DNA of 41,830 nucleotides, taken from assembly GCA_030041495.1 (NCBI GenBank), contig JASHNT010000034.1:1-41830 (forward strand). Direction: 5' to 3'. Source of the stretch: Bryobacteraceae bacterium. Lineage in GTDB: Bacteria > Acidobacteriota > Terriglobia > Bryobacterales > Bryobacteraceae. Under the pieces are notes generated by a model, which saw nothing but the letters and a program-made list of their open reading frames with translations, was not told the DNA's origin and searched no databases. Numbering within the stretch: position 1 is the stretch's first letter; every line of letters starts with the position of its first letter. Below, one piece after another: positions 1-41,830 of this stretch. Both the position numbers and the translations under genes were made by a program.

Positions 1-585
1 TTGCTGACCTCGTCCGTCGGGACCCGCGCCCTCAGGACCACGCCCGTCTGGACCGCGCCCATCAGGACCACGGCCGAAGGGTCCGCCTCCGAAGGGTCCA
101 AAGCTTTCTGTCGCGGCGGCGTTGTTCGCGCGCGGCGGAGCGACTTTCTCTTCCACCTGCATCTTGGGGCCTTCTTTGGAGACGGTGAGCTCGTAGACCG
201 GCTGTTCGCGATGCTCGTGATGGAAGGTGAGCTTGAAGCGGTCCACCAGCAGAGCCTGCACCATCGCCGGCGCCTCACTCTCGGAAGCGCCTGCCGGTAG
301 CTTGGCTTGGATGTTCCAGCGCGATTGTGCCATCCAGGAGGGGCCGGAAATCTGGAAGGATTTAACGTCGAAGGCGTAGGGGAGCAAGTCAGCGAGAGAG
401 GCGAACTGCCAATCGAAGGTTCCGGCATCGAGCCGCAATCCGGGGCGGAACTGGCCGGAGCGGAAAGTCTCCGGCGTGGGCAGATCGGCGGCGCGGATCG
501 CGGCAACTTCAAAGGAGGGCGCGGCGGCGAGAAGGCCGGCGATGACGGCGCCCGCGGCCACGCAGGCGGCAAATGGCAGCTTCAT
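1..585 (-). CDS. TIGR03435-type secreted protein, C-terminus off the left edge
   Basis: Reading the minus strand from ATG at 585-583 gives 195 codons open to the window edge. It starts MKLPFAACVAAGAVIAGLLAA, a signal peptide, followed by FEVAAIRAADLPTPETFRSG, which resembles the FEVASIKP-type opening of the acidobacterial TIGR03435 family. A later stretch, LLVDRFKLTFHHEHREQPVYELTV, also fits that family. From about residue 165 the protein becomes a run of near-repeats of GRGPD that reaches the edge, so the rest of the family domain is not visible. A TATAAT hexamer lies only 8 nt upstream of the ATG. The family's function is unknown. The upstream DUF1015 gene ends 39 nt away on the same strand, so co-transcription is possible. 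Confidence 0.8.
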   Translation of the reverse strand, partial: MKLPFAACVAAGAVIAGLLAAAPSFEVAAIRAADLPTPETFRSGQFRPGLRLDAGTFDWQFASLADLLPYAFDVKSFQISGPSWMAQSRWNIQAKLPAGASESEAPAMVQALLVDRFKLTFHHEHREQPVYELTVSKEGPKMQVEEKVAPPRANNAAATESFGPFGGGPFGRGPDGRGPDGRGPEGAGPDGRGQQ

Positions 586-593
586 ACCCTCAT

Positions 594-599
594 ATTATA
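594..599 (-). promoter_or_regulatory. TATAAT -10-like box close to the start codon
   Basis: A perfect TATAAT on the minus strand ends 8 nt before the ATG at 585. If it is used, the transcript would start within a few nucleotides of the start codon, giving a leaderless or nearly leaderless mRNA. No good -35 hexamer sits 16-18 bp upstream (GATAGG at the expected place). The spot lies between two same-strand genes. Confidence 0.35.
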
Positions 600-624
600 G
601 GCAGCCGCTTTGAAGTCCTATCGG

Positions 625-1845
625 CTAAAGGCGGTAGATGGTGACGCCGCTCAACAGCTTGGGATAGAAATCGGTCGACTTCTGCGGCATCACGCCGCCG
701 GCGAAAGCAATGCGGGCCATGTCATCGATGGGTGTCGGCTCGAGCAGGAACACGATATCCGCGCCGGCGTTGACCTCCGCAACCGCAGCGTCGATGCCGC
801 GTACATAATGGATGTGCTTTTCCTCGCGTACCGCTTCTTCGCCGATGCCCAGCGCTCCACCGATGATTTCGCGATGCAGGACCGGGACGTCCATTTCGCC
901 GGTCCGGCGCGGACGCTCCAGCAGCGCGAAGACGTTCTTGGCCGCGACGCCGATCCGCAGGCCATCCGGCTGGCGCGTCGAGAAAGCGCGCTTGATGCCC
1001 TCGAGCGATTCGGAGCGCGAATTCCATCCGGCGGGCGCTTCGAACCCGCGCGCCCGATCCAGATTGTGCAGCACCCGGTGCGTCGCCAGAATCTTGAGTC
1101 CCGGCGAGTACATATTGACGAACGTCATCATCACAAACTCGGCCGCGGCGTCGCCCGGATTCTCGTTGCGATACGCCAGAGCAGTCTCATAGCGATGGTG
1201 CCCGTCGGCGATCAGCAGTTTTTTCGGAGCCATCAACTCCTGGATGCGCGCGATTTTCTCGGCTCGAGTGATCGCCCAGGCGCGATGGCGTGTGCCATCG
1301 CCGTCCAACATGTCCAAGACTGGAGCCGCGTTCGCGGCCTCATCGAGCAGTTGGTCGACCGCGCCGTCCGGATCAGAATACAGCATGAAAATCTGGCCGA
1401 AATGCGAACGTGTATGCCGCAGCAGCTCCAGCCGGTCTTTCTTGGGACCGGACAATGTCTGTTCATGCCGGTGGACGATATTCGCCGAATAATCCTCCAC
1501 CTTGCCGATCCCGATGAAGCCTTTGCGCAGCGCGTGCTCGCCGGTATCCGGAACCTGGAATTCCTGAGAATAAGCGTAGAGCCCGGGAGCCGGATCCTGG
1601 GCGAGGATGCCGTAGCGGATCCAATCGTTCAGATGCTTGGCGGCACGCGTGTAGACATTGTCCGATTCGCTGTCGGAGGCGTGGCGCTCTCCCAGGATCA
1701 CGCGAACTAGGTTGTAGGGGCTCGCGGCGAGGTACTCGGCCTGCATCTTCGGACTGATCTTGTCGTAGGGCTGCGTCAGCAGCTTTGCGGGATCGCCAGC
1801 CTTAGCGGTATAGCGAAACGGCCGGAAGGGTTTTATGGTAGCCAA
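625..1845 (-). CDS. DUF1015 family protein
   Basis: This is a 406-residue conserved protein of unknown function. It shows the landmarks of DUF1015: RPFRYTAKAGDPAKLLTQPYD near the N-terminus, SPYNLVRVILGE, an HEQTLSGPKKDRLELLRHTR segment, and LIADGHHRYETALAYRNENP in the middle. Full family length is covered. The start is TTG at 1845-1843, 4 nt after the stop of the preceding TadE-like gene; no in-frame ATG is nearby. It therefore looks like the distal gene of the lgt-tadG-tadE-tadE run, although nothing in the family suggests a pilus role. No signal peptide or membrane segment is visible. Confidence 0.88.
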   Translation of the reverse strand: MATIKPFRPFRYTAKAGDPAKLLTQPYDKISPKMQAEYLAASPYNLVRVILGERHASDSESDNVYTRAAKHLNDWIRYGILAQDPAPGLYAYSQEFQVPDTGEHALRKGFIGIGKVEDYSANIVHRHEQTLSGPKKDRLELLRHTRSHFGQIFMLYSDPDGAVDQLLDEAANAAPVLDMLDGDGTRHRAWAITRAEKIARIQELMAPKKLLIADGHHRYETALAYRNENPGDAAAEFVMMTFVNMYSPGLKILATHRVLHNLDRARGFEAPAGWNSRSESLEGIKRAFSTRQPDGLRIGVAAKNVFALLERPRRTGEMDVPVLHREIIGGALGIGEEAVREEKHIHYVRGIDAAVAEVNAGADIVFLLEPTPIDDMARIAFAGGVMPQKSTDFYPKLLSGVTIYRL

Positions 1846-1849
1846 GCAC

Positions 1850-2308
1850 TCAGAATAGCTGCTTTGGATTGGGGCTCGCTAGACGTGCGCTGACCATAGG
1901 TGCGCTCACCAACACCGGCCGCGAGCTTACCAGCGTCCGCGCCAGCCACGGCGAAAACAGATGCGACTCGAAATTGACCACCGCGATAGTGAGCGTCTCA
2001 TCGTCCGGGCGGTCGGGCGTGGCGGGGCGGTAAGTCACCACGACGTTGGCCGGAGTCATGCCCAAATAGCCGGAGGCGATGGGCGGCTGTTGCGTCTGGC
2101 CGTACAGCACCAGATTAATGATTGGTTCGGGGCCTTGCCATTCGTGCAGAGTGCCCCATCGCGCTGCAGTGCGGACCCGCTCCACTAGAGCCTGGTGCGC
2201 GAAGAGCACCTGCGCGCAATCGGCGATGCCGAGGAGAAAGCAGAGAAACACGAACAGGACCAGCGTACCTTCCACCAGACTCTGTCCGCGCTTCAGTTTC
2301 CTTCTCAC
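1850..2308 (-). CDS. TadE-like pilus assembly protein (second of an adjacent pair)
   Basis: 152 residues. I place the start at GTG 2308, because its GTGA overlaps the TGA stop of the upstream gene by 4 nt and puts the typical TadE N-terminus first: RRKLKRGQSLVEGTLVLFVFLCFLLGIADCAQVLF. That is a basic stretch, then G-Q-S-L-V-E-G, then one hydrophobic helix, as in TadE pseudopilin-like proteins. The remainder is a small periplasmic domain. In-frame sequence upstream to 2461 overlaps the neighbour completely and is not part of the gene. TadE-like proteins are minor components of Tat/Flp-type pilus systems; which system this one serves is not visible here. Confidence 0.8.
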   Translation of the reverse strand: MRRKLKRGQSLVEGTLVLFVFLCFLLGIADCAQVLFAHQALVERVRTAARWGTLHEWQGPEPIINLVLYGQTQQPPIASGYLGMTPANVVVTYRPATPDRPDDETLTIAVVNFESHLFSPWLARTLVSSRPVLVSAPMVSARLASPNPKQLF

Positions 2309-2778
2309 GGCTCGGGCTCCGATGGGGCGTAGTGGCCGATGTAAGGGAACTCGGCAAAGGGCCGGCGGTTGAAGGTGAACGATCCGAAGACTGCGCCGAG
2401 CGAATAATTCACGATAGTCACATCGACCGCCGAAGGAGCGCCGGACGAATCCTTGACCCAATTGACCAGCACATTCTCCGGTTTCAAATTCGGTGCCACG
2501 GGCGCAGCGGCCTGCGCTGGCCGCTCATTGCCGTAGACAACCAAATTCTGGATTGCGGCGTTGCCCTTTTCGATATCGGATTCCTGGGCCGCGCGATAGG
2601 TGCGCGAAGCAGCATAGCGGGCTCCGTTGCCCACCGCGCTGACCAATTGGTCATAAACGTAGAAGGTGTAGCCGAACTGGAAGGTGCCAGACAGGCAGGC
2701 GAGCATCACGCCGGCGCACAGGGCCAGCTCGATCATTGCATGACCTTTTTCGCGCCTGTTCCCGCAAGTCGGCTTCAT
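2305..2778 (-). CDS. TadE-like pilus assembly protein (first of an adjacent pair)
   Basis: 157 residues starting MKPTCGNRREKGHAMIELAL, then a single membrane helix (LCAGVMLACLSGTFQFGYTFYV) and a short extracytoplasmic domain. The E-x2-hydrophobic arrangement after a basic N-terminus (GHAMIELAL) is the TadE signature. The ATG at 2778 overlaps the stop of the upstream TadG-like gene as ATGA, and its own stop overlaps the next gene's GTG, so the three genes are translationally coupled. The motif YDQLVSAVGNGARYAASRT matches the conserved helix that follows the membrane segment in this family. Confidence 0.82.
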   Translation of the reverse strand: MKPTCGNRREKGHAMIELALCAGVMLACLSGTFQFGYTFYVYDQLVSAVGNGARYAASRTYRAAQESDIEKGNAAIQNLVVYGNERPAQAAAPVAPNLKPENVLVNWVKDSSGAPSAVDVTIVNYSLGAVFGSFTFNRRPFAEFPYIGHYAPSEPEP

Positions 2779-3260
2779 TCCACCAACCTCGCCGGATGGG
2801 TCGCTGCGACGCTGCGCGCTGGAACGGTGAGGGACTTCGGTCCTCCGACCGCCCGTAAGAAAACGATGTCGACTCCGTTATTGGGCGCGCTCACGCGAGC
2901 CATGGCCACGGCCGAGGCGTCGCTCGGCTCGCGCTGCCAGGTCTTCCCGTCGGAGCTAAACTCGACGACCACTCCGGTGAAGCGCTCCGTGCCCAGATTC
3001 CAGCACATGGGGATGTGAGCTACGGCATCGCGAGCCCGATCGAGACCCGCGTTGGTGCCGTCCAGCTTGACCGCTGCGGTCAACGCGGCAGCGTCGGTAA
3101 ACACCTGAGTTTCGTTGCGGGCGATGTAGATGCGGCCGAGGTCGAAAGCCATGCCCACCATCGCCAACAGCAGCAGCATCGTGACCGACATGGCGATGAG
3201 AACAAAGCCTCTTCGCCGGCGCTGCTTCAAGACAGGGATGGCGGGCGAGATTACGCGCAC
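2775..3260 (-). CDS. TadG-like (Flp pilus-assembly TadE/G-like) protein
   Basis: About 161 residues from GTG at 3260. The N-terminus has a basic patch (LKQRRRRGFVLIAMSVTMLLLLAMVGMAF) running into a membrane helix, then DLGRIYIARNETQVFTDAAALTAAVKLDG, which is the conserved TadG-type segment (hydrophobic helix, D-x-G, then A-D-A-A-A-L-A-A-A). The rest is a short extracytoplasmic part. The frame stays open to 3416, but that part overlaps lgt and reads like shadow sequence; GTG 3260 is my best start, though no Shine-Dalgarno sequence precedes it. The stop overlaps the following tadE start. No vWA domain is present, unlike the larger protein at 4176-5909. Confidence 0.75.
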   Translation of the reverse strand: MRVISPAIPVLKQRRRRGFVLIAMSVTMLLLLAMVGMAFDLGRIYIARNETQVFTDAAALTAAVKLDGTNAGLDRARDAVAHIPMCWNLGTERFTGVVVEFSSDGKTWQREPSDASAVAMARVSAPNNGVDIVFLRAVGGPKSLTVPARSVAATHPARLVE

Positions 3261-3325
3261 GTCTAATAAAACGGCAGAAAAGGCGACGCGCTGTATAGTG
3301 CGACGCCCTGTAGTGGGACGAAAAG

Positions 3326-4111
3326 CTACGCGGTTACCGGGCGCGACATCTTCGTCAGGCGGCCCGGCCGCATCAGCAGAAGCGCGCCGGCCAGACCGGT
3401 GCCGATGGCGATCCATTGGGTGATCGACAAGGGCAGCCCGAACGGCAGAGCCTGCTCATGGAAGCGGGTGAACTCGATCAGGAACCGGTCAATGGAGCTG
3501 ATCAATAAATACAGGCCGATGATTTGCCCCGGCTCGTGCTTGCGCAGGAAGCGCCAATACAGGAAGGCGAACAACAGTCCTTCGGTGGCGAATTCGTAAA
3601 GCTGGGAGGGATGCAGAGGCATCTCCAGAGGCACTCCGGTGAGCGCCCAGGCATCGGGGTTGTGGAACTTCACGGCCCAGGGTAGGTTGGTGACTTTGCC
3701 CCAGCAGCATCCGGCGGCGAAGCACCCCAAGCGGCCGATCGAATGGCCAATGGCGATGCCGGGTGCGAAGGCGTCGCAGGATTCCAGTAGCGGCAACTTG
3801 TTGTGGCGAAGGTAGAAGTACGCGGTGATAACAGCCAGAATCAAGCCGCCCTGAAAAACTCCCGCGGCCTGCCAGAACGAAAGCGAAAAAATCTGCACGT
3901 CCGGCCAATCGAAGGCGATCATCAGGAGCTTGGCGCCCAACAGTCCGGCGAGCGCGGCGTAGATCGCGAGGTTAGTGATCAGCTCCGCGTTCAATCCGCT
4001 GCGGCGGGCGAGCCGGACGGTAACCCACAATCCGGCTAGAAACCCCAGCGCCACCAGGACGCCGTAGGTTGGCAGGTAATACGTTCCGAACGAAACCAGC
4101 TTAGGCAGCAA
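3326..4111 (-). CDS. lgt: Prolipoprotein diacylglyceryl transferase
   Basis: 261 residues with several membrane helices. Lgt transfers diacylglyceryl from phosphatidylglycerol to the lipobox Cys of prolipoproteins at the inner membrane, the first step of lipoprotein maturation. Supporting motifs: YGVLVALGFLAGLWV near the N-terminus, FQGGLI in the middle, and GHSIGRLGCFAAGCCWGK, which matches the family's GRxGCFxAGCCxG form of the signature around the essential Arg. HPSQLYE and the C-terminal membrane helix also fit. The start is TTG at 4111; an upstream ATG reads straight into TAG. The gene sits between two groups of Tad-like genes on the same strand with no obvious functional link to them. 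Confidence 0.93.
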   Translation of the reverse strand: MLPKLVSFGTYYLPTYGVLVALGFLAGLWVTVRLARRSGLNAELITNLAIYAALAGLLGAKLLMIAFDWPDVQIFSLSFWQAAGVFQGGLILAVITAYFYLRHNKLPLLESCDAFAPGIAIGHSIGRLGCFAAGCCWGKVTNLPWAVKFHNPDAWALTGVPLEMPLHPSQLYEFATEGLLFAFLYWRFLRKHEPGQIIGLYLLISSIDRFLIEFTRFHEQALPFGLPLSITQWIAIGTGLAGALLLMRPGRLTKMSRPVTA

Positions 4112-4126
4112 TCTACATCAACGATA

Positions 4127-4156
4127 GCAGATCGATCCCCGGGGAATTCGATCTGC
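4127..4156. repeat. 30-bp inverted repeat between the vWA/TadG gene and lgt
   Basis: Perfect 9-bp arms GCAGATCGA (4127-4135) and TCGATCTGC (4148-4156) flank a 12-nt centre that itself contains the palindrome CCCCGGGG. The element lies in the 64-nt gap after the vWA/TadG stop. It could be a terminator for that gene, but no T-run follows, so a protein-binding site is equally possible. Confidence 0.5.
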
Positions 4157-4175
4157 AAGGCCCTGCAAGACAACG

Positions 4176-5909
4176 TTACTTGCTCAGCCGAAGCACCTGC
4201 GACGCGATGGACAAAAATGCTGGGCCCAGGTTGGTGGCATTGGGCGAATACACGAACGTGCCTTGCGGCTGGGAAGAATAGGTCACACAGCCGGTTTCTT
4301 GAGCACAGGGCAGATAATAGGCGCCCCCGGCGTCGGGGCCGGTGGTGTTGTAACGGTCTCCGTTCGGGTCGTTCGCCATGCGCTGCAGGAGAATAGGATC
4401 GGGAGGACCGGTTGTGGTGTTCCCGCCCAGGCCGATGGCCATGACGTAAACCGGGAAGGTGCTGTTGCTGCGCGCATTGTAGGCCGAATTGTCGGTGGTA
4501 TTGAGGACCGCATTTTGGTAGTTCGTCCAACCGGTGGCCTGGATGTGTCCTTGCGCATCGGTGGTGACTGTCTTGTAGGCGTTCGACGGGTTCATTTGAT
4601 TGCCGAAAATATCGGTTTGTGGAAACCAGGCAATGTCGGGGACACTAGTCTTGTCATAGCCGCCTGTGCCGTCGAAGGCACACCCTGGCGCCGTGGTTGA
4701 GGTCATCAAAGAGGGGGAAGCGGTGCCCGCGACCGCGTTGAACGGGTAAGAGGCGGTCCCTGTGGATTGCGTATTCTCGGTGAAGGTGGTCCAGTAGTTG
4801 ATCATCGACCAAAAATCAGTGGACCCAGGGTCGGAAGACGCTACGGTTCCAATCAGATTGTGGCTGTTGTTGAAATTCGTGTAGTAGGAATTCGAGGTTA
4901 AAAAGGGAGCCGCGGAGAAATTAAGTCCCGGAGACCAGGCCGGAAGGGCCGTCAAGCTTCCGAATCCACTCGCGCTCTTTTTCTTGCCGTTGGCGTCCGT
5001 GCAGTTGCTGGTGCTGGAGATGCCCGCCACAGTATTGGTCGAATCCCAGAAGTTCATGGCGAGGGTGTTTGGCAGCCCGTCGGTTTCGAGGACAATCACG
5101 TTGAGAGCGCCAGGCAGATTGGTTTGGTAGAGAAGTTGGTAGGCCAAACTCATGGCCTCTGCGGTTCCTGTTCCGCCGGCGCAGGAAATATTGTCGATGT
5201 CTCCCGTGCCGGAGCCAGAATCGTTCTTGTATCCCAGCGTAGACTGGAACGACTGAGTGGGCGCCGTATGCACGTAGCTGCCGTCGGCGAATGAGACCAA
5301 TCCGATGTAGTCGCTACTTTCCGCAAAGCTTCCGGTGAAGAGCTTAGCGGCGGTGACCATCTGTCCGCATGGGTAAGTTGAGGTGCCGGAACAAGGCGCG
5401 TAGTTGCTCGAGCCGCTTTCACACATGGAGCCGGAGCGGTCAAGCACCAGCATGGCCACAACCGTCCGGCGCGAGGCCGTGCCGTTCGCGGCGACAGTGG
5501 TGGAGGTGAAGCCCAACCAGCGCATGAAGATGGTATTCACGGAGGCCGAGGCGTATACCGAGACGTCCCAAAGCTGAGCATTGTTAGGATCTGCCTGGAC
5601 CGTGACGTTGGCGGTCGACATGTTGACGTTAGTTACGCCGAAGTAGTTGGAGGGGAAGTTTGCATTGAACCAAGTAACCGCATTCGTTTGCGCCGAACTC
5701 TGCTGATCGGCGAGAGTTTCGCCGATGGAGAGAGCGCGCGCGGCGGCCAACGCCGCTCCATCCACGGCTGCTTGCATCCGCGATCTGATCGCATACAGGA
5801 ATCCCACGTCGACAGCCAGACCCATCATGGGAATGATCAATAGCATAGACACCGTTCCCACGATGAGCGTCCAGCCCTTTTGATTTTTCCTGTTCGCATT
5901 CTTGCTCAT
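4176..5909 (-). CDS. TadG-like protein with a von Willebrand factor A domain
   Basis: 577 residues. Residues 10-60 form the TadG-type N-terminus: KGWTLIVGTVSMLLIIPMMG helix, then LAVDVGFLYAIRSRMQAAVDGAALAAAR. From about residue 150 a vWA domain begins with a MIDAS-type motif AMLVLDRSGSM (Asp157, Ser159, Ser161), followed by a long Ser/Thr/Asn-rich extracytoplasmic region with several Cys. MIDAS domains bind a divalent metal and typically mediate adhesion or protein contacts. It lies downstream of two TadE-like genes with a 27-nt gap, so the three probably form one transcript from near 7211. Vertebrate-type integrin function is not implied; the expected location is anchored in the inner membrane or exported with the pilus. 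Confidence 0.85.
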   Translation of the reverse strand: MSKNANRKNQKGWTLIVGTVSMLLIIPMMGLAVDVGFLYAIRSRMQAAVDGAALAAARALSIGETLADQQSSAQTNAVTWFNANFPSNYFGVTNVNMSTANVTVQADPNNAQLWDVSVYASASVNTIFMRWLGFTSTTVAANGTASRRTVVAMLVLDRSGSMCESGSSNYAPCSGTSTYPCGQMVTAAKLFTGSFAESSDYIGLVSFADGSYVHTAPTQSFQSTLGYKNDSGSGTGDIDNISCAGGTGTAEAMSLAYQLLYQTNLPGALNVIVLETDGLPNTLAMNFWDSTNTVAGISSTSNCTDANGKKKSASGFGSLTALPAWSPGLNFSAAPFLTSNSYYTNFNNSHNLIGTVASSDPGSTDFWSMINYWTTFTENTQSTGTASYPFNAVAGTASPSLMTSTTAPGCAFDGTGGYDKTSVPDIAWFPQTDIFGNQMNPSNAYKTVTTDAQGHIQATGWTNYQNAVLNTTDNSAYNARSNSTFPVYVMAIGLGGNTTTGPPDPILLQRMANDPNGDRYNTTGPDAGGAYYLPCAQETGCVTYSSQPQGTFVYSPNATNLGPAFLSIASQVLRLSK

Positions 5910-5936
5910 AACTGCTCCTCAAGGTGCCATCGACCG

Positions 5937-6626
5937 TTAAAAGAACAACCTGCTATAAATTCCACCCCCGGGATACTGGGAGAAGCCCAGATCGGGGGAT
6001 GCGTACCAGCCCTCCACGACGTAAGCCACCTGTCCATCGCCAAGAGTGATGTAATTCCCTGCGTTGGCCGCTACAGCGCCTGAATCGGTCATGTAATTCG
6101 GAATCGTGCCGTATACCGTCATGCTGGCCGTGGGGGTTGACCCGATGCTACTGGTTACGCCGGCCCCGTTGATCTGAACGGCCGAGTTCCCGAAGTTAAG
6201 GTATTGCAGGTAGACGTACTTGTCCTCGTTAGTGCAGGTTGTCCCGGAGGGCAAGGCAGCGCAACTGTTGGCGCCAACGTAGGTGAGCTCGGAAAGAATC
6301 AGATAGACGTAGCCTCCATTGCTGCTGTTGGAAGCTTCGTTACCCGTGAAGCTGGAGCCGATTTGCAGGTTGTAGGAGCTTGCCAGGGTTGCGGCGACGT
6401 CCTGAGCGGCCCAGGTGGAGTAATCGACGCCGTGGATATACAGGTTTCCGATATCGCGCGTAATGGCAGTGCATTGAATCATGCGAATCAGATTCATCCC
6501 ACCGATAAACATCCACACCAGCGCAGGGAACAGTAGTATCGAGAGAAGCGTGAACTCAATCAACTCGCTTCCGCGCTGGCTTCTGGCGCGACGCCTGCTC
6601 ACTTTACGATATGCAACCTCTTTCAC
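5937..6626 (-). CDS. TadE-like pilus assembly protein with extended C-terminal domain
   Basis: 229 residues from GTG 6626, with AAGGAG 9 nt upstream. The N-terminus carries a basic stretch (RKVSRRRARSQRGSELIEFTL) and one membrane helix (LLSILLFPALVWMFIGGMNLI), the TadE pattern including the conserved Glu of G-S-E-L-I-E-F. The remaining 170 residues are polar and rich in Gly, Ser, Asn and Tyr, with a Cys pair (ANSCAALPSGTTCT) that could form a disulphide. The gene starts 12 nt after the previous TadE gene ends and is followed by the vWA/TadG gene, so this is a TadE-TadE-TadG unit. Confidence 0.82.
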   Translation of the reverse strand: MKEVAYRKVSRRRARSQRGSELIEFTLLSILLFPALVWMFIGGMNLIRMIQCTAITRDIGNLYIHGVDYSTWAAQDVAATLASSYNLQIGSSFTGNEASNSSNGGYVYLILSELTYVGANSCAALPSGTTCTNEDKYVYLQYLNFGNSAVQINGAGVTSSIGSTPTASMTVYGTIPNYMTDSGAVAANAGNYITLGDGQVAYVVEGWYASPDLGFSQYPGGGIYSRLFF

Positions 6627-6638
6627 CGGTTTTGCTCC

Positions 6639-7211
6639 TTACCTCGTCACGCTTGACACGCCCGCGGGGTATCCTCCCAAGACGTCTTCCGAGTACACCG
6701 AAATTGAGGCCGGCGATGTTGATCTGTAGCTTCCGGTGCCGCAACACAGTCCGGTGAGAGGCACCAACCAAGTCAACGGGTAGCCTTGAACCGACACCTG
6801 AACGATGTTGCCCGGAACGTTGCCGTTCGGCGCCGCGATGGCAGTCGTGGGAGCGGCTTGAGTAAAGTAGTTCACCTGTATCAGGGAGCTGGTTGACGAC
6901 ACCAGGCCCATCGAAAAGTTCGCGACCTGGGCCTCGATCGAGGCGTCTTGGCCCAGACTGCCCGAGGTCTGGAAGGTGATTGCGTAGCGGCAGCCTTCGC
7001 GCACCGCATTCTGCAATGTGCTCCAACTGAACAGAGCGAATGCGAGGTCGAAAAACATCGTCAGCAGAGCGAAGGTCGGCAGGATTACGAGAGCCAGCTC
7101 GACGAGCTGGTTGCCGCTCTGCTTTCGCCGCCGCCGCGAGATGTTCCTTGCCGCACCCGCTTCCAGATCAGAAGCGAGCGATGCTTTCAGAGATCGGGTG
7201 CGAATCGTCAT
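6639..7211 (-). CDS. TadE-like pilus assembly protein, first gene of the TadE-TadE-TadG unit
   Basis: 190 residues. ATG at 7211 is preceded by AGGAAG at normal spacing. The N-terminal 30 residues are unusually long and basic (ASDLEAGAARNISRRRRKQSG), then NQLVELALVILPTFALLTMFFDLAFALFSW forms the signature and the membrane helix. STLQNAVREGCRYAITFQTSG corresponds to the conserved amphipathic stretch after the helix. A small extracytoplasmic domain follows and ends near GLCCGTGSY. It heads an apparent operon with the two genes downstream; the region from 7212 upward should hold the promoter. Confidence 0.82.
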   Translation of the reverse strand: MTIRTRSLKASLASDLEAGAARNISRRRRKQSGNQLVELALVILPTFALLTMFFDLAFALFSWSTLQNAVREGCRYAITFQTSGSLGQDASIEAQVANFSMGLVSSTSSLIQVNYFTQAAPTTAIAAPNGNVPGNIVQVSVQGYPLTWLVPLTGLCCGTGSYRSTSPASISVYSEDVLGGYPAGVSSVTR

Positions 7212-7293
7212 CTACACTTCCTATCGGTACTCTGGTCCCATCGTATGGTCGGGCAGGCCCTCAGGTCGATCCGGGATATTCAGTGATTCCCCC

Positions 7294-7320
7294 CCTAAGG
7301 ATTTCTTAGGCCGCCTAAGG
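7294..7320. repeat. Clustered CCTAAG / CTTAGG repeats in a divergent promoter region
   Basis: The stretch contains CCTAAG, a 5-nt spacer GATTT, then CTTAGG, and a further CCTAAGG a few bases on. The first two copies form a perfect 6-bp inverted repeat. It sits between the divergent TadE unit (starts 7211, minus) and the GlcG-like gene (starts 7525, plus), a place where an operator would be expected. No regulator is known for it. Confidence 0.4.
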
Positions 7321-7431
7321 GTGAAGCCGTAGTTCTGAACTTCGGAAGGTACTGGATTCTTGCTAAGTCGGCACCGGCAGTGTGCCACTGTGAGTCACTT
7401 GATCGTCGCCGGGAATGCGCCAGAAAATGGC

Positions 7432-7460
7432 TGGACGGATCGAACTTCCGGCCCTATACT
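7432..7460 (+). promoter_or_regulatory. Predicted sigma70-type promoter of the GlcG-like gene
   Basis: TGGACG at 7432-7437 (4 of 6 matches to TTGACA) and TATACT at 7455-7460 are separated by 17 bp. Transcription would start near 7467, leaving a leader of about 58 nt before the GTG at 7525. Confidence 0.5.
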
Positions 7461-7524
7461 AAGTGGGCGGCAATCGCCGAGCAAGGGCGGCGAACCGCTG
7501 TATTTCATCAGGAGGAAAAACACC

Positions 7525-8352
7525 GTGCGAAAAAACATTACTCGATTTGTGTCTATTGGGGCGGCCTTGGCGGCCTGCGCCGCAAGCGGCATGGCCCAAC
7601 CAAGCAGCGTCGAACCAGCCAACGGATGCTCGGCTTTGCCGGATTTCGCAACTCTGAAGACCGAGTTATCGGCGGCGGTCGCAGCGGAAACCAGCGGCCT
7701 GAACAATCACATGTGGGGAACCATTGTCGACCGCACTGGAATCGTCTGTGCGGTGGCATTCTCGGGCACAACGGCTGGCTCGCAGTGGCTCGGCAGCCGC
7801 GTCATCTCCGCACAGAAAGCCAACACCGCGAACGATTTCAGCCTGGATCAGTCAGCCGCGAGCAACGGCTCCGGTGGGCCCCTGGCGCTTTCCACCGCGA
7901 ATCTGTATTCGGCGGTGCAACCTGGCGGGAGCCTGTACGGATTGCAGGCCAGCAACCCGGTGGATGCGGACGTCGCCTACGCTAACTCGTATCTTTTCTA
8001 TGGCACGCCAGGAGACCCGATGGTGGGGCAGCGGATCGGTGGCGTTAACGTGTTCGGAGGAGGGTTGGCGCTGTACAACGCGAATCACCAACTGGTTGGC
8101 GGTCTCGGGGTCAGCGGCGATACCTCCTGTGCGGACCATTTCATTGCCTGGCGCACACGCAATCTGCTGGGACTGGATCATCTGGGTACGGTGATTCCGG
8201 GCGTTTCCGGAGATTCGCAGCGACCTGACAATATTGTCTTCGACATTACTCCCAATCCCAACGGCGGCACGGGCATCAGCGCCGGCGGGTTCGGTCATCC
8301 GACCTGCATCAATACCAGCAATCCGAAGTCGTTGCCGCCCGTGAGCAAGTAA
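7525..8352 (+). CDS. Exported GlcG/HbpS-like protein
   Basis: 275 residues from GTG 7525, which has a strong AGGAGG at 7510-7515. The frame stays open upstream to 7360, but only this start puts a signal peptide first (RKNITRFVSIGAALAACAASGMAQ). The mature part matches the GlcG/HbpS fold family (PF03928): LSAAVAAETSGLNNHMWGTI, VDRTGIVCAVAFSG, KANTANDFS, then GGVNVFGGGLALYNANHQLVGG and LGVSGDTSCADH, the conserved 'own-name' glycine-rich end of the domain. Some members bind haem; which ligand this one binds cannot be read from sequence. Two Cys pairs in the mature part could form disulphides. It stands alone as a single-gene unit. Confidence 0.8.
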   Translation: MRKNITRFVSIGAALAACAASGMAQPSSVEPANGCSALPDFATLKTELSAAVAAETSGLNNHMWGTIVDRTGIVCAVAFSGTTAGSQWLGSRVISAQKANTANDFSLDQSAASNGSGGPLALSTANLYSAVQPGGSLYGLQASNPVDADVAYANSYLFYGTPGDPMVGQRIGGVNVFGGGLALYNANHQLVGGLGVSGDTSCADHFIAWRTRNLLGLDHLGTVIPGVSGDSQRPDNIVFDITPNPNGGTGISAGGFGHPTCINTSNPKSLPPVSK

Positions 8353-8430
8353 CCGATCGGAACAGCGGGGCGCGGGGTCTGACTCAGCGTCCCGCCTCTC
8401 ACGTTTGCCTCCCGCGCGGAGCGCCGTTGC

Positions 8431-8440
8431 TGTATACTGA
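8431..8440 (+). promoter_or_regulatory. TATACT -10-like box upstream of the MBL-fold gene
   Basis: TGTATACTGA places TATACT at 8433-8438, 49 nt before the ATG at 8487. No convincing -35 hexamer is found at 16-18 bp. The same TAyACTGACC string occurs upstream of other genes in the window (17654, 22079). Confidence 0.4.
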
Positions 8441-8486
8441 CCCTCCGGGATCATTCCAATCCCCGGTCACGCAAGTGGAGGCGAAC

Positions 8487-10061
8487 ATGTTCAAGAAGTG
8501 GATGCTGGCCGCGACGGCTGTAGGAGGCGCGACATTTTTCGTCACGGCGCTCCAGGTCGATACGCCGGACCTGAAGACCGTGGTGGACAAGTCGATGAAG
8601 GCGATGGGCGTGGAAAACGCACACACGTTGACCTTCGCCGGCGCAGGCGCCAACGGCGCAGTGGGGCAGCCTTGCAATCCGCACGAAGACTGGTGGCGGC
8701 ATTACATCGACCGGGATTACGTCCGCATGGTGGATCTGGATAAGCAGGCCTGGCATATCGAATTCACGCGGCAGGAGGGCGATCCGCATTCCTGCGGCGG
8801 AGCGGGCACAACCAATCCTTCGCCCGATCAGTTCACCAACACGATCACCCAGGGCGGACCGATGGCCCCCTGGAACACGCAGCTCGAGTTCATTCTTCTG
8901 CCCGAGGGTTTTTTGAAGGTCGCGCTGGAGAAGAGCGCGACTGTCTCCACCGAATCGATGAAGGGCAGGAAATACACCGTGCTGACATTTATGGGCGATA
9001 ACAAGCAGCCGGTGAAGGGTTACATCGACGACACAGGCTACGTGGACCGCGTAGAGACCACCATCGCCGGACAGGATCCGATTGGCGACGCGGTGTGGAT
9101 CGCTGAATACGACGGGTACAAGGACTTCCGGGGCGTGAAATTTCCGGCGCATATGGTGGAGTTCCAGGGCCCAGCCAAGGCTCCTCCGAAACTGTTCGAG
9201 CTGAACGTGATCGACGCGCGCATCAATGAGCCGGTCGATCTCACCCCTCCGGCGCGCGGCGGCCGCGGCGGATTCGGCGGTGGGCGCGGTGGACCGGGCG
9301 CCGGCCGGGGCGGACCGGGCGGTGCGGCGCGCGGTGGACCCGGCGGTCCCGGAGGCGGACGAGGCGGACGCGGACCAGTGGTGGTCGAGGATGACGATCT
9401 CGGCAACGGCGCCTGGTTGATCACGGGCGGCTACGGCTCCGTGGTGGTCAACTTCGGCGACTATATCGTCGTGGTGGAGGGGCCGTCGAATGAGGCTCGT
9501 TCGGAGGCAATCATCGCCGAAGCCCACAAGCTGGTGCCCAACAAGCCGATCAAGTACGTGATCAACACGCACTCCCACTTCGATCACGCCGGCGGACTGA
9601 GAACCTTCGTGGCCGAAGGCGCGACCATCGTCACACAGCAGAACAACAAGGGTTATTGGGAGATGCTGTTCGATAATCCGCACACCATTCAGCCGGACAA
9701 GCTGTCCATGATGAATCCGAAGCCCAAGACCATGGTCGAATACGTGGGCGAATCGAAGAAGATGGTGGGCGGCAGTAACGAGATCGACCTGTACCACGTG
9801 CAGAACAGCATGCACAGCGACAACATGCTGATGGTCTATCTACCCAAACAAAAGGTGCTGATCGAAGCCGACGAATTCAACGTGCTGAATCCGATTCCCA
9901 CGGCTCCGGTGGAGAAGCCGAATCAATACCAAGTGAATTTGCTGGCCAACATTGAGCGGCTGCACCTGGACGTGGATCGTATTATCCCGATCCATTTGCC
10001 GAATCCGGACACACGTAAGGTTCCCCTCCAGGAGCTGAAGTACGCGGCGGGGAAGAGCTAG
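8487..10061 (+). CDS. Exported metallo-beta-lactamase-fold hydrolase with a Gly/Arg-rich insert
   Basis: 524 residues. ATG 8487 has GGAGG at 8477-8481 and gives a signal sequence (FKKWMLAATAVGGATFFVTA). Residues 20-255 form an N-terminal domain that I do not recognise by name. Residues about 257-298 are a low-complexity run of Gly and Arg with Pro and Ala. The C-terminal half is a metallo-beta-lactamase fold: ITGGYGSVVVNFGDYIVVVEGP, then NTHSHFDHAGG with His362, His364, Asp366 and His367 as metal ligands, and later HSDNMLMVYLPKQKVLIEADEF and RIIPIHLP. The domain order is that of MBL-fold proteins such as periplasmic quinoprotein-relay/SoxH-like enzymes, but the substrate cannot be assigned. 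It is monocistronic. Confidence 0.83.
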   Translation: MFKKWMLAATAVGGATFFVTALQVDTPDLKTVVDKSMKAMGVENAHTLTFAGAGANGAVGQPCNPHEDWWRHYIDRDYVRMVDLDKQAWHIEFTRQEGDPHSCGGAGTTNPSPDQFTNTITQGGPMAPWNTQLEFILLPEGFLKVALEKSATVSTESMKGRKYTVLTFMGDNKQPVKGYIDDTGYVDRVETTIAGQDPIGDAVWIAEYDGYKDFRGVKFPAHMVEFQGPAKAPPKLFELNVIDARINEPVDLTPPARGGRGGFGGGRGGPGAGRGGPGGAARGGPGGPGGGRGGRGPVVVEDDDLGNGAWLITGGYGSVVVNFGDYIVVVEGPSNEARSEAIIAEAHKLVPNKPIKYVINTHSHFDHAGGLRTFVAEGATIVTQQNNKGYWEMLFDNPHTIQPDKLSMMNPKPKTMVEYVGESKKMVGGSNEIDLYHVQNSMHSDNMLMVYLPKQKVLIEADEFNVLNPIPTAPVEKPNQYQVNLLANIERLHLDVDRIIPIHLPNPDTRKVPLQELKYAAGKS

Positions 10062-10080
10062 GCGCTCGCACAATGCGCCG

Positions 10081-10097
10081 GGTGGACCTGATCCACC
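10081..10097 (+). terminator. Hairpin after the MBL-fold gene
   Basis: GGTGGA (10081-10086), loop CCTGA, TCCACC (10092-10097): a perfect 6-bp stem 20 nt after the stop codon at 10061. No T-run follows, so it is a weak intrinsic terminator candidate. Confidence 0.4.
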
Positions 10098-10189
10098 ACC
10101 GACGTCCACGACTTCGAGGACGCCTCTGCGATACTTGCCTGCCGGCTTCTCTCACCGGTCCGTCATGAGGATCGTCCGACTTGCGGGCG

Positions 10190-10474
10190 CCCGAGCTGTG
10201 GCCTGCCTCACACGCTACACCTGCATGGTTGCTTTTGCTTTTTTGCTCGAAATATCGGTGTGGCAGATTTCGCAGGTTTGGTGTCCGGCGTAGGCAGTGG
10301 GCAGGGAGGCGATTTCCGCGATCGCGTTGCCGCGGTAATGTCCATACTCGCCGAAGCTATGGGCACCAGGAAGGCGTGCAGACCCAGGAAGACGGGCCCG
10401 CCGATCAGGAACACTGTCAATGAAATAACGCTGAGGCGGCCACCAAGCCTGCGCCGAACGACCCAGCGTAACCG
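10190..10474 (-). pseudogene. Decayed multihaem cytochrome c gene
   Basis: No intact gene fills the 460 nt between the MBL-fold gene and the ankyrin gene, but minus-strand pieces in three frames line up as one protein. Frame one gives a membrane anchor, SLTVFLIGGPVFLGLHAFLVP. After a shift near 10358-10364 comes SFGEYGHYRGNAIAEIASLP, AGHQTCEICHTDISSKK, with a haem site CEICH at 10260-10274. After a second shift near 10220-10240 comes KSNHAGVACEAGHSSGA, where CEAGH (10198-10212) sits where a second CxxCH would be expected. The frame is closed by TAG at 10475-10477 just before the membrane segment, so the N-terminus is gone too. The pattern fits membrane-anchored cytochromes of the NapC/NrfH or cytochrome c3 kind; the exact family is inference. 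Confidence 0.72.
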
Positions 10475-10523
10475 CTAGTTGGACAAGAGAGGCAGGCGTC
10501 GAAACATGCCGCGCAAAGGGCTG

Positions 10524-12251
10524 CTACTGGCAGCCATTCACACCTTTGGTCAGGCAGATCGACGAAGTAATATCCGCCGGGATGGGCAGACCCCGCTCGG
10601 TCATCAGTTTGCGCAGCAACTCCGCGGTATCCGGATGCGGAATCGCGGATTGCACGCCCACTCGCACCAGCCCTTGTGCGTAGTTGATGGGCTCCCAGGT
10701 CACGCCGAGCATCGCGCCGTTGACCGTGTCGCGGCTGCCCAAGTCGCGAGCGTCGAGCTTCGCCCCGTGCTCTACGAGTAGCTTCACGGCTTCATTGCTG
10801 CCTTTGTGCGCGGCGCCGTGGAGAGCGGTGCGGCCCTCGTCATCGGCCGCGTTCGGATCGATGCCCAGGTCCAGGCACATCTTGACTGCTTCCAGATTCT
10901 CGGCCTCCGACCACTGGAACGTGATCCCTTCCACCCAGCCGATGCCCGAGGCCGCGGCCAGCGGAGTTACGTTATGCGCGGTCGCGATCTTCGGATCTGC
11001 ACCGTGCTCCAGCAGCAGCTTCATCAGAATTACGTCTCCGGACTGGGCGGCGCGCCAGAACGGCGTCGCGCCGTCTTCGTAGACCCACTGCATGGTGAAG
11101 ATGGTGCGCGTTTCGGTGCTGTCGCCCTTGCACTGTGCGGGAGTCGAAGACGCTCCGCACACGCGGGCATTCACATTCGCGCCTTTCTCGATCAGCAGCT
11201 TGATGTACTCCAGATGATCCATGTCCGGCGCCGGCACGGGATAATCCCCGCCTTCGATGTTGCGATTGTCGGTAGCCAGATACAAAGGGGTCCAGCCGCC
11301 TTTATTGGCGATGTTGGGGTCGGCGCCGTACTCCATCAGATACGTGCCGATGCGGTAGTGCCGATTCTGGGTCGCGATCAGCAGGGGAGACCATCCATAG
11401 TTGGTGAGCTGATTCACGTTCGCGCCGCCGTCCACCAGCGCACGCACGGTTTCGAAATCGCCCTCGCGCGCGGCCAGCGCCAGCGCGGCGAGTCCTCCGC
11501 CGTTGGAGTTCTGCTGACGTCCGAACGCCCGGTCAGCCGCTTCCGCGTCGGCTGCGGCCACAAAATCCGCGCCGTTGGTGCCGTCGCCGGTCCGCTGCGG
11601 GCGTGGCCTTGCTGCTCCACGGCCGCGCAAGCCTCCCGCGCCCTGCTCAGACCGCAGCCGCGATTGAATCGGCGGCGCAAGATAAGCGGTCCCTCCCTTG
11701 GAGTCAGGTTTGGATGCTGCGGCGACATCCGCTCCGTGGGCGATCAACACCTTCACTGCACCGGCGTGCCCCTGCTCCGCCGCCCACATCAACGGGGTGG
11801 TTCCGCGCAGCGACTCTTTCTGATTCACCTTCGCGCCATGGCCCAGCAGCGCCTGGATCGCCGCGAGGCTGCCGTTGCGCGACGCGAACATGAGCGGCGT
11901 CTCCCCATGTGGCCCGGTCTCGTTTGCATCCGCTCCGGCGGCCAGGAGCATCTCGATCATCGGAGCGCTGCCGCTGATCGCCGCTAGCGACAGCGGCGTC
12001 GAGCCTTCCCTGGTACGGGCGCTCGCATTGGCTCCGGCAGTGAGCAGAACCTGCGCCAGGGGAATATCGTCGCGGTAGGCGGCCCAATGGAGCGCGGTCG
12101 CCCCGTCCGGCTGCGGCGCGTTCACGTCCTGGTGCTCTTCGATCGCGGCCCGCACGGCGGCTAAGTCGCCCTTCATCGCCGCATCGGCGGCGGGGCTGCT
12201 CTGTCCCAGCAAAATTGCGGCGAAGCACGATAGACCAATGAGGATTCGCAT
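10524..12251 (-). CDS. Exported ankyrin-repeat protein
   Basis: 575 residues with a signal peptide (MRILIGLSCFAAILLGQSSPA). Ankyrin repeats run from about residue 22 to 185 (for example DGATALHWAAYRDDIPLAQVLL, GSTPLSLAAISGS, GETPLMFASRNGSLAAIQALL, TTPLMWAAEQGHAGAVKVLI), and again from about 250 to 520 (ALALAAREGDFETVRALVD, WSPLLIATQNRHYRIGTYLM, GRTALHGAAHKGSNEAVKLL). Between them lies a Gly/Arg/Pro-rich linker, roughly residues 195-240. Ankyrin repeats bind proteins. The gene is last in a three-gene operon (gap 25 nt after the DUF1552 gene), a context often seen for exported ankyrin proteins in Acidobacteriota and Verrucomicrobiota; the role within it is unknown. Confidence 0.88.
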   Translation of the reverse strand: MRILIGLSCFAAILLGQSSPAADAAMKGDLAAVRAAIEEHQDVNAPQPDGATALHWAAYRDDIPLAQVLLTAGANASARTREGSTPLSLAAISGSAPMIEMLLAAGADANETGPHGETPLMFASRNGSLAAIQALLGHGAKVNQKESLRGTTPLMWAAEQGHAGAVKVLIAHGADVAAASKPDSKGGTAYLAPPIQSRLRSEQGAGGLRGRGAARPRPQRTGDGTNGADFVAAADAEAADRAFGRQQNSNGGGLAALALAAREGDFETVRALVDGGANVNQLTNYGWSPLLIATQNRHYRIGTYLMEYGADPNIANKGGWTPLYLATDNRNIEGGDYPVPAPDMDHLEYIKLLIEKGANVNARVCGASSTPAQCKGDSTETRTIFTMQWVYEDGATPFWRAAQSGDVILMKLLLEHGADPKIATAHNVTPLAAASGIGWVEGITFQWSEAENLEAVKMCLDLGIDPNAADDEGRTALHGAAHKGSNEAVKLLVEHGAKLDARDLGSRDTVNGAMLGVTWEPINYAQGLVRVGVQSAIPHPDTAELLRKLMTERGLPIPADITSSICLTKGVNGCQ

Positions 12252-12276
12252 GATGTGTTCCTAAATCAACGTGCCT

Positions 12277-13620
12277 CTAAACCAGTCCCGCCAGCGGACC
12301 GTTGCTGTCGCCGACGCTGTCCTGGTGAATCCCGTACAGCCCCAAGACGCTCAGCAACAGATTGCCGGTAGTGATTGTGCGCGACGGATAGGCCAGATAC
12401 CTTCCGCCTTTCAGTTGTCCCGAGGCCGAGCCCAGCAGCACGTGTGGAACGTCGTAATGCAGGTGCTGGTTGGAATCGCCCATGTTGGTCCCGTACAGAA
12501 TCAAGGAATGATCCAGCAGGGTGCCGTCGCCTTCCGGGATGTTCTTCAGCTTCCCGGCGAAGTACGCCAGGCACTTCACGTGATAGGTGTTGATCTTCGA
12601 GTAATCCTTGATTCGGTCCGGATTTTCGGCGTGGTGCGACGCGGCGTGGAAGCCGGTATTGGTGCCGCTTTCCGGATACGTGCGCGCGGTCAGGTCGCGC
12701 GCGAAAAGCACCGTCGAGACGCGCGTGATGTCGCCCTGGAATGCCAGCGCTTGCAAATCGAACTGGAGCTTGATGTGTTCGTCGAATGACGACGGCACTC
12801 CGTACGGCACGCTGGTGGCCGGCGCGGCGGACGCGGCCTTCTTGGCGATCTCCAGCCGCCGCTCGATCTCGCGCACGTCTTCCAGATATCCGTCGACGCG
12901 GTTGCGGTCGCGGGAGCCAAGCTGGAGCTTAAAACGCGCGGCGTCCTGAAGAACGGCGTCAAGAATGCTACGATCGTTCTCCCGGCGCGCCGCGCGCTCC
13001 TCCGAAGTCGTGCCATCCCCAAACAGTCTTTCGAAGACCACTTGTGGATTGATCTCCATCGGCAGAGGCTTGGTCGGTGTCATCCAGGAAATTGAGTTGG
13101 TGTAGGCGCAACTGTAGCCTTCGCCGCAGTTGCTGGAATTCGCGCCCGGGTCTTCCACCCCGAGTTGCAAAGATGGCAGCAGGTTCCCCTGCCCGATTCG
13201 CTGGGCAATGAGCTGGTCGATGGTTGTGCCGTCGCGAATATCCGCGCCGGCGGTCTTCTTCGGCTTGTCGGCGCAAAGATACGCCGCGGCGACCCAGTGG
13301 TCCGCGCCGGTGACGCCCGGCGGCGGTTCGGCCGATTTCGACCACAGCCCGCTCATGATCACCGTGTGATCGCGAAACGGCTCCAGCGGCTTCATGATCG
13401 CGGGGAAGTCAAAACCCTCGCCCGTTCTTTCCGGCGCCCAATATCCGGGAGCCATGCCGTGCGGCACGAAGATGCCCGTGAAGCGCGTGGGGTGCGCCGC
13501 CTTCTTCAGGGGCGTCTGGGCCGGCAACATCGCGTCCAAAAAGGGAAGCGCGACGGCGGCGCCCGCGCCGCGCAGCATGGCTCGCCGTGAAATGGATTTT
13601 CTGGTCAGAAACATAGGCAT
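12277..13620 (-). CDS. DUF1552 protein with Tat signal
   Basis: 447 residues. The N-terminus has a twin-arginine signal, KSISRRAMLRGAGAAVALPF, with R-R and a hydrophobic core, so it is probably exported folded. The body matches DUF1552: RFTGIFVPHGMAPGYWAPE, HTVIMSGLWSKSA, GTTIDQLIAQRIGQ, LQLGVEDPG, and near the C-terminus LILYGTNMGDSNQHLHYDVPH. The function of DUF1552 is unknown; its resemblance to the sulfatase/alkaline-phosphatase-like DUF1501 proteins is known for the group but not tested here. It lies 12 nt after the PSCyt gene, which is the partner it commonly accompanies. Confidence 0.9.
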   Translation of the reverse strand: MPMFLTRKSISRRAMLRGAGAAVALPFLDAMLPAQTPLKKAAHPTRFTGIFVPHGMAPGYWAPERTGEGFDFPAIMKPLEPFRDHTVIMSGLWSKSAEPPPGVTGADHWVAAAYLCADKPKKTAGADIRDGTTIDQLIAQRIGQGNLLPSLQLGVEDPGANSSNCGEGYSCAYTNSISWMTPTKPLPMEINPQVVFERLFGDGTTSEERAARRENDRSILDAVLQDAARFKLQLGSRDRNRVDGYLEDVREIERRLEIAKKAASAAPATSVPYGVPSSFDEHIKLQFDLQALAFQGDITRVSTVLFARDLTARTYPESGTNTGFHAASHHAENPDRIKDYSKINTYHVKCLAYFAGKLKNIPEGDGTLLDHSLILYGTNMGDSNQHLHYDVPHVLLGSASGQLKGGRYLAYPSRTITTGNLLLSVLGLYGIHQDSVGDSNGPLAGLV

Positions 13621-13632
13621 CTTTGAGCACGG

Positions 13633-16047
13633 TTATTGTCCCGCGTGCATCTCCTCCCCGTAGGTCATGCCCTTGGTGTTGAATTGGAACGGTTCGCTGT
13701 TGACCACCGCCATGATGAGCGAGGCGAAGCGATAATTATCATGCCCGGCTTCCCGCACGATGGAGCGGACCATCGGCATGTCGTAGTACTCGACGCCGCG
13801 GCCCAGAGCGTAGGTCAACAGCCGTTCGGTGATGACGCGGGCGAACTGCGGAGAATACCGCAGCAACGCCGCGCGCAGGTCTGAAACGCCGCTCAGCGGA
13901 GTGCCGTCCACCAGGCCGCCCGCCGGATTCACCGGACTGCCTCCATCCAGCGTCCGCCATGCCCCGATTGCGTCGAAATTCTCCAACGTGAACCCGATCG
14001 GATCCATGATCGAATGGCAGCTATGGCACGGCTCATTGGCGCGATGTTGCTCCATCTGCTGCCGCATGGTCGGTTTGGAAGCGCCGTGAACGTCGCTTTC
14101 CGTGGAGTTGATCTTGATCACCACGTTGGGCGGAGGATTCGGCGGACTCACGCCCAGGAACACCTGCATCACCGACTTGCCCCGCTGTACGACCGAGGTC
14201 CTGCTGGCTTGCGAGGAAACCTCCAGGAAGAAGCCCTTGCCCAACAATCCGCGGCGCACATCCAGCTCCTTGGGAAGAGTGACGCGGCGGAAGTTGCTGC
14301 CGTACACGTTCGGAATCCCGTAATGTTTCGCGAGCCGCTCATTCACGAACGTATAATCCGCGTCGATCAGATCGATGGCGCTGCGATTCTCATGCACGAT
14401 CGAGTCGAAGAACAGCTCCGCTTCGCGCTGGAAAGCCTGGCGGAGATTGTCGTCGTAATCCGGGAACGACTGCGTCACGGGAGCCGCGGTCGCCAGCGAC
14501 CGCACGCCCAGCCACTGCCCGAAGAAATTGCTGACGAACTGCTGGGAGCGGGCGTCGGCCAGCATGCGCTTGACTTGAGCCTCCAGCACCGCCGGTTCGT
14601 GCAGCTTGTTCTGGCTGCCGAGATCGATCAACTCGTCGTCCGGCACCGTGCTCCAGAGGAAGAACGAAAGGCGTGAGGCCAGATCCAAATCCGATACGCG
14701 GTACTTCGATCCGGCGGCAGCGGCATCCTCAGGCTCGGCTTCCTTGCGGAAGATAAAATCGGGGTCCAGCAGCACGCGTTCGATGGCAAGCTCGACGCCG
14801 TGATCGAAGTCTTTTTCGTTGCGGCCCTTCTGATAAAACGTCATGAGTTTCTCCACGTCCTCCGGCGTGGAGGGTCTGCGATACGCCCGGCGCGCTAGCG
14901 CGGTCAGCACCTTGGTGGCGCACGCCGGTTCGTCATCCACGCTGGTAGGGCGGCACACGAAGATCCTGGTGTAGCTGGGCGATCCGCTGGCCCCCGCCGC
15001 ATTGTACGGCCCGTCGATGCGGATGTAGCCCACCTGCGGGTAGAAGGAGAATCCGGGAAGGCCGCCCGTCTCGATGGTGCTTCGTAGGAAATGTTTGTCG
15101 AGATCGTTTCCGGGCGCGTAATTCGTGGCCAGGAACGTCACGCCGATTGCGTGCACGCCGGCTTTCACCTGGAAGCGTAGCTCCTGGGTTCCCTGGTGCA
15201 CAGCAGCGCCGCGGCCCACTTCGCGGTCCCAGTCGATCTGCTTGATGAGCTGGGAATCGAGCAACACCTCCAGCTTTTCGCCGCGGATCTCGCCGAAGGC
15301 GTTGTTGTTGTCCATGTTGCCCTTGTTGACGGGCCAGATCTTGATCGCGTACTCGCCGTCGGCTGGGAAATCATGCCGGGCAATGATTCCGCCGCGAGTC
15401 CCGAAGGGCAGCCCGGCGATGTGATAATCCTGCGAAGTATCGTCAGCCACGCGATAAATGGCCTGTTGCGGAGCGGTCACGTCGCCGATCGCCATGCGGC
15501 TGATCTTGCCCGCCGCGGAACGATAGGCCTCGATCAGAGCAGGCGATGAAGTCAGCGTTCCGGCCTGATTGTCGAAGCCGTGCGTGGAATCGTCCGGAGG
15601 CAAAAACTTGGAGGCGTCCACCTCCAGGCCCAGCACGTCGCGAATCACGTTGCTGTATTCGATGCGATTCAGCCGATGCAGACCCGGTGCAGGCAGCCGC
15701 ACGGGCGCGCTTTTGTCGAGCGTCGTCTCCAAGGTCTGAATGAAGGCCTCGTAAGTGCCTGCATCGGGGCGAGGATGGTTCACCGGCGGCATCATGCCAG
15801 CGCGCAGCTTCCGGACTACCTTTTCCCAGATCTCTCCGTGGCCCGCCATGTTGACCGGGTCCAGAGACTCCAGGTCGAGGCCCCCGTTGCGGATCGTCGG
15901 GTTGTGGCAATCGGCGCAGTACTCGCCGATCACTTCGCGCGGGTCAACCGCGGATGCCGCCGGATGCGTCGCAACCGGCGTCTGGCCGCTGAGGATCAGC
16001 ACCATGGCGAGGATCGAAACCAAGGCGAGGGATAGTTTTGCGGTCAT
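13633..16047 (-). CDS. PSCyt-type cytochrome c protein (DUF1587/1595/1592/1588/1585)
   Basis: 804 residues from ATG 16047 with a signal sequence (AKLSLALVSILAMVLILSGQ). The open frame extends upstream to 16332, but that part lacks coding character. Domains in order: a cytochrome c domain with CADCH at 44-48; a DUF1587 segment (LHRLNRIEYSNVIRDVLGLE); a carbohydrate-binding-like middle; a DUF1595 segment (LARRAYRRPSTPEDVEKL); DUF1592 (DLASRLSFFLWSTVPDDELI); DUF1588 with RRGLLGKGFFLEVSSQASRT and a second haem site CHSCH at 674-678; and DUF1585 at the C-terminus (FARVITERLLTYALGRGVEY). Proteins of this architecture are exported; the electron partner and substrate are unknown. It leads the operon PSCyt-DUF1552-ankyrin. 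Confidence 0.9.
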   Translation of the reverse strand: MTAKLSLALVSILAMVLILSGQTPVATHPAASAVDPREVIGEYCADCHNPTIRNGGLDLESLDPVNMAGHGEIWEKVVRKLRAGMMPPVNHPRPDAGTYEAFIQTLETTLDKSAPVRLPAPGLHRLNRIEYSNVIRDVLGLEVDASKFLPPDDSTHGFDNQAGTLTSSPALIEAYRSAAGKISRMAIGDVTAPQQAIYRVADDTSQDYHIAGLPFGTRGGIIARHDFPADGEYAIKIWPVNKGNMDNNNAFGEIRGEKLEVLLDSQLIKQIDWDREVGRGAAVHQGTQELRFQVKAGVHAIGVTFLATNYAPGNDLDKHFLRSTIETGGLPGFSFYPQVGYIRIDGPYNAAGASGSPSYTRIFVCRPTSVDDEPACATKVLTALARRAYRRPSTPEDVEKLMTFYQKGRNEKDFDHGVELAIERVLLDPDFIFRKEAEPEDAAAAGSKYRVSDLDLASRLSFFLWSTVPDDELIDLGSQNKLHEPAVLEAQVKRMLADARSQQFVSNFFGQWLGVRSLATAAPVTQSFPDYDDNLRQAFQREAELFFDSIVHENRSAIDLIDADYTFVNERLAKHYGIPNVYGSNFRRVTLPKELDVRRGLLGKGFFLEVSSQASRTSVVQRGKSVMQVFLGVSPPNPPPNVVIKINSTESDVHGASKPTMRQQMEQHRANEPCHSCHSIMDPIGFTLENFDAIGAWRTLDGGSPVNPAGGLVDGTPLSGVSDLRAALLRYSPQFARVITERLLTYALGRGVEYYDMPMVRSIVREAGHDNYRFASLIMAVVNSEPFQFNTKGMTYGEEMHAGQ

Positions 16048-16255
16048 CGGCGGAAGGAATGCATTTGGAATTCCACGTGTCGCCTGGTGCAAGCTCAACA
16101 AATCGGGTCCTCCCGCGCCGGCCGTGCTGCGTTTTGGCCCAGCAGGGCTGCGCGAAGCTGTGTGAAGACGCGCAGGGCGCCTTGGATTTACAAGGGCTTC
16201 AGTGGTCCGAGTAATGGCGAGCCGCGTGCGAGACGCTGACGGCGTGGAGGTGCGA

Positions 16256-17533
16256 ATGCGCAAAACCTGGTGGGCCCTGGTGATCGCTCCGATCGGGGTT
16301 CTGGTGGCGCTGCGGGGCCGCTCGCAGACCATCGACGAGGCCCTGACGCCCGTCGATCATCCCGCCATCCGATACTATGACGGCGCGCTCAATGACCGTG
16401 TCACCCGATTGATCCGGGATTTAGCCGCCGGGAAACGCAAGTTAGAGCCAAGCGCGAACGGTTTGGGTTACCTCCCCGTGCTACTAGAGGCTCTCGGCGT
16501 GCCCCGGGATTCGCAATCGCTTGTGTTTTCGAAGACCAGCTTCCAGGCCTCCCGCATCTCTCCCAAAAATCCGCGCGCCATCTACTTCAGCGACGATGTA
16601 ACTGTCGGCTATGTGCGCGGCAGCAACTTGCTGGAGGTCGCGGCCTTGGATCCGAAACAGGGGGTAATCTTTTACAGTTTCGACCAGGAGGCCAACCCGC
16701 CGCGTTTCGACCGCCGCGACGTCTGTCTGCAGTGCCACGAAAGCAAAGGTACGCTGGGCATTCCAGGCCTGCTCGTCGCCTCGGTCTACCCGGACGCGGA
16801 CGGCATGCCGGCATTCCGGGGGGCGCAGAACATCACCGACCATCGCACTCCGTTCGAGCAGCGCTACGGCGGGTGGTATGTCACCGGCACGCATGGCGAT
16901 ATGCGCCACCTGGGCAACGCCATCGGGCACGAGCCCGACCATCCGGAGGTGCTGGATAGCCGCGACGCCCTGAACCTGACCAGCTTGGCCCGAAAGTTCG
17001 ATCCCGCGGGTTACCTGAGCGGGCTAAGCGATCTGGTCGCGCTGATGACTTTGGAGCATCAAACCCGCATGACCGATTTGATCATTCGCGTCGGCTGGGA
17101 GGCGCGCATGCTGGAGCATGACGGGCTATCGGACGCGGCCGCAAGAGCCCGTTACGACGCCGATGTCGAGTCGTTGGTTACCTACATGCTATTTGCCGAC
17201 GAAGCGCCTCTCTATGACGATGTCGCCGGAGTTTCGGCGTTCACCGAAACCTTCGCCGCGCGCGGGCCGCGCGACAGCCGGGGCCGTTCCCTCCGCGACT
17301 TCGACCTCCACACGCGCCTGTTCAAGTACCCGCTGAGCTACATGATCTATAGCGACGCTTTCGACGGAATGCCATCGCAGGCTCGCGAGCGCATTTACCA
17401 GAGACTCTACGAGGTTCTTACTGGTAAGGATCAGAGCCCCAAGTTTCAGCGCCTGTCGGCAGCCGGCCGTCGTGCGGCGCTGGAAATCGTCGCGGGAACC
17501 AAATCCGCCCTTCCCGGCTATTGGCGCGATTAG
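16256..17533 (+). CDS. Exported monohaem cytochrome-like protein
   Basis: 425 residues. ATG 16256 has GGAGG at 16246-16250, and the N-terminus (MRKTWWALVIAPIGVLVALR) is a signal or anchor. There is one c-type haem motif, CLQCH, at residues 157-161, in the sentence RDVCLQCHESKGTLGIPGLL. Flanking conserved-looking stretches include VDHPAIRYYDG near the N-terminus, AIYFSDDVTVGYVRGSNLLE, and MRHLGNAIGHEPDHP. I do not recognise a named family. It is divergent from the PSCyt operon, with 208 bp between the starts, so the two may share regulation. A distant Met or His could be the second axial ligand; this cannot be decided by eye. Confidence 0.75.
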   Translation: MRKTWWALVIAPIGVLVALRGRSQTIDEALTPVDHPAIRYYDGALNDRVTRLIRDLAAGKRKLEPSANGLGYLPVLLEALGVPRDSQSLVFSKTSFQASRISPKNPRAIYFSDDVTVGYVRGSNLLEVAALDPKQGVIFYSFDQEANPPRFDRRDVCLQCHESKGTLGIPGLLVASVYPDADGMPAFRGAQNITDHRTPFEQRYGGWYVTGTHGDMRHLGNAIGHEPDHPEVLDSRDALNLTSLARKFDPAGYLSGLSDLVALMTLEHQTRMTDLIIRVGWEARMLEHDGLSDAAARARYDADVESLVTYMLFADEAPLYDDVAGVSAFTETFAARGPRDSRGRSLRDFDLHTRLFKYPLSYMIYSDAFDGMPSQARERIYQRLYEVLTGKDQSPKFQRLSAAGRRAALEIVAGTKSALPGYWRD

Positions 17534-17554
17534 ATGCAAAGTCTCGTACGCCCC

Positions 17555-17584
17555 TTGGACCTGGATTAATTGGACCTGGATTAA
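17555..17584. repeat. Perfect tandem 15-bp repeat
   Basis: TTGGACCTGGATTAA occurs twice head to tail (17555-17569 and 17570-17584), 22 bp after the stop of the monohaem gene. It looks like a recent duplication of one unit. No function is apparent. Confidence 0.85.
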
Positions 17585-17653
17585 AAAGATAACCAGCGTT
17601 TTCCCGAATCTGCTTTGGCAATGAGCTCAGCCAAGGGCGACCTGTTAGTTGGG

Positions 17654-17738
17654 TACACTGACCTCGGCCATGGAAAAAGCTCCGCCGGTCTCCGCGCCGG
17701 TGAGGAGGGAGGTGATCCGATCTCCGGGGCCGCAATAG
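17654..17738 (+). other. Promoter-like box followed by a 22-codon ORF, possibly a gene remnant
   Basis: The 336-bp gap between the monohaem gene and the transporter gene holds TACACTGACC at 17654-17663, then ATG at 17670 opening MEKAPPVSAPVRREVIRSPG and ending at TAG 17738. The box resembles those in front of the MBL-fold and glycosyltransferase genes. The peptide may be the leftover 5' end of a deleted gene, or a chance ORF. I see nothing else in this gap. Confidence 0.25.
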
Positions 17739-17869
17739 GCGGGTCGGTTCCGGCCAGCACATGCTTGGCCTGGCTTTGGTTCGATTGGCTCTGCTTTCGA
17801 TTCGACAGGCCCTCCGTCATCGACCCCGAGAAACCTTGACGAGTTGATCGGACAGCCCAGGCGTGGCAG

Positions 17870-19363
17870 TTAGTTACCGACCACCCTTAGTCCAAGCCAG
17901 GGCCAATAGACCGAAACTAAGACCAGGAGCTGGATTGAATCCAGAATGCTCATGCAAATGCCAAGGCGCATCAAGTCCTTGGCGCGGAAGTAGCCGTACG
18001 CATATCCGGCAATCGTTACGGTCGATTGATACGCGAAGATCTTCCCCCCGGAAGAGAACGTCCAGATCATGCCGACCAACAGCGGACTCCAGCCGTTGGT
18101 GTGCGCCATGTTCATCACGGACGGCATCGAGGCGCCCAGCATGGACACTTCACTGCCAAGAAAGATGTGGTAGAGGAAGCCGGTCCAATACAGGACTACG
18201 CTCAGAATGGAAACGTGTCCCGCCAGAGGGCGCATCCAGGCGAACAGGACTTGACTCAGCCGCGCAAGACCGTTTGTGGCTTTCAACACCTGTCCCATGC
18301 TCACCGCCGAACCGACAAAGAAGAACGACAGCAGGTAATTCATCCGTCCCAGATCGCGCGTGCTGATCGCGCCCACCACGGGCGAGATGGCGAGAAGCCC
18401 CGCGCCCAGCCCAATCACGGCAGGCGAGAGGTGGTGCAGGAAATCGGTGGTCCAGAGCGCCATCGCCCCCAGCATCAGAGCCAACGCCTTCCTCTCCGGG
18501 GCCTTCATCGGACCCAAGTTTTGAAGCTCGGCGCTGAGGAAGCTGACACCGCCTCCCGGCAAAGATAGCTGCTCTGCGGGGTAAAGCCACAGCGTCATGC
18601 GCCATGCAAAGAAGACGGTCACGGCCTGTATCGGGAGGAAGGCGACAAACCAACGGCTCCACAGCACATCCACTCCGCCGATGTTCTCCATCACGCCGCG
18701 CGCAGTGATGGCTGCGGCTCCGGCGATGATCGTCTTATCGAAGATGCTGGCTGTGTAAGTGAGGATGAGAAACATGCCTCGGCCGACATTGCTCCCCCGG
18801 CCCATTCCGAAGGCTTCCATTAAACTCAATGCGAGCGGAGCCATGATGGCGACACGCGCTAATCCGGAAGGCACCAGGAATGTCAGAACAAAACTCAGCA
18901 TGATCATTCCCAGCAGTAGGCGCGGATAACTGCTTCCTACACGCGACAGGATCAGATATCCCACGCGTCGCGCGAGCCCTGTGCTGGTCGCCATAATCCC
19001 CAGAAGAATCGCCCCGAGCGAGAACCATGGTGTGTCGCTGACGAAACCACCGAAGGCAGTCTGAATCGGTACCACTCCCAGCGCCCAGAAAAGATAGCAT
19101 CCGACCAGGCCGGCTACGCCATGGTCCATTACCTCGGTGGTCCAGGCGACGATGATGAAAGCGGCGATCGCAAGCGCGTGCTGCGCCTTCGGCTCCACAT
19201 GCAGTGGCGAAACCCAAATGGCAACCGGAAGAGCAAATGCGATCGCACGTGCGCCCACAATTCCAGCCTGCTTAAGCTGGCTCCCGCGTGAAACGGGCTC
19301 GGGCGATCGGCGGACTGCAGCTCCCGGTTGCATTTGCCGGTTAGTGGACGTCCGCTCCCGCAC
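17870..19363 (-). CDS. SLC13 (DASS)-type anion:sodium symporter
   Basis: 497 residues with about 11-12 membrane helices; the region up to residue 40 is soluble and variable. Signature features of the divalent anion:sodium symporter family: IVAWTTEVMDHGVAGLVGCY in the first repeat, WFSLGAILLGIMATSTGLARRV, TFLVPSGLARVAIMAPLAL, and in the second repeat NYLLSFFFVGSAVSMGQVL and LGSEVSMLGASMPSVMN. The canonical SNT-type motif of this family appears modified, so the transported anion (dicarboxylate, sulfate or other) cannot be named. The start may be GTG 19363, overlapping the upstream synthetase gene by 23 nt, or ATG 19333. Overlap with the A-T-TE gene points to co-transcription and an export or uptake role for that locus. 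Confidence 0.78.
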   Translation of the reverse strand: MRERTSTNRQMQPGAAVRRSPEPVSRGSQLKQAGIVGARAIAFALPVAIWVSPLHVEPKAQHALAIAAFIIVAWTTEVMDHGVAGLVGCYLFWALGVVPIQTAFGGFVSDTPWFSLGAILLGIMATSTGLARRVGYLILSRVGSSYPRLLLGMIMLSFVLTFLVPSGLARVAIMAPLALSLMEAFGMGRGSNVGRGMFLILTYTASIFDKTIIAGAAAITARGVMENIGGVDVLWSRWFVAFLPIQAVTVFFAWRMTLWLYPAEQLSLPGGGVSFLSAELQNLGPMKAPERKALALMLGAMALWTTDFLHHLSPAVIGLGAGLLAISPVVGAISTRDLGRMNYLLSFFFVGSAVSMGQVLKATNGLARLSQVLFAWMRPLAGHVSILSVVLYWTGFLYHIFLGSEVSMLGASMPSVMNMAHTNGWSPLLVGMIWTFSSGGKIFAYQSTVTIAGYAYGYFRAKDLMRLGICMSILDSIQLLVLVSVYWPWLGLRVVGN

Positions 19364-22004
19364 GAGCGCTCGCGGCGATGCCGGGCCGCTCTCGTTGGAC
19401 GGAAGCAGCGGCGAAAACCTCTCTCAATTTCTCCGCGAGCAACGCCGCGTTGTCTTCGGTAAAGATTGAAAGAGAATCGGAAGGAAACCATCGGACATCG
19501 AATTGCTTTTTCGTGAACTCCCGCCAGCCGAATCGTGGATCGCTCAAGATGCGCGCGCTTACGGGCGCATTCGCCGCGAGGAAATGCACGATGGAAACAG
19601 GGACAGCTCGCGGAATGTATTCGCGCCGCACCACCGCATTCCAGTGTTTTTCGTCTTCGGGGATTTCGCGCCTTCGCGGCGCCAGGGCGCGATCGGCTTT
19701 CGCGCGAATCCTGCGAGTCGCGAGTTTACGTAACCTCCGAAAGTGCTCCAGAGCGGCGCGGATCCCGCTTTTGCAATCGCCCCGAATCAGCTCGCGAAGC
19801 AACAGGATGCCTTGATGCGCATACTCCCGCCAATGCCGGGCAATCTTCGGATAACCGGGCGCCGGCGCTTCAAAAAAAACCAGGAGCGCGACTTCCTTAC
19901 CCCGTGCGATGAGCTGACGCGCGGTCTCAAGCGCGAAGACCGACGACCGGCAGCAGCCTCCCAGCAGATAGGGCCCATCGGGCCGCGCCGCAAGGATGGA
20001 GGCGGCCGACTGACGGGCAAGTTCCTCGAGCTTCATTAACCGCTTCCCTTGGACGGCCGGCGGAGGGCAAACCGCAAAAAACGGCTGTTCCGGCCCGAGC
20101 TCCCGCGATACGTGCCGGAACTCAAAGGCCTGAATCTCCGTCGTGGGAAAACAAAAAAATGGAATGTTCTTGCCTTCGCTCCGCAACACAATGATCTGCT
20201 CCCCAATGGACGCCGATTCACGCTCGCGGTTCCTGGAGATCGTCCGCGCCAGCATCGCAATCGTCGGGCGCTCCCACAGCTCCGCCTCGCCGAGTTTGGA
20301 CCTGCCGATCTTCAGGCATTCGCTTGCCTGCGCAAGCATGATGGCCGCGGACAGTGAATCGCCTCCCAGCTCGAAAAAATCTTCGTGAATACCGACATTT
20401 TCAAGACCCAGAACGTTCCGCCAAATCTCGATCAGCTTGCCTTCAACCTCGGTCGGAGCGCGCAGCGCCTCTTGCGAACGCCCGTCATTTCGCAGACTTT
20501 TGCTGGCCAAATTCTGAAACTGCTCCGCGAGAGCGGCTCGCTTGGGCTTGCCTGTCGCGGTACAAGGGATCTCCTCGACGAAAACGATGCGCCGTGGGAC
20601 TTTGAAGACCGCCAGACGCTTTGCGGCGAACCAACGAAGGTGGACTTCCTTGACTCGATCGTCCGGGCGCAGCACGACAGCGGCTGCGACGTCTTCACCC
20701 AAAGTGCGGTGCGGAATGCCGAAGGCAGCGGCGGCAGCAACGCAAGGATGACTGGTGAGCACGGATTCTACTTCCTGCGGGAGAATCTTTTTGCCCCCGC
20801 GGTTGATCATTTCCTTCCGCCGGCCCACGATGAACAAATATCCTTCGTTATCCAAGCGGCCGAGATCCCCGGTTCGAAACCAGCCATCGCGAAAGGCCTG
20901 CTGGTTCGCTTCCGGGTCGTCCAGATAACCCGCCATGAGCGTGGATCCCCTCACCACGATCTCTCCTTCGCTTCCCACAGAGAGGGGCCGCCCGGCGTCA
21001 TCCATCACCGCGATTTCCGCGCCGCTGCTTGTCCCCACGGAACCAGGCTTACGTCGCGAAGGAGTATTGCGCGCAACGCTCGGCATCTCCGTCAAGCCGT
21101 AACCATCCAGAACGGGCACCCCCAAAAGCTCCTCCAGAGAACGAACGATATCGGGGTGCGGAGCAGCGCCAGCGGAGCGTATGAAGCGCAAAGGAGCCCT
21201 GCTGAACACTTGAGGATGCTTTTGCGCCAGCGTGAGAATCGCGCGCTGGAGCGTGGGATCGGCCGAGAACCAGGTAGGGCGAAATTCTTCGAGCCAGGAG
21301 AGAAACTGGTCTGCATCGAACGCCGCCGGACAGAACGCGCTGGCGCCCCGAACCAGTTGGGTGAATATCGCGCTAATGCCGTGGGCGTAGCAAAGCGGCA
21401 TCAGACTCAGGAAACGGTCGGATGCCGTCAATTCCAAAGCATCGCTGTCCTGGGTGGCCGCCACGCGCACACACGCTCGGCTGCGCGGAACCAGCTTGGG
21501 CGAGCCAGAGGTCGAAGAGGTGTGGAACAGGAGAACGGCATCGGTCTGCCGCGCATGCGGTTGCTCGCTTGCGCCCTCGGTTCGCGCTAGCTCAAAAACG
21601 CCCGCCGGGGCGTCCATCGATGGCCGAATGCGGATGACCCTCATGCCCAGCTCCCCCGCCACATCGGCCACAGGCGCACTCCCGCCTTCCGTGCATACCA
21701 GGGATGAAACGCGCACGCGCGACAAGTACCGGCGGCATTCATCCGGGCGGAGTCCCAGGTCGATGGGGAAACAGGCCCATCGCGTCATGATCGACAAAAC
21801 CGTGGTCACGAATTCCGGCCCGTTTGGAAGCGCGAGGCCAACAACCTCTCCAACACGGATGCCTGCTTCGAGAAGAGCGTCGCTCGTCAAGTTTATATGG
21901 CTTAAGAGCGAGGAGTAACTAAGCGGGGCGCGCTTTGGCGCGGCAAGAGCCGTAGCCGACGGGGCATCTTGTGCCCGTCTCTCAAGATCGAGGGGTATGT
22001 TCAT
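19341..22004 (-). CDS. A-T-TE one-module synthetase, TE catalytic residues degenerate
   Basis: 887 residues in three domains. Adenylation domain about 1-500: HTSSTSGSPK (161-170), DGYGLTE (300-306), GWFRTGDLG (374-382), GRRKEMINRGGKKI (394-407), TATGKPKR (482-489) with the catalytic Lys. The A4 region reads LMPLCYAHG, closer to acyl/aryl-CoA ligases than to amino-acid A domains, so a carboxylic acid without an amino group is the likely substrate (inference). Carrier domain with FFELGGDSLS, phosphopantetheine Ser550. TE domain from about 600: GGCCRSS puts Cys685 at the nucleophile position, Glu712 replaces the usual Asp in FFEAPAPGYPK, and the His position aligned with its paralogue is Ser844 (WFPSDSLSIF). 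The TE is therefore probably weak or non-hydrolytic. Shares 3' overlap with the transporter gene. Confidence 0.88.
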   Translation of the reverse strand: MNIPLDLERRAQDAPSATALAAPKRAPLSYSSLLSHINLTSDALLEAGIRVGEVVGLALPNGPEFVTTVLSIMTRWACFPIDLGLRPDECRRYLSRVRVSSLVCTEGGSAPVADVAGELGMRVIRIRPSMDAPAGVFELARTEGASEQPHARQTDAVLLFHTSSTSGSPKLVPRSRACVRVAATQDSDALELTASDRFLSLMPLCYAHGISAIFTQLVRGASAFCPAAFDADQFLSWLEEFRPTWFSADPTLQRAILTLAQKHPQVFSRAPLRFIRSAGAAPHPDIVRSLEELLGVPVLDGYGLTEMPSVARNTPSRRKPGSVGTSSGAEIAVMDDAGRPLSVGSEGEIVVRGSTLMAGYLDDPEANQQAFRDGWFRTGDLGRLDNEGYLFIVGRRKEMINRGGKKILPQEVESVLTSHPCVAAAAAFGIPHRTLGEDVAAAVVLRPDDRVKEVHLRWFAAKRLAVFKVPRRIVFVEEIPCTATGKPKRAALAEQFQNLASKSLRNDGRSQEALRAPTEVEGKLIEIWRNVLGLENVGIHEDFFELGGDSLSAAIMLAQASECLKIGRSKLGEAELWERPTIAMLARTISRNRERESASIGEQIIVLRSEGKNIPFFCFPTTEIQAFEFRHVSRELGPEQPFFAVCPPPAVQGKRLMKLEELARQSAASILAARPDGPYLLGGCCRSSVFALETARQLIARGKEVALLVFFEAPAPGYPKIARHWREYAHQGILLLRELIRGDCKSGIRAALEHFRRLRKLATRRIRAKADRALAPRRREIPEDEKHWNAVVRREYIPRAVPVSIVHFLAANAPVSARILSDPRFGWREFTKKQFDVRWFPSDSLSIFTEDNAALLAEKLREVFAAASVQRERPGIAASARAGADVH

Positions 22005-22046
22005 GCCTGAAGGAATAGGAATCTTTCTAGCAAGTGTAAGCTAAAT

Positions 22047-22084
22047 AACATACTGGGCGTGAGCGGTACGGCAAAGCGTATACT
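22047..22084. promoter_or_regulatory. Divergent promoter region of the A-T-TE locus
   Basis: On the minus strand, TTGCCG (22074-22069) and TATGTT (22052-22047) are 16 bp apart and could start the transcript of the A-T-TE gene beginning at 22004. On the plus strand, TATACT at 22079-22084 lies 28 nt before the glycosyltransferase ATG at 22113, with no clear -35. The 108-bp gap thus probably holds both promoters, partly overlapping. Confidence 0.4.
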
Positions 22085-22112
22085 GACCGCTAATCTTCAA
22101 GCGTGATCCGGG

Positions 22113-23270
22113 ATGGAAACTCTGCGTTTGTTGGCGATCGTTGAACCGAGGGCACTGGTTGTAGGCCCTAGCAAAACCATATTCGATTTCGCATGTTTAG
22201 CGCGCCACAGCCGCTTTGGCCGGACGGTGGAGACCACATTCGCCCAATTTCACGAACCCGGCGACCATGCCGCCTTCAGTGATGCAAGCCAGGCCGCGGG
22301 CATCCGCATTGTGGATATTTCCAAGTGGGATCGTTGGAATCGAAAGGTCGTTGCCGAGTTGCGGGATCTTGTCCGGGAAGTGCGGCCGCACATCATCCAA
22401 ACACACGCTCTCTTGTCCCACTTCGTGGTCCGGTTCTCTGGACTTCACCGTCAGGTCCCTTGGGTCGCCTTCCATCACGGCTACACGTGGCCCGATCTCC
22501 GCACCCGTCTGTACAATCAAGCGGATCGCTGGTCGCTACGCGCTGCCGCTCGGGTGGTCACCTCGTGCGACGCATTTCGCGAACAGCTTCGCGAACGCGG
22601 GATCGCGGGAAATCGAATCGCCGTTGTGCATAACGCCATCGATCCAGAATGGGGATCCGGTGTGCGATGCGGGGCCGGCGAACTGCGGAAGCGCCTTGGC
22701 GTTCTTCCAGAGGAGAAGGTGATTCTCTCCGTTGGCCGCCTTTCCCGCGAAAAGGATCATGTCACCGCCGTGGAAGCCTTCGCGCGACTACACCACGCGG
22801 GCGCTAGAGTTCGTATGTTCATCGTCGGGGATGGTCCCGAGCGGAAACGCATTGAAGCGCGCATCGGCTCTCTTGGCCTGCGCGGCCACATCATACTCCT
22901 CGGGAGGACGAGTTCCGAGCCATACTACGGTGTCGCGGATGCATTCGTCCTACCGTCACGCAGCGAAGGTTGGTCCCTTTGCTTACTCGAGGCCATGGCG
23001 ACGCAGGTGCCTATCGTGGCCACCCGCGTGGGAGGCGTTGCCGAAATGGTCACGCATGGAGAAAGCGCGCTCCTGGTCGCCCCGAAAGATAGTGCGGCTC
23101 TTGCGTCCGCCTTACTGGAACTCTTACGGAATCCGGATCTCGGCCGTTCCCTCACGGCCAAGGCGAAGCGCCTGGTTTCAAACCAGTGTACTATCGAAGC
23201 TCGTACGCGGCAGATGATCGACCTCTACTGCGATCTCCTGCACGAAAGCCGCGCTTCGCGTCTTTCGTAA
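22113..23270 (+). CDS. GT4-type glycosyltransferase
   Basis: 385 residues, the size of family 4 glycosyltransferases with two Rossmann domains (GT-B fold). N-terminal domain: RPHIIQTHALLSHFVVRFSG and WVAFHHGYTWPDLRTR. C-terminal donor domain: EKVILSVGRLSREKDHVTAV, then FIVGDGPERKRIEARIGSLG, and the nucleotide-sugar E-x7-E motif in SRSEGWSLCLLEAMATQVPI. It would transfer a sugar from an NDP-sugar to an acceptor at the cytoplasmic face. It lies between the two A-T-TE genes and ends exactly where the methyltransferase gene (opposite strand) ends. The acceptor is unknown; decoration of the A-T-TE product, or an unrelated glycan, are both possible. Confidence 0.87.
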   Translation: METLRLLAIVEPRALVVGPSKTIFDFACLARHSRFGRTVETTFAQFHEPGDHAAFSDASQAAGIRIVDISKWDRWNRKVVAELRDLVREVRPHIIQTHALLSHFVVRFSGLHRQVPWVAFHHGYTWPDLRTRLYNQADRWSLRAAARVVTSCDAFREQLRERGIAGNRIAVVHNAIDPEWGSGVRCGAGELRKRLGVLPEEKVILSVGRLSREKDHVTAVEAFARLHHAGARVRMFIVGDGPERKRIEARIGSLGLRGHIILLGRTSSEPYYGVADAFVLPSRSEGWSLCLLEAMATQVPIVATRVGGVAEMVTHGESALLVAPKDSAALASALLELLRNPDLGRSLTAKAKRLVSNQCTIEARTRQMIDLYCDLLHESRASRLS

Positions 23271-24233
23271 TCACTTGGTCGCAAGAATCGCGTCTACAAG
23301 GCAACCCGTCCTCTTGAACCTTACATCGGAGAATCCAACCCCAAGTAGAAGACCGCGGTATTCGGAAAAGGTTCGCTCGCGCCCGCTGGTCGCCACCAGC
23401 ATGTTCAGGGAACTCATGTGCACATGGGCGGGCCCGCTCCGGTCATCGTTCAATACGCGTTCGGCCACCAATAAGGCCCCGAGTTCAGGCAGAGCATCAT
23501 ATACGCGCTTTAACAAGAGGCGGCAACCACTCTCATCCTTATTGTGCAAAACCTTGCCAAGCGCATACAGGTCAGCCGCAGGTAGAGCATCGGTCAGTAA
23601 ATCGCCCGGATAAAGAGTTGCTTTGCCGAAAGTGTATTCGCGGCTGATCGGAATCACATGCGGGAGTTCAAAAACGCCGATTTTCATATGTGGATAGCGC
23701 TCGGCTATGGCCAAAGCCAAGTGCCCGGTGGCCCCTCCCAAATCTACGCAACTCCGAAAACCCGACAAGTCGAACGCTGCGGCGACCGCCGGAGAGCTGA
23801 GCATGCCGAGTCCATGCATTCCGGCATTAAAGTCGCGATTGGTGTCCTGGCGGGCGCGAGCACCCTTCAGCCGACGGTAACCGCGGCGAAGCGTCCCTCG
23901 AATGCTCAATGGATTCTCGCGCTGTGTTCCCTCGATCACCGCTTCATCAAGTTCTCCCCACCTCGGGTAAAGCGATGCTCCGGCGAACTTCACAAACCCG
24001 GCGAGAGACAGCGGACTCGAACCGCGGAGATACTTATCGCTCAGCGTTGTGTTGACGTATTCCGTGTCACGCCTTTCGAGTAGCCCAAGAGAAGCGCATG
24101 CTTCGAGGAGGCGTTCCAACTCCGCGGCCTGCGGGCGCTCTCCTTCGAAGATTCCCAGACGCACCGCGGCAACCAAGGTCTGAAAGCGCTGAAATCCTTC
24201 AATTAGTTCGACGATTGCTTCGGCGTCCGACAC
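23271..24233 (-). CDS. Class I SAM-dependent O-methyltransferase (acetylserotonin/CrtF-type)
   Basis: 320 residues. An N-terminal dimerisation helix bundle (residues 1-90, QRFQTLVAAVRLGIFEGERP) precedes the SAM-binding Rossmann domain, as in small-molecule O-methyltransferases of the Methyltransf_2 group. Motif I is SCVDLGGATGHLALAIAERYP, an acidic residue after strand 2 lies in IGVFELPHV, and ADLYALGKVLHNKDE matches the region with the catalytic-base His in that family (the usual H-D-W is H-N-K here). ERVLNDDRSGPAHVHMSSLNML corresponds to the later conserved segment. It starts 7 nt after the second A-T-TE gene on the same strand, so it is almost certainly co-transcribed and acts on that pathway. 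Confidence 0.85.
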   Translation of the reverse strand: MSDAEAIVELIEGFQRFQTLVAAVRLGIFEGERPQAAELERLLEACASLGLLERRDTEYVNTTLSDKYLRGSSPLSLAGFVKFAGASLYPRWGELDEAVIEGTQRENPLSIRGTLRRGYRRLKGARARQDTNRDFNAGMHGLGMLSSPAVAAAFDLSGFRSCVDLGGATGHLALAIAERYPHMKIGVFELPHVIPISREYTFGKATLYPGDLLTDALPAADLYALGKVLHNKDESGCRLLLKRVYDALPELGALLVAERVLNDDRSGPAHVHMSSLNMLVATSGRERTFSEYRGLLLGVGFSDVRFKRTGCLVDAILATK

Positions 24234-24240
24234 TTTGCCT

Positions 24241-26916
24241 CTACAGTTTTCCCGCCCCGGCTTGATTAACGTCAGGCTTTTGGGGGGTCGCGGAACTCGC
24301 CAGAACCTGTCCCGTCAAGCACGCATGGATAGAGTCTGCAAGCCCGGGGGCGTTGTCCAAGCTTAATAGGGAATCGTGATCGCCAGCGACTTCGCGCACC
24401 TCGATTCCGGCTCGGGCAACATCCTGCCATCCATAGCGCGGATCGTCGAGCACCTCGCTGACCGGATGGTCCGCTGCAAGAAAGTGCACGATGGGAACGC
24501 AACAATCCCGAAGCTCGTACTGCCAAAGCGCAACCGCGGCGCGAGTGTTCAATGGATTCTCATTCAGCCCTCTCCCCAATGACGTGCGCTCGGTACGGCG
24601 TCTCCAGCGGCCGACGATGCGCCGCTGAAGCAAGATTCCGAGGGTGTATGTCTGGCTCCGAGCCCTTTTCCAGTCCAGGGTCCGGACGATTCCAATCACT
24701 TGGGTCAGGTATTTGGACCAATTGGCGGCGAGTTTGGGATAACCCGGCGTCACCGCGTCAAAAAACAGGAGACGAAGAACCGTTTCACCTTCCGCGCGCA
24801 ACTGCCGCGCAGCCTCGAAGGCCACCACGGCGCCGAAGCAATGACCCGCGAGGAGATACGGCCCATGCGCTTGCGCTTTGCGAATCGCTTCAATCGAACT
24901 TCGCGCTAAATCCTCCACCCGGCGGGCGGTTTCGTAATTCGTGGGAATCGATGCGGTGACCACGCACAAGGAAAGCTGCGCCCCTAAACTCGCCGCCAAA
25001 GGCCGCAAGTAATACGGGTCCACCGGGCCGCCATCGCGACCTCGCCAGCCGGGAAAGCAGAAGAGCGGAACCGCGTTCATCGATTCGCTGGAGCCAACGG
25101 CGTGGGCCGCGTGAAAAACCAGAATACCGTCCCCGTCGTTTTCGCGCGCATCTCGCGTTGCCTGGCATTCCGCAACGATTCGCGCCAGCGTTTCTATGGT
25201 GGGTTCATCGAGAAAGTCGGCCCGGGCCATCACCTGTCCATCCGTATCGAATTCCCGGTCGACCTCCGCTAGCATACGCGCGCAACTCAGCGAATCGCCG
25301 CCCAGCTCTATGAAATCGCCGTCGAGTGAGATTGTCTTCATTCCAAGGATCTCGGCCCAGATTCGCATGATCCGTTGCTCCGTCGCGGTGCGCGGGCGCT
25401 CAATTCTACGTTCGCGCGCGGCGTCTGCGATATATCTGTCGGCAAGCAGTGTGCGTTGCGGTTTACCGGCTGCGGTGCGCGGAATCGAATCGACGAAGAC
25501 GATAGGCCGAGGAACTTTGAAAGCCGCCAGCCGGCTCGCTGTGTAATGCCGCAAATCGGCTGCCGTCAGGTGAGCGCCTTCCCGAAGCACAATGGCGGCG
25601 GCGACGTTTTCTCCAAGCGTGCGATGCGGTACGCCGAAGGCCGCTGCATCTTGGACGGAAGGATGACTCAGGAGAACCCGGTCGATCTCCGAAGGCTGGA
25701 TCTTTTCATTGCCCCGGCTGATGATCTCTTTGATCCGGCCGGTGATGAACAGGAAGCCTTCGTCATCTAAGTAGCCGAGATCGCCGCTGTGGAACCAGCC
25801 ATCACGGAAGGCGCTCCGGGTAGCTTCTTCATCGTCCAGATACCCCGAGACCACGCCGGCGCCGCGAAGCAGGATTTCACCTTGCCGATTCGCCGGAAGC
25901 GCGTTTCCGGAGGCGTCTGCCACGGCGATTGTAGGCCCAAAGCTGATCCCCGCCGAACCCGGCTTGGATGCGGCAATCGTGTTTCGCGTTGCCCCCGCGC
26001 ACTCCGTCGAGCCGTATCCCACAAGCACCGGCGCCCGCATTACCTCTTGAGCCGCTTGGCACAACGCGGGCTCCGGCGTAGCCCCGCCAACCAAAATAAA
26101 TCGCGGAGCGGCGCCGGCGAAGACTCTCCGCGCCGCCGGGCCAGCCGTGACAACCGCATGTAGTGCCGAGGCGCCGGTCGCCATCCAGGTCGGGTGGAAC
26201 TCCTCCCACCACGACGGAAGCTGCGACACGTCGAATCCCGGGGTACAAACGGCACTACCGCCATAGTGCAACTGCGACAGAACGCGCCCGAAGCCGAACA
26301 CATGAAAAAGGGGCATGCCGGTCAGGAGACGATCTTCCGGGCCGAGTTGGAACGCTCTCCCGTCACACGCAATATGCGCCTGGATGCCGTCCTCGCTCAG
26401 GGGAACCAGTTTGGGATCCCCAGTGGTGGAAGAGCTCAAGAACACTAGTGGTGCTTCCGTGTGACGCGATGGCTCGGTCGAGGTGCGCGGCGACATCGTT
26501 TCAACGGCGAGGCCATCCTCTCCGCCCCCTCCGGCGAGCCTCGCGCGAAGCGCCAATAATCCCAACTCACGAGCCGCGGCCAGCGCAGGTGATTCGCCGC
26601 TGCCCGTGAGCACCACCGCGCCCGCGCGTAAACGCTTCAGGTAGCGAAAATATTCGTCGAACGTCAACGAAGGGTCCAGCGGGACGCACGTCGAGCCGCT
26701 GGATAGCGCAAGACAAGTGACCATGGAAGCGAGGCCGGTCTGCATCAAGACACAAACAGGTCCGGCTGGTAGGCCAGCGTGCCGAAACTCATCTTGCCCC
26801 TGCCGTACCAACGACAGAAGAGTTGCGTAAGTCAGCGGCGCTTTGCCCGGAGCCAGCAGGGCAGGCTTCTCCGGTTCTGTCAGCGCCCACTGGGCCAGTT
26901 GCAGAATTCTATCCAT
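24241..26916 (-). CDS. A-T-TE one-module synthetase with complete Cys-type TE triad
   Basis: 891 residues, a paralogue of the protein at 19341-22004. Adenylation domain about 1-500: SSSTTGDPKL (161-170), MPLFHVFG (201-208, acyl-ligase-like A4), VGYGSTE (299-305), DGWFHSGDLG (372-381), TGRIKEIISRG (392-402), and TAAGKPQR (481-488). Carrier domain: FIELGGDSLS with Ser542. TE domain: PYLLAGHCFGAVVAFEAARQ with Cys693 as nucleophile, LLFFDAVTPGYPK with Asp720, and VREVAGDHDSLLS with His847. All three catalytic positions are filled, with Cys in place of Ser. Closest architectural comparison is the stand-alone A-T-TE furanone/quinone synthetases (for example RalA, AtrA), but the product is not known. 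It is followed within 7 nt by the methyltransferase. Confidence 0.88.
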   Translation of the reverse strand: MDRILQLAQWALTEPEKPALLAPGKAPLTYATLLSLVRQGQDEFRHAGLPAGPVCVLMQTGLASMVTCLALSSGSTCVPLDPSLTFDEYFRYLKRLRAGAVVLTGSGESPALAAARELGLLALRARLAGGGGEDGLAVETMSPRTSTEPSRHTEAPLVFLSSSTTGDPKLVPLSEDGIQAHIACDGRAFQLGPEDRLLTGMPLFHVFGFGRVLSQLHYGGSAVCTPGFDVSQLPSWWEEFHPTWMATGASALHAVVTAGPAARRVFAGAAPRFILVGGATPEPALCQAAQEVMRAPVLVGYGSTECAGATRNTIAASKPGSAGISFGPTIAVADASGNALPANRQGEILLRGAGVVSGYLDDEEATRSAFRDGWFHSGDLGYLDDEGFLFITGRIKEIISRGNEKIQPSEIDRVLLSHPSVQDAAAFGVPHRTLGENVAAAIVLREGAHLTAADLRHYTASRLAAFKVPRPIVFVDSIPRTAAGKPQRTLLADRYIADAARERRIERPRTATEQRIMRIWAEILGMKTISLDGDFIELGGDSLSCARMLAEVDREFDTDGQVMARADFLDEPTIETLARIVAECQATRDARENDGDGILVFHAAHAVGSSESMNAVPLFCFPGWRGRDGGPVDPYYLRPLAASLGAQLSLCVVTASIPTNYETARRVEDLARSSIEAIRKAQAHGPYLLAGHCFGAVVAFEAARQLRAEGETVLRLLFFDAVTPGYPKLAANWSKYLTQVIGIVRTLDWKRARSQTYTLGILLQRRIVGRWRRRTERTSLGRGLNENPLNTRAAVALWQYELRDCCVPIVHFLAADHPVSEVLDDPRYGWQDVARAGIEVREVAGDHDSLLSLDNAPGLADSIHACLTGQVLASSATPQKPDVNQAGAGKL

Positions 26917-27288
26917 TCAATTCGGAGGTCGAGACAGCCAACAAATACAATCCGAACGTGTAAAAGAATTTCCCGTATTCCAGCGTCAGCGTGCGCTTGT
27001 CCCTCTGGGCTGACGCCCAAACAGCAAATACACTTCCCCGGTAAGACGACTGTACCGCATAATTGGGACTCCTTGCGCCTGGCCAGGGCGCTCACCGCCT
27101 TGAGGATCGCCTTCTCAGTCTTTCTCGTTCTAAACAATTCAAATACAGAGGAAGCATAAAAGATAGTTGGAGTCTCGTGGGAGAACAGCCCAACCTGGCG
27201 GGATACCGCCGGTGATGACTCAAAGAGAACCCACGGTCTGTTCCTGGTGAACTCCGGGACAGGTGAGTTCGAACCGGCAAATTGCTAC
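26909..27288 (-). pseudogene. Possible broken gene upstream of the second A-T-TE gene
   Basis: The 408-bp gap before urtE is not empty-looking on the minus strand. Frame one is open after TAG near 27288 and reads, in part, RPWVLFESSPAVSRQVGLFS and HETPTIFYASSVFELFRTRK, then KAILKAVSALARRKES. A shift near 27060-27072 leads into another frame: NYAVQSSYRGSVFAVWASAQ, LTLEYGKFFYTFGLYLLAVS, ending TAG at 26911-26909, which overlaps the ATG of the A-T-TE gene by a few nt. Such end-to-start overlap is typical of a real upstream gene in an operon. No in-frame start is clear and I do not recognise the family, so this may still be chance. Confidence 0.35.
27249..27270 (-). terminator. Inverted repeat after urtE
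   Basis: GAACTC (27249-27254) and GAGTTC (27265-27270) form a 6-bp stem with a 10-nt loop about 55 nt beyond the urtE stop on the minus strand. No T-run follows. Confidence 0.3.
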
Positions 27289-27324
27289 CCGGAGGCCTGC
27301 TGCAGGTACAACACACGGCCGTGG

Positions 27325-28026
27325 TCAGACGCTCAGGTGCTCGCGGACCACTTCGTCGGTCAGCTCGCCGATGGCGCCGGACGCTACGCGGCGGCCTTTG
27401 TCAAGAATGCAGAATTCGCTAGCCACGCGCCGGGCAAACGGCAGCTTCTGCTCAACCAGAAGCACGGTGAGCCGTTCCTCTTGATTCAGCCGCAACACAA
27501 TGTCTCCGATCTCATGAACAATGTTGGGTTGAATGCCTTCGGTGGGCTCATCCAGAATCAGTAGTTTCGGCTCTAGAACCAGTGCGCGGCCGATGGCAAG
27601 CTGTTGCTGCTGGCCCCCGGAAAGATCGCCGCCGCGGCGCTTCAGCATCTTCTTCAATACGGGGAACAGACGGAAGATCCGATCGGGAATCGTTCGCGGT
27701 CCGTGCGGGCGAATGCCGATGCCGACGCGCAGATTCTCCTCTACCGTCAAATGCGAAAAAATTTCGCGCCCCTGCGGCACGTAGCCGATCCCCAGCCGCG
27801 CTCTCCGCTCGGCGGGGCATTTCAACAGGTCCGTGCCTTCGAAGACCACGCTTCCGGAGCGGACCGGCTCCAGGCCCATGACGCATTTGAGCAAGGTGGT
27901 CTTGCCCATGCCGTTGCGGCCCATCACGCACATGCGCGACCCGGCTGGAACTGCCAGGTCCACATCCCACAGCGTGTGGCTGCCGCCGTAAAACTGATTC
28001 AGGCCTCGAATCGCCAGAACGTTCAT
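27325..28026 (-). CDS. urtE: Urea ABC transporter ATP-binding protein UrtE
   Basis: 233 residues, the short LivF-like ATPase. Walker A GRNGMGKTTLLKCVMG, Q-loop region, signature LSGGQQQQLAIGRAL, and Walker B LLILDEPTEGIQPNIV. The phrase GYVPQGREIFSHLTVEENL is characteristic of UrtE/LivF proteins. It energises urea uptake with UrtD. ATG 28026 overlaps the stop of urtD as ATGA. It is the last gene of porin-urtABCDE. Distinction from branched-chain amino-acid LivF rests on the adjacent urease genes and the UrtA/UrtB features. Confidence 0.92.
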   Translation of the reverse strand: MNVLAIRGLNQFYGGSHTLWDVDLAVPAGSRMCVMGRNGMGKTTLLKCVMGLEPVRSGSVVFEGTDLLKCPAERRARLGIGYVPQGREIFSHLTVEENLRVGIGIRPHGPRTIPDRIFRLFPVLKKMLKRRGGDLSGGQQQQLAIGRALVLEPKLLILDEPTEGIQPNIVHEIGDIVLRLNQEERLTVLLVEQKLPFARRVASEFCILDKGRRVASGAIGELTDEVVREHLSV

Positions 28027-28769
28027 ACGCCCAGATACACCTCTTTCACGCGAGCATCGTTCTGCACCTTTTCCATGTCGCCTTCGGCCAGCACGCTGCC
28101 TTCATGCAGCACCACGACGCGCCGCGCGATGGAGCGCACGAAGGACATGTCATGCTCAACCACGACGATAGAATGCTCGCCCTCCAGCGACAACAGCAAC
28201 TCCGAGGTGCGCTCGATCTCATGCGGGGTCATCCCGGCCACGGGTTCGTCGACCAAGAGCAGCTCGGGATTCTGCATCAGCAGCATCCCGATTTCCAGCC
28301 ACTGCTTCTGCCCGTGCGAAAGGATTTTCGCGAGCGAGGCTTGATGATCGCCGAGGCCGGTGATGTCCAGCACCTCATCGATGCGTTTGCGCTGCTGGGG
28401 CGTAATCCGTGCGCGAAGTGTATTGAAGAACGACCGGTTGCCCGCCGAGGCCAGCTCCAGGTTCTCGAAGACCGTTAGTTCCTCAAACACGGTCGGCTTC
28501 TGAAACTTCCGCCCGATTCCCACAGCTACGATTTCCGGCTCGGTGAGCTTCAACAGATCGATGGCGTCGCCGAAGAAGGCGCTACCGGTATCGGCGCGAG
28601 TTTTTCCGGTGATCACGTCCATCATGGTGGTTTTGCCGGCGCCATTGGGGCCGATGATGCACAACAGCTCGCCCGGATCCACGTATAGGTTGAGTTTATT
28701 GAGTGCCTTAAAGCCGTCGAAGCTGACGGTCAGGTCCTCCAGATAAAGACGCTTGCCGCGGGTGCTCAT
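28023..28769 (-). CDS. urtD: Urea ABC transporter ATP-binding protein UrtD
   Basis: 248 residues from ATG 28769, which overlaps the urtC stop as ATGA; in-frame sequence further upstream (to 29027) is inside urtC. Walker A GPNGAGKTTMMDVITGKTR, IGRKFQKPTVFEELTVFENLE, signature ILSHGQKQWLEIGMLL, Walker B LLVDEPVAGMTPHE. SHGQKQWLEIGMLL is the diagnostic form of the signature in UrtD, as opposed to SGGQ in LivG. Works with UrtE as the nucleotide-binding pair. Confidence 0.93.
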   Translation of the reverse strand: MSTRGKRLYLEDLTVSFDGFKALNKLNLYVDPGELLCIIGPNGAGKTTMMDVITGKTRADTGSAFFGDAIDLLKLTEPEIVAVGIGRKFQKPTVFEELTVFENLELASAGNRSFFNTLRARITPQQRKRIDEVLDITGLGDHQASLAKILSHGQKQWLEIGMLLMQNPELLLVDEPVAGMTPHEIERTSELLLSLEGEHSIVVVEHDMSFVRSIARRVVVLHEGSVLAEGDMEKVQNDARVKEVYLGV

Positions 28770-29911
28770 TTCTTGACGATCACGCCTTCCTCGCCTTCCA
28801 CGTGCGCGGGCTCGGGCGAATCCGGAAGGGCCCTGCGCTTCCGGTGCAATTCCCAAGCGCCGATGATGCCGTCGGGCAGGAAGCGCGTCACCAGCACGAA
28901 CAGGAGACCCAGGGCGTACAGCCAGATCTCGGGGAGCGCGCCGGTGAAGTAGGTTTTGGCGTAGTTGACCAGCACCGCGCCGGCAACGGCTCCGTAGAGC
29001 GTACCGCGTCCGCCGACCGCGACCCAAATGACGGCTTCAATCGAACCGATGGGATCGAATTCACTGGGATTGATGATTCCGATTTGCGGGACGTACAATG
29101 ATCCGGCGATGCCGGCCAGCACACAGGAGAACACGAAAAGCCACAGCTTATAGGATTCCACGGAATAGCCGAGAAAGCGGGTGCGGCTTTCGGCGTCGCG
29201 AATCGCGCGGATCACACGCCCGGCGCGGGATTCGACGATCCACCGGCAGACCAGGTAGGCCGCGGCGAGAATCACCGCGGTGATCACCAGCAGCGAGACG
29301 TGGGTGCGGTCCGAATGCAGATCGAAGCCCAGGATGTCCTTGAAATCGGTGAAGCCGTTGTTGCCGCCGAAGCCCATGTCGTTGCGGAAGAAGGCCAGCA
29401 TCAGGGCATAGGTGAGCGCCTGCGTGATGATGGAAAAATAGACGCCGGTAACCCGGGAGCGGAACGCGAACCAGCCGAAAACCAGCCCCAGCAATCCGGG
29501 AACGACCATCACCATGAGAGCAGCGAAGGCGAGATGGTTAAAGCCATGCCAGAACCACGGCAGGCTCTTCCAATTCAAAAACACCATGAAATCCGGAAGG
29601 ATGGGGTCGCCGTAGACGCCGCGCGGGCCAATCTCGCGCATTAGGTACATACCCATCGCGTAGCCGCCCAGCGCGAAGAAAGCTCCGTGCCCCAGACTCA
29701 AGATACCGCAATAACCCCAGATGAGATCGATGGAGAGAGCCAATAACCCATAGCAGAGATACTTGCCGATGAGGCCGATTCCGTAGTCGGAGAGATGAAG
29801 CGCGGAGCCGGCGGGGACGGCTAGGTTTAGAATCGGTACGAAGATCGCCACGGCGGCAAGGATGCCGAGAAACCAGCGGCCGCCGCGATCGCGCTGCAAA
29901 AGGCCCGGCAC
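28766..29911 (-). CDS. urtC: Urea ABC transporter permease UrtC
   Basis: 381 residues with about 9-10 membrane helices. Diagnostic stretch: LIWGYCGILSLGHGAFFALGGYAMGMYLMRE, a long insertion loop (VYGDPILPDFMVFLNWKSLP) and WVAVGGRGTLYGAVAGAVLVN near the C-terminus. The start is GTG 29911, which overlaps the urtB stop by one base (TAGTG). It forms the translocation channel with UrtB. The C-terminal tail after the last helix is charged and ends EEGVIVKK. Confidence 0.93.
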   Translation of the reverse strand: MPGLLQRDRGGRWFLGILAAVAIFVPILNLAVPAGSALHLSDYGIGLIGKYLCYGLLALSIDLIWGYCGILSLGHGAFFALGGYAMGMYLMREIGPRGVYGDPILPDFMVFLNWKSLPWFWHGFNHLAFAALMVMVVPGLLGLVFGWFAFRSRVTGVYFSIITQALTYALMLAFFRNDMGFGGNNGFTDFKDILGFDLHSDRTHVSLLVITAVILAAAYLVCRWIVESRAGRVIRAIRDAESRTRFLGYSVESYKLWLFVFSCVLAGIAGSLYVPQIGIINPSEFDPIGSIEAVIWVAVGGRGTLYGAVAGAVLVNYAKTYFTGALPEIWLYALGLLFVLVTRFLPDGIIGAWELHRKRRALPDSPEPAHVEGEEGVIVKK

Positions 29912-31560
29912 TATTTATCCTCCGCCCCGCGGCCGACCTGCGGGAACAGTCCCCGGGGCCGGGCCTGAATGAAGAGGATCAGCGCCACCAGCACGAGTAT
30001 CTTCGCGAGCACGGCGCCAGCATAAGGCTCCAGAAGTTGATTCACGACACCCATCGACATTCCACCGACAAGCGAGCCCCACAAATTGCCCACGCCTCCG
30101 AACACCACCACCATGAAGGAATCGATGATGTAGGATTGGCCGAGATTGGGGCCTACATTAGTCAACTGGCTTAGGGCGACTCCCGCGACGCCGGCGATGC
30201 CTGATCCCAGGCCGAAGGTCATCGCGTCCACCCATTCGGTCCGAATGCCCATCGCTTTGGCCATGGCCCGGTTCTGCGAGACCGCGCGAATGTCCAGCCC
30301 GATGCGCGTGCGCTTGAGGATCAGCAACAGCAGCGCAAAGACCAGCAGCGTAAAGATCACGATGTACAAACGGTTGTAAGTGATTTCCAGAGCGTCATTC
30401 AGGCGCAGGGAGCCGCTCATGAAATCGGGCGTCTGCACCGAACGGTTCAGCGCGGTGAAGATCGAGCGCACGCCCTGTTGCAGGATCAGGCTGACACCGA
30501 AGGTCGCCAGCAGCGTCTCCAAGGGCCTTCCGTAGAGATATTGAATGATGGTGCGCTCCATCGCCACGCCGGCCAGGCCGGAGACGATGAAGGCGGCGGG
30601 AATCGAGACCAGGATCGACAAGGCGATGTGCCCCGGCATGATCATCTGCACCACGTAGGTGGTGTATGCGCCGAGCATCATCAATTCGCCATGAGCCATG
30701 TTAATAACGCCCATGACGCCGAAGGTGATGGCCAGCCCGGTGGCGATTAGAACCAGCACGGAACCGAGGCTTAGGCCGAAGAACAGAATCTGGATGTCGG
30801 CGTAGAAGGTGCGCCAGCCGTCGATGGTTTGCATGGCGGCGGCCGCTGCGCGGCGCACGCGCTCATCCGGTTCGGTGAAGCTGCCGTCCGAATTTTTTCC
30901 GGTCAACTGCTCCAGCCGGTTGCGTACATCCTGGCTGAGGCTTTCCTTGAGCGTAGCGATGGCGTTCAAGCGCGCCGAGGCGTCTGTGCTGTCCAGATCC
31001 GCCAGCGCAATGCCGGTGGCGATTTCTTTCTTGACGGCAGCGTTCTTCTCGAGCGGAAGCCGCTCGCGCAGTAGAGCGATGGTTGCATCGTCCAGTGACG
31101 TGAGAATCTCGCGCGCGGCGTCCAGACGCACGGCAGCATCCGGGCTCGACAGCGAGTAGCGAGCGAGGGTGAGGCGCACGGAGTGGCGCAAAGCGTTGTT
31201 GGTGCCGATTTGCGTCATGCTGTCGGCGGAAGCCGATCCGGCATCCTTGAGGGTCAGAGGATCGACGAGTTTGAGGGGATCGCCCTCGGCCGACTTGGCA
31301 ATGAAAATTCTTTGGTCGCTGTTGCGGTAGTACAGCCGCTCATCGAGCAGCGCTTGAAGAACCGCGCGGACGCCGGGATGGCCGCTCTGGCTCAGCTTCT
31401 CGACAATCGCTTGCTTGTCGTCGTAGCTGGCATCGCGGAGTTGCCCCAGCGTCGTCAGGAAGGCTGCGTCTTTTTGAGATTGTGCGCGAACCGGAAGCAC
31501 AGCCCCGCCCAGGGCGAGCAGCAGCACCAGCCACGGCCCGCCCCAGGCGGAGCGTTTCAC
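29911..31560 (-). CDS. urtB: Urea ABC transporter permease UrtB, long form
   Basis: 549 residues from GTG 31560, overlapping the urtA stop by one base as TAGTG; the same junction occurs at urtB/urtC. After a signal-like segment (PWLVLLLALGGAVLPVRA) an extracytoplasmic region of about 230 residues, helical and charged, precedes the permease domain that begins near ILFFGLSLGSVLVLIATGLA. This long N-terminal region is usual for UrtB and separates it from LivH. Permease landmarks: GVINMAHGELMMLGAYTTYV, RAVSQNRAMAKAMGIRTEWV and VVVFGGVGNLWGSLVGGMSM. The N-terminal region's job is unknown. Confidence 0.92.
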   Translation of the reverse strand: MKRSAWGGPWLVLLLALGGAVLPVRAQSQKDAAFLTTLGQLRDASYDDKQAIVEKLSQSGHPGVRAVLQALLDERLYYRNSDQRIFIAKSAEGDPLKLVDPLTLKDAGSASADSMTQIGTNNALRHSVRLTLARYSLSSPDAAVRLDAAREILTSLDDATIALLRERLPLEKNAAVKKEIATGIALADLDSTDASARLNAIATLKESLSQDVRNRLEQLTGKNSDGSFTEPDERVRRAAAAAMQTIDGWRTFYADIQILFFGLSLGSVLVLIATGLAITFGVMGVINMAHGELMMLGAYTTYVVQMIMPGHIALSILVSIPAAFIVSGLAGVAMERTIIQYLYGRPLETLLATFGVSLILQQGVRSIFTALNRSVQTPDFMSGSLRLNDALEITYNRLYIVIFTLLVFALLLLILKRTRIGLDIRAVSQNRAMAKAMGIRTEWVDAMTFGLGSGIAGVAGVALSQLTNVGPNLGQSYIIDSFMVVVFGGVGNLWGSLVGGMSMGVVNQLLEPYAGAVLAKILVLVALILFIQARPRGLFPQVGRGAEDK

Positions 31561-32846
31561 TACTTGTAGTTCTGACCCGAACACTTCTTAGTTACTTTAT
31601 TGTAGTTGCCGCAATGCAGCGTCACCCAATCGGCTTCGATGTCCTTGCTGCCGGGCAGATAGTCGGACCAGGCATCGCCGGGAACTTCACCCGGGGATTT
31701 CCACACCACGTTGAACTGGCCATCGGCCTTCACTTCGCCAATGTACACCGGTTTGGTGATGTGGTGGTTGGGAAGCACGGTGGCCGTGCCGCCGGTCAGG
31801 TTGGGCGTTGAGAGACCCGGCAGAGCCGCGATCACTTTGTCCGTTTGTGTCGTCCCGGCCTTCTGCACCGCTTTCACCCACAGGTTGAAGCCGATGTAGG
31901 AAGCCTCCATTGGATCGTTGGTGGTACGCTTGGGATTCTTTATGAAGGCGTGCCACTGATCGATGAATGCTTTGTTGGCGGGCGTGTTGATGCTTTCGAA
32001 ATAATTCCAGGCGGCCAGGTGTCCCACTAGCGGCTTGGTATCCACGCCGGAGAGTTCCTCTTCACCCACGGAGAACGCGACCACGGGGATGTTTTCCGCC
32101 GAGATTTTCTGATTTGCGAGTTCCTTGTAGAACGGAACGTTGGCGTCGCCGTTGATGGTAGAAACCACGGCGGTCTTCTTGCCGGCGGAGCCGAACTTCT
32201 TGATCTCCGCTACGCGCGCCTGCCAGTTGGAGTAGCCGAACGGCGTGTAGTTGATAGAGATGTCTTCCGGCTTCACGCCCTTGGCGCGCAGATAGGCTTC
32301 CAGGATTTTGTTGGTGGTGCGCGGATAAACGTAGTCGGTTCCTTCCAACACCCAACGCTTCACGCCCACCTCCTTCATCAGATAGTCGACCGCGGGGATG
32401 GCCTGCTGGTTGGGCGCAGCGCCAGTGTAGATCACGTTGCGCGACGACTCTTCGCCTTCATACTGGACCGGGTAGAAGAGCAAGCCGTCGTCTTTTTCGA
32501 ACACCGGCAGTACGGATTTTCGCGAGACTGAGGTCCAGCATCCGAATACCACGGCGACTTTGTCTTTCTCGAGTAGCTCCGACGCCTTTTCGGCGAAGAG
32601 AGGCCAGTTGGAAGCGGGGTCCACGACCACTGCTTCCAGTTTCTTGCCCAGCAATCCGCCCTTTTTATTCTGTTGGTCGATCATCATCAGAATCGTGTCT
32701 TTCAGCGTTGTCTCGCTGATCGCCATGGTTCCTGAAAGAGAATGCAGCACGCCCACCTTGATGGTGTTTTGCGCGGATGCGGCTGCGGAGAAGACCAGCC
32801 CGGCCGTCAGCAGCCAGGTGGTCATCGGCCTTCCTGTAGGTTTCAT
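31560..32846 (-). CDS. urtA: Urea ABC transporter substrate-binding protein UrtA
   Basis: 428 residues with a signal peptide (TTWLLTAGLVFSAAASAQ). The mature protein matches the urea-binding UrtA subgroup of periplasmic amide-binding proteins: IKVGVLHSLSGTMAISETTL at the N-terminus, VFGCWTSVSRKSVLPVFE, LLFYPVQYEGEESSRNVIYT, GTDYVYPRTTNKILEAYL, and DPMEASYIGFNLWVKAVQ. It captures urea in the periplasm for UrtBC. It is preceded by the porin with a 39-nt gap, which suggests the two are co-transcribed and co-regulated. Confidence 0.94.
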   Translation of the reverse strand: MKPTGRPMTTWLLTAGLVFSAAASAQNTIKVGVLHSLSGTMAISETTLKDTILMMIDQQNKKGGLLGKKLEAVVVDPASNWPLFAEKASELLEKDKVAVVFGCWTSVSRKSVLPVFEKDDGLLFYPVQYEGEESSRNVIYTGAAPNQQAIPAVDYLMKEVGVKRWVLEGTDYVYPRTTNKILEAYLRAKGVKPEDISINYTPFGYSNWQARVAEIKKFGSAGKKTAVVSTINGDANVPFYKELANQKISAENIPVVAFSVGEEELSGVDTKPLVGHLAAWNYFESINTPANKAFIDQWHAFIKNPKRTTNDPMEASYIGFNLWVKAVQKAGTTQTDKVIAALPGLSTPNLTGGTATVLPNHHITKPVYIGEVKADGQFNVVWKSPGEVPGDAWSDYLPGSKDIEADWVTLHCGNYNKVTKKCSGQNYK

Positions 32847-32885
32847 AGATAAGCTCCTTCCGTCTGAGGTTGAGAACGCATTACG

Positions 32886-33956
32886 TCACATCTGGATCTG
32901 GAGGCCGAGTCCCGCCTCCCAAAAGTCCGGGTTTTGCCCGTTGAAAACGACGCGCTGATAGAACAGGGTCGCGCGTGCGTTAAACTGCTTCATCACGTAG
33001 TTGAAATTGAATTCGCCGGTCTTCTGGTTGTAGCTAGGCTTGGCGCCCTGCGTGAAATCGGCCTTCGCGAACTTGCCCAAGACTTCGAACTTTCCGTACC
33101 CGACTTTCTTGGGGAACAGGTAGCTGGCCAACCCGTAGGCGCCCTGGCTGTGGGTGTACAGCGGGTTGTAGCCGCCGAGTTGGTTGTAATTGGAATATTC
33201 ACTCTCGATCGAAAACGATCCGCCGTTATGGAGTTTTTTCTCCAGCAGAAAATCGGCGGTGGCCGCCGTATGGCCGTCTTGCCACTGAGTCGCGCCGCCC
33301 AGGGCGAGCAGGTTCTTATCGCCGTAATAGGTGCCGTTCAAGTAATAGCCGTCTTCCGGATCCCAGAAGTCGATCTGCACGCGCGCGGCGCCCAGCAGGT
33401 GGTTCAGGTTGTCCGCGGTCTTGCCGTCGAAGGCGCCGAGGGAAACCTTGATCTTTTTGGCGAAGGTGCCCCAGTAAGTGACGCCGTTATCGCGCCCTTG
33501 GTAGATGCCGGGATAGCCGTCCTGAATACCATCGGAAAAAGGGAGCCACTCGTGGGAATAGAACGGCCCATACAAATCCGCTCGATCGCTGGGCGGCAGG
33601 AAGCGGCCGAACCAGAGGTTGAACTCGGGCGAGACTTCCAAACGCGCGACCGCGTCCAGCACGTCCACCGTGTTGGTGACGCTGTTGTAGTCGGTGTTGA
33701 ACATGAACTTGAAATCTTCGTAGACCGGGCCGCTCACGTACAGGCGGATATCGTTGATCTGGAATTGATCGGTAGTGGGCCCGCCGTCAGGCGTGGTGCT
33801 GACGAAACTGGTTCGCAACCCCGCGCCGACCGTGATCGGGCCGAGATTGCCTTGCGCGCACGCGGGAATCGCAAGCGCCAGCACCGCCAGGCACGGCAAC
33901 AACGTCGATTGTCGCGTAATGAACGCAGCCTCATTAGCGACACGTAGTCTTAGCAT
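32886..33956 (-). CDS. Outer-membrane porin of the urea operon
   Basis: 356 residues from ATG 33956, preceded by AGAGAGGA at about 10 nt. A signal peptide (STLLPCLAVLALAIPACAQG) leads into beta-strand-like sequence with alternating hydrophobic and polar residues and many aromatic residues: VYEDFKFMFNTDYNSVTNTV, RLEVSPEFNLWFGRFLPPSD, YYLNGTYYGDKNLLALGG, ending in GLGLQIQM. This pattern and the FGRFLPPSDRA phrase match porin families related to OprP/phosphate-selective porins. Its location immediately in front of urtA suggests it admits urea through the outer membrane, as inference from position. The final residue is Met, not the usual aromatic, which is uncommon for a porin. Confidence 0.82.
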   Translation of the reverse strand: MLRLRVANEAAFITRQSTLLPCLAVLALAIPACAQGNLGPITVGAGLRTSFVSTTPDGGPTTDQFQINDIRLYVSGPVYEDFKFMFNTDYNSVTNTVDVLDAVARLEVSPEFNLWFGRFLPPSDRADLYGPFYSHEWLPFSDGIQDGYPGIYQGRDNGVTYWGTFAKKIKVSLGAFDGKTADNLNHLLGAARVQIDFWDPEDGYYLNGTYYGDKNLLALGGATQWQDGHTAATADFLLEKKLHNGGSFSIESEYSNYNQLGGYNPLYTHSQGAYGLASYLFPKKVGYGKFEVLGKFAKADFTQGAKPSYNQKTGEFNFNYVMKQFNARATLFYQRVVFNGQNPDFWEAGLGLQIQM

Positions 33957-33974
33957 GAAAATAGAATCCTCTCT

Positions 33975-34011
33975 GGGCACACTATTGCCCGGCCGCGAGT
34001 GTTCCTCACGG
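33975..34011 (-). promoter_or_regulatory. Two adjacent hairpins in the porin mRNA leader
   Basis: In RNA sense (minus strand), CCGTGAG / CTCGCGG (34011-34005 with 33999-33993, loop 5 nt, one G-U pair) is followed by GGGCA / TGCCC (33990-33986... on plus: GGGCA 33975-33979, TGCCC 33986-33990, loop 6 nt). ACACT of the first hairpin (34002-33998) can pair instead with AGTGT in the loop of the second (33983-33979), giving a possible pseudoknot or switch just upstream of the ribosome-binding site. Confidence 0.45.
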
Positions 34012-34369
34012 AAAAAGTTAAATTGAGCAGCGCTTAAATACGCGAATCCGCACAAACAGGCGGAGCAGCATTCCAGGGGAAGGCAGTTGAGACCGCGACT
34101 CTAAGTTTTCCGGGAGCGGGAATGGCTCAACCCGGGGCCGTTCGCTGGTCCCGTCCGGCGGCTCCGATCAGAGCTGAAGCCGATCCGGAACAGGTGCTTG
34201 CCGCTCGAATAGGCGGCGTACATCAACCCTGGAAAAAGGCACCAAGGTCTCATGCCGGAATTGCCCAACGGTTGAAACCGCTAGGCTTGTCTAAACTTGG
34301 ACAAGGCTGCTTGCGTAGACGGGGCGCACACAGCTACGACGGCAAGAGACTGAATCTCTTTAGGAAAGA

Positions 34370-34399
34370 AATGTAACATCCAACTGTAACAACCGTCAA
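34370..34399 (-). promoter_or_regulatory. Predicted promoter of porin-urtABCDE with overlapping direct repeats
   Basis: TTGACG (34399-34394) and TACATT (34375-34370) are 18 bp apart, a good sigma70-type pair on the minus strand. GTTAC occurs twice (34390-34386 and 34377-34373) with 8 bp between, i.e. two half-sites one turn-and-a-bit apart lying on the spacer and -10. This resembles an operator. It does not match the NtcA palindrome, since the repeats are direct. Confidence 0.5.
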
Positions 34400-34460
34400 G
34401 AAGGTATTTCTGATGGAAGACCAAAGCAAAATCTATGGACAGCCCATTGTCACGTGCATG

Positions 34461-35144
34461 CTAGACCTCGGCTTCGTCACGGTGGTGGGAGTGTCCGTGC
34501 TCGTGAGAATGCGTGTGGACGGGGGGGGTGCCAGAGGCAGTGGGGCCTTTGGCTCTTTGCGCGTCCAACCAGATCAGCACCTGGTCGAGACCTCCGCCGC
34601 TCTTGAGATTGGTGAACACAAACGGGCGTTCCCCGCGCATCCGCCGGGCGTCGCGGTCCATGACTTCCAGCGAAGCGCCCACATGCGGAGCCAGATCGAT
34701 CTTGTTGATCACCAGCAAGCCGCTGCGCTTGATGCCCGGTCCGCCCTTGCGCGGAATCTTATCGCCTCCCGCCACGTCGATAACGTAGATGAAGGCGTCT
34801 ACCAGCTCCGGACTGAAGGCCGCCGCCAGATTGTCGCCGCCGCTTTCGACGAAGATCAACTCGACGCCCGGGTGCAGCGCTTCCAGTCGCGCGATTGCCT
34901 CCAGGTTCATGGACGCGTCTTCGCGAATGGCGGCGTGAGGACAGCCTCCCGTCTCGACGCCCGATACGCGATCGCTGGGCAGAGTGCCCTGGCGGATGAG
35001 GAACTCCGCGTCTTCCTTGGTGTAGATATCATTTGTCACCACGGCCAAATTGACCGACGGCCACAAGCGCCGGGTCAAGCAATCCACCAACGCCGTCTTT
35101 CCCGATCCCACCGGACCCGCAATCCCGACTCGAAACGCCCGCAT
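34461..35144 (-). CDS. ureG: Urease accessory GTPase UreG with His-rich C-terminal tail
   Basis: 227 residues from ATG 35144 (GGAGCA upstream). The P-loop is [17 protein letters not shown], followed by [34 protein letters not shown] with the metal-binding Cys-Pro-His, [19 protein letters not shown], and [20 protein letters not shown]. UreG hydrolyses GTP to help load nickel into urease with UreF and UreD. The C-terminus carries [12 protein letters not shown] at residues 210-221 (7 His), a nickel-binding-type tail normally found on UreE or at the N-terminus of UreG. Eight consecutive C (34521-34528 as G on the plus strand) lie just before the codons of this tail. No ureE gene was found in the window. 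Confidence 0.94.
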
Positions 35145-35166
35145 CACTGCTCCTTTCCAAAACTTC

Positions 35167-36879
35167 CTAAAACAAGAAATACCGCTGCGCCAAAGGCAGA
35201 ACTTGCGCCGGCTCACAGGTGAGCAGTTCGCCGTCTGCCCGAACTTCGTAAGTCTCAGGGTCCACTTCAATGCGCGGAGTGGCGGAGTTGTGGATCATGT
35301 CGCGCTTGCCGATCGTGCGGCATCCGCGCACTGCGACCGCACGCTTGCCGAAGTGTTCGCCCGCTCCCGCCTCCAGGCCCGCCTGCGATACGAATGTCGC
35401 TGACGTAGACGCAGTTGCGCGGCCGAAGGATCCGAACATCGGCCGGTACAACACCGGCTGGGGAGTGGGGATGGACGCGTTCGCATCGCCCATTATGCTC
35501 CACGCGATGAAGCCGCCCTTGACTACCATTTCCGGTTTCACGCCGAACATCGACGGCTTCCACAATACGATATCGGCGAGCTTGCCGGGTTCGAGGGAGC
35601 CCACCTCGTGCGCGATGCCGTGCGTGATGGCCGGATTGATCGTGTATTTGGCGACGTAGCGCCGCACTCGGAAATTGTCGTTGCGCGAGGAATCTTCGGA
35701 CAGCGTCCCGCGCTGGGTTTTCATCTTGTGTGCGGTCTGCCAAGTGCGTGTCACCACTTCGCCGATCCGTCCCATGGCTTGCGAGTCGCTCGAGATCATG
35801 CTGAAGACGCCCAAATCGTGAAGAATATCCTCGGCCGCAATCGTTTCAGGCCGAATCCGGCTCTCCGCGAAAGCCACGTCCTCCGGCACCAGCGGATTCA
35901 GGTGATGGCACACCATGAGCATGTCCAGATGCTCAGCGATGGTGTTGACGGTGTAGGGTCGGGTCGGATTCGTGGACGATGGCAGAATGTGCGGAAGCGC
36001 TGCGATGCGAATGATGTCCGGAGCATGGCCGCCTCCCGCGCCTTCGGTGTGATAGGTATGAATGGCGCGTCCGGCTATGGCTGCGATGGTGTCCTCCACG
36101 AAACCCGCTTCGTTGATCGTGTCGGTATGAATCGCGACCTGGACGTCGAACTGGTCGGCGACTTTCAAACACGTATCGATCGCTGCCGGAGTGGTGCCCC
36201 AATCCTCGTGTAGCTTCAGCCCGCACGCTCCCGCTCGAATCTGCTCCGCGAGGGGTTCGGCCGTGCTGGCGTTGCCTTTCCCGAGAAAGCCGAAGTTCAT
36301 CGGCCAGGCGTCCGCCGCTTCCAGCATCCGCGCCATGTTCCAGGCCCCCGGCGTGCAAGTGGTCGCATCGGTTCCGGTGGCCGGTCCAGTGCCTCCGCCA
36401 ATCATGGTGGTGATGCCGTTCGATAGCGCTTCGTAAACCTGCTGCGGCGAGATGAAATGAATGTGGCTGTCGATGGCGCCTGCCGTTACGATCAGGTTTT
36501 CGCCCGCGATCACTTCAGTCGCAGCGCCCACGACCAACTCCGGGTCAACGCCTTCCATCGTATCCGGGTTCCCTGCTTTGCCCACCTTCACGATGCGCCC
36601 ATCGCGTATGCCGATGTCGCCCTTGACGATCCCCCAATGGTCGACGATCAGCGCGTTGGTGATCACGAGGTCTAAAGCTCCTTGGGCGCGCGTGGCTTGC
36701 GAGCTTTGTCCCATGCCGTCGCGAATCACCTTGCCGCCGCCGAAGGTAATTTCGTCGCCGTAAACGGCAAAGTCTCTTTCTACTTCGACGATCAGCTCGG
36801 TGTCGGCCAGACGCACGCGGTCACCGGTAGTGGGACCGTATAAGTCCGCATAGGTGCGCCGTGGGATGGTGAGGCTCAT
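35167..36879 (-). CDS. ureC: Urease alpha subunit UreC
   Basis: 570 residues, the full catalytic subunit. Landmarks: [31 protein letters not shown] with the two His nickel ligands, [10 protein letters not shown] with the Lys that is carbamylated to bridge the nickel pair, [33 protein letters not shown], and [18 protein letters not shown] with the flap His. [20 protein letters not shown] contains the Asp ligand. It hydrolyses urea to ammonia and carbamate in the cytoplasm. ATG 36879 overlaps the ureAB stop as ATGA. All active-site residues I could check are present. Confidence 0.97.
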
Positions 36880-37508
36880 TTGGTCCCTCTGCCTTTGTGG
36901 CCCAGAACAAGTTTCGCGCCGGCGAGTTCCACCAACTCGACTTCCTTTTCATCTCCGGGCTCGAATCGCACGGACGTTCCGGCGGGAATATTCAAACGCA
37001 TGCCGCGGGCGGCGGCGCGGTCGAACTTGAGCGCGTCATTGACCTCGTAGAAGTGATAGTGGCTGCCCACCTGCACCGGGCGGTCACCGGTCTGCGTGAC
37101 GGTCACGCGCGCCGTGCGTCGTGCAACGTTGGCTTGAACGGGTGCTTGATCGAGAAAATACTCGCCTGGCTGCATCGTTGGCTGGGGCTGCGCCTGGGGA
37201 CTTGAGTTCAGAATCGGATCGTGAACCGTGACCAGTTTGGTTCCGTCGGGGAAGGTTGCCTCCACCTGCACCTCATGAATCATGCCCGCGACTCCTTCAA
37301 TGACGTCCGCGGTAGCGAGAACGTTCGTCCCAAGTGTCATGATCTCGGCTACCGTTTTGCCGTCGCGCGCCCACTCCATTATCTCCGCAGTCAGAATCGC
37401 CATGGCTTCCGGATAGTTCAGCTTCACGCCGCGCGCCTTGCGCCGGCGCGCCACTTCCGCTGCCGCGAAAATCATCAACCGCTCCTGCTCGCGAGCCGTT
37501 AGGTGCAT
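36876..37508 (-). CDS. ureAB: Fused urease gamma-beta subunit UreAB
   Basis: 210 residues from ATG 37508 with GAGGGGG just upstream; the open frame extends to 37706 but that part overlaps ureD. Residues 1-100 are the gamma subunit: [60 protein letters not shown] and [20 protein letters not shown]. After a Gln/Pro-rich linker ([12 protein letters not shown]), residues about 112-205 are the beta subunit: [60 protein letters not shown]. Gamma and beta are separate genes in most bacteria but fused in, for example, Helicobacter. Confidence 0.95.
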
Positions 37509-37552
37509 CGAACCCCCTCGATCCTTCTCATCATACGCGTGGTCGGTGAAGA

Positions 37553-38437
37553 CTAGTAAAGTTTGCGCGGCGGTATTCCTTCCGAGCCGGTAACGGCGCG
37601 TCGCGCCATGCGCCAAAAATCCGTCAGCGCAGCATGAATCGGGAGCGCGCTCGAACTCAGCCCACGGACGGCGACTCCGTCCGAGACGAAAGCGCTCGCG
37701 CCCCACACGGCCTCACCTGCTTGCGAGCGCTCCCGCGCTGCTTCGTTGAGCCGGTCTTCCAACCCGGGCCAGAACGAAGCTTCGCGGCCCTCCTGGCAGA
37801 TATTGAGGCTGGTCAACCATCCGTGGCCGTGCATGCGCGCCGCTACGGCCAGTGGTTTCAAGCGGGGATTCAGCGCGAAGTTCTCACGCAATACTTCTCG
37901 TTCGGCGTTCGCAATTCTAGTTGCGATGCGCAGATGGTCGAAGGCGAAGTGCTCGCCGCTCGCCCGCCGGCCCGGCGCCAGGACTTCCCACCAGAACAGA
38001 GCAGCTCCGCGAGCCAGCCGGATTTCGGTTCGCTGGCTGTGCCGCGAGCCCGCGTAAGGAATGATTGGATCGGGCAAATACTCAAGCAGCGCGTCCTCGC
38101 CGACATCGATCTCGATCACTTGCTGCGAATCGGCCGAGCCTGGGCGATGACGGTAGAGGCGCGTCGCACCTGTGGTAGTGACTTGCGCCCGCGCGCCCGC
38201 CGCTACTTCGATGCGCAGCGCCAAACGGTCGCCTGCCAGAATTCCGCCCGAGACATTATGCAAATGAGTTAGGAGGCTTCCGTTTTCTTGCGGGAAGGCG
38301 CGGACAACCTTCCAGGGAGGATCCTGCCGCTCTACGCGAAGCTGGCCGGGCTCGAAGCGCAGACTCAACTGATGAACAGGCGCGTTTCCAGAGTGCCGTG
38401 CCGCATGGATGCGAGCTCCGGCAGTGGATTGAAGCAC
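37553..38437 (-). CDS. ureD: Urease accessory protein UreD
   Basis: 294 residues. GTG 38437 has a strong GAGGAGG 5 nt upstream, which favours it over a TTG at 38368 overlapping the ureF stop; the start lies 73 nt inside ureF. Conserved parts: [58 protein letters not shown] and [20 protein letters not shown]. UreD is the scaffold that binds apo-urease with UreF and UreG. The C-terminus ends in a basic tail (EGIPPRKLY). Co-transcribed with ureF and ureAB. Confidence 0.92.
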
Positions 38438-39018
38438 TGTACCTCCTCATCGAGCGTGAGTACGGTCCTCCCCACGTGCGCTATCGACCCTTGCAGATTC
38501 CACAGGATTCTGCTGGCCGCGCTTTGCCCCAGCGGCATCAAACGCTGGCAGGAGGAGACCATCGCCGTCACGGACTGCTGCAAATAGGCCAGCACGGCGG
38601 CGTAGCGCGACACTCCGGCAACCGCGCAAGCCCTACCGAAAGCAACGCTGTAATGCAGATCGGTTGCGATGCCGGCTTGGGGAAGCCATCCGTTCACCAG
38701 TCCCGCTAACCGGCGGCCCAGCGCCAAGCTCGCTTCGCGAGATTCGCGGGCCGGCTTCCGCGCGCTCAGTTCTGCGCTCAGCTCGCCTAACTCGCCGGCT
38801 GAAACCGCGTTCCAGGCGCGTCGAACGAAGATCGCCTCCATGGATCCGGCTTCGTCCAAATAGTCGCGCAGGAAGGCCTCAAGATTCGCGGGAGTCAGAA
38901 CATGATCCTCGGCCAGCGTTTCCAATCCGAAGGAGTGGGCGGCGGAACCGACCGGTATCGCAGAATCCGCCAGTTGCAGCAATCCGAGCAGCGCCAAATC
39001 ATTCATCGTATCCGCCAC
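38365..39018 (-). CDS. ureF: Urease accessory protein UreF
   Basis: 217 residues, mostly helical. [26 protein letters not shown] is the conserved UreF N-terminus, followed by [29 protein letters not shown] and [28 protein letters not shown]. Start GTG 39018; ATG 39006 (in frame) is an alternative. UreF acts as the GTPase-controlling partner of UreG in nickel delivery. Here it is the first gene of the urease operon, ahead of ureD, an order different from the common ureDABCEFG or ureABCEFGD. No promoter could be assigned with confidence. Confidence 0.93.
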
Positions 39019-39131
39019 GGCGCACTGCCGGTGATAACGGCGCCAGCGGCCATGCTATCACAGCGGCAGCTCCGGAAAGATGGTGCGGCGGTTCCGCAAC
39101 GGGCCAGCCCGGACCGGTGGCGAGTCCGTCG

Positions 39132-39461
39132 AATATCGAGTGTCTGGAACGCCTGCAGATCCCCGCCTATCCGCCTCTGGCGGGTCAGGGAAGCGTCGAA
39201 CAAAGTGTGCAGGTAAAATCCGTTGACGTTGGAAGGCTCGTCGAGAGGTTCTTCAAGGAGGGCGCGGAGAACGCCCTTGAGAACTCCCGATTTTCCAAAG
39301 CCTGCGGTGGGAAGACCATCACGCTGGTCTTTTACTTCGCTAACCGGGAGGGCGGAAACTGCCGACCTCGGCGCGCCGGGCGGCACCGGCTCAAAACCGA
39401 GAGACAGTCAGGGACGGAACTTATTCACCGGACTAGCAAAGCACGGAAGGGCTGCGCGTGA
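39132..39461 (+). pseudogene. TonB C-terminal-like gene remnant
   Basis: A plus-strand frame without a credible start contains NIECLERLQIPAYPPLAGQG, which resembles the TonB-C opening (Y-P-x-L-A-x-Q-x-x), then SVEQSVQVKS and EGAENALENSRFSKACGGKT, ITLVFYFANREGG. A TonB C-terminal domain has a longer middle, so an internal loss of some ten residues is likely. The frame continues as unstructured sequence to the stop at 39461. It begins inside the region next to the divergent ureF start, and no signal peptide or TonB box is left. The 626-bp gap 39019-39644 contains nothing else recognised. Confidence 0.5.
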
Positions 39462-39644
39462 ACCAACTGATGCCTGAGGAAAACATCTTCGAACTACCGG
39501 GAATCGAAGGCGTGTGCCGCCGGTTCGGCTCGGTTCACCTGAGCCTAAGTCGTGCCAGTTGCGTCCAGTTCGCACGGCGAAATGCCGCTCAGACCCAGTG
39601 ATCGCGAAACAGCAGTGCCTATGCCATTGGCGTATCATTGAGAT

Positions 39645-39968
39645 GTGAAAGGCACCTCGATCACGGTAGTCGAGGTGGAACCCTTTCCGGCGAGGGCAGT
39701 CGAGGTTTGGAGTGACGAAAAGCGCCTGGAATTCGTCAGCTATGTCGCCTCCAATCCCGAAGCGGGCGATCTCATTCCCGGTGGCGCTGGCGTTCGCAAG
39801 GTCCGCTGGAGCCGAGCGGGGATGGGGAAACGCGGAGGAGTGCGCGTGATCTATTGCTTTCATGACGAATCGATGCCCTTGTTCCCGCTCACCGTTTATC
39901 CGAAGAGCCGCCCAGAAAACCTGTCGGCCGCAGAGCTCAAGTTGATCAGGCAGGTGATGTCGATTTGA
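39645..39968 (+). CDS. HigB/RelE-type (Gp49-like) toxin
   Basis: 107 residues from GTG 39645. The family signature is visible: ASNPEAGDLIPGGAGVRKVRW, GKRGGVRVIYCFHDESMPLF and LTVYPKSRPENLSAAELKLI, which match HigB2/RelE-type ribosome-dependent mRNA interferases (R-W, K-R-G-G-x-R-V-I-Y motifs). Toxin-first order with the XRE antitoxin 9 nt downstream is typical of HigBA. TATCAT at 39633-39638 is a possible -10 only 6 nt before the GTG. The toxin frame appears intact. Confidence 0.85.
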   Translation: MKGTSITVVEVEPFPARAVEVWSDEKRLEFVSYVASNPEAGDLIPGGAGVRKVRWSRAGMGKRGGVRVIYCFHDESMPLFPLTVYPKSRPENLSAAELKLIRQVMSI

Positions 39969-39977
39969 GACAAAGCT

Positions 39978-40306
39978 ATGGGAAAGACTAAATCGAGCAG
40001 AGCGAAAACTCCTTCGGTTGGATCCGAAATCATCGAAGGGCTACAGAACGCTGTGGCGTTCGCGAAAGGAAACAGGAGCAAGGGGCGGGTCCACCGCATA
40101 ATCGTGCCGCCTCACATCGATGTGAAGCGCGTTCGCCGGAAGTTGGGCATGTCGCAGGGCGACTTCGCTGAGCGCTTCGGAATCAACACGGCTACCCTGC
40201 GCAATTGGGAACAGGCCGTCGGCAACCGGAAGGACCGGCGCGCGTCCTGCTACAGATTATCGATCGCGAGCCCGCCGCAGTGCAGCGAATTTTACTCTCG
40301 CCCTAA
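39978..40306 (+). pseudogene. HigA-type XRE antitoxin with a one-base frameshift
   Basis: The frame from 39978 reads GRVHRIIVPPHIDVKRVRRK, LGMSQGDFAERFGINTATLRNWEQ, a clear helix-turn-helix, then leaves family sequence at about 40214. In the next frame the expected continuation is present: PEGPARVLLQIIDREPAAVQ, RILLSP, stop TAA 40304-40306. Adding one G after CAG at 40212-40214 (giving NWEQGRRQPEGP) restores the protein. As read, translation runs to TAG 40367 with an unrelated tail of about 50 residues. The DNA-binding part is intact, the C-terminal part is not. Confidence 0.75.
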
Positions 40307-40461
40307 CAAGTTGTTACTGGACTTAAAGCGACCTGCGCAACCCATTGAAGGTAAGAGGTCGTGGTAGCGCTTCCACGAGAAGTCCGGTCCGTGTCAAGCA
40401 AATTCATTCACGGCCTGCGATTCCCTCGAATGAGGAACACTCCTCCGCATCGCGGCCGGGC

Positions 40462-41058
40462 TCAGTCCAGGCCGTGCGCAGCGAGCCAAAGGCCATCATG
40501 AATGCTTTTGCTCGCCCGACTCGCCGACGAACTTCTCAGCGGGAGGTAATCGTAGCACTGCTGCGTGGCGCCGCCCTGGTCGGTGAGCAATCGAGTACTC
40601 CCTAACGCATCCACCGTAACATAACAGGCTTCCGAGCAGGGTAGGCTTTCTGGATTTCCGTATTCGGCGATCATCTCGCCCTTGGCATCGTAGACGAATG
40701 TCATGGTCACCACCGACCCCAGCACCGGGCCCACTTCCTGCACCCGCTTGCCGTTGCCGTCGTAACTATAGGTCCAGGTTGCGTTGCTGGCGCTACATAC
40801 CGTCGTGGTGGTGGGACAGTAGAATATCTGCCGGTTCTCCGCATCGTAGGCGTGGGTCGAGGGCCCCGGGTCGGCGAGAACGTTGCCCGCGGCATCGTAG
40901 CTCCAGCCCGAAGTCGCGTTCTGGTTATGCGAGCTGAAGCCGGAGGTCGAGGTCTGCGCCAGCGGCGATACGGGGAGGCCGACGTTGTTCAGCGCCCGGT
41001 TGCCGTAGGCATCGTAACTGAATGTTTGGCACGAAACGGATGAGGTGCACGGCTGGCT
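40462..41058 (-). pseudogene. 5'-truncated Rhs/YD-repeat fragment
   Basis: A single minus-strand frame holds YD-type repeats: CQTFSYDAYGNRALNNVGL, SGWSYDAAGNVLADPGPSTH, AYDAENRQIFY, TWTYSYDGNGKRVQE, TFVYDAKGEMIAEYG, and then VTVDALGSTRLLTDQGGATQ and CYDYLP, which is the conserved Rhs core end (D-x-L-G-S-T-R, Y-D-Y-L-P). The frame begins abruptly near 41058, next to the stop of the WG-repeat gene, and the core ends at about 40543, before an unrelated tail to the stop at 40462. No start codon or upstream shell region is left, so it is a displaced core fragment. Confidence 0.75.
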
Positions 41059-41066
41059 AGCCCTCT

Positions 41067-41650
41067 CTAAAGAAATGCCGGTGGTGCCTGCACGAATGCA
41101 CCCGGCTCAGAGGTCCATACTATGTCTCCATTGCGGCGGATGTAGGAATAGGTGTCTCCTCGGCGCACGACCGCCAGATTTCCAAAGAAGCGGTAGCAAC
41201 GGTCGAATGTGGGCTGAATAGCCCATGAACCGTTGCCACAAACGAATCCAGCTTGGCCGTCCAGCTTTGCATTGGCTATCCCTTGCTCAAGCCCTCCAAG
41301 GTCCGTGAACTTGAAATCCACGACCAACTTTCCGCCGAGGTCAATCATGCCCCACCGTCCATCACGGCGCACAGAAGCAAGGGCTTCAGAAAACGGATTC
41401 AGGTCCTCATATTCGGGTGGGATGACAAAGTTACCCGAGTGGTCAATGAAACCCCATCTTCCATCGATCTGTGCTGCGGCGAGTCCGTAGCTAAAACCCT
41501 GTGGCCGTACCGATTCAAAAACGTGAGGAATTCTTATCTCCCCGCGGTGATCGACGAATCCCCATCTGTCATCACGGCAGACGCCGGCAAGACCGTCACT
41601 AAAAAGGCGGCATTGTTGAAAGTCAGCCCGAATAACGTACGCATCACATG
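41067..41650 (-). pseudogene. WG-repeat protein gene, 5' end lost near an IS66-type element
   Basis: Minus-strand frame with repeated W-G-F/M-I/V-D units: DDRWGFVDHRGEIRIP, DGRWGFIDHSGNFVIPPEYED, DGRWGMIDLGGKLVVDFKF, then NGSWAIQPTFDRCYRFFG; stop at 41067. Each unit is about 45 residues. Going upstream the frame stays open through about 41650 and meets TAA only in sequence that seems to belong to the IS66-type end, so the gene's 5' end was probably removed when the element arrived. WG-repeat proteins include immunity-type proteins beside Rhs genes; that role here is inference. Confidence 0.6.
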
Positions 41651-41830
41651 AACACCACTTGGCGGGCGGGAGTTGTTAGCCGATACTGGCGGCATGTCAA
41701 AGACACAGGAATCGCGGCGGGAGTTCTGGCGTCAGTTGGTGGCCGAGCAACAGCAGAGCGGAATGTCGGTTCGGGCGATCTGCCGACAGCGCGGGGCCAG
41801 CGAGCATAGTTTTTATCAGTGGCGCAAACG
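41650..41830 (+). mobile_element. Left part of an IS66-type insertion sequence, cut by the window edge
   Basis: The presence of an IS66 TnpA-like gene start at 41694 and the break in the WG-repeat frame at about 41650 place the element's end close to 41645-41655. The exact terminal inverted repeat and target duplication cannot be fixed, because only one end is in the window. Confidence 0.6.
41694..41830 (+). CDS. tnpA: IS66-type accessory protein TnpA, partial
   Basis: 45 codons from ATG 41694 to the window edge: SKTQESRREFWRQLVAEQQQ, SGMSVRAICRQRGASEHSFY, QWRKR. The helix-turn-helix with S-V-R-x-I-C and S-x-x-x-F-Y-x-W-R-K-R is the N-terminal DNA-binding part of the IS66 OrfA/TnpA accessory proteins. 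The gene continues beyond the window. Confidence 0.8.
   Translation, partial: MSKTQESRREFWRQLVAEQQQSGMSVRAICRQRGASEHSFYQWRK

Follow-up and report, generated by a model that had tools for sequence, protein, structure and literature searches.

Two single-module adenylation–carrier–thioesterase enzymes with a cysteine at the nucleophile position in a five-gene locus of a Bryobacteraceae bacterium, and histidine loss among their relatives

The fate of a carrier-bound intermediate is decided by the release domain. CmaE, SyrC, and CysB have the same fold and the same Cys nucleophile as the thioesterase (TE) domains considered here. In the parts of the literature consulted, CmaE is given as a precedent for acyl transfer (PMC8748450), and CysB, SyrC, and CmaE are referred to as shuttles (PMC7966384). 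The passages on pacidamycin describe PacP as an A-T-TE0 protein (A, adenylation; T, carrier) which lacks the TE triad and from which the acyl group is moved by transthiolation (PMC8748450). NRPS TE domains with a Cys nucleophile are represented in the excerpts cited by AB3403 (4zxh), ObiF, and SulM (PMC11298585, PMC6668435). Fungal quinone synthetases are described, in the passages concerned, with a ten-residue code based on GrsA (PMC10316625).

The locus analyzed here is located in a 41,830 nt stretch of contig JASHNT010000034.1 from a soil bacterium of the Bryobacteraceae (the window). It had been described as a compact group of two A-T-TE enzymes, an O-methyltransferase (OMT), a glycosyltransferase (GT), and an SLC13-type transporter, and all five ORFs are indeed open at the coordinates listed in Table 1. 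Both enzymes (~890 residues) show the Pfam domains AMP-binding, AMP-binding_C, PP-binding, and Thioesterase, and the remaining three proteins match Methyltransf_2, Glycos_transf_1, and Na_sulph_symp (SLC13/DASS). The GT gene is placed, on the opposite strand, between two minus-strand pairs (enzyme 2/OMT and enzyme 1/transporter). The reported overlap of the transporter gene with that of enzyme 1 needs refining: the gene is directly behind enzyme 1 in either case, but the 23-base overlap hinges on the GTG start. This start is uncertain because relatives align only from residue 2–50 on (residue 15–44 for intact matches, residue 2–50 in a second comparison). Four of the five genes have GC3 values of 0.607–0.679, compared to 0.744–0.781 in five flanking genes. 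This is as for acquired DNA.

Table 1. Features of the five-gene locus (positions within the window)
Feature	Coordinates	Strand	Basis
Transporter of SLC13/DASS type; 497 aa with the called GTG, which is uncertain as the start	17870..19363	-	Pfam, alignments
Codon of Ser844, enzyme 1, at the position of the catalytic His of enzyme 2	19473..19475	-	alignments
Cys685 codon of enzyme 1, aligned nucleophile (second of the two Cys in LLGGCCRSS)	19950..19952	-	alignment
A-T-TE enzyme 1, 887 aa; A10 Lys and carrier Ser; TE Cys685, Glu712, Ser844	19341..22004	-	Pfam, alignments
Divergent spacer, 108 bases, GT/enzyme 1	22005..22112	.	coordinates
Glycosyltransferase of family GT4, 385 aa; nearest solved structure BshA (5d00)	22113..23270	+	Pfam
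O-methyltransferase of 320 aa, following enzyme 2 after 7 bases; nearest solved structure ASMT (4a6d)	23271..24233	-	Pfam
Codon of the aligned nucleophile Cys693, enzyme 2 (LAGHCFGA)	24838..24840	-	alignment
A-T-TE enzyme 2, 891 aa; TE Cys693, Asp720, His847	24241..26916	-	Pfam, alignments, motif positions

The preliminary description had assigned both A domains to the acyl/aryl-ligase rather than the amino-acid type, and the comparison bears this out. Their A4 regions read LMPLCYAHG and MPLFHVFG as quoted; the amino-acid pocket Asp, present as S-F-D in EntF and three NRPS modules, is absent from both enzymes; and in the phylogeny both cluster with oxalate-CoA ligases and away from EntF, EntE, and the NRPS modules, without any amino-acid grouping. 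The tree and the pocket motifs speak against an amino acid as the activated substrate. Support is 0.891 for the node which holds the A-T-TE family together with AAE3 and Pcs60, and only 0.355 where the oxalate ligases meet their nearest subclade. Among solved structures and curated models, both A domains are closest to oxalate-CoA ligases (AAE3, 5ie0; 6qjz; Pcs60, 8aff) and FadD7-type ligases, with FadD7 scores of 344 and 303 bits (cut-off 650). While the A10 Lys and the carrier Ser are kept in both enzymes, the residues common to AAE3 and Pcs60 (PLFHVHG, RFIRSCS, LEAYAMTEA-x-H) are altered (PLCYAHG/PLFHVFG, RFIRSAG/RFILVGG, and LDGYGLTEMP/LVGYGSTECA in the two enzymes). The FH(I/V)HG plus TEA-x-H pattern of AAE3 and Pcs60 is kept by 22 of 45 family A domains, and both window enzymes are among the other 23. 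Oxalate is thus rejected as a likely substrate. Because the A domains group with oxalate ligases yet are devoid of their shared residues, both probably activate a carboxylic acid which is neither oxalate nor an amino acid, as judged from sequence.

By alignment, the TE nucleophile is Cys in both window enzymes, a feature expected of a CmaE-like acyl-transferring Cys-TE. The two enzymes are not equivalent: the triad is intact in enzyme 2, whereas the active site of enzyme 1 is degenerate, with Cys685 alone kept and Glu712 and Ser844 replacing Asp and His. This change is known from one sequence, and the nearest relative (L011) has an intact triad. Models of the T-TE part are weak overall (mean pLDDT 64.9 for enzyme 1, 60.2 for enzyme 2), with blocks around the central strands at pLDDT 86–95 in the enzyme 1 model. 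A fold search with the latter returned NRPS TE domains (probability 1.00, TM-scores only ~0.45). Its top fold match was AB3403 (4zxh), which by sequence also ranks first among PDB entries for the enzyme 2 TE and third for the enzyme 1 TE, after two EntF entries.

As a possible, though far from assured, explanation we propose a genome-specific, probably acquired acid-modification locus with acyl loading, transfer by Cys-TE domains, methylation, and transport. Each A domain would activate a carboxylic acid and load it onto its own carrier domain; the likeliest candidates are aromatic or phenolic acids. In enzyme 2, the acid would pass to Cys693 of the intact Cys-Asp-His TE and then be hydrolyzed or handed on. 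In enzyme 1, it would pass to Cys685; hydrolysis should be poor because the usual general base is missing, and the acyl group would be kept for an outside acceptor. A phenolic hydroxyl would be methylated by the OMT and the acid moved by the DASS protein.

A neighborhood of these five genes conserved in relatives, as considered in the preliminary description, was not encountered. No homologue of the OMT, the GT, or the DASS protein occurs in 33 A-T(-TE) loci (flanks of 0 to ~12 kb), and no intact A-T-TE gene lies beside 12 other DASS loci, among the matches listed for 257 genomes of the order. Because the five-gene set is absent from both samples, the reading as a conserved pathway fails by the refuting criterion set in the preliminary description itself, and a conserved five-gene cluster is rejected; the set was found in the window genome only, its single genes being scattered. 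For these searches, the best 3, 6, or 6–10 candidates were scored per genome (6–10 for TE, DASS, and GT), and genes in relatives were called mechanically. At one of the 12 DASS loci, that of genome G090, a decayed A-domain remnant adjoins, in the order A-domain then DASS. A contig scan kept 80 loci, mostly A-domain relatives, among which L028 and L030 alone are full A-T-TE by profile; L029 has several A-T genes and a Ser-type TE. A plasmid search yielded L153 (874 aa, the profile match ending in the first part of the TE), L154 (an A-T stretch), and L155 (A-T-TE with TPR repeats). The left flanking genes of the window are conserved in G028 and G072, and in both genomes the 9–10 kb to the right of them lack the five genes as well as the transport operon present in the window.

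The transporter is assigned to the DASS superfamily only, because PF00939 is met while the subfamily model TIGR00785 is not (128.8 bits, below the curated cut-off of 198.6). Its five closest relatives (55–61% identity) all have a Rieske oxygenase of the LigXa type as neighbor (5 of 12 DASS loci); a Zn-dehydrogenase adjoins four of them (4 of 12), and three are next to a class II aldolase (3 of 12), for which the best NCBIfam match is 3,4-dihydroxyphthalate decarboxylase (87 bits, cut-off 200). None of these three genes occurs within the flank examined in the seven remaining DASS loci. In the window genome itself, a single LigXa-type match occurs, on a different contig. An MFS protein of the aromatic-acid/H+ symport type (334 bits, curated cut-off 419) lies beside the gene of the closest relative of enzyme 1. 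The genes adjoining relatives point weakly to an aromatic acid.

It is unlikely, in our view, that both enzymes instead handle small aliphatic di-, keto-, or hydroxy-acids, the DASS protein carrying dicarboxylates and the OMT and GT being bystanders. Dicarboxylate carriers are the nearest solved relatives of this DASS superfamily transporter, as oxalate-CoA ligases are of the A domains, and the oxalate-ligase pattern is kept by the 22 family members mentioned above. In clade members of G102, G234, and G235, the genes after the A-T-TE gene encode an isopropylmalate-dehydrogenase-like protein and a fusion of isochorismatase and aldehyde dehydrogenase; these surroundings, and those of a Stutzerimonas relative near carboxylase and bicarbonate-transport genes, suit aliphatic acids. 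However, the pattern is missing from both window enzymes, and the ring-breakdown character of genes beside the closest DASS relatives, a Rieske oxygenase among them, also argues against such substrates. Homologues of the OMT and the GT are common in the order (OMT, 139 of 257 genomes at E<=1e-40; GT, 60 of 257 at E<=1e-65). A tie between OMT and A-T-TE in relatives was rejected, with A-T-TE present in 0 of 15 OMT loci compared. As a separate observation, a gene named by eye as Hsp70-like is near the OMT homologue in 10 of these 15 loci. The GT scores 121 bits against the BshA model (cut-off 274); BshA as its nearest solved relative hints at glycosylation of a hydroxy-acid, and the GT may or may not belong to the function of the locus.

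The degenerate TE of enzyme 1 was placed in the context of its family. The nucleophile is Cys in 31 of 33 aligned TEs, the two Ser-types being end TEs of multimodular proteins (L123 and L029). With these removed, the canonical His is absent in 15 of the 31, and just 3 of 249 well-occupied columns are invariant, that of the Cys among them. A larger set of 68 TEs comprised 67 domains covering nearly the whole model (shorter ones were dropped) and EntF; it is a subset, further TE matches listed in quantity having stayed outside, and many of its Ser-types are from long NRPS frames. In this set, Asp and His are present in all 27 Ser-types, while among 41 Cys-types the His is kept in 17 and absent in 24, near-identical pairs (e.g., L130/L131, L013/L136, L140/L231, and L030/L241) being counted apart. 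According to the TE tree, His was lost in ~7 events, and all seven inferred losses are on branches ending in Cys, one of them on a branch where Ser changes to Cys; the association has P ~0.03 by branch length with near-identical pairs counted separately, and FastTree support within the TE trees is often low. The ancestral nucleophile depends on rooting: it is Cys if the tree is rooted at its midpoint and Ser if EntF serves as the outgroup. Two groups (L014, L012, L013, and L136; L015 and L138) have a His in the loop behind strand beta-7 (6 of 6, vs. 0 of 16 His-keeping members). This column stems from the 31-TE alignment and is gapped in the larger one, where L238 agrees by offset alone. In the TE tree, a single loss covers L015 and L138 together with L255, L263, L264, and L265, the last four being without the loop His. 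The His-less relatives include a Glu/Ala clade, which has the loop His, and an Asp/Pro clade.

The family data also bear on the reading that there is no pathway, the genes having met by chance and enzyme 1 becoming a pseudogene with a dying TE. The five-gene set in a single genome, the low GC3 of four genes as for acquired DNA, and the confinement of TE degeneration to enzyme 1, its relatives being intact, are all in line with this, and the G090 remnant indicates that such loci do decay. Against it, enzyme 1 is encoded by an uninterrupted frame of 887 codons and retains the carrier Ser, the TE Cys, and those A-domain motifs that were checked; His loss with Cys kept runs through whole clades of relatives; and the order A-domain then DASS recurs in the same remnant. 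We consider this reading improbable. That the enzymes dimerize keto acids as bacterial furanone or fungal quinone synthetases do, followed by tailoring with methyl and sugar groups, is very unlikely: the A-T-TE order without a condensation domain matches, and TE domains of such synthetases condense two aromatic keto acids (PMC9047271), but the analogy is weakened because the window A domains belong to the acyl-CoA-ligase/oxalate-ligase class and stand apart from those of NRPS, and moreover the TE triad is missing in enzyme 1 and no tailoring set is common with relatives.

Returning to the proposed acid-modification locus, the sequence data suggest that these enzymes are acyl-loading units in which the Cys-TE often transfers instead of hydrolyzing. 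A broader generalization, which we regard as doubtful, would be that in the Acidobacteriota A-T-TE family the TE-derived domain is a cysteine acyl-transfer station without the canonical His, a release domain having recurrently turned into a transfer domain in single-module acyl-loading enzymes, with enzyme 1 (Cys alone) as the most reduced form. If true, the fixed Cys and repeated triad loss would represent a natural series from hydrolase to acyl transferase, and the genome-mining label "thioesterase" would mispredict release for these genes. The choice between hydrolase and transferase is directly testable, since single-module enzymes of ~890 residues should be expressible.

Among known systems, the oxalate-CoA ligases belong to the same A-domain clade, and the window enzymes differ by the fused carrier and TE and the altered shared pocket residues. 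RalA, EchA, and the fungal quinone synthetases are alike in domain order and are set apart, going by their descriptions, by the A-domain class and by the enzyme 1 TE without Asp and His. PacP is likewise described as an A-T-TE protein whose TE does not have the typical triad; unlike it, the window enzymes retain the Cys, and the group handled by PacP is an aminoacyl group. CmaE, SyrC, and CysB transfer acyl groups between carriers, a function only proposed for the window TEs by analogy; they are separate proteins moving aminoacyl groups, whereas the window TE is fused to its loading module. Finally, ObiF and SulM retain Cys-Asp-His according to the excerpts cited (PMC11298585, PMC6668435), whereas enzyme 1 has neither the Asp nor the His.

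The preliminary description had proposed a compact acid-activating locus with methyl and sugar tailoring. Its gene content stands: all five genes are open and carry the expected Pfam domains, those of the two adenylation-carrier-thioesterase (A-T-TE) enzymes all being above the curated cut-offs. Both enzymes keep the A10 lysine and the carrier serine, as judged from alignment and motif positions, and the window genome yields a single hit to the ACPS family of phosphopantetheinyl transferases. Two gene pairs are on the minus strand (enzyme 2 and the O-methyltransferase, 7 bases apart; enzyme 1 and the transporter), with the glycosyltransferase on the opposite strand, a layout which suggests co-transcription within the pairs. 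To the right of the locus (window 27325-34055) is an ABC transport operon, which by eye resembles systems for urea or branched-chain amino acids. The window genome also encodes an 835-residue protein (contig C34, L001:7271-9778) with A and carrier matches; by eye it resembles a ligase, carrier and acyltransferase in one.

Coordinates of the locus genes (window positions) and of the three-gene unit in relatives
Feature	Position	Strand	Basis
Transporter, Na_sulph_symp (Pfam)	17870-19363	-	open frame
Enzyme 1, 887 aa, AMP-binding + AMP-binding_C + PP-binding + Thioesterase	19341-22004	-	open frame, Pfam
Glycosyltransferase, Glycos_transf_1 (Pfam)	22113-23270	+	open frame
O-methyltransferase, Methyltransf_2 (Pfam)	23271-24233	-	open frame
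Enzyme 2, 891 aa, AMP-binding + AMP-binding_C + PP-binding + Thioesterase	24241-26916	-	open frame, Pfam
Three-gene unit of genomes G102, G235 and G234	L108 (5462-11083), L212, L213		

The proposal that the A domains activate carboxylic acids agrees with their phylogeny. In a 67-domain tree with the root placed among the NRPS domains, both share a clade (support 0.891, with uneven support inside it) with the oxalate-CoA ligases AAE3 and Pcs60 and with relatives from other genera; EntF, NRPS modules, EntE, MenE, CaiC, and FadD are left out. Oxalate-CoA ligases are also the best solved relatives (2.7e-87 and 1.4e-76), and the top curated match of both domains is the FadD7 acyl-CoA ligase model (344 and 303 bits vs. 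a cut-off of 650). The pocket residues common to AAE3 and Pcs60 (PLFHVHG, RFIRSCS, LEAYAMTEA-x-H), which we take to be oxalate-binding, are changed in both window enzymes. According to the alignment table, FH(I/V)HG and the TEA-x-H histidine occur together in 22 of the 45 A domains of the family; 23 do not keep both, among them the window enzymes and their closest relatives. Because of the altered pocket residues and the grouping apart from NRPS A domains, the substrate is likely to be neither oxalate nor an amino acid. The two enzymes appear to be ancient paralogues and not a recent tandem duplicate, since each pairs with a relative from another genome (enzyme 1 with L011 of G090, 0.998; enzyme 2 with L010 of G129, 0.942).

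The aligned nucleophile position is a Cys in both TEs, in the motif GGCCRSS in enzyme 1 versus AGHCFGA in enzyme 2. By alignment, enzyme 2 has Cys693, Asp720, and His847; enzyme 1 keeps Cys685 but has Glu712 and Ser844. The triad is intact in L011, the nearest relative of enzyme 1. The predicted structure of the T-TE part of enzyme 1 matches NRPS TE domains at a low TM-score, the top one being AB3403, for which a nucleophilic Cys is described (PMC11298585).

We consider the TE pattern to be the part of the case worth pursuing. The nucleophile is Cys in 31 of 33 aligned TEs; the two Ser TEs terminate multimodular proteins and were left out of the 31-TE alignment. Among the 249 well-occupied columns of that alignment, only 3 are invariant (a Gly, the nucleophile Cys, and a Trp); 15 of the 31 sequences lack the canonical His. 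In a set of 68 TEs, Asp and His are kept in all 27 Ser-type members and His in 17 of the 41 Cys-type members; 12 of the 24 His-less ones lack the Asp as well. These 24 are not separate events: parsimony with penalised regain places 7 His losses, every one on a branch ending in Cys, with midpoint and EntF rooting alike. By branch length, the probability of this placement is about 0.03, and the association appears suggestive rather than strong. In the loop behind beta-7, two His-less groups have a His at one column (6/6 sequences) which is found in none of the 16 His-keeping members; the column is defined in the 31-TE alignment and gapped in the larger one, and in the larger tree one of the two groups shares its His loss with four members that have no loop His. 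This His may have taken over the canonical role; enzyme 1 lacks it in the 31-TE alignment. Among the papers listed from an open-licence library, none concerns this A-T-TE family or the repeated loss of His from Cys-type TEs, as judged by title and start of abstract; papers on acidobacterial gene clusters were listed, and no paper in that library combined ralfuranone with TE terms.

The reading as a conserved cluster was not upheld: homologues of the O-methyltransferase, glycosyltransferase, and transporter occur at 0 of 33 A-T(-TE) loci (tblastn, E<=1e-10, flanks of 0 to ~12 kb), and none of 15 examined O-methyltransferase loci has an A-T-TE beside it. The order is rich in A-domain, A-T, or A-T-TE relatives (58/150 genomes, E<=1e-60, enzyme 2 as query; 20/257, E<=1e-130, enzyme 1 as query), with two A-T-TE in tandem in G132 and an A-T plus an A-T-TE in one locus of G052. 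Of 257 genomes, 139 carry a homologue of the O-methyltransferase (E<=1e-40); the glycosyltransferase is common (60/257, E<=1e-65) and the transporter rare (10/257 including the window genome, E<=1e-60). Against a third-position GC of 0.744-0.781 in five genes of the flanks, the transporter has 0.717, and the O-methyltransferase, the glycosyltransferase, and the two enzymes lie at 0.607-0.679. On the left flank, a four-gene block (window 10524-17533) is kept in two genomes of the genus, G028 and G072, where the five locus genes are absent beside it. By eye, its middle two genes are a DUF1592/DUF1552 pair. From these comparisons, we take the locus to have probably been acquired or assembled within the window lineage. 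Its order of enzyme, then transporter, is not unique, because G090 has the same order in a decayed copy (L301:7166-9068), in which the remains of an A domain (43% to enzyme 1) directly precede those of a transporter (47%).

A third A-T-TE of the window genome is on another contig, C19 (L002:391-5450), and has a TauD dioxygenase nearby as well as an MFS gene with a D-galactonate transporter model as top match, below cut-off. As on C19, a TauD-type dioxygenase is near an A-T-TE, here ending in TPR repeats, on a Paracoccaceae plasmid (L155:6571-10847). In G102, a PhyH-type protein adjoins an A-T-TE (L114:7153-10744), its top NCBIfam match being a chlorinating-enzyme model, below cut-off. A class I methyltransferase is near the A-T-TE in 4 of the 33 A-T(-TE) loci (L117, L118, L121, L215) and near one DASS gene (L300).

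Several gene contexts count as hints for an aromatic acid. The 5 nearest of 12 other loci of the DASS transporter family (55-61%) adjoin a LigXa-type Rieske oxygenase, 4 of these also a Zn-dehydrogenase, and 3 a class II aldolase (top NCBIfam match 3,4-dihydroxyphthalate decarboxylase, 87 bits vs. a cut-off of 200); the remaining 7 have none of the three in the flanks examined, some of which are short. L011 has an MFS protein next to it that matches the aromatic-acid/H+ symport type (334 bits vs. a cut-off of 418.6), and ASMT is closest to the O-methyltransferase among solved structures. The A-T-TE of Stutzerimonas stutzeri TS44 (L028:9833-14573) overlaps a gene that combines AP_endonuc_2 with HPPD-like domains, an architecture known from 3-dehydroshikimate dehydratases. 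However, that locus also carries carboxylase and bicarbonate transport genes, which were counted against an aromatic acid. Also counting against it is the three-gene unit of G102, G235, and G234 (the latter two of one genus), in which an isopropylmalate-dehydrogenase-like gene and a fusion of isochorismatase with aldehyde dehydrogenase come after an A-T-TE, and which would suit aliphatic acids.

Given the intact domains, each enzyme would load an acid on its carrier, and the TE Cys would accept the acyl group in both. In enzyme 2, with Asp and His, the group on the Cys could be hydrolysed or handed on; in enzyme 1, without these residues, it would only be handed on, to a good acceptor. Precedents for the acyl transfer proposed here are PacP, an A-T-TE0 protein that delivers its aminoacyl group to a different carrier through transthiolation, together with CmaE, SyrC, and CysB (PMC8748450, PMC7966384).
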